Positions 1-64,000 of a DNA stretch of 64,000 bases are shown here, piece by piece. The position numbers were made by a program, and so were the translations under genes. The notes beneath the pieces were generated by a model. The model was not told the origin of the DNA and searched no databases. It worked only from the letters and a program-made list of their open reading frames with translations. The first letter of the stretch is position 1. The number at the start of each line of letters is the position of its first letter. This DNA is from Acidisarcina polymorpha (GTDB lineage Bacteria; Acidobacteriota; Terriglobia; Terriglobales; Acidobacteriaceae). The stretch is from assembly GCF_003330725.1 (NCBI RefSeq), contig NZ_CP030840.1:496001-560000 (forward strand). Direction: 5' to 3'.

Positions 1-338
1 GTATGGAGAATGAGGTCGATCTGATATCGGTGAAATAGATGTTCGAGCAGGCGCTCATCGCTAACGTTGCCGGTCACCGGAATTACCTCAACATCGCGAA
101 GCAGCGAAGAGCTGGAAACACTTCGAAAGCTCTGATGGAGCGCACTTTCGGAGACGTCAAGAAGCGCCAGTAGTTCGGGCTGCCCAAGCAACGCCGCCTG
201 CGCCAGACCGGACCCGATTGATCCTCCCGCACCAGTAATCAAAACACGTCGTCCGCCGACAGCCAAAGCAGCAAGCGCCTCATCGACAGCTACCGGAACT
301 CTGCCGAGAAAATCCGCCCACTCCGGTCCTGCCTTCAC
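1..338 (-). CDS. Polysaccharide-biosynthesis nucleotide-sugar enzyme (CapD/FlaA1-like), partial
   Basis: The first 112 or so codons of a gene that runs off the left edge of the window. From a GTG start at 338 the translation reaches a Rossmann dinucleotide-binding motif (VLITGAGGSIGSGLAQ), followed by an LLDVSE segment and VTGNVSDE, the pattern of the short-chain dehydrogenase-type polysaccharide biosynthesis family that dehydrates or epimerises UDP-activated amino sugars. The motif and the acidic residue after the second strand suggest NAD(P) binding in the cytoplasm. The start lies seven bases after the stop of the amidase gene on the same strand, so the two could be co-transcribed. The family is clear from the motif; the exact reaction and substrate cannot be told from this fragment. 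Confidence 0.6.
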   Translation of the reverse strand, partial: MKAGPEWADFLGRVPVAVDEALAALAVGGRRVLITGAGGSIGSGLAQAALLGQPELLALLDVSESALHQSFRSVSSSSLLRDVEVIPVTGNVSDERLLEHLFHRYQIDLILH

Positions 339-345
339 CGAGGTG

Positions 346-1764
346 CTAACCAACCAGCACCGCCATCGGAGGAGCCACGTACCCGAAGTCCTCATCGAGG
401 AGAGTTGCAATTTTTAAGACTGACTCATCTTCATAGGGACGGGCTGCCACCTGAACGCCGATCGGAAGCCCGTCTCCCGACCGGCCAACCGGCACGGAAG
501 CCGCCGGAGCGCCTAGCAAATTGAACCACTGTGTAAAGCGCATTGCGTTGAAATACTCCAATCGCCGGCCCTCGACGATCCACTCCCGTTCCCCATGCCG
601 GAACGCAGGAATGCTCGAGACCGGAGTGATCAGCGCGGCATATGGAGCTAACTCCTCCAGTAACTTCGACCGGACAACATCGCTATCTGTCCAAGCCTCC
701 AGTAACTCGTCCCCGCTGAGGATGGGTTCGCTCCGGGCGGCTTCCAGGAAGTAGCGAAAGGTGCTGCTCAGTTGCTCTTCCCTTCCCCGAATCAGCGGCT
801 CCAGCAGCATTCGCCCGCAGCGAATGAAGAATGCCCACCACAGCCGGCGCGCTGCTTCGAGTGAAGCCGAATGGAAGGTCTCGACGGCAAACCCCCTCGA
901 CTTCAGAGCCCTAGCCGCGGAACGCACGGCCGCGCGAGTCTCCTCGGTCACCGGGACCAGGCCATCATCCTCAAGCACCGCGATCGGTTTAGTCCGAAGT
1001 TCTGCATCTGCCATCTTTCGAAAGACAAGCGGTGTGCCTGCCGGATCGAGAACGTCTCTGCCCGACAATACCTCGAAGAAGAAGCTAACGTCGGTCATCG
1101 TCCTCGCCATCGGCCCGACCGAGCCGAGCAGAGAGAATGGGCCCCCGCCAGGAGGAAGATGTCCCCGGCTTGGCAAGCGTCCCGGAGTCGGCTTGAACGA
1201 ACAGATGCCGGTGAAGTGGGCAGGTAGGCGCACCGAGCCGCCGCTATCGCTGCCGATACCCCCGGCCGATAGACCGGACGCAATGGCAGCCGCTTCCCCG
1301 CCGCTCGAGCCTCCAGCCGAATGAGCAAGGTTCCAGGGATTCGCCGTCTTCCCGTAGAGCAGGTTGTCGGTCTCGTAGGCCATCAGGAATTCAGAGCAAT
1401 TGGTCGTTCCTAAAATCGTTGCACCGGCGGCTTTCATGCGTTGCACGACCACCGCGTCCTCGGTTGCGACCGAACCCTGGTTGAGCAAGCTCCCCAACTC
1501 ACATCGATAGCCTGAGGTCGCAATCGAGGCCTTCACGGTCATCGGCAATCCCAGCAGAGGAGTGGCGGCGCCGGCAATTCGGCTGTCCGCATCCTTTGCG
1601 GCCAGCAGGAGTCGTTCAGGGTCAAAGTGGGAAAAAGCATGGAGCGAAGGATCCAGACGCTCAATCTCGCGAATGTGCTCCCCGGCGAGCTCCACTGCCG
1701 AAAGACTGCGCTGGCGCAACATTCGGAGAAGTTCTAAAGCAGGCTTAATTGTTAGTTCGCTCAA
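346..1764 (-). CDS. Amidase-signature family hydrolase
   Basis: A 472-residue amidase-signature enzyme. The Ser-cisSer-Lys triad is visible: Lys78 in the LPMTVKAS segment, Ser153/154 in GGSSGG, and Ser177 in GSDSGGSVR, followed by LPAHFTGICSFKPTPGR, the strongly conserved block of GatA, AtzF and related amidohydrolases. The length fits the family. There is no GatB or GatC nearby, and the signature diverges from GatA, so a stand-alone amide hydrolase is more likely than a glutamyl-tRNA amidotransferase subunit. The start is a TTG at 1764 preceded by an AAGGA ribosome-binding site. No signal peptide is seen, so it should act in the cytoplasm. The substrate is unknown. Confidence 0.85.
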   Translation of the reverse strand: MSELTIKPALELLRMLRQRSLSAVELAGEHIREIERLDPSLHAFSHFDPERLLLAAKDADSRIAGAATPLLGLPMTVKASIATSGYRCELGSLLNQGSVATEDAVVVQRMKAAGATILGTTNCSEFLMAYETDNLLYGKTANPWNLAHSAGGSSGGEAAAIASGLSAGGIGSDSGGSVRLPAHFTGICSFKPTPGRLPSRGHLPPGGGPFSLLGSVGPMARTMTDVSFFFEVLSGRDVLDPAGTPLVFRKMADAELRTKPIAVLEDDGLVPVTEETRAAVRSAARALKSRGFAVETFHSASLEAARRLWWAFFIRCGRMLLEPLIRGREEQLSSTFRYFLEAARSEPILSGDELLEAWTDSDVVRSKLLEELAPYAALITPVSSIPAFRHGEREWIVEGRRLEYFNAMRFTQWFNLLGAPAASVPVGRSGDGLPIGVQVAARPYEDESVLKIATLLDEDFGYVAPPMAVLVG

Positions 1765-1921
1765 AAGTTCCTTCTAGGCCGCTGGCGCTTCGCTTGTGAC
1801 TGCTGTCATTCGACATTTACATTACAAGGGTACAAGCCGGCGGGATTTGTCGGAATACGTCCAACAAGATGCAGCCACGAAATCTGCAGTGCGATCGCAG
1901 GGGCGAAAGAAAGCTTATCCG

Positions 1922-4900
1922 ATGACAGCAGTACGCAAAACCTGGCTGCGAGTGAAGGCCAGCGCTGTTTCCGATTTGATCGCGCTTCGATTTTCAGAGT
2001 TAGCGAGTTCTCGCATGCTTCGGTCCGCATGGCGGTTCATGGTGATCCTGGCGGCCGGTTCGTTCCTGGGGGCTCTTCCGGCGCGATCGGCTGATGTAGC
2101 GCCAAACCTGAAAGAAGTTGCCCGTCCTAACAATCTCGGCGTGGCTTATATGAACCAGCAGCGCGGCGAGGATGCGCTCGCGCAGTTCAAGCTGGCCATC
2201 GCCGCCGACAAATCTCTCGCCATCCCTCACCTCAATGCCGGGATCGTCTTACTCATCCTGCAACGGCTCAGCGATTCGAAGCAGGAGCTCGACCAGGCGG
2301 CCAAGCTCGACCCACAGAATCCTCGTGTCTGGTACAACCTCGGTCTCCTCGAACGGGCACAAAGCAACTGCGAAGGCAGCATCCATGCCTTTGAAGAAGT
2401 AGTTAAGCTCGATCCTTCTTCGGCAGATGCGCACTATTTTCTGGGATCCTGCTATCTCGAAAAACAGCAATTTGCCAAGGCCGCCGACGAATACCGCGAG
2501 GCCATCCGTCTGAACCCGATGCATCCGTCGGCGGAGTTCGGTCTTGCCCGCGCCTTACAGCGTTCCGGCAATCCGACAGAAGCCCGCGTCCACCTAGCCC
2601 GTTTCGAGCACATCACCCACCAGAAGCTCGGGCCGGTGATGGCGCCGACCTATGGCGATCAGGGCGCATACTCGCTCGCGGAGGAGATCAAGTCCGCATC
2701 GCCGCCGGTCGGGCCGATGATACCGATTACGTTCGCAAGCGTTTCATTGCCCCCCTTCGCGGGCGCTGCGACTACCCCAAGTTCTGCGGCTGCTTCGAAC
2801 AGCAGCTTAGGCGGCGGTATGTGCATGATCGATCTTGAGGAACACGGCAAGCCTGATCTGCTCGTCATGGGTGAAGGGGAAAGCGCAATCGGCTACTATC
2901 ACTCTCAGCAGAATGGCGGCTTCGAACTCGGCTCCGCCAAGAAGCTTGGCCTTACTGCCTCAGGGCACGCGATCGCCTGCGCGGTTGGAGACTTCGACAA
3001 CGATACGCATCCCGATTTAGCCATCGCGATGAGCGATCGTGTGATTCTCTACCGAAATATGGGCGACGGCACCTTCTCCGATGTCACTGCCAAGAGCGGC
3101 ATCACCCAGTGGAACACCCCAGCCGGACTCACGTTTATCGACTTCGACCATGATGGCGATGTCGACTTGTTCATTACCGGCTCACCACGCGAAGGGACTC
3201 CATCGCCCACCTCGAACGTGCTTTGGAGAAACAATGGCAACCAGACGTTCACCGAGTGGACGACTCCGACCGCGCTCAATGGCAAGGGACACACCGTCTC
3301 GGCGATCCTCTCCGATCTGAACAACGATCGTGCTGTTGACTTCGCCGTCGCCGGCGATCAGGGGGTCAGCCTCTATTTCAATCCGCGGGAAGGGAACTTT
3401 CTCGAGCAGCCGCTCTATCCTCAAGGCGATCTTCCGCCGGCCCTGGGTCTCACTGTCCTCGACTTCAACAAGGACGGCTGGATGGATATTGCCGTGACTC
3501 ATGATGGATCCCCCGGGATCACTCTCTGGAAGAACATCGATGGCAAAAGGTTCGAACGGGTGCCGCTGCCGTTGGCCGACGTCCAGCGCGGCTGGGGCGT
3601 CTCCCCCATTGATGTGGATAACGACGGCTGGATCGATCTGGCCGTGATCGTCGAGACGTCTTCGGGAAGCGCGCTGCGGGTCCTCAGGAACAAAGGGAAC
3701 GGCAGCTTCGAGGATGTCACCGCCGCCTTAGGCCTCAACAAACCGCTGCCCACCTCCGCGCGCTCGGTCGAGGCGCTCGACGTAGACGGCGATGGCGACG
3801 CCGATTTGCTAATCTCTTCGCTGGACGGCCCGCCGGCGCTGCTGCGCAATGATGGCGGTAATCGCAATCATTCCGTGCTCATCCATCTTGAGGGCAATGC
3901 CGACAACAAGACCGCGCTGGGTACCAAGCTCGAGGTCTTCGCAGGCGGCCTTTGGCAGAAATGGGAAGTCCCGGGCGCCAGCGGGTTTCTCAGCCAGGGA
4001 CCTACCAGCATTCTTGCCGGACTCGGCGACTGGGATCAGCCGGTCATTGTCCGTCTCCTATGGCCGACGGGCGTCCCTCAGGATGAGTTGAATGTCGCCG
4101 CCAAAGGCGTGGACAGCATCAAGGAACTCGATCGGCGCGGTAGCTCCTGTCCCGTTGTTTTCGCCTGGAATGGTGACCGGTACGAGTTCATCACTGACAC
4201 GATCGGGGCGGCCGTCATCGGTCATTGGGTCTCTCCCTACTCACGAAACATTCCTGACCCCGATGAATGGATCAAGATCGATGGCTCCCAGCTCCAGTCG
4301 AAAAATGGCTATCTGAGCCTACGAATGGGGGAGCCGATGGAGGAGGTCAATTTCGTCGACCAGGCTAGGCTAGTGGCCGTCGATCATCCCGCTAACTCGA
4401 AAGTCTTCCCCAACGAGCGCTTCAAGAACGATCCTCCGTTCGCTGAGCGGAAGACCATCTTCACCGCGGAAAGTCATCCCGCCGCGGGAGCATGGGATAG
4501 CAATGGCAACGACGTTCTGGCGACCCTCACCAAGCTCGACCATCAGTATGTGCGCGACTTCACCAACCTTCCCTATGCTGGTTTCGCCAACCCTCACCAG
4601 TTGACCCTCGACCTCGGACCATGGTCGGCCGATAAGCCGCTTCGGCTGCTGATGCACGGCTTCATTGAATACTTCAGCGCGACTTCTCTCTACTCCGCAT
4701 GGCAGGCAGGAATTGGACCTATCTCCCCTTACGTCGAGGCGCAAATGCCTGATGGCAGCTGGAAGCGGATCATCGAGGATATGGGCTTCCCTGCCGGCCT
4801 GCCGCGCACCATTGTCACGGATCTCACCGGCCATCTGCCCGCCGGAGCTACCCGCATTCGCATCACTACCAATCTTCAGATCTATTGGGACCAGGTGCTG

Positions 4901-5506
4901 ATCTCGAATGAATCAGAGCCGGTCGGGTCGATGCGCGAAACAGAGATCCCGCTTGCCTCTGCATCTCTCGGTTTCCGCGGCTATCCCCGGCAGATCGACG
5001 GCGCGACCCCTGGCGATCTGACTTACCACTACGACGAAGCCAGCGCCACTGGTCCGTTCGTCCGGCAGCGCGGCCCCTACACTCACTACGGGGACGTCAC
5101 GCCGCTGCTCACCGCCATCGATGACCGCTTCGTCATCTTCGGCAGCGGAGAAGACATGGATCTGGAATTCGACAGCGCATCGCTTCCGGCGCTTCCCGCC
5201 GGTTGGACGAGAGATTACTTCTTCTACGCCAACGGCTATGTGAAAGACATGGATTACTACGAGGCCATGCCCTTTACGGTCGCGGCGATGCCCTTCCACG
5301 CGATGAGCGGATATCCGTACTCTGCCAAAGAGCATTTTCCGGATGATGAACAATCAGTCGGCTATCGACTCGATTGGAACGACCGCTTCGAGACCGGGGC
5401 AAATTCACCGAGCTACCGCTTCGAATACCTGCCTCGCCATGAGCTTCCACTCACACCGCACTGGTCACCAGTAAGAGAAGAGCCGGCGCGTAGCGGCAGC
5501 CGTTAG
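1922..5506 (+). CDS. Secreted TPR and FG-GAP/VCBS repeat protein with ASPIC/UnbV-like region
   Basis: A protein of about 1194 residues. A hydrophobic export signal (FMVILAAGSFLGALPARSA) precedes four or more TPR units (repeats with LDPQNPRVWYNLG and LDPSSADAHYFLG patterns). These are followed by at least six FG-GAP/VCBS repeats with Ca-binding D-x-D-x-D-G loops (DFDNDTHPD, DFDHDGDVD, DLNNDRAVD, DFNKDGWMD, DVDNDGWID, DVDGDGDAD), then an ASPIC/UnbV-type segment. Such CRTAC1-like proteins are common and amplified in Acidobacteriota; they are thought to be cell-surface or periplasmic binding or scaffold proteins, with no known reaction. The start is uncertain: ATG 2015 would put the signal peptide at the very N-terminus, ATG 1922 adds 31 residues, and GTG 1796 is possible. 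It converges with the next gene, with only two bases between stops. Confidence 0.8.
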   Translation: MTAVRKTWLRVKASAVSDLIALRFSELASSRMLRSAWRFMVILAAGSFLGALPARSADVAPNLKEVARPNNLGVAYMNQQRGEDALAQFKLAIAADKSLAIPHLNAGIVLLILQRLSDSKQELDQAAKLDPQNPRVWYNLGLLERAQSNCEGSIHAFEEVVKLDPSSADAHYFLGSCYLEKQQFAKAADEYREAIRLNPMHPSAEFGLARALQRSGNPTEARVHLARFEHITHQKLGPVMAPTYGDQGAYSLAEEIKSASPPVGPMIPITFASVSLPPFAGAATTPSSAAASNSSLGGGMCMIDLEEHGKPDLLVMGEGESAIGYYHSQQNGGFELGSAKKLGLTASGHAIACAVGDFDNDTHPDLAIAMSDRVILYRNMGDGTFSDVTAKSGITQWNTPAGLTFIDFDHDGDVDLFITGSPREGTPSPTSNVLWRNNGNQTFTEWTTPTALNGKGHTVSAILSDLNNDRAVDFAVAGDQGVSLYFNPREGNFLEQPLYPQGDLPPALGLTVLDFNKDGWMDIAVTHDGSPGITLWKNIDGKRFERVPLPLADVQRGWGVSPIDVDNDGWIDLAVIVETSSGSALRVLRNKGNGSFEDVTAALGLNKPLPTSARSVEALDVDGDGDADLLISSLDGPPALLRNDGGNRNHSVLIHLEGNADNKTALGTKLEVFAGGLWQKWEVPGASGFLSQGPTSILAGLGDWDQPVIVRLLWPTGVPQDELNVAAKGVDSIKELDRRGSSCPVVFAWNGDRYEFITDTIGAAVIGHWVSPYSRNIPDPDEWIKIDGSQLQSKNGYLSLRMGEPMEEVNFVDQARLVAVDHPANSKVFPNERFKNDPPFAERKTIFTAESHPAAGAWDSNGNDVLATLTKLDHQYVRDFTNLPYAGFANPHQLTLDLGPWSADKPLRLLMHGFIEYFSATSLYSAWQAGIGPISPYVEAQMPDGSWKRIIEDMGFPAGLPRTIVTDLTGHLPAGATRIRITTNLQIYWDQVLISNESEPVGSMRETEIPLASASLGFRGYPRQIDGATPGDLTYHYDEASATGPFVRQRGPYTHYGDVTPLLTAIDDRFVIFGSGEDMDLEFDSASLPALPAGWTRDYFFYANGYVKDMDYYEAMPFTVAAMPFHAMSGYPYSAKEHFPDDEQSVGYRLDWNDRFETGANSPSYRFEYLPRHELPLTPHWSPVREEPARSGSR

Positions 5507-5508
5507 CT

Positions 5509-7176
5509 CTAGAAGGTGGCTTCGAACACCCGAAACCTCCGCTCTAATTCAAACTGCTGCTGTGCCTTTTCACTGCCCTTCAGGAACTCCGCGCATTTAC
5601 CGGCTGGCTCGTCTTTGCCCAACTGTCCGGCGCAGACGGCCACCGGGCGCGCGAAGTCATCGCCGATCTTGGCCGCTTGCCAGAGGCTTTCGCCGGGGAG
5701 GAAGTTGTGTTCGAGGCCGGTGCGAACCAAGTCCTTCAGTTCGGGATAGGTAAAGTGGTAGGTGTCGACGGCGCGGACATATTCGTGGGTGAGGTCAATG
5801 CGGGAGACGCCTTCGTCGTCGGTTGAGAGCGCGACGGGAACATGATACTTGCGGTAGATCGGTAACGGATGATCGCCACCCTTCACGTTGAGGATGACGT
5901 CGTTGCTAGTGAGATTGATCTCAACCATCACCTTCTTTGCGGCCATCTCCTGGAGCAGGTTGTAGGGCTTGTCCTCGTCCATCACATCGACGCCATGGCC
6001 GATGCGCTCGGCGCTGCCGATCTCGACGGCTTCGCGGATGTGGAACTTCAGACCCTCGGGCGGAACCAGCCCAAGCGCGATTTCTCCGGCGTGGAGAGTG
6101 ATGTGAACCTTGGGATAGATCGCATGCAGAGCCTCGATCATCTGCATGTGCAGGTGGTAGTCGGTCATGGCGACGTAAGAGTCTTCCGGTTGAACCAGGT
6201 TCAGACCGACGATTCGCGGATCGGCCGAGGCTAGTTCAAAGCCAAGTAGAATCTGCGCGAAAACGCTGTCGGGGGTCATCGCGCGCAGCACCTGGTCGAG
6301 GTAGCGGATCTGGACCGTACAGGCTGGTCTGGCTTCGGCTGTGCCGCAGCCTTCGAGTTCCCTGCGCTCGGCCTCCGCCTTATCAAATTCGGCGCGAATC
6401 GCCGGGATTGCGTCGCGAAATCCGCCGTCGAGCAGCAGCTGGCGGTACTCCGCGAAGTCCGCATGGTAGCCGACCTTTTCGGCGAGGTCGGCCTCCTGCT
6501 TCCATTGCGAAGGGGTATGCATAATCTCGAGATACTGCTCATTCTGCGCGGCGGCGCGGGTAGCGACCTCATCAAGCCAAAGGCCGACGTGATGGCCAGC
6601 CGGATCAAAGCGTTCGAAGGTATCGAAAAACTGATCGTGGCCGGATTTCCCGGAGACGGGAATGAACGTCCGCATCGAGAATGAATCGATCAGCTCGTCG
6701 TAGAGGTGCTGGTCTTTGGTCACCGAATCAGCCCTCACCCTGCCCTCGCCGCAGACGGGCTGGGGTGGGATGCTGCGCGTCTGGGCCATCGCTTTCACGA
6801 AAGCTAGAGACGCGGAATCGACGCACAAGCCATCTTTGGCGGCGGCACTGATGAACGACTCGGCGTAGACTGCTCCGGTCAGATGCATGTGCAGATCGGC
6901 GCCTTTTGGCATCGCATAGAGGAAGCCGCGCAGCGCGGCCGGTCCGGTCTTGGCGGCTTCGTCAAGGGCGCGAGCGGCGCGAACCTCGGGATTGGCGGGC
7001 GGAGCGGCTTTTGCTGCATGGACAAAACCGGGATTGAGGATCGAAAAAAGTGCGGATATAGCCGAAACAACAGTTACCGTTCGGCCTCGCTGAAGCCAGG
7101 CAAATCCGAGCTGAGGCGCTCGCCCAGGATGGCGGGTTTGATGAATTCGCCGGAATTGATAATGATTCAGTAACAT
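5509..7176 (-). CDS. Secreted adenosine deaminase-like metallohydrolase (ADGF type)
   Basis: A 555-residue member of the adenosine deaminase/AMP deaminase metal-dependent hydrolase superfamily. It carries PKGADLHMHLTGA (the HxH metal ligands), THAGE-like HAGE, RIGHGVDV and LSTDDEG, which are the zinc-binding and catalytic elements of adenosine deaminases. The long N-terminus with a hydrophobic export segment (VTVVSAISALFSILNPGFVHA) and the 200-residue insert before the core resemble the extracellular adenosine deaminase growth factor branch, so it probably deaminates nucleosides outside the cytoplasm. The chosen start is ATG 7176, because the longer reading would overlap the divergent glycoside hydrolase gene. 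Adenosine as substrate is inferred from family only. Confidence 0.82.
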   Translation of the reverse strand: MLLNHYQFRRIHQTRHPGRAPQLGFAWLQRGRTVTVVSAISALFSILNPGFVHAAKAAPPANPEVRAARALDEAAKTGPAALRGFLYAMPKGADLHMHLTGAVYAESFISAAAKDGLCVDSASLAFVKAMAQTRSIPPQPVCGEGRVRADSVTKDQHLYDELIDSFSMRTFIPVSGKSGHDQFFDTFERFDPAGHHVGLWLDEVATRAAAQNEQYLEIMHTPSQWKQEADLAEKVGYHADFAEYRQLLLDGGFRDAIPAIRAEFDKAEAERRELEGCGTAEARPACTVQIRYLDQVLRAMTPDSVFAQILLGFELASADPRIVGLNLVQPEDSYVAMTDYHLHMQMIEALHAIYPKVHITLHAGEIALGLVPPEGLKFHIREAVEIGSAERIGHGVDVMDEDKPYNLLQEMAAKKVMVEINLTSNDVILNVKGGDHPLPIYRKYHVPVALSTDDEGVSRIDLTHEYVRAVDTYHFTYPELKDLVRTGLEHNFLPGESLWQAAKIGDDFARPVAVCAGQLGKDEPAGKCAEFLKGSEKAQQQFELERRFRVFEATF

Positions 7177-7201
7177 AATGCCCCGTGAGGTTTTGTTGAG
7201 A

Positions 7202-9790
7202 ATGCAGTTTCTTCGCTTTGGGATAAGTGTATGGCATGGGATGAAATATGCAGCAATGTTGCTTGCCTTAACGACGTTGATCGTCAGTGCTGAGGCGTTA
7301 GCGCAACCGCAGCATGGTGAGCTGGACTGGTTGAAGCCGCTGCCGCAGTTCCCGCTCGCATCGAGCGGCCTGAACATCCATCAACATGCCGAATCTGGCA
7401 AGCCTTTCACAGTTGCCGGCCAGTGTGGCGCCTTCATGGGCGAGCAGAATGGCAGCTTCGAGGCGTGGATCTTTCCGGTGAAGCTGCTCAGCCATTTTAC
7501 GATTGCGGCGTCGGTTGAAGGCTATCCGGTGCCCATCGACTTGAATGCCGATGCTGCCGAGATCGACGTCGCTCCCGACCACACGACGATCACCTATTCG
7601 CATATTGCATTTACAGTGCGGGAGATCCTCTTTGCCACCCGCTGCACCAGCGCCGCTGATGCGGGGGCGGGGGTGATTGCGCTCTTTCAGATCGATGCAG
7701 TGCGTCCGGTAACGCTGACTTTTTCCTTTACGCCGGAGGTCCGCCGGATGTGGCCTGCACCCAACTATGGGCCGCCTTCCCCAGAATGGGTAGGCACCGC
7801 AACCAGCGGCTACTACCTGCTGCACGAAGACTTCCCTGACTTGGCTGGTGCGATCGCAATGCCGGGAACACGCCCCGGCATCCTCGCGCCGTTTCAGGAG
7901 AAACCAAAGACTTATCCGCTGCAATTGATCCTGGATTTCGATCCGAAACGCGATGCCGGGAAATATTTTCCGCTGACTATGGCAATCGGCACGACTTCTC
8001 AGACTGCCAACAAGGCGGCGCTCGCCGAGCGGCTCGCCAGGTTGAATACTGACGCAAAACAGCTTTACTCGAAAACGGCGGACTATTACGCCCACTTCTT
8101 CGACAAGAAGCTGACAGTGGAAACCCCCGACAAACTACTTGATGAAGCGCTCAAGTGGGCAGAGATCTCCATCGACCAGGTGCAAGTGCGGCATGGCGAT
8201 GAAGTCGGATTGGTCGCTGGATTTTATTCTTCCGGAGACTCAGCACGGCCGGGGTTCGGCTGGTATTTCGGCCGTGACACGCTCTATACGCTTTATGCGG
8301 TCAACAGCTATGGAGATTTCGCGCTGACACGGGAGGCGCTCGATTTTCTCCTCAAGCGACAGCGAGAGGATGGCAAGATGCCGCATGAGTGGTCGCAGAC
8401 CGCGGACCTGGTGGATTGGAAGCGTTTCCCGTACGAATACGCCGCCGCTGACGCAACACCGCTGTTCCTCATGGCGATGGAGGATTATGTCGATGCCAGC
8501 GGAGATGTCGACTATCTGCGCAAGAACTGGCCGGCGATCCAGAAAGCATGGGACTTTGAACGGACTCATGATTCCGATGGCGACGGCATCTACGACAATT
8601 CTCAGGGCACGGGATGGGTGGAGAACTGGGACCCGTTTCCGATGCCTCACCAGGAGATCTACCTTGCCGCCCTGGACCAGCAGGCGAGCGGCGCGATGAG
8701 CCGAATGAGCAAGAAGCTTGGAGACAGCTCGATCGCGCAGGCGGCAGAAGCCCGTGCTGCTTCGGTGGCGGCAAAGATCGAGCAGGAATATGCGGGCAGC
8801 ATGTATGCCTTCAGCTACAACGGCAATGGCTCGCTCGACAAGACGGCAAGCCTCTATCCGGCCATCGCGTGGTGGGATGGACATTACGCTCTGAAACAGC
8901 CGGACGCGATGTTCCGACGGTGGGATTCTCACGAATTCTCAACCGACTGGGGCACCCGCGACGTCGGCGAACATGAGCAAATTTATGATCCGATTAGCTA
9001 CCACCAAGGCTCGGTGTGGCCGCTGTTCACGGGCTGGGCATCGATCGCCGAATACCGCACCGGCCGGCCGCTCTCCGGCTACGCACACTTGATGCAGAAT
9101 GCCGAGCTCACCTGGCAACAGGACCTCGGCGCCGTCACCGAGCTACTCTCCGGGGCCTACTTCGTGCCGTTTGGACGCAGCACATCGCACCAGATGTGGT
9201 CTTCGGCTATGGTCATTATCCCGTCGGTTCGGGGACTTTTTGGCATCACTCGTGACGCTGATGACAAGCGGCTCATCGTCGATCCGCGCTTGCCCGCAGA
9301 ATGGACCGATGCCACTCTGCGCAACCTCGCCGTCGGGACGCAGTTGGTGGATCTTAGGTTGAAGCGGCAAGGTGATTCGCTAGTCGTCAGCATGAGCCAG
9401 TCTTCTCCGCAGATCCTGCTGGAATCGAAAGCAGGAGTGAAGGCAATTGCGAAAGCTGGAGGCGCGGCCGAGTTAAAAATTGCTCTGCCTGCGGTCGAAG
9501 TTGGAATTCCCGCCGGGCTGCCGCTGCCCGGCTCTGTGACCTCGCAACTCAAAGTGCTGAGCGAGAGCTACGGGACGCGCTCGCTCACGCTCGAGTTGGA
9601 AGCGCAGGCGGGCTCAAGCTTCGATCTGCCGCTTCGGCTCAACGCGAAGACTGCAAAAGCCGCCGCCGAACCCCGTGCGGAGAGAGCGACCATCCTGGCG
9701 AATCCAGACAGCTCAGAGTTGCGAAGCCTGCATATCGTCTTTCCTTCCGGCGAGGGTTACCAGCAGGCGACCGTGCGCCTCAGTTGGTAA
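7202..9790 (+). CDS. Secreted GDE-type (alpha/alpha)6 glycoside hydrolase
   Basis: About 862 residues. After a signal peptide (MKYAAMLLALTTLIVSAEALA region) comes a beta-rich N-terminal domain of about 250 residues and then an (alpha/alpha)6 barrel with GYFGRD-like FGWYFGRDTLYTLYA, LLKRQREDGKMPHEW, DGIYDNSQGTGWVENW and YHQGSVWPLFTGWASIAEYR, the pattern of glycogen-debranching amylo-alpha-1,6-glucosidase-type catalytic domains. The C-terminus holds a beta-sandwich. The enzyme probably works in the periplasm or outside on oligosaccharides; true specificity cannot be read. ATG 7202 follows a GAGG; ATG 7241 would place the signal peptide directly at the N-terminus. Its promoter must lie in or near the start of the divergent deaminase gene, because the two 5' ends are only 25 bases apart. 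Confidence 0.75.
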   Translation: MQFLRFGISVWHGMKYAAMLLALTTLIVSAEALAQPQHGELDWLKPLPQFPLASSGLNIHQHAESGKPFTVAGQCGAFMGEQNGSFEAWIFPVKLLSHFTIAASVEGYPVPIDLNADAAEIDVAPDHTTITYSHIAFTVREILFATRCTSAADAGAGVIALFQIDAVRPVTLTFSFTPEVRRMWPAPNYGPPSPEWVGTATSGYYLLHEDFPDLAGAIAMPGTRPGILAPFQEKPKTYPLQLILDFDPKRDAGKYFPLTMAIGTTSQTANKAALAERLARLNTDAKQLYSKTADYYAHFFDKKLTVETPDKLLDEALKWAEISIDQVQVRHGDEVGLVAGFYSSGDSARPGFGWYFGRDTLYTLYAVNSYGDFALTREALDFLLKRQREDGKMPHEWSQTADLVDWKRFPYEYAAADATPLFLMAMEDYVDASGDVDYLRKNWPAIQKAWDFERTHDSDGDGIYDNSQGTGWVENWDPFPMPHQEIYLAALDQQASGAMSRMSKKLGDSSIAQAAEARAASVAAKIEQEYAGSMYAFSYNGNGSLDKTASLYPAIAWWDGHYALKQPDAMFRRWDSHEFSTDWGTRDVGEHEQIYDPISYHQGSVWPLFTGWASIAEYRTGRPLSGYAHLMQNAELTWQQDLGAVTELLSGAYFVPFGRSTSHQMWSSAMVIIPSVRGLFGITRDADDKRLIVDPRLPAEWTDATLRNLAVGTQLVDLRLKRQGDSLVVSMSQSSPQILLESKAGVKAIAKAGGAAELKIALPAVEVGIPAGLPLPGSVTSQLKVLSESYGTRSLTLELEAQAGSSFDLPLRLNAKTAKAAAEPRAERATILANPDSSELRSLHIVFPSGEGYQQATVRLSW

Positions 9791-9916
9791 TTACGAGGAT
9801 TGAAAGAGGCAGTTTGGCGCATGCCGTTCCGGTTGCTATACTTCATAAGGCGGCCGGTTTTGGCGTCTTCATGGAGTGGTCTCCCGGCCGTTCCCCAGCA
9901 TTCCTTGGATTCCCAA

Positions 9917-9991
9917 GGCCAGATAGCTCAGTGGTAGAGCGCGGCCCTGAAAAGGCCGGCGTCGGCGGTTCGATCCCGTCTCTGGCCACCA
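9917..9991 (+). tRNA. tRNA-Phe (GAA)
   Basis: A full cloverleaf can be folded by hand: acceptor stem GGCCAGA/TCTGGCC, D stem GCTC/GAGC, anticodon stem CGGCC/GGCCG around loop CTGAAAA with anticodon GAA, T arm with loop TTCGATC, and an encoded 3' ACCA. It is 75 nt long. It is the likely integration target of the element whose integrase ends 72 bases downstream. Confidence 0.95.
9961..9991 (+). other. Candidate attachment site (tRNA-Phe 3' end)
   Basis: The T arm and acceptor end of tRNA-Phe directly border the integrase gene, whose 3' end points at the tRNA. Tyrosine integrases of ICEs commonly recombine at this part of a tRNA gene and restore it. No second copy of this sequence was seen up to base 64000, so the partner site is outside the window or too degenerate to spot. 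The exact crossover is unknown. Confidence 0.45.
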
Positions 9992-10062
9992 CATTCTAAA
10001 GCACTTAGTGGCAACCAAAGAGTTAATGTTTTAGCCCGACGTACAAATAGCGTACATCTCGG

Positions 10063-11184
10063 CTACGCGAACTTTCCTACCTGTACTGCTCCCTGCTCTA
10101 CCGGCTTCGACTCCATCATGCTCCAGAGCACCTTGGCCGTTGTTCCGGTCTTGGTGATATGAGCGCGTCCAAGCTTCGCGTAACGCTCTGTCATCTTGAT
10201 GTTCGAATGACCGAGAAGCTTGGCGAGTTCGTAGAGATCGCCGCCATTCATCATGTACCAGGACGCAAAGGTGTGGCGCAGATCGTGGAACCAGAAGTTT
10301 CGAATGCGAGCCCGTGTCAGAACATCCTCGAAGCTCCCTTCCAGTCTTTGCCTTCCACTCTTGTCACCCCTTGTCGGCGGGAAGATGCGATCTTCACCGA
10401 TCACCGCAGGGCACCGCCGAATCTCTTCGGCCAGCTCTGACGTCATGGGCACGTAGCGTTCCTTACCCTTTTTCAACTTTGCTCTCACAGCAATCAGCTC
10501 TTCGCGGTACAACACGTCCGACCAGCGGAGGCGATGAACCTCGGAGGAGCGCATCCCGGTGGAGACAGCGATCAATACGATCAGCCGCATCCGTAGATTG
10601 GTCTGATTGAGGTCCTTGGTCCCTTTCCGAAACATCTTCTCGTCCAGGGCGACCTTTAACCTCTCGAGTTCTTCCTTCGAGAGGAAGCGTTCCCGTGAAT
10701 CATCGGGTCGCCTTACCTCAACCATGTCGGCTGGATTACGTTCGAGGCCAGTCTCCTTGGACCAGATTGTCGAAGCCTTCTTCATCAGGTGATGCATGAC
10801 GTTGAAGTGGCGTACGGCAGTGTTCTCCGCCAACCCCCGCTTGCCCGTGAGGTTTTCGTACCAGCGCTGGACGTCAACACCGTCCACCTCCCGCACGAAC
10901 ATCCGACCCAACTCAGCCCGAATGCCCTCCACGATGCTCTTCTCTCGATCCGCAGAAGCCTTCTTGCTTCCGTAATGCAGCCAGTACCGATCAATCAAAT
11001 CCGACATGCTGTAATTGACCTCTTTCCTTACATCGAGGTGCCGGTTCTCATCGCGCAGCGAGAGCTTCTTACGCTCTACCTTCTTCGCGAGTTCGTCTGA
11101 GCCGTGAACCTTTGCGCTCTTGTGGCGACCTCCTTCGCGCCAACGAACTTCATAAACGCCCTTTTCCTTCTTCAGAACAGACAT
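10063..11184 (-). CDS. int: Tyrosine site-specific integrase
   Basis: A 373-residue phage/ICE-type tyrosine recombinase. It has an N-terminal AP2-like/SAM-like DNA-binding part (YEVRWREGGRHKSAKV) and a C-terminal catalytic domain with Arg in STGMRSSEVHRL, Lys in KLKKGKERYVP, HDLRHTFASW (H-x-x-R), LGHSNIKMTERY with the second His and the nucleophilic Tyr. All catalytic residues are present, so it should be active. The start at 11184 is fixed by an AAAGGAG eight bases upstream; a longer reading to 11205 has no such site. It lies tail-first against tRNA-Phe, and the excisionase-like gene ends 14 bases upstream of this start, so the two are likely one operon that controls integration and excision. 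Confidence 0.93.
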   Translation of the reverse strand: MSVLKKEKGVYEVRWREGGRHKSAKVHGSDELAKKVERKKLSLRDENRHLDVRKEVNYSMSDLIDRYWLHYGSKKASADREKSIVEGIRAELGRMFVREVDGVDVQRWYENLTGKRGLAENTAVRHFNVMHHLMKKASTIWSKETGLERNPADMVEVRRPDDSRERFLSKEELERLKVALDEKMFRKGTKDLNQTNLRMRLIVLIAVSTGMRSSEVHRLRWSDVLYREELIAVRAKLKKGKERYVPMTSELAEEIRRCPAVIGEDRIFPPTRGDKSGRQRLEGSFEDVLTRARIRNFWFHDLRHTFASWYMMNGGDLYELAKLLGHSNIKMTERYAKLGRAHITKTGTTAKVLWSMMESKPVEQGAVQVGKFA

Positions 11185-11197
11185 ATCTGCTTCTCCT

Positions 11198-11422
11198 TTA
11201 GTCAATGGTTTCGATTGTGTGTTGCTCGATGTAGCGTTCTAACGCCCGCATATCGAACCGCAACGCACGACCGACCTTGACGCAAGGGACCTCCCGCAAC
11301 CGAGACTTTCTGTAGACCGTGTCTACTTCAAGGCCCAGGTATTGGGCTGCCTCCTTGACGTTCAGGAGCCGCCTTCCAATGACTCCATTTGACACCAACT
11401 CAGTCGTCTTTTGGTAGAGCAT
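11198..11422 (-). CDS. AlpA/excisionase-like helix-turn-helix protein
   Basis: A 74-residue protein whose core (LLNVKEAAQYLGLEVDTVYRKSRLREVPCVKVGRALRFDMRALERYI) is the MerR/AlpA-type winged helix of small excisionases and recombination directionality factors. ATG 11422 is preceded by GGAGG with four bases between; the longer open frame to 11551 lacks support. It sits directly before int on the same strand, the usual arrangement for a factor that biases the integrase toward excision or regulates it. A plain transcriptional repressor is the alternative. Confidence 0.8.
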   Translation of the reverse strand: MLYQKTTELVSNGVIGRRLLNVKEAAQYLGLEVDTVYRKSRLREVPCVKVGRALRFDMRALERYIEQHTIETID

Positions 11423-11809
11423 TGTGCCTCCAATCCGTCGCTTGAGACCGCACACGGATTTCTTCATCCACGCGAACGCCTGCGGTTGTCGAAGTTGCTG
11501 GGGTGACGATTGAAGGACGGAACGAACTCTGACGTATTTCCCATGCGGCACCTCGCGTTGTCGATCAGCTTCGAGCGTGAGGTCTCCGCGAACTTCAGTC
11601 CAATACTTCTATTCGATTTCGCCACAGTTTTTGTCTATGGCTCCAGCGAAGCTGCATCTGCGGACGGTTACCTGGAGGAGTCCGGTCACCGCGCGGAGCC
11701 TAATTGACATTTGTGATTTGTTACCAACAATGGGTTTAAGCGCAGGTTTTTCCACAGCCGATGCTTGGGCCTGTGGGATCGACGAAAGCCAAGTGGAGTA
11801 CCAAGGCCG
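11423..11809 (+). promoter_or_regulatory. Divergent control region between xis-int and the LysR/transfer cluster
   Basis: This 387-base stretch has no convincing gene. It contains a perfect -35 hexamer TTGACA near 11703 in an A+T-rich patch just before the LysR gene, though no clear -10 follows. It must carry the promoters for the leftward xis-int genes and the rightward LysR gene. Confidence 0.35.
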
Positions 11810-12760
11810 ATGTCAGATTCCCTCACATTCCGTCTCCTCCGATACATCAAGGCGGCCGCAGAGACGCTGAACTTTACCCGTGCCGCCGAGCAAGTCTTCG
11901 TTGCACAGTCGTCACTCAGCTCTCAAATCGGAAAGTTCGAAGACACCGTTGACCTCTTGCTTTTCGTCCGTTTGCAGAATGGTCTTAAGCTCACCTCGGC
12001 GGGCCGCATCGTTGCGACCTTTGCAGAGAACACGCTAAGAGAGTGGGACCAAACTCTGGTAATGGCCCTCGCTGTCCAGCGCAATGAGGTGCCACCGTTG
12101 CGCCTCGGCTTTTCCTCTTTCATCAATGCGAAGCTCCTTGAGAGATTTCGAGAGAACTATGAAGGGATGTTCCCCGGATGCGCCATTCAACTGTGGAGCG
12201 GCGATCCTCTGCTGTGCCTGCAACGACTCGATGCCAGGGCGCTCGACTGTGCGATTATTCCCCTGCCAGTGGATGCGACTCTCTACAACGTTCAGCAGAT
12301 CGCTCAGTCTCCCTTAGTGATTTGCATGCGGTCCGATGATGTACTCGCTGATCGCGCGCAACTCGACATTCATGAAGTAGCGGAACGCATCACAATATTC
12401 CGCGACCCAGAGCTGCATCCCTCGGCACATACACGACTGGTAGAAATGTTCAAGGAAGTAGGCATCCCGATTCATTTAGCCTGCGCCGCTCGCACTCCCT
12501 CAGAGATTCAATGGATGGTGAAAGAGCGCTACGGTCTTGCGCTGATCGACCAGCTAACGCCTCTTGATCCTGGCTTAATTACGCGACCGATTGCGGGTGT
12601 CAATTGGACGGCAGATACCGCCTTTGTTCATGCGAGCCACATGGATCATGTTGCGCTCCCATTCATCGAACGATTCTTTCAGCAGACCTGGTCAGCTTCG
12701 AGGAGAAGCAAGCGTCCGTCGAAGACGCGACATCCCGAGCAACTAGAGTTGCTCGGTTGA
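11810..12760 (+). CDS. LysR-family transcriptional regulator
   Basis: A 316-residue regulator. The N-terminal winged helix is canonical (FRLLRYIKAAAETLNFTRAAEQVFVAQSSLSSQIGKFED), followed by a periplasmic-binding-protein-like effector domain. Placed between the integration module and the conjugation genes and transcribed toward the latter, it is a good candidate for the regulator that switches transfer genes on in response to a small ligand. ATG 11810 is chosen because the HTH begins directly after it and an AAGG lies five bases upstream. The ligand is not known. A metabolic regulator picked up as cargo is less likely given the position. Confidence 0.85.
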   Translation: MSDSLTFRLLRYIKAAAETLNFTRAAEQVFVAQSSLSSQIGKFEDTVDLLLFVRLQNGLKLTSAGRIVATFAENTLREWDQTLVMALAVQRNEVPPLRLGFSSFINAKLLERFRENYEGMFPGCAIQLWSGDPLLCLQRLDARALDCAIIPLPVDATLYNVQQIAQSPLVICMRSDDVLADRAQLDIHEVAERITIFRDPELHPSAHTRLVEMFKEVGIPIHLACAARTPSEIQWMVKERYGLALIDQLTPLDPGLITRPIAGVNWTADTAFVHASHMDHVALPFIERFFQQTWSASRRSKRPSKTRHPEQLELLG

Positions 12761-12881
12761 GCCCGTGACCGTAGCCATAGACAAAATGTGTGGCGAAATA
12801 GATAGGAACTGTTGGACGAGGAGATGAAGCGGCTTTAGGTTTCACTCATGGCGAAGCGAATACGCCATCAGGAGAATGCCA

Positions 12882-13226
12882 ATGCCACTTCGTTCATGCT
12901 TCCGAACACACAATCTTCATCGAAAACTACTCCACGCAGCGCGTGTGATGGGGCCAACGCTTGTCGCGTTCGCCTTCGCAGGTGTTGCTCACGCCCAGGG
13001 AACGATGGACTTCTCAGGAGCGCAAACGCTCATGGGAACGTTTAAGACCTTCGCAATTTATGCGGGTGCTGTTATCTGTTTCGGCGGTCTGATTTTCGCC
13101 GGAATCCGCATGATGAGCGGTCGGTTTCAGGATGCCATTCCAGGGCTCTTCGGCGCATTGTTCGGTGCCGGAGTTCTCGGTTGGGGAGCTGGCTGGATCG
13201 GATCCTTAACCGGGCAGTCGATGTAG
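12882..13226 (+). CDS. virB2: VirB2/TrbC-type pilin
   Basis: A 114-residue protein with a long signal peptide ending near AFAGVAHAQ and two hydrophobic helices (TFAIYAGAVICFGGLIFAG and GLFGALFGAGVLGWGAGWIG), the hallmark of the major pilin subunit of type IV secretion systems. It is the first gene of the mating-pair-formation cluster, as VirB2/TrbC normally is. AGGAG lies seven bases before ATG 12882; an ATG six bases earlier is too close to it. The mature pilin would be about 80 residues and inserted in the inner membrane before assembly. Confidence 0.8.
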   Translation: MPLRSCFRTHNLHRKLLHAARVMGPTLVAFAFAGVAHAQGTMDFSGAQTLMGTFKTFAIYAGAVICFGGLIFAGIRMMSGRFQDAIPGLFGALFGAGVLGWGAGWIGSLTGQSM

Positions 13227-13241
13227 GAGGTGACATCGACC

Positions 13242-13505
13242 ATGACCAAGCGGGGAGAGCCGTTACCAATCAATCAAGCGCTGAATCGACCGAGAGCCAA
13301 GCTTGGTCTCGATCTTACAGCATGGATGGCGATCGTATTCGTCTGCGTAACGGTTTTCCTCGTTGGTTTTCGCCTGTTGGCGATGTTGGCCTTCCCGACG
13401 CTTGCGGTCGGCGCATGGCTCATCGTCCGTAAACACCCGAAGATGTTCCAACTGTGGTGCCTCAGCCTCAACCAGAAGAGCTACTATGACCCGCGTAAAC
13501 ACTGA
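13242..13505 (+). CDS. virB3: VirB3/TrbD-type inner-membrane protein
   Basis: An 87-residue protein with two close transmembrane helices (TAWMAIVFVCVTVFLVGF and LAMLAFPTLAVGAWLIV) and a short C-terminal tail with the phrase KSYYDP, typical of VirB3/TrbD. It is required with VirB4 for pilus assembly. AGGAGG lies 11 bases before ATG 13242; the reading from GTG 13230 is possible. The 3' end overlaps the virB4 start by 20 bases, which implies translational coupling. Confidence 0.78.
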   Translation: MTKRGEPLPINQALNRPRAKLGLDLTAWMAIVFVCVTVFLVGFRLLAMLAFPTLAVGAWLIVRKHPKMFQLWCLSLNQKSYYDPRKH

Positions 13506-15855
13506 GCAACTCAAACATACTCCGTGGTTCGCCAAGGCAGGAGCGGCGTGCAGCATCGTTCCGATTGCGCGCTTTGTCGGGCCATACATCTTCGCCCTCA
13601 AGGGCGGCGGTTACGGATGCCTGTTCGCTCTCACCGGCATCGACGAAGAGGGCTTGACCGACCAGGAGCTTGAGTCGCGAATGCGATCCATCGAAGGCTC
13701 GTTGCGCGGCCTGCCCGAAGGCTCGTGCCTTTACCAGTACACCCGTGTGATGTCGGGGTTCGATCTTCCGCGTCAGGCCAAGTACGCGAACCCCGCCACG
13801 GAGGTGTTCGCGAGCGACCGTCTCACGTTCCTTGAGAACACTGCGGGCTTCCGCCGTATCGACCTGCACTGGTGTCTAACCCTAGAACCGTCGAAGGTGA
13901 AAGCCCTTGAGCGCAAACCGCAGGAGAATGCGGCCGACACATCGCGGATGCTTGCGGATCTTGAGAAGACCGCAACCATTCTTCAGAGTCATCTTGGCAG
14001 CGCCATTGGCCTGCAGCTTCTGGGTAAGGACGAAACCTTCCAGTTCTTCAGCTATCTATTCAACCTTGAAGAATGGGCGCAACAGGATCACCTTCGCAGC
14101 GATGCCGGTGTGGACCGGCAGATCGTGAAAACTCCGATTGCATGGCACAGTGATTATCTCCAGGTCGGCAAGCGCCACGTGCAGATGTTTTCGCTGAAGA
14201 CCACGCCGGAAGCGTCGAGGCCCTGCCTCTTCTCCAGCCTGTCGACGCTCGATTGCGACAGCGTCCTGTGCTCGACCTGGAGGGTGAAATCCACCACCTC
14301 CGCCCGCAGCGAGATCGACGCACAGGAGAAGTTCATATCGTTCTTCAAAGTCGGCGTATTGACGCGCGTGATGAGCGGGCGCGACACCGCTTCGCTCGAA
14401 ACTGGCGCGGGCGCGAAGGCTGCAAATAACAATGTCGATGACCTCAGCGAAGTCATCCGCTCGCTCGATAAGAAGGCCCAGGGCGAATATTCGCTGCGGC
14501 TACTGCTGGCAGCTCGCAGTCAGGAACAGTTGCGTAACACCGTACCGGCTGTGCATCGCATCTTCGTCGATGCCCGAGCGCAGGTGATGGAAGAGACCTT
14601 GGGCAATCTGTCCGCGTTCTATGCGATGTTCCCCGGCAATCACAAATTCAATGTCTTTCCGCTATGGCTCGCAGAGGACCATCACGCGCGGCTCTCCTCT
14701 GTGTTCGCTCCGCACATCGGTCATCCTCACTCGGAAGACCTCGACAACGAGTACCTCAATATCTTCGAGACCCGTACCCGAACGCCCTTCTTTCAGGATG
14801 TGTATGTGGATGGCGTACGGGTCATGCTTATCATCGGTCCTACAGGGTCAGGAAAAAGTGTGGTGGGTAACGCCACCGTCGCACTCGAGCAGAGATACGG
14901 CGGTTTTACTTACATCTTCGACATCGGCGGTAGCTACGAGAGCGTCGTGGAGCTCTATGGCGGGCGCGTAGACAGAGTAGGTAAAGACGGCCCGCGGGTG
15001 AATCCCTTCGCCCTGGAGCCGACCGAAAGCAACATCAAGTTCCTGTATTCATTTATTAAGCTTCTGCTCACCAACGGCGGCGCAGAGTTGGAGCCGGAAG
15101 ACGATGATGTGATCCACAAGGCCGTGCAGGATATGTACCTGCTCGATCCGGAGAACCGCCGCCTGTCCAATCTGTTTCTGCCTAAGAAACTCGACCGTTA
15201 TCTGTCGAAGTGGGTTGGGAAAGGCATCTATAACGCCGTCTTTGACAACGTCGAAGACAGTCTCTCGCTCTCGCGCCTGCAATGCTTCGACTTCCAGGGC
15301 GTGAACAATGAACAGTATGCCGACCTGATCGAGCCGCTGATGGTATGGCTCCTCCGGCGCATCAACGACGTTCTCTATAACCCCGCCAATCTCGGCGTTC
15401 CCAAGCACATCCTCATCGAAGAGATCTTCTCTTCGATGAAGAACAAGCAATTGCTTGACGGCGCTCTCGCTTCCATCAAGACCGTTCGCAAGAACCTTGG
15501 CGGCGTCACCATGATTGGCCAGTCCGCCGATGACCTTGGGGCCAACGCCGACAGCATCGTGAACTCCTGCACATCGTTCCTGTTCCTGAAAGACGCAACG
15601 TTCAATCGGAAGCGTTATGCAGAGCTGTTCAAGATGAACGAGCAGCAGATCGCACTCTTTGAGGGTTTGCAGGACCGCGAGGCGCTGTACATGCGGCGCG
15701 ACGGCATTACGAAGGTCGTTACGTTGAACCTCGACAAACGCAGCTACGCCACGTTCTCCACCAAGCCAAAGGACCGGGTGCGACGGTCGAAGCTGATTGA
15801 AAAGTATGGACTCACCGAGGGCATCGATCGCTTTGCTCAGGGAGAGACTGTGTAA
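13486..15855 (+). CDS. virB4: VirB4/TrbE-type conjugation ATPase
   Basis: A 789-residue type IV secretion ATPase that powers pilin extraction and pilus biogenesis at the inner membrane. The Walker A motif GPTGSGKS is at about residue 450, and a Walker B-like ILIEEIFSS is near 645. The N-terminal CagE/TrbE/VirB domain is clear. ATG 13486 lies inside the end of virB3; the open frame extends upstream to 13363 but that part is a shadow of virB3. The length is normal for the family. Confidence 0.93.
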   Translation: MTRVNTEQLKHTPWFAKAGAACSIVPIARFVGPYIFALKGGGYGCLFALTGIDEEGLTDQELESRMRSIEGSLRGLPEGSCLYQYTRVMSGFDLPRQAKYANPATEVFASDRLTFLENTAGFRRIDLHWCLTLEPSKVKALERKPQENAADTSRMLADLEKTATILQSHLGSAIGLQLLGKDETFQFFSYLFNLEEWAQQDHLRSDAGVDRQIVKTPIAWHSDYLQVGKRHVQMFSLKTTPEASRPCLFSSLSTLDCDSVLCSTWRVKSTTSARSEIDAQEKFISFFKVGVLTRVMSGRDTASLETGAGAKAANNNVDDLSEVIRSLDKKAQGEYSLRLLLAARSQEQLRNTVPAVHRIFVDARAQVMEETLGNLSAFYAMFPGNHKFNVFPLWLAEDHHARLSSVFAPHIGHPHSEDLDNEYLNIFETRTRTPFFQDVYVDGVRVMLIIGPTGSGKSVVGNATVALEQRYGGFTYIFDIGGSYESVVELYGGRVDRVGKDGPRVNPFALEPTESNIKFLYSFIKLLLTNGGAELEPEDDDVIHKAVQDMYLLDPENRRLSNLFLPKKLDRYLSKWVGKGIYNAVFDNVEDSLSLSRLQCFDFQGVNNEQYADLIEPLMVWLLRRINDVLYNPANLGVPKHILIEEIFSSMKNKQLLDGALASIKTVRKNLGGVTMIGQSADDLGANADSIVNSCTSFLFLKDATFNRKRYAELFKMNEQQIALFEGLQDREALYMRRDGITKVVTLNLDKRSYATFSTKPKDRVRRSKLIEKYGLTEGIDRFAQGETV

Positions 15856-15884
15856 CCAATCCCCAAACCAGAAAGGCCAGTGCC

Positions 15885-16718
15885 ATGAAACCACTCATCC
15901 CCATCGTCGTCTCCGCCGGACTTGCGCTGGCCTCCGCCGTTCCTTGCCACGCTGCCGATAACCATCCTCTCCAACCGAATGCGCCGCGCACCGTCACCGT
16001 GTCCGAGGCGGACACGCCTCCTGTGATTCGCGCCGGCCTGCTGCAATCGACACTGATCGTCCTTCCCGCTGAGGAGAAGGTTGCCAATGTCTTCGCCGGT
16101 GACACTGTCGATTGGGTCTTTGACGGCGGCCATGTCGCCAGCCGCTTCATCAGCGTCAAGCCTAAGGTGGCGAACGGATCGACGGACATTCACATCGTCT
16201 CTGATCACGGCAACGAATACACCTTACAGCTCCATGAAATTTCCAGTGAGTCAGATGCCCACTTCGATTCCAAAGTCTTCATCGCTCCCGGCGACCAAGC
16301 GGCAAAAGACCGGCTGACACAGCTTCCCGTGTTCGTGCCCGCCGCCGAGCTGGACAAGGCCAAGCAGGAGGTCGCTACTGCCAAAGCAGCCCAGGCAGCG
16401 GAGCTGAAAGCCGAGGAGACGAAGGACGAGCAATATCGGAGCCAATATCCCGGCAATCTCCACTTCGACTACACCTGGGATCAATCGAAGGGCAAATCTC
16501 TTGGCCTCCAGCAAATCTGGCGCGATGACAAGTTCACCTACCTGCGCGGACAGTTCCAGGAAACGCCCGCGCTGTATGAGGTCAAGGACAAGAAGGGCTC
16601 GCTCATCAACTTCGATTTCAGCAATGGCCTTTACACCGTGCCCAAGCAGTTGGACAACGGCTATCTCGCCATCGGTAAACAGAAGGTGGACTTTCACCGC
16701 GTGGGAGGGGCGAACTAG
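15885..16718 (+). CDS. virB9: VirB9/TrbG-type outer-membrane core component
   Basis: A 277-residue secreted protein with a standard signal peptide (IVVSAGLALASAVPCHAAD), a beta-rich N-terminal domain and a C-terminal segment (FDYTWDQSKGK, IWRDDKFTYLRGQF, FDFSNGLYTVPKQLDNGYLAIGKQKVDFHRV) that matches VirB9/TrbG/CagX. It would build the outer-membrane ring of the secretion channel with VirB10. A short coiled segment rich in Ala, Lys and Glu (about residues 155-185) separates the two lobes. The gene follows virB4 by 29 bases and precedes virB10 by two. Confidence 0.88.
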   Translation: MKPLIPIVVSAGLALASAVPCHAADNHPLQPNAPRTVTVSEADTPPVIRAGLLQSTLIVLPAEEKVANVFAGDTVDWVFDGGHVASRFISVKPKVANGSTDIHIVSDHGNEYTLQLHEISSESDAHFDSKVFIAPGDQAAKDRLTQLPVFVPAAELDKAKQEVATAKAAQAAELKAEETKDEQYRSQYPGNLHFDYTWDQSKGKSLGLQQIWRDDKFTYLRGQFQETPALYEVKDKKGSLINFDFSNGLYTVPKQLDNGYLAIGKQKVDFHRVGGAN

Positions 16719-16720
16719 CC

Positions 16721-18051
16721 ATGACCGAGCCAAACCAGAATCCGCCCGCAACCGTCCCTGAACAGCCGGAGGCGAAGTCTCCCCTCAAAAAGGGTATGCC
16801 GGTGGTGATCGTCCTCGTTGTCATCATTGCCCTCATCGGCGTTGCCAATGTGTCGAGTTTGTTGAGCGGCAACAAGAAAGCAGCCCCGGCAAGCGCAATG
16901 ACCATGCGCCCCGCTTCGCCGAATGCCCAGCAGGTGAATAGTTTTTCAACCCAGCAACAGGTACAGGCGCAACGGGACGCGGAGGAGAGCCAGCATCAGC
17001 AGGAGTTGGCCGCTGCGATGCAGCAGCTCCAGGCCGAACAAAGTGTCCCCGGCCCAGAAGCCGCCGGGACACAGCCGATGACTGCGGCGCAGCGCGATGC
17101 GATTTATGGCAATAGCCCGAATGCGCCGCAGCACACCTCGAATATCTCGCAGGCGCAGGCAGAGGCAAAACAGAAGCAGCTTGCGAAGGAGAACAGGCGC
17201 AGGACGCCATCAACAGCGATACGGTCGCTATCGACTTTGCCCACGCGGGCGCAGCGCCCGGTGCCGCCGTCCCTTCGCAGCCGGCAACGGCTGTCATGGG
17301 GGAGCGTGAGGAGGCACATTCCCAGACGGTCGCGGAAACTCCCACCAGTCCGTCTCTCACTAGCGCGAGCGACAAGCCCGGTGTTGTGCAGGTGCCCTCC
17401 GCTCAACAGGCCAAAGCTACTTCCAAGGCCGACGCGATGGCTGGATACGACTTCGATAACTATCAGGGCCGTCTCTATCGCATCTTCGAGGGCACGGTAT
17501 TTGAAGGGGTTGTCACCAACCACATCGACAGTGGGTTGAGCGGCCCGATCCTGGTCATGCTCACCACCGACTACTACTCGCACGACCATCAACAGCTTCT
17601 TATGCCGCAGGGTACTCGCCTGATCGGCACAGTACAGAGCGTGGGCAATACGCAGCAGCGCAAGATGTTCGTCACCTTCCATCGCGCCGTTTGCCCCGAT
17701 GGATTCTCACTGGACTTCGACAAATACATCGGCCTTGACCCGCTCGGCACCACCGGCCTCGCCACCAAAGTAGACCACGGGTACTTGATGGCGTTTGGCG
17801 CGGCGGCTGCCGTGGGCGGTTTAGGCGGTCTGGCGCAGATCGGCAACAACGGAAGTGTGCTTACAGCGTCGTCCCAGATCCGCAGCGGGATCTCCGAACA
17901 GTCGGCCACCGAGGGTGAGCAGGTCCTGAACCACTTCCTGAACCGCCTGCCTGTCATCACGCTCAAGGAAGGCTCCCGTGCCCGCGTATACGTCGGGCGC
18001 GACATCCTTATCCCGTCTTACGCGGAACATCGCGTCGATCCAACAATGTAA
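16721..18051 (+). pseudogene. virB10: VirB10/TrbI-type channel protein, single-base frameshift
   Basis: Two overlapping frames make one VirB10/TrbI. The first (from ATG 16721) gives a cytosolic tail, one transmembrane helix (VVIVLVVIIALIGVANVSSLL) and a Pro/Gln-rich linker up to about 17190. The second continues with EQAQDAINSDTVAIDFAHAG and the TrbI beta-barrel domain (YRIFEGTVFEGVVTNHIDSGLSGP, QLLMPQGTRLIGTVQSV, RVYVGRDILIPSY), ending at 18051. One missing base near 17187-17195, inside a GAAGGAGAAC run, explains the split. All other core genes are intact, so a consensus error or a recent mutation is likely; a second start around 17296 could make only a truncated domain without the membrane anchor. 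Confidence 0.85.
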
Positions 18052-18077
18052 ATGTCCTTGTGAGAGAGGAAGACCGC

Positions 18078-18308
18078 ATGACCACACTCACGATTACAAG
18101 ACGCAACAGGCTCATTGTCTCAATCAGTGCATCCATGCTGGCTCTCACTTTTCTCCTCTCGCCTGTCGGACGTAGCTCTGTAGCCAGCACGCTCGATTGG
18201 TTTATCCAAACCGCTGAAGCCGTGACGGAGTTTCCATGCAAGATCGTGACCGACATCCGTCACTTTTCCCTGGATAGGTTAGACCCAACCTGCCCGCAAT
18301 GCTTCTAG
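18078..18308 (+). CDS. Small membrane-anchored protein in transfer operon
   Basis: A 76-residue protein with one N-terminal hydrophobic helix (LIVSISASMLALTFLLSPVG) and a short soluble tail with three cysteines (EFPCKIV, PTCPQCF at the C-terminus). No family is recognised. It sits between virB10 and virB5/trbJ on the same strand, and GAGG lies nine bases before ATG 18078. The terminal CPQC pair could be redox-active or bind metal, but this is a guess. Confidence 0.55.
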   Translation: MTTLTITRRNRLIVSISASMLALTFLLSPVGRSSVASTLDWFIQTAEAVTEFPCKIVTDIRHFSLDRLDPTCPQCF

Positions 18309-18331
18309 CTTTTTCACCCAAAGGAGGCTGT

Positions 18332-19117
18332 ATGAAACTCGTGATGACCAAACGCAACAAGTATCTTCTAACCGGCGGTCTGCTCCTGTTGACCGCGACA
18401 CCTAGCTTCGCTCTCTTCGGGATCGGCGACATCGTCTTCGACCCGACCAGCTACGCCAGTCTTGTCTCGCAGCTCACGACCCTGGAGTCGCAGTACAAGA
18501 TGCTCCAGAACAACATCACACACTTCTCACTCAAGCAGCAGTGGCAGACGACCTTGAATGCCATGAAGAACGCCAACGTCGCGAATATGTTTGGTGAGAC
18601 GAGCGGGATGAGCATCGCGCTCAATACGAACTCGCCCAGCGCGTCGTCCACGGCCTGGACTGCCGGGACGATCAAGGTAAGCGGGAACACAACCACATAC
18701 CTGCAAGGGCAGATGCCGGGGAGCTCCCAGCTCTCGCAGCTCGCCATGATCGAGGCATCGGACTCCATCTCTCCCGATTGCCTTACCGCAGTCGGCCAGT
18801 ACAGGGGCGCGAGGACGCAGAACGTCACCGCAAACACCACGCTCGCCTCGCAGCAGGTCGACGGCAGCGATGGCACCAATACCGAAGTCGAACAGCTCAA
18901 TCTCCTGAATGCAGCGGAAGCCCAGAAGATGTCCGAGATGCAATCGCAGGGCGTCTTGCAGGCTTGCCTCGCTTCACAGATGACCGTCACGAATATGGAG
19001 CGCAGGAACGCTGGGGCACAGGACCTCAACACCGCCGCCTTTGTTCAGCAGCAACGCTCGACCAATAACGTGAGTGCGGCGAATGAAAGCAACACCTGGC
19101 AGACCTATCTTCCCTAA
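18332..19117 (+). CDS. virB5: TrbJ/VirB5-type pilus component
   Basis: A 261-residue secreted protein: signal peptide YLLTGGLLLLTATPSFALFG, then GDIVFDPTSYASLVSQLTTLESQYKML, the classical opening of TrbJ/VirB5 minor pilins, and long helices with Gln-rich stretches. It probably sits at the pilus tip and helps contact recipients. AAAGGAGG four bases before ATG 18332 fixes the start. The protein ends in TWQTYLP, which closely resembles the end of the next gene product. Confidence 0.82.
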   Translation: MKLVMTKRNKYLLTGGLLLLTATPSFALFGIGDIVFDPTSYASLVSQLTTLESQYKMLQNNITHFSLKQQWQTTLNAMKNANVANMFGETSGMSIALNTNSPSASSTAWTAGTIKVSGNTTTYLQGQMPGSSQLSQLAMIEASDSISPDCLTAVGQYRGARTQNVTANTTLASQQVDGSDGTNTEVEQLNLLNAAEAQKMSEMQSQGVLQACLASQMTVTNMERRNAGAQDLNTAAFVQQQRSTNNVSAANESNTWQTYLP

Positions 19118-19129
19118 TTCGGAGACGCG

Positions 19130-19378
19130 ATGCTGAAAGCGATCAACACCAAGACACTCATCGCAATTCTTGCGGCGCTGACCGCCATCGGCAGCGCCGT
19201 GATTTACCAGAGTCACGAGGCTCACAAGGCCGCCGCCATTCTTCAACAGCAACAGCACGATGCCGAGGAGCGCAACAAGGAAGATGAAGCGTTTCGCAAA
19301 AAGGTAGAGCAGGACAAGAAGCGGCACAACTCTGCCGCTGGTAACGAAGGCAAGACCTGGAAGGGCTATATCCCCTGA
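19130..19378 (+). CDS. Small membrane protein, TrbK-position
   Basis: An 82-residue protein with one N-terminal hydrophobic helix (LIAILAALTAIGSAVIY) and a highly charged, coiled-coil-like remainder rich in Lys, Glu and Gln. It lies between trbJ and trbL, where IncP-type clusters carry the entry-exclusion lipoprotein TrbK, but it has no lipobox cysteine, so the exclusion role is only a positional inference. It ends TWKGYIP, nearly the same tail as the TrbJ protein just upstream. Confidence 0.6.
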   Translation: MLKAINTKTLIAILAALTAIGSAVIYQSHEAHKAAAILQQQQHDAEERNKEDEAFRKKVEQDKKRHNSAAGNEGKTWKGYIP

Positions 19379-19395
19379 TTTCACCGGAGACCGAT

Positions 19396-20313
19396 ATGAG
19401 CATCGCCGTTCTCGCACAAGCACTGCCGTCCGCATCGTCGGGCATGGACTGGCTCTACCAGTTCACCAACAACTTGACCAACCTCACCACGCAGAATGGC
19501 GGCGCGTTGACCCAGTTCGGTTGGACGGAGCTGAGTTGCATCTCTCTCTTCACCCTTGTGAACATGGTCATCAACTGGAACACCAGCACGATGACGTTCC
19601 GGCTCCATCACCATCCCGTGCGTGCGGGCGACCTTACCCACTTTCTGCTCAAGCTCATCGTGTGCAGCTTGCTGCTGAACTATTGGGTGAATCCGTTCCC
19701 AGGTGCCAGCTTCGGCATCAATCACTTCTTTAGCTACATCGCGCAGGCGATGGTCGCAGCCTTCGATCAGCACTCGCTTGACCAGCTCCTGCAACTTCTG
19801 AAGACGGCTGGCGATGGAACGTCAATGCCGTCCTTAACCGCACCCGTTCAGATCCTCTGCTATGTCCTCGTACAGATCATGCTCGGACTCGCTTCCGCCA
19901 TCTTGTTCGTCATCAATTGCAGCGCCTTCATCCTCTACGGTGTGACCGCACTCTTTGGCCCTGTATTTGTGCCGTTGCTCATGACGCAGACCTTCAAGGC
20001 AAAGTTCTTCCACTTCCTTGACGTGATCATCAGCTTCGCTATGATTCGCGCTGTTGCAGCCGCCTTCATCTACGTGTGGGCCGGATTCATGAATGGGTTT
20101 CTGCAGCAGACCTTCAATGGCAACTATTCGATGGATATGTGGATCGCCAATCTAATCCCTTGCTTAATGGTCTTCGTCGCTTTCATCATTAATATGCTGT
20201 TCATTCCGAGCATGACCCAAGCGATCTTCGGAGGTGCTGCTGGAATGGCAGGGTCGGGCACCGGAGTCGTCGGTAATGCACTGAGAGTTTTCGTAATGAT
20301 GGGAGGGGCATAA
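19396..20313 (+). CDS. virB6: TrbL/VirB6-type polytopic membrane protein
   Basis: A 305-residue inner-membrane protein with at least six hydrophobic helices, among them LKLIVCSLLLNYWVNPFP, CYVLVQIMLGLASAILFVINCSAFILYGVTALFGPVFVPLLM and MVFVAFIINMLFIPSM. The Gly-rich LFGPVFVPLLM block is shared with TrbL/VirB6 proteins, which form the inner-membrane pore of the secretion channel. ATG 19396 follows a GGAGA; it lies 17 bases after the previous gene, in a tight operon. Confidence 0.82.
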   Translation: MSIAVLAQALPSASSGMDWLYQFTNNLTNLTTQNGGALTQFGWTELSCISLFTLVNMVINWNTSTMTFRLHHHPVRAGDLTHFLLKLIVCSLLLNYWVNPFPGASFGINHFFSYIAQAMVAAFDQHSLDQLLQLLKTAGDGTSMPSLTAPVQILCYVLVQIMLGLASAILFVINCSAFILYGVTALFGPVFVPLLMTQTFKAKFFHFLDVIISFAMIRAVAAAFIYVWAGFMNGFLQQTFNGNYSMDMWIANLIPCLMVFVAFIINMLFIPSMTQAIFGGAAGMAGSGTGVVGNALRVFVMMGGA

Positions 20314-20315
20314 AC

Positions 20316-20513
20316 ATGAGTGACTTGTGGAATGGTTATGGATTTGGTGGCGCGTTCGGAGCATCACGCTTTGGGCGACGAGTAATCAAGCCGGTGCTTA
20401 AGCTCTTTGTCCTTGGAGTCGTCATCGCTGGGCTGATCTATACCTATGTTGTTTTGAACGCAGTTCGCGAAAGGAGCCAAGCCCGTCATGTCCACACACA
20501 CAGCACACATTGA
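20316..20513 (+). CDS. Small single-pass membrane protein
   Basis: A 65-residue protein with one central hydrophobic helix (LFVLGVVIAGLIYTYVVL), a Gly/Phe-rich N-terminus and a His-rich tail (HVHTHSTH). The gene starts at the stop of virB6 and overlaps the virB8 start by 26 bases, so it belongs to the transfer operon and is probably made as a coupled product. No family is recognised. Confidence 0.6.
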   Translation: MSDLWNGYGFGGAFGASRFGRRVIKPVLKLFVLGVVIAGLIYTYVVLNAVRERSQARHVHTHSTH

Positions 20514-21294
20514 AAGCGCGCTGACGCCGGAGCAAGCACTCCTCACCGATCACATCGGAAATGAGGTCTATGCCTCCCACTATGCCGAGCGCAAAGCCTA
20601 CCGTCTCGTCATTGGTTGCGGAACAGTAGTGCTACTTGGTTCGATGTGGCTTAACTTCTCACTCGCCCATCGCCCAACTGCGAATCGCTACATCCGCATC
20701 GATGAGATGGGCCGCGCCCAGGCAATCCAATACAGCGACCTCAACTACAGCCCCCGCGAAGGCGAAGTACGGACATACCTCACTGATTGGGCCAACTATC
20801 GCTACACCATTGGGCGGGACACCATCGCGAAGAAGTATCCGCTCAACTACTACTTTCTGTCGCAGACGCTCGCCTCGCAATTGATGACCGCAGACAACGC
20901 GAATCATCTTGTCTCACAGGTGGTGGCCGGGCAGATCGAGACAAGCGATGTGCAGGTGAAGAACGTCACCATCACGTCGATGTCAGATGAGACTGTTCAG
21001 GGTACCCGAATCGCGCGTGGAACGGCTCTTGTATCCATCGACAGGTTCTACTCTGCCCAGAACTCCCGCGAGCCCCGCACCGAGCATTGGATGCTGAGTA
21101 TTACCTACTATCTGAATCCCAAACAGGTTAGTGACCAGGCCCGCATCTTCCCGCAGTTCGAGACGATCAATCCGCTTGGATTGACCATCACGGAATTCCA
21201 CGAGAACCGGCTCTCCGTCGATCCCATCGCGCCAGGAACCAATGCAACGTTGCCGGCGTTACCGGCGATGCCAGCAACAGGAGCGACGCGATGA
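20488..21294 (+). CDS. virB8: VirB8/TrbF-type inner-membrane assembly protein
   Basis: A 268-residue bitopic protein: a cytosolic N-terminus, one transmembrane helix (LVIGCGTVVLLGSMWLNFSLA) and a periplasmic NTF2-like domain (VRTYLTDWANYRYTIGRDTIAKKYPLNYYFLSQTLASQLM ... TEHWMLSITYYLNP ... INPLGLTITEFHENR). The PLGLTITEF phrase is typical of TrbF/VirB8, which nucleates the channel. It overlaps the start of virB11 by four bases (ATGA), a translational-coupling signal. Confidence 0.88.
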   Translation: MSTHTAHIESALTPEQALLTDHIGNEVYASHYAERKAYRLVIGCGTVVLLGSMWLNFSLAHRPTANRYIRIDEMGRAQAIQYSDLNYSPREGEVRTYLTDWANYRYTIGRDTIAKKYPLNYYFLSQTLASQLMTADNANHLVSQVVAGQIETSDVQVKNVTITSMSDETVQGTRIARGTALVSIDRFYSAQNSREPRTEHWMLSITYYLNPKQVSDQARIFPQFETINPLGLTITEFHENRLSVDPIAPGTNATLPALPAMPATGATR

Positions 21295-22259
21295 GCTACC
21301 ACCTGATCCTCCCGTTCTTCCCCGAGGAGTTGCGTGCGCTTTTACTCGACCCTTCCATCTCGGACCTCATGGTAAATGGCACCACGGGCGTCTATGCGGA
21401 TCGGAACGGGGTCATCGAGCATATCCCCTTGGCGACGCCGTATTCGAATGACCGGCTACAGGCTGCAATTGAGCGGGTCGCTCGCATCCTTGGGCAAGAC
21501 CTCACGACGCAGAATCCGATCCTGAATACACGCTTGCCGGACGGCTCGCGTGTGGCGGTTGTGGGTGCTCCATCCTCTATCAATGGGCCGACACTTACCA
21601 TCCGCAAATTCAATCGCTGGTATACCTCCGATGAGTTGATTGCCGCAGGCAGCTTGCCGGAGTCCGTTCGGGACGAAGTCATCAACTTCATCAGCGAGAG
21701 AAAGAATGGCATTATCAGCGGCGGAACCAGTTCGGGGAAGACGACCCTAATGAAGGCGCTGCTTGACCATGTTCCGCAGCATGAACGTCTGGTGGTCATC
21801 GAGCAGCCCGCCGAGTTGAAAGTGAACCATCCGAATGCCGTCCGCTGGGAGGCCGTCGAGGCGATTCCTGGTCAGGTCGGCATTACTCCGAGCCAGCTCT
21901 TGGCCGCCGCTCTCCGCCATCGTCCCGACCGCATCATCATGGGCGAGATACGCGACGAGTGCGGTTACGACCTGCTGCAGGCAATGAATACAGGGCATGG
22001 TGGGACGCTTTCAACCATCCATGCAAAGTCCGCATGGGACGCCCTGAATCGTCTATCTGATTTGGCCCTTAGTGCCAAGGCGAATCTCAACCACGCATTC
22101 ATACGCTCGGAGACAGCGGAGGCCATCGACTTCGTTCTGTACTGCGAGCGCGATGCCACGGGCCGCCGCCGGGTGCGCGAGCTGATTACCGTCAACGGAT
22201 ACACCCACGCAGACCAGAGCTTCCAGACGGAGGACATCTATCGTGCTTCCGCCGCCTGA
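21291..22259 (+). CDS. virB11: VirB11/TrbB-type hexameric ATPase
   Basis: A 322-residue traffic ATPase. Walker A is GGTSSGKTT at about residue 143; the Asp box (LVVIEQPAEL), the Walker B-like IIMGEIRDECGYDLLQAMNTGH and the His box (GGTLSTIHAKS) are all present, as in TrbB/VirB11. It forms a hexamer at the inner membrane and switches the channel between pilus assembly and DNA transport. It closes the mating-pair-formation operon. Confidence 0.93.
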   Translation: MSYHLILPFFPEELRALLLDPSISDLMVNGTTGVYADRNGVIEHIPLATPYSNDRLQAAIERVARILGQDLTTQNPILNTRLPDGSRVAVVGAPSSINGPTLTIRKFNRWYTSDELIAAGSLPESVRDEVINFISERKNGIISGGTSSGKTTLMKALLDHVPQHERLVVIEQPAELKVNHPNAVRWEAVEAIPGQVGITPSQLLAAALRHRPDRIIMGEIRDECGYDLLQAMNTGHGGTLSTIHAKSAWDALNRLSDLALSAKANLNHAFIRSETAEAIDFVLYCERDATGRRRVRELITVNGYTHADQSFQTEDIYRASAA

Positions 22260-22790
22260 GCATCAGGCATACAGCTAGAGAACCCAACCCGAATCGAGGT
22301 CACTCCGATGTACCGTCATGCTGCCAAATCGGCTGCACAGCCCAACTCGTCTCTAAAAGCGCCCAGCGTGGCGTTCCGGCATCGCCGAGAGCGGAACGGC
22401 GAGTGCTCTGAGCCGTTCTTCTATAGAGCCTTTGCCGCTCGAAACAGAGCTGCGGTTTGGGCGAAGATCAGCCGCCGAGATCGAGAGTTTGACTTCAGTG
22501 CATCGGGGAGCCTTCCGCCTCGTATCCCGTCCTCTGCTCGGGGTCACGCTTCGGGGCCAAACCGGCGCCCTGCGGCTCGGCGTCGTTCTGCTTCGACTAC
22601 GTCGCCCCTACGGGGTCTCGGTTCCTCCCAAAAGAAGTTTGCGAACCGCGGCAAAGAACACCGCGCAAACTTCTTTCGGGCCCCACCAAGAAAGCACTCC
22701 TTGGCGCTTGGGAGCCGGGCCCACTCGCTGGCTTTGCCAAGTGTGACCCGAGCAGGATACGGGAAATTCAACGAAACGGAGATCACCACC
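22260..22790. other. Non-coding leader upstream of ssb
   Basis: A 531-base stretch without a supported gene. An open frame runs through it into ssb, but its residues are Arg/Ser-rich and low in hydrophobic content, as expected from chance. It carries several G+C-rich self-complementary patches and one strong inverted repeat (see next entry). In conjugative elements such leading-region DNA can hold single-strand promoters or origins. Confidence 0.5.
22631..22676. repeat. Perfect 13-bp inverted repeat, large stem-loop
   Basis: Left arm 22631-22643 (AAAGAAGTTTGCG) is the exact reverse complement of 22664-22676, with a 20-base loop; CCC at 22627-22629 and GGG at 22678-22680 can extend the stem past one mismatch. 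It lies 114 bases before the ssb start. It could be a terminator for the VirB operon, a single-strand initiation site or a leading-region promoter hairpin. Confidence 0.8.
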
Positions 22791-23165
22791 ATGTACTCAA
22801 ACAAAGTCACCCTCATCGGATTCACCGGCGCTGATGCAGAAGTTCGCACCAACAACGACCGCAGCCTAACCACTCTCCCGCTGGCAACCAAGTCCTCCTA
22901 CAAGAAGGACGGCAAGTACATCGAGCACACCGAATGGCACCGTTGCGTGGTCTTCGGCAAGCTCGGAGAGTTTGCAGCCACGCTCAAGAAGGGCGCTCAT
23001 ATCCAAGTCGAGGGCGAGCTGCGCAGCCGGAAGTATGACAGCAAGAAGACGAACTCGGAGCAGACCATCTGGGAGATCCGGGTGAACTCGATTCTCAAGC
23101 TGGACCGTGCCGCCAAAGCGGCGGCGGAAGACGAGGATGAATCCACCGAGGAAGAGGCCGCATAG
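22791..23165 (+). CDS. ssb: Single-stranded DNA-binding protein
   Basis: A 124-residue OB-fold protein with the SSB signature: NKVTLIGFTGADAEVR, LPLATKSSYKKDGKYIEHTEWHRCVVFGKLGEFAATLKKGAHIQVEGELRSRKY, and TIWEIRVNSILKLD. It would coat the transferred strand during conjugation. It is shorter than chromosomal SSB (about 170), lacks the long Gly/Pro linker, and its acidic tail (EDEDESTEEEAA) lacks the usual DDDIPF tip, so it may not recruit host SSB partners. GGAG lies nine bases before ATG 22791; the upstream part of the open frame is not supported. Confidence 0.93.
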   Translation: MYSNKVTLIGFTGADAEVRTNNDRSLTTLPLATKSSYKKDGKYIEHTEWHRCVVFGKLGEFAATLKKGAHIQVEGELRSRKYDSKKTNSEQTIWEIRVNSILKLDRAAKAAAEDEDESTEEEAA

Positions 23166-23269
23166 GCCCTTCCTCCTTTCCGAAGAGTCCGGCATGCAGC
23201 CGGGCTTCTTCGGCTGCTAAAGGCCCGTGGCATCGCGCATGCAGTGCAGGTCGGATTGGAGGTATCGAG

Positions 23270-24214
23270 ATGAATGGAACAGCCCAGGACTTTCTTACCC
23301 GTTGCTTCGCTCTGGGCGACACGATCGCTCTCTTGCTTCGCAACGAGAGGATAGCAAAGACACAGCAACGCATAGTCCCTCTGGAACGTGCGCTCGCACC
23401 CCGTTACCGTGGCTGGCTCGCTCATGAAAACCACTATGGAACGAATATCTATGTCGCTGCCAATCCGCTGCTCTCCGGCAGCCGGAAACGCACCAAGGAT
23501 TGCATCGCTTCCATTCGCCACCTGTACATCGATATCGACGTGAATGGAGAGACCCGGCTCGCCGCGCTCCGCGCTTCCGAGCTTGTGCCGGAGCCGAATG
23601 TGATCGTCTCCACATCGGTAGGTAAGTACCAAGTGTTGTGGCGCGTGGAGGACTTCGACTTCTACACGCAGGAGATGACACTCAAGCTCCTCGCGATGGC
23701 CTTCCACGGCGACATCTCCTGCACGGACTGTAATCGGGTTCTTCGTATACCGGGATTTAAGAATTGCAAGTACGATCCCGCGCAGCTCGCCACCGTCGAG
23801 TACCTCTCCGATGCGACCTACCAGCCGGATGACTTTCATCTGTATGTCCTGCGCGAAGCCTGCATGATCCCACCTATCCCTCAACAGCCGATACGCCGCG
23901 ATATGCAGACCAACTCCGAGCATGATTGGGCTTGGGTTTCGCGTGAGCTTGCCCACGGCAAAGATGCCGTGAAGCTCACGCAGGAGCTGGCTTCGCGCCG
24001 TTCCGACAAGCCCAATCCCACCTACTACGCCCAGCGCACAGTTGATATGGCTTCGGCCCGTCTCTGGCTGATGGAAGGCACATCCATTGCGGACTTAATC
24101 GCCATGCTTGAGAGCCGCAGACAGCCTGAGATTCCCGCTGCACTTTGCTCCGCTCGTGCGCGGGAGATTGCGGCCACGGCGCAACGCATGATTGCACGCA
24201 ACAAGGTCGCCTGA
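23270..24214 (+). CDS. RepB-type primase domain protein
   Basis: A 314-residue protein. The central region has LYIDIDVNGE (Asp-x-Asp metal site), VIVSTSVGKYQVLWRVE, and CNRVLRIPGFKNCKYDP, the pattern of the RepB/DUF-type primase domain of plasmids and ICEs (archaeo-eukaryotic primase fold). It likely primes the complementary strand after transfer, or extrachromosomal replication of the excised element. The C-terminal 100 residues are helical and basic. It follows ssb by about 100 bases and is probably co-expressed. No origin repeats were noticed beside it. Confidence 0.8.
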   Translation: MNGTAQDFLTRCFALGDTIALLLRNERIAKTQQRIVPLERALAPRYRGWLAHENHYGTNIYVAANPLLSGSRKRTKDCIASIRHLYIDIDVNGETRLAALRASELVPEPNVIVSTSVGKYQVLWRVEDFDFYTQEMTLKLLAMAFHGDISCTDCNRVLRIPGFKNCKYDPAQLATVEYLSDATYQPDDFHLYVLREACMIPPIPQQPIRRDMQTNSEHDWAWVSRELAHGKDAVKLTQELASRRSDKPNPTYYAQRTVDMASARLWLMEGTSIADLIAMLESRRQPEIPAALCSARAREIAATAQRMIARNKVA

Positions 24215-24238
24215 ATTCATCACTAAAGGAGAACAGCA

Positions 24239-24565
24239 ATGCCACTACTCGAAGTCATCCAAACCCGTCAGGTCAGCGCCTCTATCCGGCTCACTGACTC
24301 AACCGCTACGCAGGTCGATCAGTACGCCGCCTTCATCCACGCATCAGCGGATGATGTCGTGGAACAGGCGCTTGCTTATGTGTTCCTGAAAGATCGCGAC
24401 TTCCAGGACTTTCTGAAGACGCCACAAGCGAAGCAGGCTTCTTCGACGCTTCGCATCCGCAGAGCGCCAGCTAATGATGCAGCGGAGCCGCCCGCAAAGA
24501 AGCCGGTATCCGCTGCGTCATCGCCAGCACAACCAGCAGCATTCGTGGCGGGATCGAAGGCATGA
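24239..24565 (+). CDS. Small accessory transfer protein, ribbon-helix-helix-like
   Basis: A 108-residue protein. Its N-terminal part (QTRQVSASIRLTDSTATQVDQYAAFIHASADDVVEQALAYVF) resembles a ribbon-helix-helix DNA-binding unit, and the C-terminal 45 residues are an Ala/Pro-rich disordered tail. AAAGGAG lies before ATG 24239. Placed 146 bases before the oriT-like repeat and the mobilisation genes, it could be a relaxosome accessory factor or a local repressor. No named family is recognised. Confidence 0.6.
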   Translation: MPLLEVIQTRQVSASIRLTDSTATQVDQYAAFIHASADDVVEQALAYVFLKDRDFQDFLKTPQAKQASSTLRIRRAPANDAAEPPAKKPVSAASSPAQPAAFVAGSKA

Positions 24566-24710
24566 TCCCGCTGCTAATGCAGTGGCAGAGCCACTACGGT
24601 GCTGCGCACCGGAAGAAGATTGACACTCCATCCCTTCCAGGGTGTCGCGAAATGAGCAATAGGGAGCCTATAGGCGACCTCTCTGCAAACAAGCAAGTTA
24701 CATAAATCTG

Positions 24711-24747
24711 GTTGCTTATAGGAGACCGCAAGGCTCCTATAAGCAAC
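24711..24747. repeat. oriT: Candidate oriT: perfect 14-bp inverted repeat with 9-nt loop
   Basis: The arm GTTGCTTATAGGAG (24711-24724) and its exact complement (24734-24747) flank the loop ACCGCAAGG. A further CCTATAGG element lies about 40 bases upstream (near 24667), so the CCTATA hexamer recurs three times. The site sits in the only sizeable gap (24566-24762) between accessory, MobC-like, coupling-protein and relaxase genes, where transfer origins are usually found. The nick position is not determined. Confidence 0.6.
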
Positions 24748-24762
24748 TTCGGAGTAGACGGC

Positions 24763-25155
24763 ATGGAAGCGGAAACCCAAGGTTCCCATCTCAATTTAGA
24801 GACGCGGATTCGCCGGTCCAAAGGCAGGACCGGTCGGACGATCAGTGCCACAGCCAAGGTCACGCGCGACGAGCAGAACGAGATGGAAGCGGCGGCTATG
24901 CAAAGAGGTCAGAGCCTCAGCGAGTGGTGCCGTGAGGTGCTTCTAGCAGCGGCCAGAGGCGAGACCATCACGCCGATCTTTACTGAGATCGTGGCTATCC
25001 GTCAGCTCCTCAACTCAACTTTGCGGAATGTGGCTTGCGGCGAGGTGATGACACCGCAGGCGTTCCAGACCGAGTTGCAAGGCATTCGTTCCAGCAAGCA
25101 CAAGGCCGCAGTTGAAGTCATGCAACAGTACGCCAGAACGGAGGTAGCACAATGA
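24763..25155 (+). CDS. MobC/TraJ-like relaxosome accessory protein
   Basis: A 130-residue protein with a basic N-terminus (TRIRRSKGRTGRTISATAKVTRDEQNEMEAAAMQRGQSLSEWCREVLLAAA), the ribbon-helix-helix fold seen in mobilisation accessory proteins that bind oriT and bend it for the relaxase. Its C-terminal half is helical. The start at 24763 lies 16 bases after the oriT-like inverted repeat, so it may also autoregulate. It overlaps the coupling-protein start by four bases (ATGA). Confidence 0.72.
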   Translation: MEAETQGSHLNLETRIRRSKGRTGRTISATAKVTRDEQNEMEAAAMQRGQSLSEWCREVLLAAARGETITPIFTEIVAIRQLLNSTLRNVACGEVMTPQAFQTELQGIRSSKHKAAVEVMQQYARTEVAQ

Positions 25156-27200
25156 ATAGCAATCAGCAGTGGGGTCGCAAAGAGACCATTGTTTGGCCGC
25201 CGCACGATCCCGTCTATACCTTCAGCGCGTTGGCGTTGGGTGTTTTCGCAACGCTGTTTTTCGTGTGGCAGTTTCTCCGCTTCACGGAGACGCCGTTGCG
25301 CCGGACATATACCCCGACCTATATACAGTCGCTCATCGGTGCGACGTTCAAGCAGCATGGCAAGTATCGACTGCTGTATGTCGGGGGCGGCAAAGCCGCT
25401 CCCCGACTGGCCCTGCCAGCCGACTTCGTTCCCGGCGAAACCAAGCTGCCCACCGGTGCTGTCTTTCCTGCTGAATTGTCCAAGGCGACACGGCAGCAGG
25501 GTTACACGGTTTTCTATCGAGGGCCGGAGAAGGACTACAACGACGCCGCGCTGAGCCGGTGGCTTCGCAGCGTGTATTTTGACGGGCAAGGGTTGCTCGA
25601 TATCTACGCAACCTCGTTAGGAGAAGGGCTTCTTGTCCTGGTGATCGCTCTCGTGTTCGCCGGACGCGCGGACGTGAAACGGTTCCGCGAGTTGAAGTAC
25701 GGACGCCACCTGAAGGGGCCGGTAATGGTTTCCCCGTCCAAGTTCAACAAGGCACTGAAGGCCGATGGCTTGGCCATTGAGACTTCTAAAAGGCCGTGGT
25801 ATCTCCGCAAGCCTATACAGCTCCGCATCCCCAAAAGCGCGGAAGCGAAGCACATTCAGATCATGGGCGACACCGGGACCGGCAAGTCCACACTGATAAA
25901 ACAGCTCCTCCAGCAGGTCGCCGACCGGGGTGAAATTGCCATCGTCTATGACCCGGCAGGCGAGTTCACGGAGAGCTTTTACAGGGAGAGCAGGAAGGAC
26001 CTGATTCTGAATCCGCTGGACTCACGGGCGCCTTATTGGACGCCATCGAGCGAACTGCGGAACCCCGCCGAGGCGCGGACTATCGCGGCTTCCATGTACC
26101 AGCCGCGCGAGGACAAGCGGGGCGAGTTCTTTACGGATACGCCGCAGAAGATCTTCGCCCATCTCCTGAAGTACAAGCCTTCACCCGAAGAATTGGTTGC
26201 GTGGATGTCGGACGAGGATGAGATCGATCGACGTTTGGAAGGCACCGAGCTTGCGAACTTCGCACTGAAGGATGCGCCCCAGCAGCGGAGTGGTGTACTT
26301 GGCTCGCTCGGCCTTGTGGCCGACAGCTTGCGTCTTCTGCCTACCCGCGAAGAAGCCCAGGGTCTGGAGTGGTGCGCGACGGAATGGGCCGAAAAGCGTG
26401 AGGGCTGGATCTTCCTCACATCCACGGAAGCCGAGCAGGAGGCGCTTCGTCCGTTGCATTCGCTCTGGATTGATCTGCTTGTGTTGCGTCTTCTGACCAA
26501 GCCGAAGCCGGGGCAGAAAAAGGTATGGCTGGTGATCGACGAGCTGGCCAGCCTCCAGCGTCTTCCGCAGTTCCATACGGCGCTGACCAAGGGCCGCAAG
26601 AGCGATAACCCTATCGTCTTTGGCTACCAGGGCAAGGCACAGCTTGAAACCATCTACGGTCATCTTGCCGAGGTGATGCTTTCGCAACCGACTACTAAAT
26701 TCATCCTCCGTACCGCCGAGCCGAACGCGGCCAAGTGGGCAGCGGAAATGATCGGCGAGGTCGAAATCGAGCGTGTGCGGGAGACGGTTGCGGACGGCAA
26801 GCGCCAGGGTAAGAGTTTCACCCTCGACAGGCAGATCGAGCCGCTGGTGATGAAGTCCGAGGTCGAAGGTCTACCCGACCTGCACACCTTTGTGAAGATC
26901 AACAACTACGTCTCACGCTTTTCATTCCCGCCCATGAGCCTCCCCAAGGTGGCAGAGGCACTAATCCCGCGCGTGATTCCTCCCCACAAGATGTGGTTCA
27001 ACCCTCTCGCGCCGGTACCCGTGGCCGGTCCACCTGCCACGCCATCGACCACCGAGGCTGCCAGCGACCGCGAAAATGCCGGATCAAGCAAAGGTGCTCC
27101 GATCAAAGAAGCCGAGGTACTCGTTCCGAAACTGGAGCTTCCCAAGGCCGTGGTTCCGTCGGCGCAAGCCCGAACTTCCTCCATCTCGCACAACCTGTAG
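25152..27200 (+). CDS. virD4: VirD4/TraD-type coupling ATPase (T4CP)
   Basis: A 682-residue coupling protein that links the relaxosome to the secretion channel. Two N-terminal hydrophobic segments (FSALALGVFATLFFVWQFL and LLVLVIALVFAG) precede a RecA-like motor: Walker A GDTGTGKST at about residue 239, IAIVYDPAGEF, a Walker B-like KKVWLVIDELASLQRL and VFGYQGKAQLETIYG. The type with LYTCP features (TrwB/TraD, DUF87-like) fits the MobF relaxase next to it. The C-terminus is Pro/Ala-rich and probably binds the relaxosome. Confidence 0.92.
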   Translation: MNSNQQWGRKETIVWPPHDPVYTFSALALGVFATLFFVWQFLRFTETPLRRTYTPTYIQSLIGATFKQHGKYRLLYVGGGKAAPRLALPADFVPGETKLPTGAVFPAELSKATRQQGYTVFYRGPEKDYNDAALSRWLRSVYFDGQGLLDIYATSLGEGLLVLVIALVFAGRADVKRFRELKYGRHLKGPVMVSPSKFNKALKADGLAIETSKRPWYLRKPIQLRIPKSAEAKHIQIMGDTGTGKSTLIKQLLQQVADRGEIAIVYDPAGEFTESFYRESRKDLILNPLDSRAPYWTPSSELRNPAEARTIAASMYQPREDKRGEFFTDTPQKIFAHLLKYKPSPEELVAWMSDEDEIDRRLEGTELANFALKDAPQQRSGVLGSLGLVADSLRLLPTREEAQGLEWCATEWAEKREGWIFLTSTEAEQEALRPLHSLWIDLLVLRLLTKPKPGQKKVWLVIDELASLQRLPQFHTALTKGRKSDNPIVFGYQGKAQLETIYGHLAEVMLSQPTTKFILRTAEPNAAKWAAEMIGEVEIERVRETVADGKRQGKSFTLDRQIEPLVMKSEVEGLPDLHTFVKINNYVSRFSFPPMSLPKVAEALIPRVIPPHKMWFNPLAPVPVAGPPATPSTTEAASDRENAGSSKGAPIKEAEVLVPKLELPKAVVPSAQARTSSISHNL

Positions 27201-27206
27201 GCTGCC

Positions 27207-30200
27207 ATGCTCACCATCTCGAAAGCCATTAGCTCCACCCAGGCGCAGACGTATCACAAGCTGGAGTACACCAGTGATGCGCAGAGCTATTACAAACAGG
27301 ACGAGACGGTAAAAGGAGAGTGGCAGGGCAAATTTGCCGCTTCCCTTGGCCTGTCTGGAGAGGTGGCACCGTTGGAGTTCTCCCGTCTGACCGAGGGTAT
27401 ACACCCGCAGACCGAGGCGCAGATGGTGCGGCACCGGGAAGGGCAGGAATACACAAACGCGGATGGTTCGGTGACCAAACCCGTCGAGCACCGGGCCGGA
27501 TGGGATGCCACTTTTTCCGCTCCCAAGTCTGTTTCACTCATTGCCCTCGTTGGCGGTGACGAGCGCGTGACAGAGGCACACCGAGCTGCCGTGACGACCG
27601 CCCTTGATGAGTTGGAGAAGTACACGCATGCGCGGATCGGCGGCAACAATCCCGCCGAGGTGACCGGGAAGTTCGTCGCTGCAAAGTTCGAACATGACAC
27701 GGCGAGGCCTGTGAACGGCTACGCCGCGCCGCAGCTCCATACCCACGCCATCATCTTTAATGTCACGGAACGCGAAGATGGTTCCACCCGTGCCATCCAG
27801 GAACGGACATTCTTCGAGTCGCAAAACTATGCGACCGCCGTGTACCAATCGGTGCTGACGCATCAGCTACGCAAGCTGGGCTATGAGATCGAGCCGGGAC
27901 AGAGCGGCGCACCCGAAATTCTGGGCTTCACACAGGCATACCTTGACGCCTCCAGCCCTCGTTCTCGGCAGATCAAAGAACAGATGGAGCGGACGGGTTT
28001 CCAGGGACCAGAGGCGGCGCAGATCGCCGCCCACGCGACCCGTGACCGGAAGCAAACCCTCACGGCGTCCGAAGTGTTGGCGGCGCACAAGGAGATGGCC
28101 AAAGACTTCGGTGACCAGCCGGAACGGGTGATCGCCGCTGCGCGCGAACGCGCCTTGATCCAGGCCCAGGAAATTAGCGTGCAGCCGGATTCCCGTGGGG
28201 CAGTTGCCTTCGCAAAGGAGAAAGTCTTCGAGCGCGAGGCTGTGGCCGATGAGCGGGTTATTATGCGCGAGGCCCTACGTCGTGGGATGGGTGAGGTCAG
28301 CTTTTCCGATGTGCAGAGTGAGTTCCAGCGGAGACAGGCGGAAGGCGAGTTCCGTTCCGTCCAAGGTCAAAAGTATGCTTCCGGTCGCAGCTTCACGACA
28401 CCGGAGACGATTGCGGACGAGCGCGCAAACGTGCAGCATGTCCTTAACGGACAGGGCGCATCGGCTCCAATGCTGTCCACAGCCGCCGCAGAGCGGCAGG
28501 CCACGTCCCGCGAGTTTCTGAACGAGGCGCAGCAAACGGCCATCCGCGAGGTGCTGACCAGTACCGACCGCGTACACGGATTCCAGGGATTAGCCGGAAC
28601 CGGGAAGACGAGCACGCTGGCCGCCATCCGTGAGGGTGCGGAGCAGGGCGGCTATAAGGTCGAAGGCTTCGCCCCGACCTCGAAAGCCGCAGGCCAGCTT
28701 CGCGAAGCAGGGATCGAGGCCAACACGCTTCAGAGCTTCCTTGCCCGGCAGAAGGACCCCGATTCCAGCAGACATCTCTATATGCTGGACGAATCCAGTC
28801 TCGCCAGCACCAAACAGATGCGGGCCTTTCTCGAAAAGATACACCCGCAGGATCGTGTTCTGGTCATCGGTGATACCCGCCAGCATCAGGGCGTCGATGC
28901 GGGCCGCCCCTTCCAGCAGATGCAGGAGGCGGGGATGCAAACCTCCAAGCTGGATACGATCATGCGGCAGAAAGACCCGGAGCTGCTACGTGCTGTCCAG
29001 TACCTCGCCACAAGCGAAACGGAGAAAGGTATAGCTCTGCTTTCCGAACAGGGCCGAGTCACCGAGCTTGCCAATGCGTCGGAGCGCATCGCCGCCATCG
29101 CCCAGGATTACGCCGCCAGGCCGGAGAACACACTTATCGTTTCGCCGGACAACCGTAGTCGCCAGCAGATCAATGAGGCCGTGCGCCGGGAGCTGCTGAA
29201 AGCTGGCACGCTGGCCGAGGACGGTCGGCAGTTCCTCACGCTATCCCATCGTTCCGATATGACCGGCCCCGACCGCACCTGGGCGGCGATGTACCGCCCC
29301 GGCGATGTCGTTCAGTACGAACGCGGCAGCAAAGCCGAGGGGATCGAGCGCGGCAGCTTCGGCGTGGTGCGATCGAGCGATGCGGCTACGAATCGTTTGA
29401 CCGTGGAGTTCTCCCATGGCTCCAGTGTCGAGTACGACCCCAAGCGGGTCTATGGCGTGAACGTCTATCGCGAGACCAGCCGGGAATTCGCCACCGGCGA
29501 CCGGCTCCAGTTCTCGGCTATTTATAAGGATCTGGGGATTTCGAACCGCGACATGGGAACTATTACTAGAATGGAGCCGGACCGACTCACCGTACTCATG
29601 GATGGGAAGGAACAGCGTTCTGTCAGCTTCAATCCCACTGAGTTTCGGCAGTTTGACCACGGCTACGCTGTCACATCCCACAGCTCTCAGGGACTAACCG
29701 CAGATCGCGTGATCGCCAATATCGATACCGAGTCCAGCCGCAGCCTCATCAACAACCGGCTCGCCTATGTCGCCATCTCTCGCGCCTCCGAAGACGCGAG
29801 GATTTATACGAACGACGCTGCAACGTTGGGCCAGCGGCTCGCTACCGATGTGACCAAGACTACGGCTCTGGACTTTACAGCCAAGCCCGAGCCGCCCGCA
29901 GCGCAGGAGGTTTCGAAGTCGCAGACCCTTGCGGTGCATGAGTACAGCAATCCGGATTCACGGCTCGCAGCCGTCGCTAGCGAGTACGCCAGCCGCCCGC
30001 AACATTCCGTCATCGTCGCGCCCGATCGCCGAGAGCGCGCCGAGCTGACACAGCTAATTCGGGCCGACCTCTACGCGCAAGGCAAACTCGGCCGCGACGC
30101 CCAGGCTGTAACAGTTCTCATCGAGAAAGAGACTGGGAGCAAGATGCGTGTTGAAAGCTACCAGCTCGGTGACAAAATCCAGTACAAGACCGGCAGCCCC

Positions 30201-30761
30201 GGCCTCGACGGTATCCCTCATGACAGCCAGGGCACGGTTGTTTCCACGACCTCGCGCGGCAATCTCCTCTCTGTTCGCTTCGACGCGACCCGCGAAGAAG
30301 TTACCTACGATCCCGCGCAGCTCCGAACTCAAACGCGCGAGAGCAGAGTCTTCCAGGAAGAGACTCGCGCAATCTCCCAGGGTGAGCGCGTACGCTTCGG
30401 CACCTACGATAAGGAGATGGGCGTGCGCTCCGGTGACCTCGGGACTGTCACCCGCATCGGCGAGGGCCACGCCATGACCGTGAAGATGGATTCCGGCAAG
30501 ATCGCCGAAGTTCCTCCTGAGAAGGCACAGCACATCGACTACGGTTACGTCGTCGATTCTTTGAAGAACGTTCACGCAGAACGTGTGATCGCAACTGGCG
30601 ATGGACTCACCCAACAGGCGTTCCAGGCAGCGTCCGCCAAAGCGGATCTCGCTCTATACACCAGCCCGCCGCAGCAAGAATTCGCTTCTTCCAAGGAAAT
30701 CGCAGTAACAGAATTCGCCCAGCCCACCAAGCAGCAGAATGATTTCGGAATCGGCTTCTAG
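27207..30761 (+). CDS. trwC: MobF (TrwC/TraI-like) relaxase-helicase
   Basis: An 1184-residue conjugative relaxase. The N-terminal TrwC domain begins MLTISKAISSTQAQTYHKLEYTSD with candidate catalytic tyrosines near residues 16-29 and carries the HUH metal motif in PQLHTHAIIFNVTER at about residue 178. The helicase part has Walker A GLAGTGKTS at about residue 460, MLDESSLAST, VIGDTRQHQGVDAG and the C-terminal TSHSSQGLTADRVI and INNRLAYVAISRASEDARIYT motifs of UvrD/RecD2-like helicases. A second RecD2-like stretch near the C-terminus (PQHSVIVAPDRRERAEL; YVVDSLKNVHAERVIATGD) looks like a degenerate helicase repeat. It nicks oriT and unwinds the strand for transfer. Confidence 0.93.
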   Translation: MLTISKAISSTQAQTYHKLEYTSDAQSYYKQDETVKGEWQGKFAASLGLSGEVAPLEFSRLTEGIHPQTEAQMVRHREGQEYTNADGSVTKPVEHRAGWDATFSAPKSVSLIALVGGDERVTEAHRAAVTTALDELEKYTHARIGGNNPAEVTGKFVAAKFEHDTARPVNGYAAPQLHTHAIIFNVTEREDGSTRAIQERTFFESQNYATAVYQSVLTHQLRKLGYEIEPGQSGAPEILGFTQAYLDASSPRSRQIKEQMERTGFQGPEAAQIAAHATRDRKQTLTASEVLAAHKEMAKDFGDQPERVIAAARERALIQAQEISVQPDSRGAVAFAKEKVFEREAVADERVIMREALRRGMGEVSFSDVQSEFQRRQAEGEFRSVQGQKYASGRSFTTPETIADERANVQHVLNGQGASAPMLSTAAAERQATSREFLNEAQQTAIREVLTSTDRVHGFQGLAGTGKTSTLAAIREGAEQGGYKVEGFAPTSKAAGQLREAGIEANTLQSFLARQKDPDSSRHLYMLDESSLASTKQMRAFLEKIHPQDRVLVIGDTRQHQGVDAGRPFQQMQEAGMQTSKLDTIMRQKDPELLRAVQYLATSETEKGIALLSEQGRVTELANASERIAAIAQDYAARPENTLIVSPDNRSRQQINEAVRRELLKAGTLAEDGRQFLTLSHRSDMTGPDRTWAAMYRPGDVVQYERGSKAEGIERGSFGVVRSSDAATNRLTVEFSHGSSVEYDPKRVYGVNVYRETSREFATGDRLQFSAIYKDLGISNRDMGTITRMEPDRLTVLMDGKEQRSVSFNPTEFRQFDHGYAVTSHSSQGLTADRVIANIDTESSRSLINNRLAYVAISRASEDARIYTNDAATLGQRLATDVTKTTALDFTAKPEPPAAQEVSKSQTLAVHEYSNPDSRLAAVASEYASRPQHSVIVAPDRRERAELTQLIRADLYAQGKLGRDAQAVTVLIEKETGSKMRVESYQLGDKIQYKTGSPGLDGIPHDSQGTVVSTTSRGNLLSVRFDATREEVTYDPAQLRTQTRESRVFQEETRAISQGERVRFGTYDKEMGVRSGDLGTVTRIGEGHAMTVKMDSGKIAEVPPEKAQHIDYGYVVDSLKNVHAERVIATGDGLTQQAFQAASAKADLALYTSPPQQEFASSKEIAVTEFAQPTKQQNDFGIGF

Positions 30762-30886
30762 TCTAAGGATTTCTTTCCAAAGAGGGGCCCTTCCACCGGA
30801 TGCACGCTCGGGGAAATTCTGCGGGTCCTGGTTGCATTCGAAAAGTAACAGGACTTCCTGATCCCAACCTCCTCAATGAGGTCGCG

Positions 30887-32831
30887 GTAGGGACGATCAT
30901 TACTGATCGCCCCCCGCACAGATCCGCACGAGCGCTCCTTAGCGCATGCGGCTCCTATCTCGGATGAGTGGCGGCGAAGCGGTCAAGGGGCCAAGGATGC
31001 ATCACGCGAGGTGTAGGAAGCCATTGTGCGGCCAGTTTGAGACGACGCGCCCAGGCGTACCGGTGTCTCTGACTACGGCGCTTCAGCGCTTGCCCCCAGT
31101 AGCGGAGCACGCGTTCCCGGAAAAGCCCGAGGCTATCGAGATTTCCGGGCACAGCGTAGTAGTGGAAGTACCCCTGTACAACTGACCTGAGCCACGCGCC
31201 GGTCTCAGGCACGGGATCATGCATGCGCATCCTGAGTTGCTGCTTGATCTCTTGCAGCTTCTTTCGCATGCGCTTGCGGATCGTCATGCGCCGCACGGCA
31301 TAAGACCCGTTCCCATTCTTCCCGCTGATATGCGTGAAGCCAAGGAAGTCGAAGGTCTCCGGCTTGCCTTCTCCTCTTCGTTTCCGGTTCTGTTCGGCAT
31401 ACCGCCCGAATTCGATCCGGCGCGTCTTTTCCGGGTGCAGCTCCAGTCTGAACTTCCCCAGCCGTTCTTCCAAGCTCTTGCGGAAACGGTCTGCGTCCGT
31501 ACCCCACTGGAAGCCGAGGACGATGTCGTCCGCATAGCGGAGAACGATCACCTCGCCTCGCGCACACTTCTTGCGCCAGACGTCCACCCAGAGATCGAAC
31601 ACATAGTGGAGATAGATGTTGGCAAGGAGCGGTGAGATCACCGACCCCTGCGGAGTACCTGTCTCCGTGTCCGACCATTTCCCGTCCTCCATCACCCCGG
31701 CCTTGAGCCATTTCTGGATCAGGCGCAGGATGCGTCGGTCGGCGACGCGATGCTCGACGAACTTGATCATCCACGCTTTGTCGAGGTTATCGAAGAAGCC
31801 CTGGATGTCGGCATCAAGTACGTAGTTCACCTTCCTCTTCACGAGCGCATAAAACAACGCATCCAGCGCCTTATGCTGGCTGCGTCCCGGACGAAAACCG
31901 TACGAGAAGCCGAGGAAGTCCTCCTCATAAATCTGGTTGAGGATGGTGACCACTGCGTGCTGGACGATCTTGTCCTCCACTGCCGCGATCCCGAGCGGAC
32001 GTTTCCGTCCGTCGCCTTTCTCGATGTAAACCCTTCTCGATGGAAGCGCCCGATACGCGCCGCGATGCACCCGGCTGTGCAGATCGGCAAGCCGACCCTC
32101 CAGCCCAGCTTCATACTCCTGCCACGTCATCCCATCCACGCCGGGTGCAGCCTTGCGCTTCAGAGAACCGAAGCTGTCCCTTAGCAGATCGACTGTGACG
32201 TGGTGAAGCAGAGTGGTGAACTTCCTCTCCTTGTGTTCCCTTGCTGCTTTCCGCACACCCGCCAGCCCCTGTGACACGCGTGCCCCGCTCTGTGTCGGGC
32301 GCGTGCTGGACTGATGGATGTTCTCCTTGATCAGCGGCCTTCCCTCCTCACTCTCCGCCATCGACTGCTCGATTTTGTTCGAATGATTCATAGGTAATAC
32401 GCCGCTGTCCGACTCCTCGGGGACGTTCATGCGGGCCTTACGGCCTGAGCCTTTACCCGCCGTCCTGCTACTGTTGCCAGCAGGAGCCTCCGAGGTCTCC
32501 CGGTTCTCGTGCATGAAGCTTCCAGGCGTGTCTGGGGTCTACGACTACGCAGGATCGGTCAGGAACTCGCGATATCGCTCCCTCCCGTGTTGCCTTCCGC
32601 CAATGCAAAAGCGTCAGCGTCCTGATTGCATCTTTTCGAAGCTCAATACCCAGCCCACCTGTACCCCTGTTTACGCTTCGCCGAGCACCTCGCGGTGCGC
32701 AACGCAAAACTCGGGGCCGAGCGGTTCGCTACTCCTTTCTCGTAGGACTCTTGCATTCCCTGCTTCATGCCGGTTTATCCCGGCGCACCGCATTGGCGAT
32801 TTGTCACCAACTGGCATCCGGAGGTGCGCAC
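30887..32831 (-). mobile_element. Group II intron with encoded reverse transcriptase
   Basis: On the minus strand a group II 5' end GTGCGC (about 32831) is followed by a GAGAAAGGAGTAGCGAACCGC segment typical of domain I. At the 3' side a domain V-like hairpin (GAGCCGCATGCG ... GTGCGGATC, 30910-30955) and a short domain VI hairpin with a CCCTAC end (about 30887) can be seen. The LtrA gene lies in domain IV. The intron sits downstream of the relaxase gene in antisense to the ICE. In the exon about 20 bases before its 5' end there is a GGCCCG/CGGGCC stem-loop (near 32850-32871), reminiscent of class C introns that target sites after hairpins. Ends are uncertain by a few bases. Confidence 0.7.
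30955..32514 (-). CDS. ltrA: Group II intron reverse transcriptase/maturase
   Basis: A 519-residue multifunctional intron protein. The RT palm has DADIQGFFDNLDKAW, TGTPQGSVISPLLANIYLHYVFD and the catalytic RYADDIVL, followed by FDFLGFTHI and a thumb/maturase domain with the GIIM pattern (YFHYYAVPGNLDSLGLFRERVLRYWGQALKRRSQRHRYAWARR). No HNH endonuclease Cys/His cluster follows, so it likely relies on replication-fork or single-strand targets. The N-terminus MHENRETSEAP...MNHSNK resembles many bacterial intron proteins, which supports ATG 32514. It splices and mobilises the surrounding intron RNA. Confidence 0.95.
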   Translation of the reverse strand: MHENRETSEAPAGNSSRTAGKGSGRKARMNVPEESDSGVLPMNHSNKIEQSMAESEEGRPLIKENIHQSSTRPTQSGARVSQGLAGVRKAAREHKERKFTTLLHHVTVDLLRDSFGSLKRKAAPGVDGMTWQEYEAGLEGRLADLHSRVHRGAYRALPSRRVYIEKGDGRKRPLGIAAVEDKIVQHAVVTILNQIYEEDFLGFSYGFRPGRSQHKALDALFYALVKRKVNYVLDADIQGFFDNLDKAWMIKFVEHRVADRRILRLIQKWLKAGVMEDGKWSDTETGTPQGSVISPLLANIYLHYVFDLWVDVWRKKCARGEVIVLRYADDIVLGFQWGTDADRFRKSLEERLGKFRLELHPEKTRRIEFGRYAEQNRKRRGEGKPETFDFLGFTHISGKNGNGSYAVRRMTIRKRMRKKLQEIKQQLRMRMHDPVPETGAWLRSVVQGYFHYYAVPGNLDSLGLFRERVLRYWGQALKRRSQRHRYAWARRLKLAAQWLPTPRVMHPWPLDRFAATHPR

Positions 32832-33185
32832 ACAAACTGCTTAGGACTGAGGCCCGATGACTCCGGGCCAAGCTTGGCAACCGAAGTTCTGCCGCACAAA
32901 CGTGGCACCTCTATTCGGCCACGAGACTGATCTCGATGGCTTATACCGCGAAGGCGGGTGAACGGGCACTGGTCCGTTCGCTCCATGCCACGATGGTTGA
33001 ACCAGATCCAGACTAAGGCCGTTACACATGACCTTTGTCCGTTTGAATGATGGACCGTTCCGAACGGGTAATGGCCCCCTTGCCCCACTTCGTCCGGGCG
33101 GTGACGGATCAGGGACAGTATGTATCAGCGATACCAATTGAACTGGCATGGCAGGAGTACAATTTCCTCGCTGATCAATTCTTCT
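32832..33185. other. Non-coding junction between intron and cargo
   Basis: No supported gene in about 350 bases. It contains the GGCCCG/CGGGCC hairpin next to the intron and presumably the promoter of the ATPase-kinase-regulator operon. A start for the ATPase at 33120 (after AGGGA) would shorten this gap. Confidence 0.5.
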
Positions 33186-35066
33186 ATGACCAAAGCTCCT
33201 CATCATGTAATCCGTCGCCTCACCGTGACTGGCGGTTTCTTAGGCGGCGCGCAGCTCGAATTTGCGGACGGCTTGAACTGTCTCATCGGGGGTCGTGGTG
33301 CCGGCAAGACGACTGCTCTCGAATTCGTGCGTTTTGGCCTTGGACTCATGCCAGACCCCAAGGCCAGCGCGCTACGGCACCGTGGCATCGATACGCTGGT
33401 CAAGTCCAACCTCGGTGGCGGACGCCTCGATGTTGAGCTCTGCACCAAGAAGGATATGCGGTACACGGCAACCCGTGGTGCTCATGAAGCCGTACAGGTT
33501 TTGAATGAAGCTGGCACTCCCGTTGCCATCTCCCTGGACCGCGATCAGATCTTTTCTGCGGACGTCTTCAGTCAGAATGAGATTGAAGAGATTGCGTCCA
33601 GTCCGAAGGCCCAGTTAGAGCTACTCGACAGGTTTCAAGAGCAGGAGACGAAGGCGATCGATCGTGAGTTGGAACAACTCCAGCGCGACTTGATGCAGTC
33701 GACTGCGGACCTGCGCCAAGTAGATCAGGAAGCGGCAGAGGCCCATGCCAAAGCGTCGGAACTGGTGATGTTGAGGGAGAAGCTTAAGGGCCTAGTCGAA
33801 GTTGACGGGCCAGATGCGGCCCGCATCAACGCAGCCCACAGCACGAAAGGCCAGCGAACCCGTGAAGAGAAGATTCCAGGAGTTCTGAGGCTGGCAATTG
33901 AGAAGCTGTTGCGCGAGATGGTCACGGCCCAGGGATCGTTTCGCGCCGGTGTCGAAGCCCAGCTCGATGCGCCGTTGCTCACGAGTGCGAATGGTGCGCT
34001 CCTGAGCGCGATCCAGGCTGAGCTTGGCACATTCATTACAGAAGTGGCGAAAGACATCGAATCAGTTCAAACAAAGGCTCAGGGCCTTCAGGCGCGCATC
34101 CAGGTGCACGCGGCTACGCTAGCAGAGCGACATGCATTACAGGAAGCGGAGTACCGGAATATCGTCGCAGCCTCCGCTGAGCAGGGAGAACGTGCTGCAG
34201 AGCGACAGGACGTTCAAACCTCACTCAACAATGCTGAGTCTGCAGAAAAAGATGAACAAGGCAAGCAGAAGCAGCGGGCAGAGCTATTGAAGACTCGCAG
34301 CACGTTGCGGAAGCGTGCGTCCGAGTTGCGCGATCAGCGCTTCGCGCTGCGCAAAAAGATCGCGGAACGGCTGTCAGCCGAATTCCCAAGCATCCGCGTT
34401 GCGGTCGAGCAATCCGCAGACCTCGAAGGCTATCAGCAGTTCGTTGAGGAGACTCTGAAAGGTTCAGGAGTTAGACAGGGTATGGTCGCAGAGCGCCTGT
34501 GTGCGGTTTTTCTGCCCGAAGAACTGGCTGCTGTAGCTGCGAAAGATGATTTGGCCCTGTTCATGCGACAGACGAACTTCGAGGAAGACCGTTCTAGGAA
34601 GATCCTCTACGCGCTACGAAACGATGGCGCGTACTACGACATCGAGACCGTCGCCTTAGAAGATCAGCCCTCCATCGAACTCCTCGATGGAGCGACCTTC
34701 AAAGACTCGACACACCTGTCCACCGGCCAGAGGTGCACGACGATCCTACCCATTCTGCTAACCCAGAGCGAACGACCACTCCTGATCGATCAGCCTGAAG
34801 ACAACCTCGATAATGCCTTTGTGTTCCAGACGGTTGTACGAGCCCTGAAGGCGATCAAGGGTGCCCGCCAGGTCATCTTCGTGACCCACAATCCAAACAT
34901 ACCCGTTCTCGGGGAGGCGGAGCGGGTCTTCGTTTTTTCGTCCGATGGGCAGCACTCGGTTCTCGAGCGCGTTGGTACTGTGGATGAGTGCCGCGTTCAG
35001 ATCGAGAACATCCTCGAAGGCGGCCGTGAAGCCTTTCTCTTGAGAAAAGAACGTTATGGCCACTGA
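33186..35066 (+). CDS. SMC/TrlF-like coiled-coil ATPase
   Basis: A 626-residue ABC-type ATPase. Walker A GGRGAGKTT is at about residue 34 after a RecF/SMC-type N-terminus (RRLTVTGGFLGGAQLEFADGLNCLIGG). A central coiled coil (about 150-390) leads to a signature-like LSTGQRCTTILPILL, Walker B LLIDQPEDNLDN and the His switch VTHNPNIPVLGEAERVFV. The C-terminal half strongly resembles TrlF-type ATPases of defence loci but there is no PHP nuclease domain. It overlaps the kinase gene by 11 bases, so ATPase, kinase and regulator are one unit. The N-terminus may begin at ATG 33120. A nucleic-acid-end or phage-intermediate sensor role is an inference. Confidence 0.8.
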   Translation: MTKAPHHVIRRLTVTGGFLGGAQLEFADGLNCLIGGRGAGKTTALEFVRFGLGLMPDPKASALRHRGIDTLVKSNLGGGRLDVELCTKKDMRYTATRGAHEAVQVLNEAGTPVAISLDRDQIFSADVFSQNEIEEIASSPKAQLELLDRFQEQETKAIDRELEQLQRDLMQSTADLRQVDQEAAEAHAKASELVMLREKLKGLVEVDGPDAARINAAHSTKGQRTREEKIPGVLRLAIEKLLREMVTAQGSFRAGVEAQLDAPLLTSANGALLSAIQAELGTFITEVAKDIESVQTKAQGLQARIQVHAATLAERHALQEAEYRNIVAASAEQGERAAERQDVQTSLNNAESAEKDEQGKQKQRAELLKTRSTLRKRASELRDQRFALRKKIAERLSAEFPSIRVAVEQSADLEGYQQFVEETLKGSGVRQGMVAERLCAVFLPEELAAVAAKDDLALFMRQTNFEEDRSRKILYALRNDGAYYDIETVALEDQPSIELLDGATFKDSTHLSTGQRCTTILPILLTQSERPLLIDQPEDNLDNAFVFQTVVRALKAIKGARQVIFVTHNPNIPVLGEAERVFVFSSDGQHSVLERVGTVDECRVQIENILEGGREAFLLRKERYGH

Positions 35067-36171
35067 AGACGCGGACCTGCTTGCCGCGCTTGAATCACCA
35101 GACTGGACGGTAGCGTTAGAGGCGGTTGCACGCGCGGAGTCCGAGCTACGCAATTCCATCGTCGGCGATCCTTTGGCCGAGCTGGTCATCGGCATCCTGT
35201 CACGTCTCGCGAGCCATCCGAAATGGGAGGTGCGCAGAGCAGTTGCGAATGCTGCGACCCATGCGCCACACGCCACCTTCGAAGAGGCGCTGACAAAGCT
35301 CGCACGGGATGACAACCAAAGGGTGCGACAGGCGGCAGAACATGCCGCACTGCGCCGTCGTGACTCTCGCAACGCCAGCTCATTGGGAAAGCAGCACGAA
35401 GAGCGCATCAACGCGACACTCGATACCATTCAGTCTCGCTTCGGGATGGCCGGCAGAGAGGCCGTCAAACGCGCGGCGGAGCAGATGGCAAATACCCATG
35501 CTCGCGAACTGTACCACGAAGTGATCCGACTGTTGACGCCTCTGGCCGCATCGGCGGAACGGCTCCGTGATGCCTTGTTGGAGCAACCGAACCTTCCTGT
35601 GGCGCTTGCAGAGGAGGCAGATGGGATCGGAAGACGGGTCCATCGGATACGCACAACCCTAGATGCGATGCGTGTGTATAACCAACAACCGACACTTACG
35701 TTTCAATCGGAAAGTCTCAAGGAGATCGTTCAAGAGGCAGCCAATGTCGCGCAAGAGAGCGACAGAAACGAGTCGCGCGGTGTGTCCATTGCGATCCACA
35801 TTCCATCGTCTGCTGTCGTCGAGGTATCGCGAACGCGTCTCGTGCAGGCACTGACGAACATCCTAGTCAATGCAGCAGAAGCCTATCCGGACGACGCCGC
35901 TGCACGGCCGATCGAGGTCACTGCCAGCGCTGAGGAGCGATTGATTCGCATGACCATCCGCGACTCAGGATGCGGCATGTCCGAGGAAAACCAACGCGAC
36001 GCACTTACCCTGTTTTCTACCAGCAAAGCGACCGGCACCGGGTTTGGCTTACCGCTTGCCGTCAAGATCGTAGAATCCGAGCACGGCGGACGGCTACGCC
36101 TTGAGAGCGCGAAGGGACTTGGCACCAGCGTTAACATCTGGCTTCCGACATACCGCGAGGTACGGCGATGA
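35056..36171 (+). CDS. Soluble histidine kinase with HEAT-repeat sensor
   Basis: A 371-residue cytoplasmic histidine kinase. Residues 1-105 are HEAT/armadillo-like repeats (ASHPKWEVRRAVANAATHAPHATFEEALTKLARDDNQRVRQAAEHAAL) instead of a membrane sensor. The dimerisation helix has phosphoacceptor His154 in YHEVIRLLTPL. The ATP-binding domain has N box NILVNAAEAYP, G1 DSGCGMS, F box TLFSTSKATG and G2 GTGFGLPLAVKIVE. There are no transmembrane segments, so it must sense something inside the cell, probably through the overlapping ATPase. The next gene, a response regulator, overlaps by four bases. Confidence 0.85.
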   Translation: MATEDADLLAALESPDWTVALEAVARAESELRNSIVGDPLAELVIGILSRLASHPKWEVRRAVANAATHAPHATFEEALTKLARDDNQRVRQAAEHAALRRRDSRNASSLGKQHEERINATLDTIQSRFGMAGREAVKRAAEQMANTHARELYHEVIRLLTPLAASAERLRDALLEQPNLPVALAEEADGIGRRVHRIRTTLDAMRVYNQQPTLTFQSESLKEIVQEAANVAQESDRNESRGVSIAIHIPSSAVVEVSRTRLVQALTNILVNAAEAYPDDAAARPIEVTASAEERLIRMTIRDSGCGMSEENQRDALTLFSTSKATGTGFGLPLAVKIVESEHGGRLRLESAKGLGTSVNIWLPTYREVRR

Positions 36172-37040
36172 CCGCTCGTCACCGTGTCCTGGTCGTTGAA
36201 GATGATGTAGAGTTCTCACTCGACCTGCAGCAGATTCTCAAATCCTTGAAGTGCGAGAGCGTTCCGGTCACGAACGCCGAAGATGCCATCCGTGAGCTCA
36301 AGGCCAAACCGTTCTGCCTGGTGTTGCTTGACCTCCAGATCAAGAGCGAGCCGAATTCCAACAAAGCACATCTAGAGCATGGCAAGTCTCTTTTGAGAGA
36401 TATCCGTCAGATGTACTCCGAGCACAATGGTGTGCGTTTCTGGCTACCGGTGCTCGTGGTCAGTGGATACGCTCGGGAACGGGATATCGTGCTGGAGGTG
36501 ATGCGAGACAATGCCAGCAATATCATTGAGAAACCTGACACGAAGACCATCTCGGAGGCCATACGAAAGGCTTTTGCGGAGAGCGGCCGTGACGCACACG
36601 ATCAGTGCGAAAACCATCGTAGCGGTTTGCGGGATAATTTCAGCGAAAAGGTCGTTGTTACTATCCCAGGAGATCGCGATAAGCAGCGCATCATTGTTCG
36701 TTTGGGTTCGCAGCCGGTGAAGCTGACTGTCAGTTCGCTACGCATCCTGCTCCACTTGATCCTTGGCTATCTTCAAAACAGACAGGTGCACAAGAACGAA
36801 CTGGGCGCCAACAATGAGCAGGGTTTCAAGGGGATCTCAATCCTGCGAAATGAGCTGAAACAGGTGCTGGGCGAGATTGACATCGTCAAAAACCACTACC
36901 ATGGCATCTATGCTCTTATTACTTCGGTAGAGATCGGCGAGATCACCTTCGACAAGCTCTTTGAACTCGGCGATCACCAGATATCCAGCCTAGTAGTGAA
37001 ACTTCAGCAGGTATCCGCTCCCCCAGCCGAAAAAGTCTGA
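36168..37040 (+). CDS. Response regulator with unusual output domain
   Basis: A 290-residue protein. Its receiver has acidic pocket Glu11-Asp12-Asp13, phosphoacceptor Asp55 in LVLLDLQIK and Lys122 in IIEKPD, so it should accept phosphate from His154 of the kinase. The 130-residue C-terminal domain (VVTIPGDRDKQRIIVRLGSQPVKLTVSSLRILLHLILGYLQ ... GISILRNELKQVLGEIDIVKNHYHGIYALI) looks like a winged-helix DNA-binding fold but lacks the usual OmpR or NarL signatures. The receiver has a longer insert between Asp55 and the lysine than usual. The target promoter is unknown; the downstream ubiquitin-like operon is an obvious candidate. Confidence 0.82.
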   Translation: MTARHRVLVVEDDVEFSLDLQQILKSLKCESVPVTNAEDAIRELKAKPFCLVLLDLQIKSEPNSNKAHLEHGKSLLRDIRQMYSEHNGVRFWLPVLVVSGYARERDIVLEVMRDNASNIIEKPDTKTISEAIRKAFAESGRDAHDQCENHRSGLRDNFSEKVVVTIPGDRDKQRIIVRLGSQPVKLTVSSLRILLHLILGYLQNRQVHKNELGANNEQGFKGISILRNELKQVLGEIDIVKNHYHGIYALITSVEIGEITFDKLFELGDHQISSLVVKLQQVSAPPAEKV

Positions 37041-37164
37041 AGGAAACTCTTCCAAGCTTCTGCCACAACGCCGCCGTCGTTGAAACGCCGCTCCAGGTCT
37101 TAGCTTGACCTTAGTCGAGGGCGAGCCAGGTTAGCTCACACTTCCCCTCGCTAAAGGAGCGGAG

Positions 37165-37380
37165 ATGAGCGACCACTGTAAGACTGGACTGGACGACCGT
37201 TGCCGGGATGCTGACGGCGAGATTCGCAGGAAGCGTGGAGACACCCTTGTCGGCACGCTCCGCGATGATTATGGGCCGAACTTCGCCCAGGGCGCCCGGT
37301 CGGATATGCGTCTCGACACTTTGCTGAACCGCACCGGCTCAGCCTCGTTGAGTGAATACCTGAAAAACCACAAGAAGTAG
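37165..37380 (+). CDS. Small basic protein upstream of ubiquitin-like operon
   Basis: A 71-residue charged protein (DHCKTGLDDRCRDADGEIRRKRGDTLVGTLRDDYG...). AAAGGAG lies six bases before ATG 37165, so it is translated. No family is recognised. The phrase RRKRGDTLVGTLRDDYGP and a C-terminal SASLSEYLKNHKK suggest a small folded domain. It is the first gene after the response regulator (124-base gap) and probably leads the operon that contains the Ubl genes. Confidence 0.65.
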   Translation: MSDHCKTGLDDRCRDADGEIRRKRGDTLVGTLRDDYGPNFAQGARSDMRLDTLLNRTGSASLSEYLKNHKK

Positions 37381-37420
37381 GGCCCTTACCTGCGCCAGGA
37401 GCCTGAGGAGGGCTGCCACC

Positions 37421-37714
37421 ATGTCAATCCGGATTACCTGCATCAAGAAGTCGAATGGGCACCACGAGGATCCGCATCACGCAATCTCCGACCTCGGCTG
37501 GATCAATGAACAGACTAACGAGGCAAAGCGGTCGACCCGGTTGGAAATGTACGACTGGATCAAAAATCACGACGGCGTAGCATCCGTCCTCGATGCTCGC
37601 GGCAATAAGGCTCGCGTTGGTGTCCGCGAGCACGCGAACGGTACCAAATACGTTCAAACCTACGCCGACCGTGTGTGGACGGATAACCTGCTCGCTTTGC
37701 CTGAATGCCGATAG
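37421..37714 (+). CDS. DUF3892-family small protein
   Basis: A 97-residue protein of the DUF3892 type: IRITCIKKSNGHHEDPHHAISDLGW, then MYDWIKNHDGVASVLDARGNKARVGVREHANGTKYVQTYADRVWTDNLLALPEC. The family is widespread, small and of unknown function; it is often seen in defence or mobile contexts. It lies 40 bases after the preceding small gene and 65 before the Ubl gene on the same strand, so it is probably part of the same transcription unit. Confidence 0.75.
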   Translation: MSIRITCIKKSNGHHEDPHHAISDLGWINEQTNEAKRSTRLEMYDWIKNHDGVASVLDARGNKARVGVREHANGTKYVQTYADRVWTDNLLALPECR

Positions 37715-37779
37715 GACAAGGCGCAAGATTCATTCGGCTCAACACAGTTCATCGCTCACGGTGAGAAAGGAAATGGAAC

Positions 37780-38208
37780 ATGGAATTCGAAGGAAATCAC
37801 ACTGGCCCCCATTCGCTGGACGAAGCCGTCGAGCATTTGAAAGAAGCGGAGGTTCATCTGGAAATGGCGCGCGCGGAGGAGGCCAAGGCCGAACGTGACG
37901 TCAAGGAGGCAATTCACGAGATCGAGGAGGCGTCGCGGCACGACGAGGTCGAAGTGCATGTGGTCCAGGTGAATGAGTTGGAGAAGGCGACCTTCAAGGA
38001 GAAGGTCAAGACGACGCTTCAACAAGTGTGGGACATGTCCTATAAGGAACTGAGGCTTGAGCGCAAGCCGAAGGACGTCTTTCAGACGGCCGGGGCTCAG
38101 CCTCAGCCGTTGACCGGGCACCTGCAGCTCACGCTGGAGCAGGCACGAGAGCAGAAGGTCATTGGAAACTTCCACTTTGGGATCGCGTCTGAGACTGGCG
38201 GGGCTTGA
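37780..38208 (+). CDS. Ubiquitin-like modifier with C-terminal Gly-Gly-Ala
   Basis: A 142-residue protein. Residues 12-53 are an acidic coiled-coil helix; residues 56-142 can be read as a beta-grasp domain (VEVHVVQVNELEKATFKEKVKTTLQQVW ... YKELRLERKPKDVF ... GHLQLTLEQAREQKVIGNFHFGI) ending SETGGA. The Gly140-Gly141 pair followed by one Ala is what a JAMM peptidase would trim to expose a conjugatable diglycine. The stop overlaps the E2-like start (TGATG), and E2, JAMM and E1-like genes follow directly, which is the main evidence. The glycine codons also serve as a G-rich ribosome-binding site for the next gene, so the tail could be partly fortuitous. Function: protein modifier, inferred. Confidence 0.72.
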   Translation: MEFEGNHTGPHSLDEAVEHLKEAEVHLEMARAEEAKAERDVKEAIHEIEEASRHDEVEVHVVQVNELEKATFKEKVKTTLQQVWDMSYKELRLERKPKDVFQTAGAQPQPLTGHLQLTLEQAREQKVIGNFHFGIASETGGA

Positions 38209-38729
38209 TGGCGCAGATCGTGCCACCCCTACCAGTTGTGGACGTTGCGCGGGGGATCGCCTCACTCGATGCGGACATCCCCCGCGTCCTCGCCTTTTTA
38301 GGCAAATCGACGATCGAAGAGCTGGGCTGGCGAAGGCCCAACAAGAGCTCGCTCATTATCCCTTTACAGGGGACATTCAACGGCGTCACCGAGCAGTATC
38401 TGCTCCGTCTTGGCTTTTCTGCCTACCGGGGGTGGCCACCCAGCGCTCAGTTTGTGAACCCCGAAACACTGGCCTACACCCATCCCATGGATCAACATCA
38501 TCTGCCGATGCTCTCCAGTCCGGAATGCCATGTCCACCCGAGCTATGGCTCTGCGAATGGGAAAACGCTGCAACTTATCTGCTGTTCAGCAACGCAAGAG
38601 TTCTATGATGCCGCGCACCCAGTCGAATCCGACCTGATGTGGCGGGAGCAGAACACCTTCTACACCACGATCGCGGCGATTCAGAAGGCAATGGTCATGC
38701 ACTATGGAGGGCGGTTCGCGAAGGTATGA
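38208..38729 (+). CDS. E2-like ubiquitin-conjugating protein
   Basis: A 173-residue protein with a bacterial E2/UBC-like pattern: FNGVTEQYLLRLGFSAYRGWPPSAQFVNPET ... PECHVHPSYGSANGKTLQLICCSATQ ... EQNTFYTTIAAIQKAM. The His-Pro followed about 15 residues later by Ile-Cys matches the HPN...ICL block that carries the E2 active-site cysteine, here Cys125 (Cys126 adjacent). It would accept the Ubl from the E1 and pass it to a target. It begins at ATG 38208 inside the Ubl stop and ends inside the JAMM gene start (ATGA). The family call rests on this motif plus context. Confidence 0.72.
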   Translation: MAQIVPPLPVVDVARGIASLDADIPRVLAFLGKSTIEELGWRRPNKSSLIIPLQGTFNGVTEQYLLRLGFSAYRGWPPSAQFVNPETLAYTHPMDQHHLPMLSSPECHVHPSYGSANGKTLQLICCSATQEFYDAAHPVESDLMWREQNTFYTTIAAIQKAMVMHYGGRFAKV

Positions 38730-39259
38730 ACATGGAAGACGAATTGGAGCGTAGCGTCCCGCCGTTTCCCTACGAACCTGGAACCGCGCGACTGTTTTTG
38801 CCTCTAAAGGCGCTCGAGGCAACGCATCAGCTTCTCCAATCGGCTGGCCACCGAGAAAGCGGCGCGATGTGGTACGGCCCCAAAGACGCTGACGGCAACG
38901 GGACTGTTCGCTATGTTGGCGCGCCTCGACAGCAGATGCGCCGGAGAAACTATCACGTCAGCGCGGAGGCGTTGGCTGAGGTTGTTTATCGGCTGCCTGA
39001 GGACTACAAGCCTCTCGCCCAGGTACACAGTCATCCGGCAGAGTGGGTGGAACACTCCTCCTATGACGACACCATGGTGAGCAGCCAACGCATCCTTTCG
39101 CTGGTCTTCCCTTTCTACGGTCGAGAGATGAGCGAGTTTCCGCATGGCATTGGTGTGCACGAATGGCAGAACGGCTACTGGCACTGCCTTGATCTGGATT
39201 GTGCAACGCGGCGGATTTCACTGGTGGATGGTGAGGTTCGTGTGGAGGACATGCGGTGA
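38726..39259 (+). CDS. JAB/MPN (JAMM) metalloprotease, deubiquitinase-like
   Basis: A 177-residue JAMM protein. The zinc motif is complete: His101-x-His103-Pro-x6-Ser111-x2-Asp114 (VHSHPAEWVEHSSYDD), and Glu44 in HRESGAMW is in place for the catalytic glutamate. In ubiquitin-like operons such enzymes trim the Ubl precursor and remove it from targets; the extra Ala after Gly-Gly in the neighbouring Ubl fits a trimming role. It overlaps E2 upstream and the E1-like gene downstream by four bases each. Confidence 0.85.
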   Translation: MNMEDELERSVPPFPYEPGTARLFLPLKALEATHQLLQSAGHRESGAMWYGPKDADGNGTVRYVGAPRQQMRRRNYHVSAEALAEVVYRLPEDYKPLAQVHSHPAEWVEHSSYDDTMVSSQRILSLVFPFYGREMSEFPHGIGVHEWQNGYWHCLDLDCATRRISLVDGEVRVEDMR

Positions 39260-40804
39260 GGATCGATCCTGAAATCGGCAGCAGGCACCTGTTGGGCACA
39301 GATGGGTTGGCGGAACAGCCGAACGCTGTGCAGCAGTTCATCCGAATCATTCTTTCCGAGGACTGGGCGCACTCTGCCGCAGGGCAGATCATCGCGGAGT
39401 GCCTCGTCAACTTATTGGTGCGGCAGGTGGGTCTCGTCGAACAGCTTGAGGTCGTTGCAGCATCGGACGTGCCCCTGCTCATCCGTCCCATCCTCAAAGG
39501 CGACTGGCAAACGCTTTCGGATTACCTAGCGGCTGTGGGCGAGTGGGCGGTTGGAATGGAGGTACACGTCGGGCCTGATCCTTCGCCTCGCGCAGCAGAT
39601 CAAACAATCGTCATCGGCAGCGTAGCGACGCTGAACTCGAAAAAAGCGATCGCGTGCGTCGCGGATGGCTGGAGGGCGTGGTGCGGCGAACTGCAACACG
39701 TTCCCCACACTGGCCCTTCCCGTTCCCGCAACCCCATTGGACCTCTCTTCGCCGCAGCGTTGGTCGCGAGAGATCTTCAAGAGAACCTGGGGTCTTCGCC
39801 GCGGACGCCTCCTCGACAACCACGCATACTCTCTTTGGACAAATTCCATGAGTTCGGTGTGGGACGAGTTGGACGCCGCGCCATCATTGGACGGCCTCCG
39901 CTTACCGCCATTTGTTCTCGTCGGTGCTGGCGCAGTAGGTAACTCGTTGGCCTACGTACTGATGTGTCTCGAACATCCAGATGCATACCCGGTACTTGTG
40001 GACGACGACGTCTATGACACATCGAATTTGAATCGCTGCTGCCTTGCCAGCCATCGGGATTTAGAACAGGAAAAGACTGCTGTTCTCGCGTCCCGGTTGG
40101 CAGGCGCTGGTATCGCGAGCTTTCCGTTCAGCGGCGACCTGAAGCAGTTCGTGAATGACGCTCGAATTGGCCTACGCGCTGATGTGGCCGAGGAGTTCGG
40201 AGATGGACTCTATCGCATGGTCATCTCCTGTGTTGATCGGGGGGACGGCAGACAGGATATTCAGGGCCTACGCCCTCACTGGCTCGTGGGAGGCAGCACG
40301 CTTGATTTGCAGGCGAAGACCAATGTCTATGCCGGCGACGTCGATGCAGCATGCCTTGGGTGTCATAACCCTCGTGAAGTCAAAGGCGAGGCAATGCGTG
40401 TACTCGAGCGCCAGCTTCGCGCGATGAGCCAGCAGGAGCGCTTCAGCTTTCTCACAGAACACGGGCTCGACGCCACAAGCATTGAGGAGTACATCCAGGG
40501 CTCGCACTGTGGGCATCTTGGAAGGGCAGCTTTGTTGGATTTCGTGTGTACCCCGCCGCCACAATTTTCGGTAGGTTTCGTATCCTTGGGCTCCGGAGTT
40601 CTTTTGGCCGCAAGTATTTTCCGGCAACTGCTCTCGGGTATGGCGCTTCCTCAAAGAAGCGGGATGACAACCTTCAACTTTCTCAACGGGAATCTGGGAG
40701 AAAGCGCGTTGGCGCGCGACCCTCAGTGCCAGATCTGTTCAAACCTCACTGTGTCACCCGATCCCAGCCTTCAGACGGACACCGGGCTCACGCAGGTGGG
40801 TTGA
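39256..40804 (+). pseudogene. ThiF/E1-like activating enzyme, single-base frameshift
   Basis: Two frames join into one E1-like protein. Frame one (GTG 39256) gives an N-terminal domain ending NPIGPLFAAALVA; frame two picks up EIFKRTWGLRRGRLLDNHAYSLW and contains the ThiF core: FVLVGAGAVGNSLAYVL (nucleotide-binding loop), LVDDDVYDTSNLNRC (Asp and Asn-x-x-Arg), a CLGCH...CQIC zinc pair and SHCGHLGRAALLDF. One extra base near 39765-39775 explains the break. The protein should adenylate the Ubl C-terminus. All neighbours are intact and coupled, so a sequence error or a recent hit is plausible; starts inside frame two (39665, or 39848 at MSSVWDEL) could still yield the ThiF domain alone. Confidence 0.82.
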
Positions 40805-41024
40805 AACTCAAGTTGTGTCGTTAGACGTATGGCAGCCATGGACGTGTATGACGAGAAGAGCGTTTCACAGGACTAGTGTCCAATGTCGGCTCAACCCCTT
40901 ACTCCGTGAGTGCATCGGCTGTTCTCGTCAAATGAGTTGTGGAGGGGTCGATTGGCACTTCAGGCGAGACGACATATCGGTACGGAGAGAGTCTCGAGCG
41001 AGCCCCTCTCCACCGGACTCAAAA

Positions 41025-41927
41025 TCAGAGCGAAAAGACAACAGGAGTCAGCAAATCCGATAGACCGATGTTGCGGTACATTTCGGCGCGAACACGATCC
41101 GCCACTCCATTGACGATCTCTGCACCGTCCTGCGCGGGATCGATGTGCACGCGGAACGGGCGTTTACCGAAGGGCATGTCCACCACGTTGACGATAGCTT
41201 TGGCGACATCGGCCGCATCGGCATCTGGGGGCGCCGTAGCAGCGAACCCCTTCATGATGTCTTCTCCAAGGTGCGCGTACGGGCCGTTGTCGTACTCGGC
41301 CTGACGTGCCTTGTCTGCCGGTGCGCCGGCATGCGCAAAGTGATTTGTTCCGGAGGTGAAGGCACCGGGGACGATGATGGACGTCTCGATGCCCCAGCGA
41401 TTCAGTTCCGCCGCATAGCTGACAGCAACCGCATCCATAGCTGCCTTCGCCGCGAAATATGGTGATAGATACGGCGGGGTGCCACCGCGTGTGCTGGTGC
41501 TCCCGACCCAAAGGACTAAACCTTTTTTCTGTTTGCGTAGTTGTGGCAGCGCGGCGCGGTTGACCCGTTGTGTGCTGAGGACATTGGTGTCATATACCTG
41601 CAGGAGCTGTTCGGGAGTGAAAGCTTCAGCCGCCCCGAAGACCATGTGCCCCGCGTTATGGATGACAACGTCGAGACGGCCGTCTTTCTCAACAATGGCT
41701 TTAATCGCTTGGTCGGCCGATTCCTGAGAGGCCACATCCAATTCAATCGCGCGCAGGTCTACGTTGTTTTCTGCAGCAAACTGTTTCGCAGCCTCCACCT
41801 GTGCGGCGTTGCGTCCTGTAGTCTCGCGCATGCTGGCGTAAACGGTGTGTCCGGCGATGGCAAGAGCGCGTGCTGCGAGAGCGCCAAAGCCGCTCGAAGC
41901 TCCTGTGATGACGATGATGTTCTTCAT
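41025..41927 (-). CDS. Short-chain dehydrogenase/reductase
   Basis: A 300-residue classical SDR. It has the TGASSGFG cofactor loop, NAG in HNAGHMVFG, and the catalytic Ser-Tyr-Lys set (GSTSTRGGTPPYLSPYFAAKAAMD). The arrangement fits an NADP-dependent oxidoreductase. ATG 41927 is preceded by AGGAG; longer readings are not supported. It is downstream of the second SDR gene on the same strand and both are divergent from a LysR regulator, so they form a small inducible operon. Substrate unknown. Confidence 0.88.
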   Translation of the reverse strand: MKNIIVITGASSGFGALAARALAIAGHTVYASMRETTGRNAAQVEAAKQFAAENNVDLRAIELDVASQESADQAIKAIVEKDGRLDVVIHNAGHMVFGAAEAFTPEQLLQVYDTNVLSTQRVNRAALPQLRKQKKGLVLWVGSTSTRGGTPPYLSPYFAAKAAMDAVAVSYAAELNRWGIETSIIVPGAFTSGTNHFAHAGAPADKARQAEYDNGPYAHLGEDIMKGFAATAPPDADAADVAKAIVNVVDMPFGKRPFRVHIDPAQDGAEIVNGVADRVRAEMYRNIGLSDLLTPVVFSL

Positions 41928-41988
41928 GTCGATTCTCCTGTTCTTCGGGTTATATGAATGGAAAGGCTGACTGGGGACGATGCGCTTC

Positions 41989-42717
41989 TTATGCGAAGCC
42001 ACCGTTTGCGCGAAGCACCTGCGCGTTGACCCATCCGCCATCGGGGCCGGCAAGGAAGGAGACGACGCCTGCGATATCGTCCGGCTGGCCGAGGCGTTCG
42101 AGTGGCGCCATGCTGCTTATCTGCTTGATCTGTTCTTCCGTCTTGCCATCCAGGAAAAGTTCCGTACCCACAGGGCCAGGTGCAATGGCGTTGACCGTAA
42201 TCTTGTGTCCGCGAAGCTCGTTGGCGAGGACGTGGACGAGGCCTTCAACGCCTGCCTTGGAGGCGATGTAGGGGCCGTAGGAAGGGAAATTCTTGGCGAG
42301 CACGCTGCTTGAGAAGGCGATGATGCGGCCCCCTTCGGCTACGTGCTGGGCTGCTTGCGAGAAGACGAGGAAGGTTCCGCGAAGGTTGGTGGCGATGACT
42401 TTGTCGAACGTTTCTACGTCACCTTTGGCGATGGGCGAGAGTGGCATGATGCCCGCGTTGTTGACGACAACATCGATCTGGCCGAAGGCCTGGAGTGTCC
42501 TCTCGAAGAGTTGCTTGACGTCTTCGGGATTAGCAACGTCAGCCTGGACAGCGAGGGCACGTCCGCCCGAGCTGGTGATCTCATTGACGACCTCTTCTGC
42601 CTTGGCCGCATTGCCTGCGTAGTTGACCACGACGCCAAATCCATCGGCTGCCAGGCGAAGGGCAATGGTGCGTCCGATGCCGCGGGATGCGCCGGTTACG
42701 ATAGCTGTCTTTCTCAC
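41989..42717 (-). CDS. FabG/3-oxoacyl-ACP reductase-like SDR
   Basis: A 242-residue SDR with TGASRGIG, NNAGIMP and SSSVLAKNFPSYGPYIASKAGVEGLVHVLANELRGHKITVNAIAPGPVGTELF, the canonical catalytic and substrate-loop motifs. GTG 42717 has AAAGGAG seven bases upstream. It is the first gene of the SDR pair. The true substrate is probably a small aldehyde, ketone or sugar rather than an acyl carrier protein, as with many stand-alone members. Confidence 0.9.
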   Translation of the reverse strand: MRKTAIVTGASRGIGRTIALRLAADGFGVVVNYAGNAAKAEEVVNEITSSGGRALAVQADVANPEDVKQLFERTLQAFGQIDVVVNNAGIMPLSPIAKGDVETFDKVIATNLRGTFLVFSQAAQHVAEGGRIIAFSSSVLAKNFPSYGPYIASKAGVEGLVHVLANELRGHKITVNAIAPGPVGTELFLDGKTEEQIKQISSMAPLERLGQPDDIAGVVSFLAGPDGGWVNAQVLRANGGFA

Positions 42718-42819
42718 AATGCTTCTCCTTTGACGGCTTCTTCCAACCTGAAGTCCGCCGCTAAAAAGAGATTGAACTCGCCATGCTTATACGTCCAATG
42801 CATAGTACTAATATTAATT
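42718..42819. promoter_or_regulatory. Divergent promoter with LysR-type operator
   Basis: The 102-base gap between the SDR pair and the LysR gene ends in an A+T-rich near-palindrome just before the LysR start: CATAGTACTAATATTAATTA with a TAATATTA centre and a T-N11-A spacing. It is a plausible binding site for the regulator itself. Promoter hexamers were not fixed. Confidence 0.45.
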
Positions 42820-43734
42820 ATGCGTGTAACGCAGCTACGTCAGGCCGACCTGAATCTCCTTGTTGTCTTCTCTGTGCTTGCCGAGGAGCGGAATGTATCG
42901 CGCGCAGCCAAGCGACTGCTATTGAGCCAACCAGCCGTGAGCCGCGCCCTGCAACGGATGCGGGAGACGTTTCACGATGACTTGCTGGTGCGGACGGCAA
43001 AAGGTTATGAACCGACACCGCAAGGAGAACGCGTTCTCCGAGAACTTGAGATCATGTTGCCGAAGTTGGATCGGCTCATCTCGGGTTCGACATTCGACCC
43101 GGTGACAGAACATTGTTCCTTCCGGATTGCGGCAACGGACAATGCGACCTCGATCATCGCTCCCGTTCTCTGTCGCGGGGTTCTCCCGATGGCGCGACAG
43201 GTTCGCTTCACGTTCGCAAGTTGGAGAGGGGATGCCTTCGAGGACCTGACTCACGGTCGGCTCGATCTTGCCTTGATCGGGGATGAAGGCCATGTGCCAT
43301 CGCCGCTGCTGACTGAAGTCATTTACGAGGAAGAACTTGTCTGCATTGTTGCGGCTGATGCTCCCTACCAGCGTCAACTTACTCTGAAGCAATATCTCGC
43401 GGCCGAGCATATTGGTGTGGATGTCTCGGAGGGCACACAACATATACCGGAGAAACGCTTGGCAGCATATGGTCACCGTCGTCGGACCGTGATTACCCTA
43501 CCGTATTTCGGCGCGGCTACACGCTGTGTCCCAGGAACACCGCTGATTCTTACCGCACCCCGGCGATTCGCGAAAGCCGAAGCCGAAAATCGCAAAATCA
43601 AAGTTTTGAAGGCGCCCGCCGAACTAACAGGTTTCAAGTATCTGATGATCTGGCATCCCAGAGTGAATACCGATGCCGCACACGCGTGGCTCCGTGGCGA
43701 GATCAGGAAAATCGGTAAAGTCATCAGCTCGTGA
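42820..43734 (+). CDS. LysR-family regulator of the SDR operon
   Basis: A 304-residue regulator with the LysR winged helix (LRQADLNLLVVFSVLAEERNVSRAAKRLLLSQPAVSRALQRMRETFHDDLLVR) and an effector-binding domain (LDLALIGDEGHVPSPLLTEVIYEEELVCIVA). It is divergent from the two SDR genes and most likely activates them in response to their substrate. ATG 42820 is chosen because the DNA-binding helix begins immediately after it; the upstream open frame is the antisense of the SDR gene. Confidence 0.9.
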   Translation: MRVTQLRQADLNLLVVFSVLAEERNVSRAAKRLLLSQPAVSRALQRMRETFHDDLLVRTAKGYEPTPQGERVLRELEIMLPKLDRLISGSTFDPVTEHCSFRIAATDNATSIIAPVLCRGVLPMARQVRFTFASWRGDAFEDLTHGRLDLALIGDEGHVPSPLLTEVIYEEELVCIVAADAPYQRQLTLKQYLAAEHIGVDVSEGTQHIPEKRLAAYGHRRRTVITLPYFGAATRCVPGTPLILTAPRRFAKAEAENRKIKVLKAPAELTGFKYLMIWHPRVNTDAAHAWLRGEIRKIGKVISS

Positions 43735-44140
43735 TCCGCTGGCCGAACATCGGAGTGCGCTACGAACTCGTTCGCAAGCTTTACCGAACCGGCCCAGAAG
43801 TGACCCTCCCCACAATCCTAAGGTTGCGGAATGCTTTAGATCCCGCATGGCGACTGCTGAAAGCTTGTTTGTAGTCTCGATTTGAACCAGTTGGTGCTCT
43901 GGTGCCCGTCCGCGAAGGATGCGCTCGCAGCATTAAGCTCCGCAACCATCTCCTGTCGGGACGAAGTGCACTCGAATCTTAGAAGTCGAAGAAGCTCATG
44001 CTGGAGGGTGCGAGTGACTTATCAGCGTCGATCTGCTTACAGCCGCGCGGTTGACTATACTTTGTCACCACCCAAGCGCGCTCGCCAAGAGCCGCGGGCA
44101 GGCAGATACTTTAACCCGCCGGCGTCAAGGAGGTTCTCCA
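43735..44140. other. Intergenic region, no gene seen
   Basis: About 400 bases with stop codons in every frame that matter and no recognisable gene. A TTGACTATACT stretch near 44051 may be part of a promoter for the EAL gene. Confidence 0.4.
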
Positions 44141-45757
44141 ATGAACATGAGTGGCGATCAGATTCGGGAAGGCTTGCGCAACGATGAGTTCATTCCGTTT
44201 TTTCAGCCGGTAGTCACGCTTCATACGGGCGAAGTTGCAGGAGTGGAGGTTCTTGCCCGATGGCAGCATGGAAGTCTTGGCATTGTGCCTCCCGGCGCAT
44301 TTATTGCCATAGCAGAGCAGGAAGGCTTGATTGGTGAGTTGACGGCCATGTTGGTGTGGAAAGCCTTCACCGCCGCCCGGATGTTGCCCGATCCACAGTG
44401 GCTGGCCATCAATATCTCGCCGCACCTACTGCGTGACCTAACGCTTCCAAAACGCATTCGCGAAGCAGCCGAAGCAGCTGCTTTCCCTCTAAACCGGCTA
44501 GTGATCGAGATTACGGAAAGCGCCCTGGTGGAAAACCTTGAGCATGCGCAAACGATCTCGAGGGAGCTTAGGGCGCAGGGATGCCGCTTGGCGCTCGATG
44601 ATTTCGGTACGGGCTATTCCAGCCTGCTTCATCTTCAGTCCCTGCCCTTTGATGAATTAAAGGTCGACCGCAGCTTCGTGGGCTCGATGACGGAACGGCG
44701 TGAGAGCCGAAAGATCGTCTCGGCAGTCGTCGGTCTGGGTCAGAGCTTGGGTCTGGAGACCATTGCTGAGGGAGTCGAGACCCAGGAACAGGCGGAGATG
44801 CTGCTGGCGCTTGGGTGCGAGATGGGACAGGGCTGGCTTTTCGGCAGACCCGTTCCCGCGGAACAGCTAAGCGACGTGACGATTGCGCGGCCGGCTGTTA
44901 AGTTGCGCCTCACCTCTAGCTTCTGGCGAGATATCTCCTATAACTCGCCGCCTGGCCAGCGGCTCTCCCACTTGCAGGCACTCTATGACGGTGCTCCGGT
45001 GGGCCTTGCCTTTTTGAGCCCGGACCTGCGGTACATAAGCATCAACCAACAACTTGCGGAGATGAATAATGTCCCGGTTCAAAAGCACCTGGGCCGCTTT
45101 GTCAGCGAGATCATTCCGGGCGTGTATCCGCAGCTTGAACCGCACCTGCGTCGTGCGCTGGCAGGAGAATCCGTCACCGCTGTGGAATTGACGCAGCCGG
45201 CGACCGAGAGTCGAGATGATGAGGCATTCTTGGTCTCGTATCTACCTGCGTTCGACGAAGCGGGCGAGGTGGTGGGCGTCTCTGTGACGGTGGTGGATAT
45301 CACCGCCCGAAAGCGAACTGAAGCGGCACTGCGTGAAAGCGAAGATCACTATCGCCACATGGTGGAGTTGAATCCGCAGATCCCCTGGGTGCTCGACGAT
45401 AAAGGAATGGCTACCATGATCGGTCCGCGATGGCGGCAGATTACGGGTATGAGCGAAGAGGATTACCGCGGACGAGGATTTATCAACGCACTTCACCCCG
45501 CCGACCAGAAGCGCGTGGTGGAAACAATCGAGCATTCACTCCGCACCGGGGAACCGATCGATGTGAGGTGCCGCGTCCGGACCTCAAGCGGAGAGTGGCG
45601 CTGGATCCATTCGCGCGGAGCTCCAAGGCGAGACGGGGCAGGAAGGATCATCCGATGGTACGGCAGTGCGGACGACATCGACGCCCAGAAGCAGCTTGAG
45701 GAAGAACTGCGGAGGCGAGTAGGCGAAGTGAACCTTCCATCCTCCGAAATCGCTTGA
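44141..45757 (+). CDS. EAL-domain c-di-GMP phosphodiesterase with PAS domains
   Basis: A 538-residue signalling protein with the order EAL then PAS-PAS/PAC, the reverse of the common layout. The EAL domain (1-245) keeps the catalytic set: the EVL signature Glu in GVEVLARW, Asn in INISPHLL, Glu in IEITES, DDFGTGYSS, Lys in ELKVDRSFV and EGVET. It should hydrolyse cyclic di-GMP. Two PAS domains follow (about 300-415 and 425-535; RWRQITGMSEEDYRGRGFINALHPAD and WRWIHSRGAPRRDGAGRIIRWYGSADDI). AAGGAGG precedes ATG 44141. No transmembrane segment is seen, so it senses a cytosolic cue. Confidence 0.88.
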   Translation: MNMSGDQIREGLRNDEFIPFFQPVVTLHTGEVAGVEVLARWQHGSLGIVPPGAFIAIAEQEGLIGELTAMLVWKAFTAARMLPDPQWLAINISPHLLRDLTLPKRIREAAEAAAFPLNRLVIEITESALVENLEHAQTISRELRAQGCRLALDDFGTGYSSLLHLQSLPFDELKVDRSFVGSMTERRESRKIVSAVVGLGQSLGLETIAEGVETQEQAEMLLALGCEMGQGWLFGRPVPAEQLSDVTIARPAVKLRLTSSFWRDISYNSPPGQRLSHLQALYDGAPVGLAFLSPDLRYISINQQLAEMNNVPVQKHLGRFVSEIIPGVYPQLEPHLRRALAGESVTAVELTQPATESRDDEAFLVSYLPAFDEAGEVVGVSVTVVDITARKRTEAALRESEDHYRHMVELNPQIPWVLDDKGMATMIGPRWRQITGMSEEDYRGRGFINALHPADQKRVVETIEHSLRTGEPIDVRCRVRTSSGEWRWIHSRGAPRRDGAGRIIRWYGSADDIDAQKQLEEELRRRVGEVNLPSSEIA

Positions 45758-45858
45758 GCGTGGGTAATCCGTGTGACTCGAAGGCCGATGACCCAGAACA
45801 GCGGAAACGTTTTTCTCGTTATCTGGACGAACACTCATGAGAGGCCGACTCGTTTTCC

Positions 45859-46677
45859 TTATCTGGTTGTCCAGCGTATACCTTGGCTGGTGCAGGCATA
45901 GTACGCCACCATAAAAATGAAAATCGCCACTGCCGCTACTGGGTGCACGAACCAGCCGAGCACGCCAGCCAAGATGTAGAATAGGATGCCTATGGCCGGA
46001 CGTATGAGCTGAGTTGCGAACAAGTCCGGCGGTACGCCGGGCTTTACGAGCTTCGAGTGGTAATGCAGATATGAAAATGCCGGTAACCACGCTGCCGACA
46101 TGAGGCCAGCGATCAGCGCATAGAGAACTACGGCGGCCTTTTGATCCATGACATTGCCACCTACAAAAGCGCTTGCCAATACGCCCGTTGGAAACGGAAT
46201 CAGTGCCGCTGTGCCAAGGATACCGAGGTTGATCCAATTCATAGCCAGATCTACCTTGCAAAGACGTTCGAAGAGATAGTGATGATTGCACCAAATGACT
46301 CCCACGTTGAGGAAAGCCACGGCGTAAGCAAGATAGGATGGCCATTCCTTTAGCAGCTCTCCCGCCAATCTCCCCGGTGAGACGCTCGGACGGTGGATCT
46401 CAATGACGAGCAGGGTGATGATGATGGCAAAAGCACCGTCGCTGAGTGCTTCCAGGCGCGCAGGGCCAGCAAAATTCGATTCTTCGTCTTTGGATACTTC
46501 AGCCTCACTTTCAAGAGCTGCAGAATTCGAGGACTGAAGATCGGGAGGAGAGTAGGCGACCTTCCTCCGAAGAAACGCTCGAAGCTGTCGTTGCACGGGT
46601 TGAGCGTCAGCCACCCTTACAGTCTTGTGATCAAGATCAGGAGTAGATGCGGCAGCGAGTCTAGTTGTCATGTTCAT
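45859..46677 (-). CDS. TMEM175-family (DUF1211) potassium channel-like protein
   Basis: A 272-residue membrane protein. After a 75-residue polar N-terminus comes [21 protein letters not shown], the FSDG-type signature of TMEM175 channels, then five further hydrophobic helices ([93 protein letters not shown]). Bacterial members form potassium leak channels. The N-terminal extension is long for the family. It diverges from the SnoaL-like gene across a 235-base region that holds one of the Ada-box-like operators. Confidence 0.85.
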
Positions 46678-46839
46678 TCTGTCCTCATCGCGCGAAAGAA
46701 TCGGCTCTGTGACAGACCGTATCGATGTCCACTCGGATGAGAACTCTGATTCTTGCTCTTGAATTCGGTTCTACACCCATCCGTGAATCGAGCCATGGAA
46801 CAGTGTTCTCCAAGCCGTCTTGACCCTCAGGTGGCGCAC

Positions 46840-46863
46840 AATTTGAAAGCAAGATTCGGAGTG
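46840..46863 (+). promoter_or_regulatory. Ada-box-like operator, copy 1
   Basis: A 24-base element containing AAT-N6-GCAA followed by GATTCGGAGTG. It is identical over all 24 bases to the element upstream of ada (50445-50468, other strand). It ends 50 bases before the SnoaL-like gene start, about the same distance as the copy before ada (54 bases). The AAT-N6-GCAA spacing matches the A box/B box rule known for Ada operators. Confidence 0.75.
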
Positions 46864-46912
46864 CCGAGTCCATTTCAGCGGGTTACCTTTCGAACTGAGA
46901 AAGGACGCAAGG

Positions 46913-47494
46913 ATGACACGAACATTGGACCGCAGAGGCGCTTTAAAGATGGGATTACTTACCGCTATGGGGTTCGGAGCCCTCTCTCGACATGCCGAGG
47001 CAAGTACAGACCTGCAATCGAAAAACAAGGTGGTCGTCGAGAGGTGGTTGACGGAGTTTTGGGGAAAGACCTACAACCCTGACGTCGTCGATGAGCTTGC
47101 TGCTCCCGAAATGGTCTTGCGGTATTCGTTGCATAGACCTCGGCGCGGTCGCGAAGACATCAAGATGTTCATGCGCGGTTTTCGCCAAGCATTCCCAGAC
47201 CTGAACTTCTGGGGAACGGCACCTCTGTTAGCCGATGGAGACCGTGTGATTGGGCAATGGGAGGGTGGTGGCACGCATACAGGCCTGGCCTTCAGTGATT
47301 TCCTGGCGGGCTTCTTGCCGACAGCGTCCGGCAAGAAGATACATTTCACAGGCATCACCATCCTGCGACTTGATAGCGGCAGGATCGTCGAAGAAGTCGG
47401 ACTCGACGATGGGGTAACCGCACTCCGACAACTCGGTCTCCTATCGAATGCTCAAGCAGAAGACGATGATGACATTTGTGCCCAATATTGCTAA
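46913..47494 (+). CDS. SnoaL-like polyketide cyclase/ester cyclase, Tat-exported
   Basis: A 193-residue protein with a twin-arginine-type signal (LDRRGALKMGLLTAMGFGALSRHAEA) and an NTF2-like SnoaL domain (VVERWLTEFWGKTYNPDVVDELAAPEMVLRYSLHRPRRGREDI ... GDRVIGQWEGGGTHTG ... IHFTGITILRLDSGRIVEEVGLDDG). These folds bind or isomerise small hydrophobic substrates; the reaction is unknown. A close paralogue without the signal lies at 52403. Both follow the shared Ada-box-like operator, so they are probably induced with alkylation repair. The protein ends in an Asp-rich tail and Cys. Confidence 0.82.
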   Translation: MTRTLDRRGALKMGLLTAMGFGALSRHAEASTDLQSKNKVVVERWLTEFWGKTYNPDVVDELAAPEMVLRYSLHRPRRGREDIKMFMRGFRQAFPDLNFWGTAPLLADGDRVIGQWEGGGTHTGLAFSDFLAGFLPTASGKKIHFTGITILRLDSGRIVEEVGLDDGVTALRQLGLLSNAQAEDDDDICAQYC

Positions 47495-47576
47495 GAGAGA
47501 TTCGAAATGGTTCACGGTCCAGCGGTTGCGTGTGATCTCGTAACGGAGATCACGTAGCCGTTATATCCAGCTCCGA

Positions 47577-47786
47577 CTATTGGAGTCTCATGACCTCATG
47601 TGGGCCAAGCCAATAGATCTCCCCAGACTTCAGATAGAGAATCTGCGAGTTTACGACGGCGAGGTCTTCAAGAATGCCGTACCCCGCCCGCACAAGTTCC
47701 GCGCACATGTCGAGCACGATGGATCGATCCGATGGAATAGGCGAGATCGATGACTCATGCCTGCTGGGAGTGTTCATAGCTTTCAT
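47577..47786 (-). CDS. Hypothetical small protein downstream of alkB
   Basis: An open frame of up to 121 codons; the supported part is about 69 residues from ATG 47786 (LDMCAELVRAGYGILEDLAVVNSQILYLKSGEIYWLGPHEVMRLQ). The C-terminal half looks like a folded alpha/beta domain with hydrophobic strands. The upstream part would overlap alkB in another frame, so a short start is preferred. No family is recognised. It is on the same strand as ada-alkB and could be the last gene of that operon. Confidence 0.45.
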   Translation of the reverse strand: MKAMNTPSRHESSISPIPSDRSIVLDMCAELVRAGYGILEDLAVVNSQILYLKSGEIYWLGPHEVMRLQ

Positions 47787-47880
47787 GGAAGACGTCACTG
47801 CATTGTGCTTGTTGATACGACAGGGCGTGCGTAGGTCTCGTCCGGGTTTTCGATAGACAAGATCGACTGAAGATGCGGCC

Positions 47881-48534
47881 TCAGCTGGCATTTCGAAACG
47901 TGAGGTTGTAGCGAACTCGGCCGATTCGAGGATGTTCACCATCTTTCAACGGCGCAATGCCGTGATAGCGCAACCTTGCTGAACCTCCCCAGACAAGTAC
48001 ATCGCCATGTATGACCTGAATGCGTTGTGTTTTGTCCCCGCGCTCCAGCCCACCAAAGAGGAAGGTTGCGGGCAATCCCAGCGAGACAGAGACGATAGGC
48101 TGTGTGAAATCACGCTCGTTCTTGTCCTGATGCAACGACAATCTCGCACCGGGTTCATACCGATTGATCAGGCATGTATCCGGGATGAAGTTCGAGAAGC
48201 CCGCCTCTTCTGCGGCACTTATCGCTAGGTGCCGAAATGCCGTGGGCATAGCGGGCCACGGCCGATTCGCCTCGGGGTCGATCACGTCATATCGATAGCC
48301 GGTCCGGTCCGTGACCCATCCGAGCGATCCACAGTTGGACATGGCAACCGACATGCGGAATCCACTAGGTGTCACCATATTGCGAAGTGGCGACCGTTCG
48401 ATGACATCCTTGAGTGAAGAAAGTAACTCCTCCTCAGCATCAAGCGCAAAGCCAGCAAGAACTGCTGTTCCGGTACCGAGAATATCTCTCGATGGCGGTG
48501 CCGCTGTCTCCATCTCAAAAAGCGATGTGTTCAT
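47881..48534 (-). CDS. alkB: AlkB oxidative DNA demethylase
   Basis: A 217-residue Fe(II)/2-oxoglutarate dioxygenase that removes methyl groups from 1-methyladenine and 3-methylcytosine in DNA. It has PDTCLINRYEPGARLSLHQDKNE (metal ligands His135 and Asp137), GDVLVWGGSARLRYHGI (His191) and RVRYNLTFR (2-oxoglutarate-binding Arg), all conserved in AlkB, and the length is right. GGGGAG precedes ATG 48534. It lies seven bases after a second 2OG-oxygenase gene, which overlaps ada, so the three are one operon. Confidence 0.95.
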   Translation of the reverse strand: MNTSLFEMETAAPPSRDILGTGTAVLAGFALDAEEELLSSLKDVIERSPLRNMVTPSGFRMSVAMSNCGSLGWVTDRTGYRYDVIDPEANRPWPAMPTAFRHLAISAAEEAGFSNFIPDTCLINRYEPGARLSLHQDKNERDFTQPIVSVSLGLPATFLFGGLERGDKTQRIQVIHGDVLVWGGSARLRYHGIAPLKDGEHPRIGRVRYNLTFRNAS

Positions 48535-48541
48535 AACTCCC

Positions 48542-49315
48542 CTAGTTGGCATCGTGAAAGATGATGCCCACGGTATGACGCTCTCCTGAGCGCAAGCGGC
48601 TGACGCCGTGACGAAGGTTGACGCGATAGGTGCCTCGCGTGCCCTGTACGGGCCGGTGGTGAACCGCGAACGCCACGGCGTCACCCTGGCGAAGCGGAAC
48701 GACTTCCGGTCGCGATTGCATACGAGGGCGTTGCTCCGTGAGCACGAATTCACCTCCGGTGAAATCTCGCTGAGGCTCGGAGAGCAGGATCGCCACCTGA
48801 ATCGGAAAGACATGTTCCCCATAGAGGTCCTGGTGAAGGCAGTTGTAGTCCCCGGGGCCGTACTGCAAGAGCAGCGGGGTGGGTCGCAGTTGCTCTGCGT
48901 CGTGGCATCGCTGGATGAAATCGGCGTGGCTTTCTGGATAGCGCACCTCGATTCCCATTGCCTCGTTCCAGCGATTCGCGACTGGAGCGAGTTGAGGATA
49001 GAGCGCCGTGCGGAGAGCATGAATGATAGGTACGAGCGGGTAGCTGAAGTATTTGTACTCGCCCCGTCCGAAGCCATGCCGTCCCATGACGACGCGGCTG
49101 CGAAAGATCGACTCCTCTGGATAAAGAGACGCAATCGCCTTGCACTCGTCTGCGGAGAGGACGCTCGGCAGCAGAACGCTTCCTTGCTCGTCAAGGTCTT
49201 CCCTAATCCGATCCCAATCGAGCGTGTTGACGCGTGTGACTGCTCCTTCGACCGGAATCGAGCCTGCGCTGGTGTCCCCGGCTACTTGAACTTCATCTGC
49301 GAATAGAGTGTTCAT
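48542..49315 (-). CDS. 2OG-Fe(II) oxygenase
   Basis: A 257-residue dioxygenase. The jelly-roll core has YNCLHQDLYGEHVFPIQVAILLSEP (His-x-Asp ligands), FTGGEFVLTEQRPRMQSRPEVVPLRQGDAVAF, and RVNLRHGVSRLRSGERHTVGIIFHDA (third His and the 2OG-binding Arg). It matches the 2OG-Fe(II) oxygenase family often found fused to or beside Ada/AlkB in soil bacteria. The substrate is not known; repair of another alkylated base or of an alkylated nucleotide or protein is possible. It overlaps ada by four bases. Confidence 0.85.
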   Translation of the reverse strand: MNTLFADEVQVAGDTSAGSIPVEGAVTRVNTLDWDRIREDLDEQGSVLLPSVLSADECKAIASLYPEESIFRSRVVMGRHGFGRGEYKYFSYPLVPIIHALRTALYPQLAPVANRWNEAMGIEVRYPESHADFIQRCHDAEQLRPTPLLLQYGPGDYNCLHQDLYGEHVFPIQVAILLSEPQRDFTGGEFVLTEQRPRMQSRPEVVPLRQGDAVAFAVHHRPVQGTRGTYRVNLRHGVSRLRSGERHTVGIIFHDAN

Positions 49316-50391
49316 GCCTGTGCCTCTCGATCTAACAGTGCTCGTTTGCGCTCCACGCCCCAGCGATACCCGGAGAGCGTTCCATCATTTCTGACGACAC
49401 GGTGGCATGGGATTGCCACGGCTAATGTATTTGCGCCGCAGGCCTGGGCGACCGCCCGTACGGCCTTCGGCATACCGATGGACTTCGCAATCTCCGCATA
49501 GCTGGCGGTCGTACCGACAGGGATTTGCTGCAATGCCTTCCAAACCCTTTGCTGAAAGGCCGTGCCGCGAATATCCAAAGGCAGGTCAAGTCCGACGCCC
49601 GGCCTTTCGATGAGGCCAATTGCCTTGGCGACCAGATCCTCGTAGCCGCTCTCGTCGCCGACGAGCTCTGCCTTGGGAAATTGGTCTTGCAGATCGCGTA
49701 CCAGCAGGAGCGGATCATCGCCCATGAGAACAGCACAGACGCCGCGCTCACTCTTGGCCACCAGGATAGAGCCGAGGGAGCACTCCGCGATCGCGAAGTG
49801 AATCACGGTCTTTGCACCGCCGTCGCGGAAGCTGGTTGGCGTCATCCCGAGAACTTCGTTTGCACTCTCGTAGAAACGGCTGCTGGAGTTGAACCCAGCA
49901 TCGTAGATTGCGTCCGTTACCGATTGATTCTTGCCAAGTGTCTTGCGGATGCGCTTCGTTCTGTGAGCAGCGCCGTAGCCGCTCGGCGTGAGTCCGGTGA
50001 TCGCCTTGAACGTGCGATGTAGATGAAAGACACTCATCCCTGCATACTTGGCTAGTTTTTCAAGAGAAGGAGTCTCCTCGGAGCGCTCGATGAGTCGGCA
50101 TACCTTCTCGATCTTGGCTGTGTTGGCCTCAGTCAGCGAGAGGCCAGCAGGCTTGCATCGTTTACAGGCTCGGAAGCCTGCTTTCTCCGCTGCCTCGGTC
50201 GTCGTATAGAAGCATACGTTTTCTGGACGGGCGAGGCGAGCAGCACACGAGGGACGGCAATACACTCCCGTGGTCTTCACCGAATAGAAGAACTTCCCAT
50301 CCGATTCCTTGTCCCTCGCTACGAGCAGCAGCCAACGAGGATCGTTGGTTGTCTCTGTGGCAAGTTTCTCGATTTCCATCTGCCTGTTCAT
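49312..50391 (-). CDS. ada: Ada: methyltransferase and transcriptional activator
   Basis: A 359-residue bifunctional Ada. The N-terminal zinc domain has Cys45 and Cys49 (VYCRPSCAAR) and Cys76 and Cys79 (ACKRCKP); one of these takes a methyl group from phosphotriesters and converts the protein into an activator. An AraC-type HTH follows (PSLEKLAKYAGMSVFHLHRTFKAITGLTPSGY). The C-terminal O6-methylguanine methyltransferase has Cys329 in IPCHRVV. The length and order match Ada of Escherichia coli. It starts the ada-oxygenase-alkB operon, 54 bases after a perfect operator copy, so it should autoactivate. Confidence 0.97.
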   Translation of the reverse strand: MNRQMEIEKLATETTNDPRWLLLVARDKESDGKFFYSVKTTGVYCRPSCAARLARPENVCFYTTTEAAEKAGFRACKRCKPAGLSLTEANTAKIEKVCRLIERSEETPSLEKLAKYAGMSVFHLHRTFKAITGLTPSGYGAAHRTKRIRKTLGKNQSVTDAIYDAGFNSSSRFYESANEVLGMTPTSFRDGGAKTVIHFAIAECSLGSILVAKSERGVCAVLMGDDPLLLVRDLQDQFPKAELVGDESGYEDLVAKAIGLIERPGVGLDLPLDIRGTAFQQRVWKALQQIPVGTTASYAEIAKSIGMPKAVRAVAQACGANTLAVAIPCHRVVRNDGTLSGYRWGVERKRALLDREAQA

Positions 50392-50444
50392 TGCAACTCC
50401 TTCAAATCTTACTTCTCGACCTTAGCGAGATGCCCAAGCGACTA

Positions 50445-50468
50445 CACTCCGAATCTTGCTTTCAAATT
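50445..50468 (-). promoter_or_regulatory. Ada-box-like operator, copy 2 (ada/alkA)
   Basis: Read on the minus strand, this 24-base element is identical to copy 1 and contains AAT-N6-GCAA. It lies 54 bases before the ada start and 30 bases before the divergent alkA start, so one bound Ada could control both. It is the anchor for calling the other three copies part of the Ada regulon. Confidence 0.8.
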
Positions 50469-50497
50469 CAAAGGCTAGGATCACGATTGGAGACTTC

Positions 50498-51172
50498 GTG
50501 ACCAAGCCCCTTACACCCAATGAATGGAAGCTATCGACAGAGCAACGACCATTCCATGCGGCGACTCGTCATCTCGCTTCAATCGACGCGGACTGGACAC
50601 TGCTCGTCAAACAGGTCGGACCGTGTACGCACCTACCTAAGCCGGCTCGGGAACCGTACGAAGCCTTGATACGCGCCATCGCATATCAGCAACTGCATGC
50701 CAAAGCGGGCGATGCCATCCTCACAAAATTCATGGCCCTGTTCGGAGGGTCTAACTTTCCATCCCCAAACCAGATTCTGGCGGCGGATCTCGACTCGCTT
50801 CGGACCTGCGGATTCTCAGGGAGGAAGATCGAGACGATTCGCGAGATTGCGTCGGGCTCCCTGAGTGGCTTGGTGCCGGACCGGAAAGACGCGGACAGGA
50901 TGTCCGACGAGGACCTCATCTCAAGGCTAGTAACTCTCAAAGGAATTGGTCGGTGGACCGTTGAATTGTTCCTGATTTACACCCTGGAGCGGATGGATAT
51001 CTTCCCCGCAGATGACTTTGGAGTGAGAGAGGGACATCGACGTTTGAAGTCGCTACCGAAGGCACTTTCGGCGAAAGAAATCGCGAGAGAAGCACAGCGA
51101 TGGAGCCCCTATCGAACCATTGCCGCGTGGTACCTCTGGCACGTACCACGCGACAATTCTACGAAAGGCTGA
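50498..51172 (+). CDS. alkA: DNA-3-methyladenine glycosylase (AlkA type)
   Basis: A 224-residue helix-hairpin-helix glycosylase: YEALIRAIAYQQLHAKAGDAILTKF, FSGRKIETIREIASG, LVTLKGIGRWTVELFLIYTLERMDIFPADDFGVREG. The last block holds the hairpin (LKGIGRWTVE) and the catalytic Asp in ADDFGV. It excises alkylated purines and leaves an abasic site. It lacks the N-terminal domain of the Escherichia coli enzyme, as many bacterial AlkA/MAG proteins do. GTG 50498 has GGAG five bases upstream; TTG 50456 would place the start on the operator and is less likely. It converges on ogt with 14 bases of overlap. Confidence 0.92.
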   Translation: MTKPLTPNEWKLSTEQRPFHAATRHLASIDADWTLLVKQVGPCTHLPKPAREPYEALIRAIAYQQLHAKAGDAILTKFMALFGGSNFPSPNQILAADLDSLRTCGFSGRKIETIREIASGSLSGLVPDRKDADRMSDEDLISRLVTLKGIGRWTVELFLIYTLERMDIFPADDFGVREGHRRLKSLPKALSAKEIAREAQRWSPYRTIAAWYLWHVPRDNSTKG

Positions 51173-51668
51173 GTTGCCTCTGGGATATTACGTTGGCTGC
51201 TTCTAATTCCAGCAGCCTACGTTTCTGTTCGAGGCCGCCAGCATAGCCCGTAAGACTTCCGTTGCTGCCGACAACGCGGTGGCACGGAATGATAACGCTG
51301 ATCGGATTCCTTCCGTTCGCAAGCCCCACGGCACGGATGGCGAGGCGGTTGCCCAGCAAGTCTGCAAGCTCTCCATAAGAGCGTGTCTCTCCATACGGGA
51401 TTGTTTGCAGTAGGTTCCACACTGATTGCTGGAAGGTCGTTCCGTATAGCGCGATGGACAAGTCGAAGTGAATGCGCTTGCGTTCGAAATACTCACTGAG
51501 TTGCGAACGGACAATGTCGAAGCCCGACGTTACCCTAGATCCGAGCGACTCTGCTCTTGGTCCCCTGAGGTGATCCGGCATGTATAGGCCGCTCAGAACT
51601 CCGTTCGTATTCACCAGCGTCAGAGTGCCCAATGGCGACTCCATCAGGAAATGCTCAATCATTGACAT
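51159..51668 (-). CDS. ogt: Methylated-DNA-protein cysteine methyltransferase
   Basis: A 169-residue Ogt/MGMT suicide enzyme with TFQQSVWNLLQTIPYGETRSYGELADLLG, RAVGLANGRNPISVIIPCHRVVGSNGSLTGYAGGLEQKRRLLELE. The acceptor is Cys129 in IPCHRV. It repairs O6-alkylguanine directly, in addition to the C-terminal domain of Ada. Its 5' end overlaps the vsr gene by 14 bases, so the two are one operon. Confidence 0.95.
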   Translation of the reverse strand: MSMIEHFLMESPLGTLTLVNTNGVLSGLYMPDHLRGPRAESLGSRVTSGFDIVRSQLSEYFERKRIHFDLSIALYGTTFQQSVWNLLQTIPYGETRSYGELADLLGNRLAIRAVGLANGRNPISVIIPCHRVVGSNGSLTGYAGGLEQKRRLLELEAANVISQRQLSLS

Positions 51669-52173
51669 TGTGTCTTCCTTTCGGCGACGGGCTTACCCGC
51701 GCGAACGTTGTTGCAACGACCTTTGCGATCTGCGTTGCCACACTCAGCGGTTCTTCGTGTGACCAGAATCTCAGAACAGTCCAACCTTCCTGACGGAGTC
51801 GTTCTGTCGTGTCCTCATCCCGGCTCTTGTTGCCTCGGATCTTCGTTGCCCAGTAGCTCGCGTTTGTCCTGGGCGGTGCATGATGTTCTGGACATCCATG
51901 CCAGAAGCATCCATCAACGAAAACCGCGATCCTCGCATTTCGAAAGACCAAATCGGCAGTCCTCCTGAGGTCTCGTAGCGGCCGCGCCGAAACGCGATAG
52001 CGCATCCCCAGCGCATGTACGGCTGACCTCACAGCGATCTCAGGCTTTGTGTCCCTGGACTTGTTTCCCTGCATCACTCGACGTACAGCTGGCGTACTGG
52101 CCCACGAGCCCATAGGCACTTGGGCTGGGACGATGGCACCGTCGAGCGTCCTTAATGCGTTCCTCTTTAACAT
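51655..52173 (-). CDS. vsr: Vsr-type very-short-patch mismatch endonuclease
   Basis: A 172-residue Vsr endonuclease: PAVRRVMQGNKSRDTKPEIAVRSAVHALGMRYRV, TADLVFRNARIAVFVDGCFWHGCPEH, YWATKIRGNKSRDEDTTERLRQEGWTVLRFWSHE. The metal-binding Asp (ADLVF), the conserved FVDGCFWHGCPEH and WSHE are all present. Vsr nicks 5' of T:G mismatches made by deamination of 5-methylcytosine. No cytosine methyltransferase lies beside it here, which is unusual, and its pairing with ogt and an Ada-box-like operator suggests use in alkylation-induced mismatches. AGGAGG precedes ATG 52173. Confidence 0.93.
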   Translation of the reverse strand: MLKRNALRTLDGAIVPAQVPMGSWASTPAVRRVMQGNKSRDTKPEIAVRSAVHALGMRYRVSARPLRDLRRTADLVFRNARIAVFVDGCFWHGCPEHHAPPRTNASYWATKIRGNKSRDEDTTERLRQEGWTVLRFWSHEEPLSVATQIAKVVATTFARVSPSPKGRHNVND

Positions 52174-52236
52174 CGCCTCCTCCTGTTGCTTCTGTTGCAA
52201 GCGTTCTCAGAAGGTAGCAATTTCAATCTTTCATCT

Positions 52237-52260
52237 CACTCCGTTCCTTGCTCTCAAACT
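52237..52260 (-). promoter_or_regulatory. Ada-box-like operator, copy 4 (vsr-ogt)
   Basis: On the minus strand this element matches copies 1 and 2 at 19 of 24 positions, with the core GAGAGCAAG followed by the shared CGGAGTG. It lies 64 bases before the vsr start. The A box is AGT instead of AAT, so binding may be weaker. Confidence 0.6.
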
Positions 52261-52289
52261 GCAATCTGCTCGGTTGAAACTCAGCCTCG

Positions 52290-52313
52290 GATTCCGAAGC
52301 AAGATACGGAGTG
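52290..52313 (+). promoter_or_regulatory. Ada-box-like operator, copy 3 (second SnoaL gene)
   Basis: On the plus strand this matches copies 1 and 2 at 19 of 24 positions and keeps AAGCAAGAT and CGGAGTG. It lies 90 bases before the SnoaL-like gene at 52403 and 30 bases from copy 4, in opposite orientation, so the gap has a back-to-back pair of sites for the two divergent units. Confidence 0.6.
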
Positions 52314-52402
52314 GCTCTTTCCTGACATCGGAATAACTTTCGAGATGCAGAGGCAAACGCCATGCTTGCCTTCGCCAACATCACTGCATATGGAGAAAAT
52401 TT

Positions 52403-52852
52403 ATGTCGAGAGAACAAGAGAACAAAGCCATCGTAGGTCGTTGGTTTACCAGCTTCTGGGGATCCACATGCGATCTCAGCATCGTTGACGAACTCGCCGC
52501 ACCGGACATGCTCTTGCAGTATTCGTTGCACGAGCCCCGTCGCGGACACGCGGACATCAAGGCGTTCATGACTGATTTCCGCGTCGCGTTCCCAGACCTC
52601 AGCTTCGGCGGAGCGGCGGATCTCATCGCCGAAGGGGACTATGTCGTGGGTCGTTGGCTAGGTGGCGGCACGCACAGTGGTCCTGCATTCTCCGACTTCC
52701 TGGCAGGATCGTTGCCGGCAGCGACGGGTCGCAAGATGCATTTCACCGGAACGACGGTGCTCCGTCTGGAGAACGGCAAGATCGCCAAAGAGATTGGACT
52801 CGACGACGGTGTCACCGCTCTCACTCAGCTTGGCCTAATTCGCGCTGTCTAA
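52403..52852 (+). CDS. SnoaL-like ester cyclase, cytoplasmic paralogue
   Basis: A 149-residue NTF2-fold protein (NKAIVGRWFTSFWGSTCDLSIVDELAAPDMLLQYSLHEPRRGHADIKAFM ... GRWLGGGTHSGPAFSDFLAGSLPAATGRKMHFTGTTVLRLENGKIAKEIGLDDGVTALTQLGL). It aligns along its whole length with the 46913 product, without the export signal. GGAG precedes ATG 52403. It is divergent from vsr-ogt and carries the same operator. The two paralogues flank the repair genes, which suggests duplication together with their control site. Reaction unknown. Confidence 0.85.
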   Translation: MSREQENKAIVGRWFTSFWGSTCDLSIVDELAAPDMLLQYSLHEPRRGHADIKAFMTDFRVAFPDLSFGGAADLIAEGDYVVGRWLGGGTHSGPAFSDFLAGSLPAATGRKMHFTGTTVLRLENGKIAKEIGLDDGVTALTQLGLIRAV

Positions 52853-53474
52853 CAAATAGTGGTGGCCGTTGCCTAGACGGGCGCCGCTTGCACCATCGGG
52901 GGCGATCCATCGCGCTTCATTAGAAGCTCGCAAACCACGATCTTTTTCGATCATGTCAGTTATTGCGAAATCACCAATGCGCTCACCGACACGGTTAGTA
53001 CCGATATGTCGGCATATCGGAAGTAAAGCGTCCGAGCCAGTCGTTCTCAAATGACGAGAACAGGCCAATGCACGTTTCCAGCCCCATCTGCCTCAACGAG
53101 TGACTCGACGATTTATCACACATTCGAAATAGGCACGGCAGCGTTAGGAGATTGCACCGACCTCTGTCGTGACAGCTACGCTAACTGGTTGTATCTAAAT
53201 GATTTCATGGGCGTTGATGGCTAACGACAGCACCCTTGAGCACTCAAAAACACTGGGAAAACAGCAGTTTCAGAATTTCAGCACCCTCGCCAGCACCCTC
53301 ATTCCGTTGCGCCTCAGAGATGCCTCACCTCTGCCCCTGGAGGGCAAAGGTCTGCAAGTCCACGACCTAGTGCCGCCCGAGCGCGATCTGGATCATAGAA
53401 TGTTTGAACAGACTCCCGAGCCGCCTACCCGCGGCGCATTCAGAGGGGGATGCCATGGACGGTGACAAGACATC
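52853..53474. other. Intergenic region, no supported gene
   Basis: About 620 bases. Short open frames exist (52835-53068 minus, 53199-53465 plus) but have no recognisable domain, ribosome-binding site or coding bias. It marks the border between the repair island and the second defence-like zone. Confidence 0.5.
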
Positions 53475-54338
53475 ATGACCGTGTGTATCGGGGCGCTTTC
53501 CTTAACAGGCCCATCTATCGTTCTCGCGGCAGACACTCGGGTCACCCACGGGACATCACCCGTTGATCCCAATGATCAGGCGGGCAAACAGTACCCTCTG
53601 CCACCATACAACTGCGCCACAGCGATTGCTGGATCAGTCTCCGAATGCCATGAGTTCGTGGGTCGGCTCGTGCAACAGATGGAGCTGCTAGCAAAGACAG
53701 ACAGGGATCCATACCGCGAAGAAGTGATGGAAGCGATCAACGAAGCTCGCTTCCAGGTCTTCCGACCAAAGATCGACTGGGAACTCCGGAGGAGCCTGGG
53801 AATCACGCTCAAAGAGTTCCATGATCGATTCCTTCCTCCCGCCGACTTCGACATCATGGCGGAAAAGTTTGGGATGCAGGCGATTCGCGGCACTCCTCTA
53901 AATATTTCTTGCATCGTCGGTGGATTTACCGCAGAAAACACGATGTTCTTTTGCGCAAAGGGGATTGAACACATCCAGTCCGAATCGAGTCCGGGTGTGC
54001 ATGCGATTGGCAGTGGGTCGATCCTCGGAATGAGTCAGCTGAACAAACGTGGACAGAACCTGGCTTTCGGCCTCGCGCGGACCGTATTCCATATCCATGA
54101 GGCAATGCTCGAGGCGCAGAAAGAGAAGACCGTAGGCCCTCCAACGAATTACCTTGTGGTGATGAAATCGCAACCGATGATGTACGTGCCAAAGGAAAGC
54201 CCCTTACTGGCACGCTGGGTCGATTTCTATCACGACCGGGAGACGGGCGGGCTGGATAGTGAAGAATCGAACTTCGCCATACAGCGAGAGATGTTGCCTG
54301 CGCAGATGCCTCCATACGACAAAGAATTCCCAGGATGA
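53475..54338 (+). CDS. Proteasome-fold Ntn hydrolase
   Basis: A 287-residue member of the N-terminal-nucleophile hydrolase fold. It starts MTVCIGALSLTGPSIVLAADTRVT, where Met removal would expose the catalytic Thr; the Asp of AADTR and a Lys near position 38 fall where proteasome beta subunits and HslV have Asp17 and Lys33. CATAIAGSVSECHEFVGRL and HAIGSGSILG complete the pattern. It should be a self-compartmentalising or single-ring protease. It has no ATPase partner such as HslU beside it. The C-terminus has about 60 extra residues. It sits at the edge of a defence-like cluster, and the next tiny gene overlaps it. Confidence 0.75.
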   Translation: MTVCIGALSLTGPSIVLAADTRVTHGTSPVDPNDQAGKQYPLPPYNCATAIAGSVSECHEFVGRLVQQMELLAKTDRDPYREEVMEAINEARFQVFRPKIDWELRRSLGITLKEFHDRFLPPADFDIMAEKFGMQAIRGTPLNISCIVGGFTAENTMFFCAKGIEHIQSESSPGVHAIGSGSILGMSQLNKRGQNLAFGLARTVFHIHEAMLEAQKEKTVGPPTNYLVVMKSQPMMYVPKESPLLARWVDFYHDRETGGLDSEESNFAIQREMLPAQMPPYDKEFPG

Positions 54339-54484
54339 CAGGTCGCAAACCGCCGTCTCGAAGCGCCAGTTTCTTTGACCCGCCAACCGAGAGCGAAGTT
54401 CTCAGGAGTCTGCCTGGGTATTCGGAGCGGGTCTATGGCGCTTATCGCTACCTCTCAGAACGACCGACGGGGGCAGATCGTTGA
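54335..54484 (+). CDS. Tiny ORF translationally coupled to the Ntn hydrolase
   Basis: A 49-residue frame whose ATG overlaps the stop of the Ntn hydrolase (ATGA). It reads MTGRKPPSRSASFFDPPTE and then SEVLRSLPGYSERVYGAYRYLSERP, with coding-like codon choice. Its 3' end overlaps the tail of the convergent nuclease-like gene by 30 bases. No family is recognised; a peptide cofactor or substrate of the hydrolase is conceivable. Confidence 0.45.
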   Translation: MTGRKPPSRSASFFDPPTESEVLRSLPGYSERVYGAYRYLSERPTGADR

Positions 54485-56197
54485 CGCGCGAACCTCTTGC
54501 TCCCTGACTGTGGCATCTCGATTCACATTCAGGAATTCGGCAAGCATGTCTCGTAACTCATCGTTCATCGCCCGTAGAAGCGTGGGTGGACGATCCGGCC
54601 CCTTCGACCGAAGTGCGCGATTTGGTTTCAAAAAGAAGGGCGTCAGAAGGAGCGGGTCCATCATGTAACGCTCCGCTAAGATCTCCGCAAGTCTCGTGTC
54701 GCAGAGATAAGGTGATAGCTTCTCAATCGTGTCTACCGACATTGAAAACAGCCTCGAACAATAGACAGGAGAAATCTCCGAGAAGAGATTCAGTTCGCGC
54801 TTGGCCTTGGTGAACTGTCCATCGAGGTAAGAGTTTATGAAGAAGCCGTCTCCGATGTCGTCGCGTGTGAGGAGGACGGGCATGACGGTTCGTATGTCGC
54901 TAAGATCGACGCCTTGGATCAACGGTCTTTGCGATTGCCGGAGGGCCTTGGTGATCGATCGCGCCACCTGATAAACGCCCTGGGGCTTTATATATTTCTT
55001 TCCGAGTTCCGCTCGGAGGGCAGACGGGTCGCCGCCGTACTTCGCCGACCCGAGCATGACCCCGCCTTTACATTCGATGAACAAAGCCGTCGTGCCGCAA
55101 ATAATGATGAAATCGCAGACTTCTTCGTTGTCCTCTACGTACCGAGGAGAGGCATAAAAGCGGTTCAGCTTCTGGTCGACGGAGTTTGAAAAAAGCCAGG
55201 AAATGTAGTCTTCAAATATCTTTCCCCAAAAGCTTGAGAAGTTCTGGCGCTCTCGATTCGGTAACGACTTGTAAATGGTCCAGAAGACCGATGACTCAAA
55301 CTTCTCCATGCAAAATAAGGTGTCGAGCGGGATAAGGACCTGCTCGGTTCTGAGAAAAGGGAATTCCTTCAGCGCGGTGAAATCGCTGAGCATCCCCGGC
55401 CTGCTCGTTAAACGTGTTCGGAGTTCCTCGGGGGTACTGCTCAAAAGTCGAAGGAATGCGTCTCGGTGTGCAGGTGACAATCTTGATTGCTCGTAAAAAT
55501 CAACGTGAACGCCATAATGCGGAGATCTCATAGTGAGATCGGCCGCGCTTTGCATGATCCTCGGCAGCACTCCGATCATCAGGGCTTCGAAAAGCTTGAG
55601 CGGTAAACCCGAAGCTTTTTCAAAGAAGGCTCCTACATCGAAGTACGCCGGCTGAGTGACGCGAGCCGGAGCGAGGTAATTGACGATCTTATGCATTCGA
55701 GGGACGGATGCGAAGTCGAATCTCAGCTCGTTTGCCTCAGTGATCGGAATGAAGTCACAGATCATCTGTTCCAGCCACGCCTCGCTCCACGGCTCCAGGC
55801 TCGATGCCCGCGACGGGTTAGAGTCGTGTTCGTTGGACATGAGAGCCAATGTCCCGATTCTGTGCGATATCTCTCGCGTCATGACCATGTCGGGAACATC
55901 GGGACAGCATCGAGCGGCTTCGCGCAGGATAAAAAGACATTGGTGACGATGGAAGACCGTCAGGCCACTCTCTTCGAGCCGTTTGACGGTTGCGGAATCG
56001 AATAACTCCCGAATGATGCCGACCTGAGCCCTCTGATCTCGGGGAAGACCGCGTCTTGAACACAAGACATTTATAGCGGCGAAGGTGCGAAGAACTAGGC
56101 CAAGATCCAGTGAACGCAGCGCCGCTTCGAATTGTTCAAAGGTGGACGGCGTTCCAAAGACGTCCTGGTAGCGTAAATACGTCTCCACACGGGTCAT
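54455..56197 (-). CDS. PD-(D/E)XK nuclease-like protein
   Basis: A 580-residue protein, mostly helical. Near residues 324-377 it has GKIFEDYISWLF, then EEVCDFIIICGTTALFIECKGG, which matches the PD-(D/E)XK nuclease core: Glu329, Asp362 and Glu375-x-Lys377. The first 320 residues carry no motif I recognise and may bind a partner or target. This type of single-protein nuclease is common in defence islands, but no restriction specificity domain or helicase is next to it. A broken small gene just upstream on the same strand (about 56210-56371) suggests it was once in a longer operon. Confidence 0.65.
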   Translation of the reverse strand: MTRVETYLRYQDVFGTPSTFEQFEAALRSLDLGLVLRTFAAINVLCSRRGLPRDQRAQVGIIRELFDSATVKRLEESGLTVFHRHQCLFILREAARCCPDVPDMVMTREISHRIGTLALMSNEHDSNPSRASSLEPWSEAWLEQMICDFIPITEANELRFDFASVPRMHKIVNYLAPARVTQPAYFDVGAFFEKASGLPLKLFEALMIGVLPRIMQSAADLTMRSPHYGVHVDFYEQSRLSPAHRDAFLRLLSSTPEELRTRLTSRPGMLSDFTALKEFPFLRTEQVLIPLDTLFCMEKFESSVFWTIYKSLPNRERQNFSSFWGKIFEDYISWLFSNSVDQKLNRFYASPRYVEDNEEVCDFIIICGTTALFIECKGGVMLGSAKYGGDPSALRAELGKKYIKPQGVYQVARSITKALRQSQRPLIQGVDLSDIRTVMPVLLTRDDIGDGFFINSYLDGQFTKAKRELNLFSEISPVYCSRLFSMSVDTIEKLSPYLCDTRLAEILAERYMMDPLLLTPFFLKPNRALRSKGPDRPPTLLRAMNDELRDMLAEFLNVNRDATVREQEVRASTICPRRSF

Positions 56198-56209
56198 AGG
56201 TCTCGTTCT

Positions 56210-56371
56210 CTACCGAATTAGATCAGATTCGAGGATGTAATCGCGCAGCAGTTGATTCAGTAGCGCCCTGTTTGCAAAGGCGGTCAGCAGCCCATCGAAC
56301 TTACGTTGAACGTCGAGTGTGGTCGCGCGCAGATCGCATATGCGATCTGCCTGGCTGCGTAGAATAAATGA
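56210..56371 (-). pseudogene. Possible 3' remnant of a gene upstream of the nuclease-like gene
   Basis: On the minus strand a frame ending TAG at 56210-56212 reads FYHSFILRSQADRICDL and TTLDVQRKFDGLLTAFANRALLNQLL, with coding-like codon usage, but there is no start codon before an upstream in-frame stop near 56440. It ends 12 bases before the nuclease-like gene. It looks like the C-terminus of a protein whose 5' part has been lost. Confidence 0.3.
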
Positions 56372-56641
56372 ATGGTAGAACCTACAGAAATCACGATGTG
56401 GCAGGTATTGGAGAACGGAAAGTCTATAGGGTCGATGTCTTCACTCAGTGATGCGGCTGCGCTCTATCTCGAAAATGTCAATAGCCGCTTGCTTCATGAG
56501 ATCAAGTGTGAAGGCAAAGGCACTTGGGGTTTTGTTCGGGCAATTCCGGAGGACGAAGCCAGGAAGATTGACGAGTATGCCAAAGAGCGGAAGCGCAAGC
56601 GCGACATCCGACTCGACGCGGTCCGCCAATCACCACGGTGA
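56372..56641 (+). CDS. Hypothetical small charged protein
   Basis: An 89-residue frame (MWQVLENGKSIGSMSSLSDAAALYLENVNSRLLHEIKCEGKGTWGFVRAIPEDEARKIDEYAKERKRKRDIRLDAVRQ) with a strongly basic C-terminal helix. It could begin at ATG 56396. Composition looks like a real small protein, but there is no recognisable family and no clear ribosome-binding site. It is divergent from the nuclease-like gene. Confidence 0.45.
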   Translation: MVEPTEITMWQVLENGKSIGSMSSLSDAAALYLENVNSRLLHEIKCEGKGTWGFVRAIPEDEARKIDEYAKERKRKRDIRLDAVRQSPR

Positions 56642-56926
56642 TCGTGCATTCGACCAAATCGATCCGATCTCCCTCTCACCCGCTCTTGCCGCGCGAGTTT
56701 GCTTTCCGCGACTGAAAGCGACGTTTTTAGCGATTCAGGCCCCGGCGTTGTTGGGTCCGACCTTGCGCTCGACTACCTCGTAAATCTCTCCCACCAACTG
56801 AATATGACGCGGCCGTTTGAGTGGCGTACTGTGCCCTTCATGCCTATTCGGCGGGATATAGGAGCCTGGAGAAAGCATAGTGAGCCCGCATCGCGGTGGT
56901 CTCGGACGGGACGAACGATTGACTGC

Positions 56927-58672
56927 CTAAGCGATTACCTTGTGATACCCGCTTCTTCGGTTCCAAGTGAGCGCGCTGCGCGTGAGGTTGTAGGTCTCAC
57001 AGATGAGGTCGGTAGCGTCTGAACAATTTTGGAGCTTCAGAGGGTCGGCTATGGTTTGGAGAAAATCCCCGCAGGCCCGAGGGCTAGCGAAGCTTGTACC
57101 GGCTTCGGCACCCCGGAAAGCCAGATGCGACATCAGAGGAGCAGGATCGACTTGGCTATTGCCGTATTCAGCGGAAGGGCCACGCGACGAATTGATCCAC
57201 ATGTTCCCGTTCGGATCATTTCCAGCGATGCTCACAACGTTGTTGGCGGTGGCGGGAACTCGGACAGTTCCATCGGCGTCACCTTGGATAAAAGCCGTTT
57301 CCGGGTCTTGCTCACATAAGACGATCCACGCATTGACGGTAGCGTCCGCGGTACTTTCCAGCGCGAACTCGACCTCTAAAGTCGGCAACTGCGTAGTCAA
57401 GCGGCTCAACGAGAATGCGACACAACTAAGGTCGTTGCGGCACTTCGAATGAAAAAGTGCCTGCGCCGTAAACATTGACGGGAAACCCAGGTGACCAGAA
57501 CTCAAAGTCTGATGGGTCTTGCCCGAGCGGAGCCGCGTTGCCCCTACTTGGCGTCTCCCTCCCGTATTCCTTCGTTCAAAAAGATCGACCTCGATTACGA
57601 GGTTGGAATTTGCCGGTTCGTACCACCAGAACTCCACGAGCAGGTCAACGCACCGAGGGCCAGTGCGAAGTTTGAGGTATTCGCGCGATCCTCCCACCAG
57701 TTCTCGCTTTGCCGCGAGTCCAGTCCCGCCATCGTTTCCGGCCGAAACGACAACAAAGCGCTCTCCACGGCGTGCAAGTTTTGTTGAGATGTACTCCTCC
57801 AATGGCGAATCGCCATTGTGAGGACCGACATGCGTGCCTAGCGAAATGTTGATGGCAGCTGGCTTGTTGTCGGCGTTTAGTTGGGGCTCCAACGCCTTCA
57901 CCGCATCTAGCAATTCCACAGTAGTTGCCTGGTCGAAGCAGCTTGTCCCGGATGTGATCGCCTGAGCGGGCGGGCGGACGAGTGCGCAACTGACGGTGGT
58001 ATCAGATAGGAGTGGCCCGATTCGTTCGAGGAGGGTTACTAGAACCTTCTTGGCATGATCCGAAAGCTCAATGTTGCCCGTAACGGCGTGGCGCAGATTT
58101 CCGCTGTAGTCATTCGGATCGTGCTGTGTGCTCTCGCCCAAGTCGATGATCGCAGCCCCGCAGCGCGCCGAAGAAGCATCGGTCGCTTGCTTCAACAAGT
58201 CGTCGATGTCCGTATCTAATGTTCCTGTGCCCGTTCCAGCGTGGAGCGGTGTGCCCAGATCCAGGTAAATCTTCTCGGGCGGAATATTTGCAAAGTCTCC
58301 AAGACTATTGAGCAAAACAGGAATGGGAACGCGGCCCCAAAAGAATAGGGAGTTTTCGGTACTGTCGAATGTGATGTACTCCGTCAACCTTCCCAGTTCC
58401 GCGTTGGGAGCTGCCTGCCCGACGATCGGAAGCCGGAGATGATCGAAAAGCAGTCTTCCGAAGTCCGCCATGGAATTCAGTCTTTTATAAAACAGACGAA
58501 GCCATTCCAGGTCTCCTTCAAACGTCCATGGCCGAGAGAGCCGGTAATAGACCTCGAAGGGTTGATGCAGGAATGAGGCTCCTCCATATTTGTGAGCCTC
58601 GCTGATTTCGGAATGAAGAGCGCCTTGCAGAAGGCTTTGGTACATCGTCGCTGCTAGGCTCGGGCTGATCAC
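56927..58672 (-). CDS. Subtilisin-like serine protease (S8) with N-terminal domain
   Basis: A 581-residue protein. After a 165-residue N-terminal domain comes an S8 fold: Asp177 in GAAIIDLGES, His206 in LSDHAKKVLVTLLERIGP, Asn313 in VVSAGNDGG and nucleophile Ser527 in EAGTSFASPRACGDFL. A beta-rich insertion of about 140 residues (LVEFWWYEPANSNLVIEVDLFERR ... NAWIVLCEQD) separates Asn and Ser. There is no signal peptide, so it acts inside the cell, which is unusual for subtilases and common for protease effectors of defence systems. GTG 58672 uses a GGAGGG that also encodes the last residues of the upstream gene; the two are coupled. Confidence 0.82.
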   Translation of the reverse strand: MISPSLAATMYQSLLQGALHSEISEAHKYGGASFLHQPFEVYYRLSRPWTFEGDLEWLRLFYKRLNSMADFGRLLFDHLRLPIVGQAAPNAELGRLTEYITFDSTENSLFFWGRVPIPVLLNSLGDFANIPPEKIYLDLGTPLHAGTGTGTLDTDIDDLLKQATDASSARCGAAIIDLGESTQHDPNDYSGNLRHAVTGNIELSDHAKKVLVTLLERIGPLLSDTTVSCALVRPPAQAITSGTSCFDQATTVELLDAVKALEPQLNADNKPAAINISLGTHVGPHNGDSPLEEYISTKLARRGERFVVVSAGNDGGTGLAAKRELVGGSREYLKLRTGPRCVDLLVEFWWYEPANSNLVIEVDLFERRNTGGRRQVGATRLRSGKTHQTLSSGHLGFPSMFTAQALFHSKCRNDLSCVAFSLSRLTTQLPTLEVEFALESTADATVNAWIVLCEQDPETAFIQGDADGTVRVPATANNVVSIAGNDPNGNMWINSSRGPSAEYGNSQVDPAPLMSHLAFRGAEAGTSFASPRACGDFLQTIADPLKLQNCSDATDLICETYNLTRSALTWNRRSGYHKVIA

Positions 58673-58674
58673 GA

Positions 58675-59298
58675 TTACCCTCCGGTTTCGGACTTCACAC
58701 CGACTACGAAATTGATTGATTTAAACATCAGCTTGCCAGAGACAGGTTCGTCGAAGATGAAGCCCAAGTCCCGCAATTTTGCCAAGCTCAACACGAACCA
58801 ATCTTCGTCGCCTATCGCCTCCTTCGCTTCGCTGAGGCGCCCTTTGCTCATGCCCAGGTGCCAAGCGTATTCGTGCGACTTCGGATCATTCAGGAAGTCC
58901 TTCACCTTTGCTTCCAAGGCGTTTGGCTTAATGCCTGCGGGTATGTGCTCGGAAAGCACAACCGCGGTGACGTACTGGATCGCGCTCATCCTTTGAACGA
59001 GAGACTCGAATACGGACATTAGAGCCGCACCAGCCTCAGCGCCACACTCCACCCAAGACCAAATTTCGAAGGGACTATGGAACGCCTTGCCGAACGAAAC
59101 CACAGCCTTTGCCGTTTCGAGGGCAGCCTTCATGGCATGTCCAAGGTGAAACCGGAAGTTTACGCCTTCGAACAGCGCCTGTGGCGTGGTGTTGCTCACC
59201 GAAATGGTCTGATCTTGTGCCTCACGCCAAAGGGACGCCAGCCGTTCTTTTTGATCAGAGTTGATCGAGATGTCGTCGCCCATGTCGCCGGTTTGCAT
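58675..59298 (-). CDS. Partner protein of the subtilisin-like protease
   Basis: A 207-residue mostly helical protein (FRFHLGHAMKAALETAKAVVSFGKAFHSPFEIWSWVECGAEAGAALMSVFESLVQRM) with a C-terminal segment (KLRDLGFIFDEPVSGKLMFKSINFVVGVK) rich in strands. No family is recognised. GAGG precedes ATG 59298. Its stop lies two bases before the protease start, and its last codons supply that gene's ribosome-binding site, so the pair should be made together: a regulator, chaperone or inhibitor of the protease is the simplest idea. Confidence 0.65.
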   Translation of the reverse strand: MQTGDMGDDISINSDQKERLASLWREAQDQTISVSNTTPQALFEGVNFRFHLGHAMKAALETAKAVVSFGKAFHSPFEIWSWVECGAEAGAALMSVFESLVQRMSAIQYVTAVVLSEHIPAGIKPNALEAKVKDFLNDPKSHEYAWHLGMSKGRLSEAKEAIGDEDWFVLSLAKLRDLGFIFDEPVSGKLMFKSINFVVGVKSETGG

Positions 59299-59573
59299 TG
59301 CGAATTCCTCAACGAATAAATTGGATTTAACGGATGGACGGGGGAAAACCACGCGCCAATTCTAAGATCCGTATTTTTCGCTATTTCGGCAGAAGAGATG
59401 CCTCCGCCGAACCTCGATACAGGTCGGCGTTCCTCCATAGGAGTCGCCAGACGTCGTCATTCCGATTAATGAGGGCGTTGACCAACACTAGCGGCCGTAA
59501 GAACAACTGGCGTCAGCGCCTGCTAAGCTGATCCCTGTCAGCATTCAGAACCAGGAGAGGTGAGGCTTCGCGA

Positions 59574-60527
59574 GTGTCGAGCGTCCGAAAAGCCTATCTA
59601 CCCCTGTGGCTCCATCTTCAGCTGCCTGACATGAGGTTCCGAAACGGTGTCTCGATCCGATCGCTTTCGGAAGCTGAGAAACCGGATGTAGGCAGTTGGG
59701 GTCAGTTCATGAGCCCCAATGAGATAGCGAGAGTTTCTCAGTTCAGCCGATGGATGTGTTTGGACTTCGAGGTCGAGCACCCTCACCAAGGCGGCGGTAC
59801 ACCGATCGAGGCGAAGGCGAGCAGGACGCTGGCGAATACGATGCTGGCGCTGCAAGTAGTGGCACCTGTAGGCTGCTACATATTCGACATCTTCATCCAG
59901 TCCGGCGATACGTCGCTCAACCTCTACCAGATTGATCACAACCAGGTCCTGACATCGGCGGGCTGCGCCCGAATGAGCGGCGCAGGCGCGCTCAGCCCTG
60001 GGGAAATAGAGAAGGTCGTGGACGGTGTCCTTGCGCTTATAGAGACCGAACAGCCGCGCTTGAATACCCCGCTCGGGCTCCTCCTAAACGGTATGTCAGG
60101 CGGAGACATATACGTGAAAACATTGCTGTGGGTGGCCGCGATGGACTCTATCTTGATGGCGGAAAAAGCGAAGGTCTTCAAGCAACGGCTCTGCAAGATT
60201 CTCGGCCCAGAGACTGAAGTGTTCCCTGGGCTGGAAGCTCAAGGAGTACCTCCCTACAGCGTGGACGATTTAGCATCCGACATCTACATCCTTCGAAATC
60301 AGATCGCTCACGGCGGGGTCATTCTTTCAAGATTTCTTGAGCTGCCACCGGTCAGTTCCGCGCGCAATATTAATGCTTCCTGTCCCGGTCTATTGACTTA
60401 CGCGAATGTTCTACATGAAGCATCCATCATGCTGCTATGTCGCCTGCTACGACACATCATCCTGCAGGACATGCTCCCAGTCTTCACCGATCTGAAACAA
60501 TGGGAGCGCCTTCTGAAGGTCAAATAG
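59574..60527 (+). CDS. HEPN-motif protein (Apea-like)
   Basis: A 317-residue protein. The C-terminal half is helical and carries Arg241-Asn-x3-His246 (DIYILRNQIAHGGVI), the RX4-6H motif of HEPN ribonuclease domains, in the RNxxAHG context typical of ApeA-like members. The N-terminal half is mixed alpha/beta (GCYIFDIFIQSGDTSLNLYQID). Such proteins are often toxic RNases in phage-defence or toxin-antitoxin modules. It is 24 bases upstream of the AlbA/Schlafen-type gene on the same strand and may be in one operon with it. Confidence 0.65.
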   Translation: MSSVRKAYLPLWLHLQLPDMRFRNGVSIRSLSEAEKPDVGSWGQFMSPNEIARVSQFSRWMCLDFEVEHPHQGGGTPIEAKASRTLANTMLALQVVAPVGCYIFDIFIQSGDTSLNLYQIDHNQVLTSAGCARMSGAGALSPGEIEKVVDGVLALIETEQPRLNTPLGLLLNGMSGGDIYVKTLLWVAAMDSILMAEKAKVFKQRLCKILGPETEVFPGLEAQGVPPYSVDDLASDIYILRNQIAHGGVILSRFLELPPVSSARNINASCPGLLTYANVLHEASIMLLCRLLRHIILQDMLPVFTDLKQWERLLKVK

Positions 60528-60551
60528 GATGTCGGTAGAGAAGACAGGCCC

Positions 60552-61720
60552 ATGATCCCGAAACCACTGAATACCGTCACCGAAGAAGACCTGGTCTCCC
60601 TGGTCACTAATGGCGTCGCCGAGGGGCGCACAATCGACTACAAGCGCGATCTGCCAGGCAACAGCGATGGCGATAAAAAGGAGCTTCTGGCCGACGTCTC
60701 CTCGTTCGCGAACACTGGCGGCGGCGACCTGGTGTTCGGTATGGACGAGGCCGGCGGCCTGCCGACACTGATCACGGGAACAGGCGCCGCGGACCTGGAT
60801 CTCGAGGTGCGACGCCTCGACAGCATCATCGCTGCGGGCCTGAGCCCCAGAATCCGCCACTCCATAAGGTCGGTGACGACAGCGGCGGGGCCGAGCGTCT
60901 TGATCATCAGGGTTGAGCGCAGCTGGGCCGGCCCGCACCGGTCATCTATGGCAGCCATGACAAGTTCTATGGCCGGAACTCCGGCGGCAAATATCCGCTA
61001 GATGTTAACGAATTGCGCGCCGCTTTCACGCTTTCAAACACTGCTACCGAGAAGATACCCGCCTTCCGAACGGACCGAATCATAGCGCTAACGAACGCGG
61101 AGACGCCGATCCCGTTCATGGGTTCGCCGAAGGTCATCATCCATTTCATTCCATTGGAGGCGTTCGCGGGCGGCCCCACCTATGATGTGCGGCCGATCTA
61201 TGACAACCCTCAACTGATTGCCCCCATGGGAACCACAGTGTGGGGCCATCGCCTCAACCTGGATGGCGTCGTCGCTTTCGGAAACCGACAGCCATGCGAG
61301 ACCTATACGCAGCTATTTAGAAATGGTGTTCTGGAGGTCGTCCAGGGCAGGATATTGGCAAGCCAACATGAAGGGCGTCTCGTGATCCCGAGCGTGGCGT
61401 TCGAGGAATACATTGTGCGGTATCTACCGCAATGTTTCCGGCTATTGGAGACCATCGGAGCAGGGCTGCCCATCGTTGTAGCGATGACGCTGACCAACAC
61501 GAAGGATCTCTGGATGGGTGTCGACACGTTCCTCCGAGACGAGGCTGGCTATCCGATCGACGCCGAAACAATCATCCTTCCCGAAACAATCGTGGAAACC
61601 TTTGCGACGCCTGCGCAACTAATCCTGAAGCCGATGTTCGATCTGATCTGGAACGCATGCGGCTTCCCAGCATCACAGAACTTCGATGCGGACGGTAACT
61701 GGGTCACGCGTCGGCGGTGA
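60552..61720 (+). pseudogene. AlbA/Schlafen-type domain protein, single-base frameshift
   Basis: The first frame (60552 to about 60938) encodes an AlbA_2/Schlafen-type domain: EGRTIDYKRDLPGNSDGDKKELLADVSSFANTGGGDLVFGM and VTTAAGPSVLIIRVERSWAGPHR. The second frame continues without a gap with VIYGSHDKFYGRNSGGKYPLDVNELRAAF, the expected next strand, and runs to 61720. One missing base just before 60941 explains the split; a CCGG run is there. The protein probably binds nucleic acid or cleaves RNA. Its 240-residue C-terminus is unassigned. It is 24 bases after the HEPN gene and 138 before the RT gene. Confidence 0.78.
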
Positions 61721-61858
61721 CGGGCCGATCACAATTTCGATTCTTCGACTGCCCAGTTGAGCGGAGGAAGTCGGCACCTTAGCAGAATTTGGGTTGCTGT
61801 TCCATGAAGAAGCTTCGAGTGACGTAGAATCGTTTCGCTGCGCCGCAGGCAATCTTCT

Positions 61859-63970
61859 ATGAATAAAGCCTCACTGATTTCCATCCGAAATCTCGATCTC
61901 GCCTGGGCGCGCATAACCACGGCGACGAATATGCAGCACAAGCGGATGTTCCGGCACCTGTACCAGGCTTACGAGCCGGGTCGGAAGCCGAACCTTGGGT
62001 TGTTACATGAGAAGTTGCATGGCGCATGGAAACCGACGAGTCCCATTCGGCTCTATATGCCGAAGGCTTCAAAGCTTCTCCGCCCGCTTTCCCTCCTCTC
62101 CCTGGACGACCAGATCGTCCTTCAAGCGATTGCCAATGAGGTCGCCGAGCAGATGGCAGCGCGGCGTGCCGCTGTCGAACGAAATGTCGTCTTCAGCAAC
62201 TGCCTGAACCCTGATCCGAGGTCGATCTTCTTCCTTCAGGACTGGCGCCGCACCTATGGCGGGTTCTCGACGCGCCTCGGTCGTCACCTCATGGCCGGGA
62301 ACCACTGGATCGCACATTTTGACTTGGCTGCGTTCTATGAGACTATCTCTCACCGTGCGCTGCAAAGCATCGTGGCTCCATCTGGTGGGAGCAGCGAAGT
62401 TTGGAAACTCATCCGGGACTGGCTGTGCGTTTGGACCTCTGGCGCCGGCGGCATCCCCGTGGACCATGGCATCCCGCAAGGGCCAGTGGCTTCGGACTTC
62501 CTCGCGGAGGTATTTCTTCTTCCACTCGACGAAGCGATGGTGAAGGCTGGAATCCCGTATATCCGCTACGTCGACGACATCCGCGTTCTAGCTCGCACCG
62601 AGGAGCAAGTTCGCAAGGCCGCAATCATTCTCGAGATGGAGTGCCGGCGCTGGAGCCTTATACCGCAGAGTTCGAAGTTTAGTGTGATGTACGCGGCGAC
62701 GCTTGCAGACGCGCTAGGCACGCTTCCCAGCATCGCCGAATCAACGGGCAAGACGGACGACGAGGCCGAGCTTGACGATGATTCGGCGGTCGCAGTGTTC
62801 AACGACGCGGTTGGGGGCCGGCCGCTGCGAGTGAAGGACAAGAGCCGTCTTCGTTTCGTCCTCTACCGAGCGGGTGCATCACGGAAAATACTCGCCACGA
62901 CCTTGAAACTTCTTCCTTCGCACCCAGAGCATATCGATGCCTTCGCGGCGTATTTCCAGAACTATTCCAGGTCGCGGCCGATCATGACCAAGGTTCAAGC
63001 GATGCTGACCCAAGGAGTTCTGTACGACTATGTCGAAGGCGAACTCTGGCTCTTGGCTGCTCGCTTGGGGAAGCCCAGCGATCTTACAGCGTTGCTGCCG
63101 ATCGCCCGTCGGCGCGCCAGAACCGGACACCTCTCGTTTCCCATCCAGCGTGCACTTCTTGCTTTCTTCCTGACGTGCAGGAATGCTGGCGTCGTTCCCG
63201 CGACCCGCGTCCTCAACAAGCTCCGTACCAGTACCGCATATGTTCAGTCGCTCGTTATACCGCACCTCGCGGATGACGACTACGAGCGCGGCGGTGTGGT
63301 CGCTGACCTTATTGAACAGCACGCACCGGCTGCGGGGATGGTGCTGGCTGAAGAGTTAGTGCAGCGCGATATTTCTACGCAGAATTTGAGGTTACGAGTT
63401 AATCGGATCCCACCCGAGACCAAGAACGTCTTCAAGGGACTGGGTTTGATCGGCGCCACTCGCAATACGAGATTTGACCAGATTGGCGACGTGATCCGCA
63501 CAAGATTCGGGCTGCGCTATTGGCGAGGCTGGAAGCCACTTCTCGATGCGAATTTTCAGCACGCGCTCAACCTGCTCCTGAACGCCGACAGCAAGTTCTA
63601 TTCGGATAGGTCCGGCTGGCTCGCATCCCAGAACTCGTTCAACGATGCCGTCTTTCGCGCCTTCCAGAAGTATCTGGCGGACAACAACCTGGCTGGTGCC
63701 ATGCCGTTGGTGGATGGGAGCGGGCAAAAACTCAGGACGTTCGGTCAGCTCCTGGACGCTAACGCCGCCTTCGCGCGCGAGTTTATCGCGATCGCGACGG
63801 CGCTCAGAGCTGCAAACGATCGCCGTAATCGTATTCCTGACAGCCATCCATTCGAAACCAAGGGTGGCAAGCAGACGAAGCACCTTCAATCGCGGGAGCG
63901 GGACGCATTGAAGGCACAGTTGGCAACTGCGTACAACGGCATCATGGATTTTCTCGATGCGCAGCCATAA
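61859..63970 (+). CDS. UG/DRT-type reverse transcriptase
   Basis: A 703-residue reverse transcriptase not tied to an intron or retron. The palm has WIAHFDLAAFYETISHRAL (first Asp), GIPQGPVASDFLAEVFLLPLDEAM and the catalytic IRYVDDIRVLAR at 237-240. It lacks the maturase X domain and endonuclease of intron RTs; instead the C-terminal 400 residues are helical repeats (SHPEHIDAFAAYFQNYSRSRPIMTKVQ, LPIARRRARTGHLSFPIQRALLAFFLTCRNAG), as in class 1 unknown-group RTs with an alpha-repeat tail. Those with tested function are phage-defence proteins. The exact subtype cannot be decided by eye. It has a clear ATG and intact motifs, so it should be active. Confidence 0.8.
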   Translation: MNKASLISIRNLDLAWARITTATNMQHKRMFRHLYQAYEPGRKPNLGLLHEKLHGAWKPTSPIRLYMPKASKLLRPLSLLSLDDQIVLQAIANEVAEQMAARRAAVERNVVFSNCLNPDPRSIFFLQDWRRTYGGFSTRLGRHLMAGNHWIAHFDLAAFYETISHRALQSIVAPSGGSSEVWKLIRDWLCVWTSGAGGIPVDHGIPQGPVASDFLAEVFLLPLDEAMVKAGIPYIRYVDDIRVLARTEEQVRKAAIILEMECRRWSLIPQSSKFSVMYAATLADALGTLPSIAESTGKTDDEAELDDDSAVAVFNDAVGGRPLRVKDKSRLRFVLYRAGASRKILATTLKLLPSHPEHIDAFAAYFQNYSRSRPIMTKVQAMLTQGVLYDYVEGELWLLAARLGKPSDLTALLPIARRRARTGHLSFPIQRALLAFFLTCRNAGVVPATRVLNKLRTSTAYVQSLVIPHLADDDYERGGVVADLIEQHAPAAGMVLAEELVQRDISTQNLRLRVNRIPPETKNVFKGLGLIGATRNTRFDQIGDVIRTRFGLRYWRGWKPLLDANFQHALNLLLNADSKFYSDRSGWLASQNSFNDAVFRAFQKYLADNNLAGAMPLVDGSGQKLRTFGQLLDANAAFAREFIAIATALRAANDRRNRIPDSHPFETKGGKQTKHLQSRERDALKAQLATAYNGIMDFLDAQP

Positions 63971-64000
63971 TGCGGCCCGAGGTTCGGTAGACCTCTGATT

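Follow-up and report, generated by a model that had tools for sequence, protein, structure and literature searches.

A probable Bil-like conjugation operon on a conjugative-type island, with its E1 gene divided between two reading frames

Introduction

Bil systems protect from phage through conjugation of BilA to phage structural proteins. The window, by which we mean the whole 64,000-nucleotide stretch of Acidisarcina polymorpha DNA analysed here, contains a run of short genes that an initial annotation read, from motifs, as a compact operon of four overlapping genes for a ubiquitin-like protein (Ubl), an E2, a JAMM protease and an E1, able together to run a conjugation cascade. Is this set a true relative of the Bil operons, and could it work as sequenced? 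Our analysis indicates that it is probably a Bil-like conjugation operon carried as island cargo, in which the E1 gene has been broken by a change of reading frame. Literature searches returned nothing on the window's operon.

Results

The operon and its conserved residues

Coordinates below are window positions, and five-row comparisons comprise the window operon and four relatives, of which two lie in other genomes and two on rhizobial plasmids.

37780..38208, + strand: Ubl (BilA-like), 142 aa, ending ETGGA; helix at residues 11-53, beta-grasp at about 55-142
37810..37938, + strand: acidic Ubl N-terminus, a single helix (residues 11-53) where two-domain BilA-like proteins have their first beta-grasp domain
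38194..38205, + strand: TGGA at the Ubl C-terminus (residues 139-142), where processing and conjugation are predicted
38208..38729, + strand: E2-like protein (BilB-like), 173 aa, ATG start; Cys125 codon at 38580-38582
38726..39259, + strand: JAMM/JAB protease (BilC-like), 177 aa; E44, H101, H103, S111, D114
39256..39768, + strand: N-terminal half of E1 (BilD-like), with the inactive adenylation domain; GTG start at 39256, frame continuing out of register to a stop at 39942
39769..39769, + strand: E1 frame break, one base in place of the relatives' single codon
39770..40804, + strand: E1 (BilD-like) C-terminal half, ThiF-type adenylation domain; listed ORF start at 39665

Homologues of these genes occur in the same order in four other replicons, so the Ubl-E2-JAMM-E1 grouping goes beyond chance, and the catalytic-type Cys, JAMM and Ubl-tail residues are preserved in all five operons compared. 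The set is genuine and lies near the BilABCD (bacterial ISG15-like) operons. The motifs on which the first reading was built are present in the translations, namely the Ubl Gly-Gly-Ala end (ETGGA), E2 Cys125, the JAMM HxHPx6SxxD and the ThiF core GxGxxG and Asn-x-x-Arg, found as GAGAVG and NLNR in E1. The tight packing of the genes also holds, as Ubl and E2 share 1 base, E2 and JAMM 4 bases (ATGA), and JAMM and the next ORF 4 bases (GTGA), but the fourth member of the series is not an intact E1. A scan for promoters and terminators gave fewer sites than shuffled sequences (0 versus 1.3; 1 versus 3.4).

Small genes ahead of the operon, a 71 aa ORF and a DUF3892 gene, do exist as described. Neither they nor the preceding AAA, kinase and regulator genes were found near the operon in the four relatives (tblastn, E 1e-3, 12-18 kb), which argues against conserved membership, and the two were rejected as parts of the system.

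The E1 gene is divided between two frames

The ORF following JAMM (39256-39942) encodes the E1 N-terminal half alone, and the ThiF core lies in another frame, within ORF 39665-40804. The 497-aa E1 of an intact relative aligned by tblastn through residues 3-160 at 39265-39768 (frame +1) and residues 162-487 at 39770-40738 (frame +2). Similarly, the PADLOC BilD profile was matched at positions 37-181 by the first ORF (2e-11) and at 167-280 by the second (5.1e-10). The C-terminal half matches the ThiF family (1.1e-11) and carries a catalytic-type Cys (codon 40508-40510) and CxxC pairs from 40352 and 40727. The closest solved structure to the E1 profile is BilD 8tyz (2e-17); the E1 of relative L005 alone retrieved no related PDB sequence at 0.01. 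In relative L004, the Asn of the NxxR motif is replaced by Ser. E1 is read in a single frame in all four relatives, and a search of the genome with the E1 alignment (E<=0.001, 17 candidates scored) matched the two halves only, with no second E1 of the same type.

E1 is therefore not one gene here, and because it is divided over two frames, a cascade run by the sequenced operon, as first proposed, is unsupported. The likeliest account is that the E1 gene was broken by a reading-frame change, which reflects either a recent mutation that inactivated the gene or an error in the assembly. As written, the four-gene set should not work, and E1 activity is expected to be lost in the strain unless the assembly is wrong.

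An error of assembly or sequencing, with the operon intact and functional in the living strain, is a serious possibility, which we place somewhat short of an even chance. E1 carries one break, within a short GA repeat, internal stops are absent from both halves, and the catalytic-type residues are preserved despite the break; moreover, a second frame break lies inside the window, in the virB10-like gene (TrbI) of the island described below. However, single-base runs longer than 4 are absent at both sites (70-100 bases examined), and a chromosome sample was fairly clean, with 2 frame-switch calls per 240 kb (16 stretches of 15 kb), in a scan that at the penalty used did not call the E1 break itself.

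JAMM, Ubl and E2

Family profiles confirmed the initial assignments for two of the four components, JAMM (BilC) and E1 (BilD, ThiF), and left Ubl and E2 without a match. The JAMM protein matched PADLOC BilC at 4.1e-06 and Prok-JAB at 7.1e-05, the latter below Pfam's cut-off, and its profile found BilC 8tyx as closest solved structure (3.5e-12). The JAMM metal site, with E, HxH, S and D, is complete, of BilC type and invariant in 5/5 rows. The JAMM of L005 had no PADLOC match. Bil-type parts are recognised both by PADLOC profiles and by profile matches to the BilC and BilD structures.

The window Ubl went unmatched in PADLOC at E<=1 and in Pfam and NCBIfam above cut-off. Its AF2 model reached a mean pLDDT of 73.6 and a pTM of 0.52, the five models ranging in confidence from 73.6 down to 45.5. 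Structure matches mainly span residues 54-142; this domain aligned to 8tyz_B with Z 9.7 (rmsd 2.6, 78 aligned, rank 19), the USP15/USP4 UBLs coming first at Z about 11. Predicted structure and matches agree on a beta-grasp fold, and no other fold emerged. The acidic helical N-terminus, said to stand where a second beta-grasp domain would otherwise be, is also seen in the model; residues 1-54 hold 16 D/E and 6 K/R, and a similar acidic N-terminus occurs in one relative (L004). The terminal TGGA is identical in 5/5 rows. The Ubl of L008, for which tblastn and Pfam gave no match, was assigned from position, TGGA and alignment only.

For the window E2, neither PADLOC (E<=1) nor Pfam or NCBIfam (above cut-off) gave a match, the E2 of L003 matched PADLOC BilB at 0.036 only, and neither the E2 profile nor single E2 sequences found a related PDB sequence. 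Residues C125, H110 and H137 are invariant in 5/5 rows, C126 being variable, and the Cys-to-Glu spacing is the same as in BilB; these two observations are an indirect check of Cys125 against known active sites. The model is weak (pLDDT 63.1, built on three rows). Its top Foldseek match is the Bil E2 8tyz_C (prob 0.97, E 0.01), none of the matches reaching 0.001, and its top VIA-align 2 match is the Bil E2 8tz0_C (Z 7.2, below the tool's caution line of 8; rmsd 4.1, 129 aligned). Because numerous E2 and UEV chains score Z 5-6 in the same listing, the top rank of Bil E2 for this model is suggestive, not decisive. Taken with the invariant Cys125, these first matches bear out the E2-like fold initially proposed.

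Relatives and distribution

The L004 operon, in a genome (G219) of the same family as the window genome, has the same gene order, and its Ubl, E2 and JAMM are 55-63% identical to those of the window; it differs by a one-frame E1 and by the absence of the window's upstream genes. The same four genes are present on plasmid pSfreGR64b of Sinorhizobium fredii GR64 (NZ_CP137018) and on a plasmid of Rhizobium sp. WYJ-E13 (NZ_CP076854), with E2 50% and 49% identical, respectively, and Ubls ending in TGGA. Both rhizobial operons differ from the window's in a one-frame E1 and in a Ubl of Multi_ubiq type that is longer, its length fitting two domains.

When genomes were searched with the E2, there were carriers in 1/1 genomes of the genus, 2/300 of the family, 2/397 of the order, 2/399 of the class and 1/396 of the phylum, in samples that overlap and counts that include the window's own genome. 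Around the relatives, 1 of 12 genomes in the genus of G219 and 1 of 39 in the family of G455 were positive. Among 72,556 plasmid records, two carried the E2; the identical two were recovered via JAMM and via the L005 E1, and one of them with the L008 E1. Homologue scans of genome contigs with the E2 and the E1 C-terminal half alone, whose reach is close relatives only, returned none, nor was there a match in viral contigs with the E2 alignment or in phage records with the L005 E1. In two of the four relatives (L005, L008), a divergent pair of HTH and M78 peptidase genes lies upstream. This is the layout of the CapH+CapP controllers of immune operons (PMC13373217).

The operon lies on a conjugative-type island

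9944..9995, + strand: 52-bp direct repeat (left copy) at the 3' terminus of tRNA-Phe (9917-9991)
10063..11205, - strand: island tyrosine integrase (Phage_integrase 3.9e-32)
13363..30761, + strand: conjugation module with VirB4-like, CagX (VirB9-like), TrbI (VirB10-like), VirB8, VirB11-like ATPase, coupling protein and MobF/TrwC relaxase

A search for repeats near the integrase inside the window gave no att site; a genome-wide pattern search located the second copy of the 52-bp repeat beyond the window, at a distance of about 252 kb. The marks of a conjugative island (ICE) are all present: the integrase gene sits beside a tRNA gene, each end carries a copy of the direct repeat, and there are type IV secretion genes together with a relaxase. 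The operon is cargo of this conjugative-type island in tRNA-Phe, whose virB10-like gene is frame-broken.

Discussion

What the intact operon may do

In the intact relatives, the JAMM protease would remove the terminal Ala of the Ubl and expose Gly-Gly. E1 would then adenylate the Ubl and load it onto its own catalytic Cys, from which E2 would accept it on Cys125 and hand it to a target. In the known Bil systems, a phage structural protein is modified. JAMM might also take the Ubl off the target. The long acidic helix, carried along with the tag, could serve in recognition or oligomerisation.

By analogy with its family, the operon may have an antiphage role. A general stress role, as for the less understood Bub operons, appears rather unlikely to us, even though the two rhizobial Ubls have Multi_ubiq matches and that of S. 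fredii is closer to 'multi-ubiquitin domain' proteins of the PDB (6.4e-34) than to Methylobacterium BilA (7.9e-17). Also counted on that side is that phage protection is not demonstrated for Bub operons (PMC13373217). Against it, E1 and JAMM are nearest BilD and BilC among solved structures, and E1, E2 and JAMM as separate genes match Bil. A comparison with Bub structures gave one weak match, of the S. fredii Ubl to Citrobacter BubA (0.071).

Very improbable is a break in use, by programmed frameshifting yielding low-level full-length E1 or by a two-part E1 as in eukaryotic NAE1-UBA3: the break does fall where the inactive adenylation domain closes, ahead of its active counterpart (by alignment of the L004 E1 to BilD 8tyz), both halves are still open, and BilD is described as nearest UBA6 and NAE1-UBA3 (PMC11354881), but the break sits within a conserved stretch, the first ORF closes with 57 out-of-register residues, no homopolymer slip site is present, AGA at the break is uncommon yet not very rare (3.8 per 1000 codons), no strong ribosome site is visible by eye for the second half, and programmed frameshifting was set aside as unlikely because E1 is in a single frame in 4/4 relatives. 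We give hardly any credence to a bacterial Ubl E1 made in two parts, with the inactive and the active adenylation domain encoded in overlapping frames and either paired as a heterodimer or joined by frameshifting, comparable to the split NEDD8 E1.

A Bil-like operon with a broken E1 gene, the reading we prefer, adds to the Bil-like conjugation operons a case carried by a conjugative-type island, and a Ubl lineage with a charged helix replacing the first beta-grasp domain offers a handle on that domain's role. It also calls for caution, as motif reading alone may pass an out-of-frame key gene as part of a functional set.

Comparison with known systems

In Type II CBASS Cap2/Cap3, E1 and E2 are fused in one protein, whereas in the window they are separate genes. 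In a 2006 survey of Ub-like systems in prokaryotes (PMC1779556), operon class 6d has, like the window, an E2 in which a conserved His follows the Cys; this class also has a gene for an alpha-helical protein and an extra JAB N-terminal domain, neither of which was seen in the window by eye.

BilABCD differs from the window as follows. BilA has two consecutive Ub-like domains, ISG15-like (PMC11354881), and the window Ubl has one beta-grasp domain and an acidic helix. The BilB CEHH motif is C138, E144, H146 and H151 in the same source; in the window E2 the corresponding residues are C125, E131, Y133 and H137, the first His being a Tyr and the last lying one residue closer. BilD is one protein, whereas in the window both halves and the Cys are encoded in different frames. 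Common to both are the order Ubl, E2, JAMM, E1 (A-B-C-D, the window E1 in two frames), an E1 with inactive N-terminal and active C-terminal adenylation domains and a Cys, and a JAMM encoded by a separate gene; Bil proteins are also the closest solved structures for the window's E1, JAMM and E2 fold.

Operon layout and the E1 frame break

The operon at 37780-40804 is a Bil-like set, variant in its ubiquitin-like protein (Ubl) and its E2, carried on a mobile island, and its E1 is broken in the sequence as given. Four coding units follow in series, all on the plus strand:

37780-38208, +, Ubl, 142 aa, one base shared with E2
38208-38729, +, E2, 173 aa from ATG
38726-39259, +, JAMM gene, 177 aa, four-base overlap with E2
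39256-39942, +, first E1 ORF, GTG start, four-base overlap with JAMM, without ThiF core
39665-40804, +, second E1 ORF, in another frame, carrying the ThiF core

The initial annotation described four intact overlapping genes. This holds from the Ubl to the first E1 ORF, but not for an intact E1, the ThiF core lying in a second frame. The PADLOC BilD profile matches the first ORF with positions 37-181 and the second with 167-280. By tblastn, residues 3-160 of the Sinorhizobium fredii GR64 E1 (497 aa) fall on 39265-39768 and residues 162-487 on 39770-40738, and the frame switch was therefore placed at 39769. As written, the E1 product would be a truncated inactive domain with a tail of 57 residues out of register; translation of the active domain would require a separate start.

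On odds that were judged rather than computed, as are those that follow, we lean somewhat towards a real mutation. In an alignment with the E1 of L004, the closest relative (from the genome G219, which belongs to the same family), the halves follow each other with one residue missing between them and are stop-free. Identity to L004 is 39% for the N-terminal half and 52% for the C-terminal half, with 55-63% for the other three genes. An assembly error is a serious alternative, at somewhat more than one chance in three. E1 lies in one frame in all four relatives. Scoring of 17 candidates gave no further E1 in the genome that matches the E1 alignment at E<=0.001. A frame-switch scan of 16 chromosome stretches of 15 kb called two switches, a count that is a rough guide only, because the E1 break went uncalled at the same penalty. 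That the break has been put to functional use is very improbable.

Relatives and conserved residues

E2 homologues are rare: the window's own, one in G219, one in G455 (a genome of the same class), and two on rhizobial plasmids (L005 and L006), of S. fredii GR64 and Rhizobium sp. WYJ-E13. The order Ubl, E2, JAMM, E1 is common to all four relatives. The Gly-Gly-Ala end, E2 Cys125 and JAMM metal-type site proposed earlier are borne out by conservation in all five operons, which keep the Ubl C-terminus TGGA, E2 Cys125, His110 and His137, and JAMM E44, H101, H103, S111 and D114. In E1, GxGAVG and a catalytic-region Cys are likewise kept by all five. Cys125 is singled out of the E2 pair because Cys126 is Phe in L008 (the G455 operon). 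In the E1 NxxR motif, the first Asn is Ser in L004. The L008 Ubl, without a match by tblastn or Pfam, was recognised from its position and tail.

Predicted structures

The Ubl model, from three sequences (pLDDT 73.6, pTM 0.52; other four models 67.1 to 45.5), has a single helix at residues 11-53, then one beta-grasp domain, in agreement with the claims of a beta-grasp fold and of an acidic N-terminus replacing a second such domain. Structure matches, mainly over residues 54-142, are USP-UBL, UFM1, SUMO and ISG15 domains and a Bil Ubl; USP15 and USP4 lead (Z about 11), and Bil Ubl 8tyz_B ranks 19 (Z 9.7, rmsd 2.6, 78 aligned). The rhizobial Ubls, which match Multi_ubiq, have the length for two domains; a Methylobacterium BilA match of the S. 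fredii Ubl spans residues 7-195. The G455 Ubl (100 aa) has space for one domain; those of the window and G219 combine, by alignment, an acidic N-terminus with a single domain, the model being of the window Ubl alone. Since these three forms occur among relatives, the variable part of the Ubl in this lineage is the N-terminal one. Diverse N-terminal parts are reportedly found among bacterial Ubls.

Confidence is lower for the E2 model (pLDDT 63.1, pTM 0.62). Its top Foldseek match is Bil E2 8tyz_C (prob 0.97, E 0.01), with none at 0.001; VIA-align 2 places 8tz0_C first (Z 7.2, rmsd 4.1, 129 aligned), then UEV and E2 chains. By sequence profile, E1 is closest to BilD 8tyz (2e-17) and JAMM to BilC 8tyx (3.5e-12); the E2 profile found none among PDB sequences.

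Genomic context

Just ahead of the operon are:

33120-35066, AAA ATPase (AAA_23)
35056-36171, HEAT-repeat histidine-kinase-like ATPase
36168-37040, response regulator, its C-terminal half without an assigned domain
between the response regulator and the operon, a 71-aa ORF and a DUF3892 protein

The extra small genes annotated here are thus present, but none of the genes from the AAA ATPase to DUF3892 has a match within 12-18 kb around the four relatives. The tight overlapping set at 33120-37040, with PADLOC matches to Ppl, mad3, SduA and PDC-M60, suggests a separate defence-like cassette.

Farther upstream lie a tRNA-Phe gene and the genes for a tyrosine integrase, for type IV secretion, for a coupling protein and for a relaxase of the MobF type. 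The best three plasmid records for this relaxase, among the matches listed (at most 5000), are Granulicella tundricola plasmids (47-58% identity), which suggests an acidobacterial host. Features placed in this region:

9917-9991, tRNA-Phe gene
9944-9995 (505944-505995 on the whole contig), perfect direct repeat of 52 bp derived from the 3' end of tRNA-Phe; second copy at contig 758096-758147
16721-18051, virB10/TrbI gene of the conjugation module, split over two frames near 17195

The second copy lies about 252 kb downstream, and ARAGORN found no tRNA gene there. Because integrase and conjugation genes precede it and the two copies of this tRNA-derived repeat flank it, the operon is cargo of a large conjugative-type island, the greater part of which extends beyond the window. 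Self-transfer of the island may have been lost through the virB10/TrbI frame break. A reverse transcriptase (RVT_1; 30955-32514, minus strand), probably of group II intron origin, sits between the relaxase and the genes ahead of the operon; the 703-aa ORF at 61859-63970 looks, by eye, like a second.

Comparison with known systems

Upstream of two relatives are HTH and M78 (ImmA/IrrE) peptidase pairs (L005, 3881-5124; L008, 4066-5496) that resemble CapH+CapP; none was noticed ahead of the window operon. Pairs of this type control immune operons upon DNA damage, according to PMC13373217.

In the Bil family, as PMC11354881 describes it, the Ubl is matured by JAMM, adenylated by E1, which holds it on a Cys, and conjugated by E2. 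Parts and sites are observed in our operon; by analogy with the family, its JAMM would mature the Ubl, its E1 would adenylate and then hold it on a Cys, and its E2 would conjugate it. The window operon differs from BilABCD in three defining traits, a two-domain Ubl, CEHH and a single-chain E1, and for this reason it is not assignable as a full member. Known Bil systems are said to place Ubl on phage structural proteins. The operons of the intact relatives should, by the same analogy, work like BilABCD.
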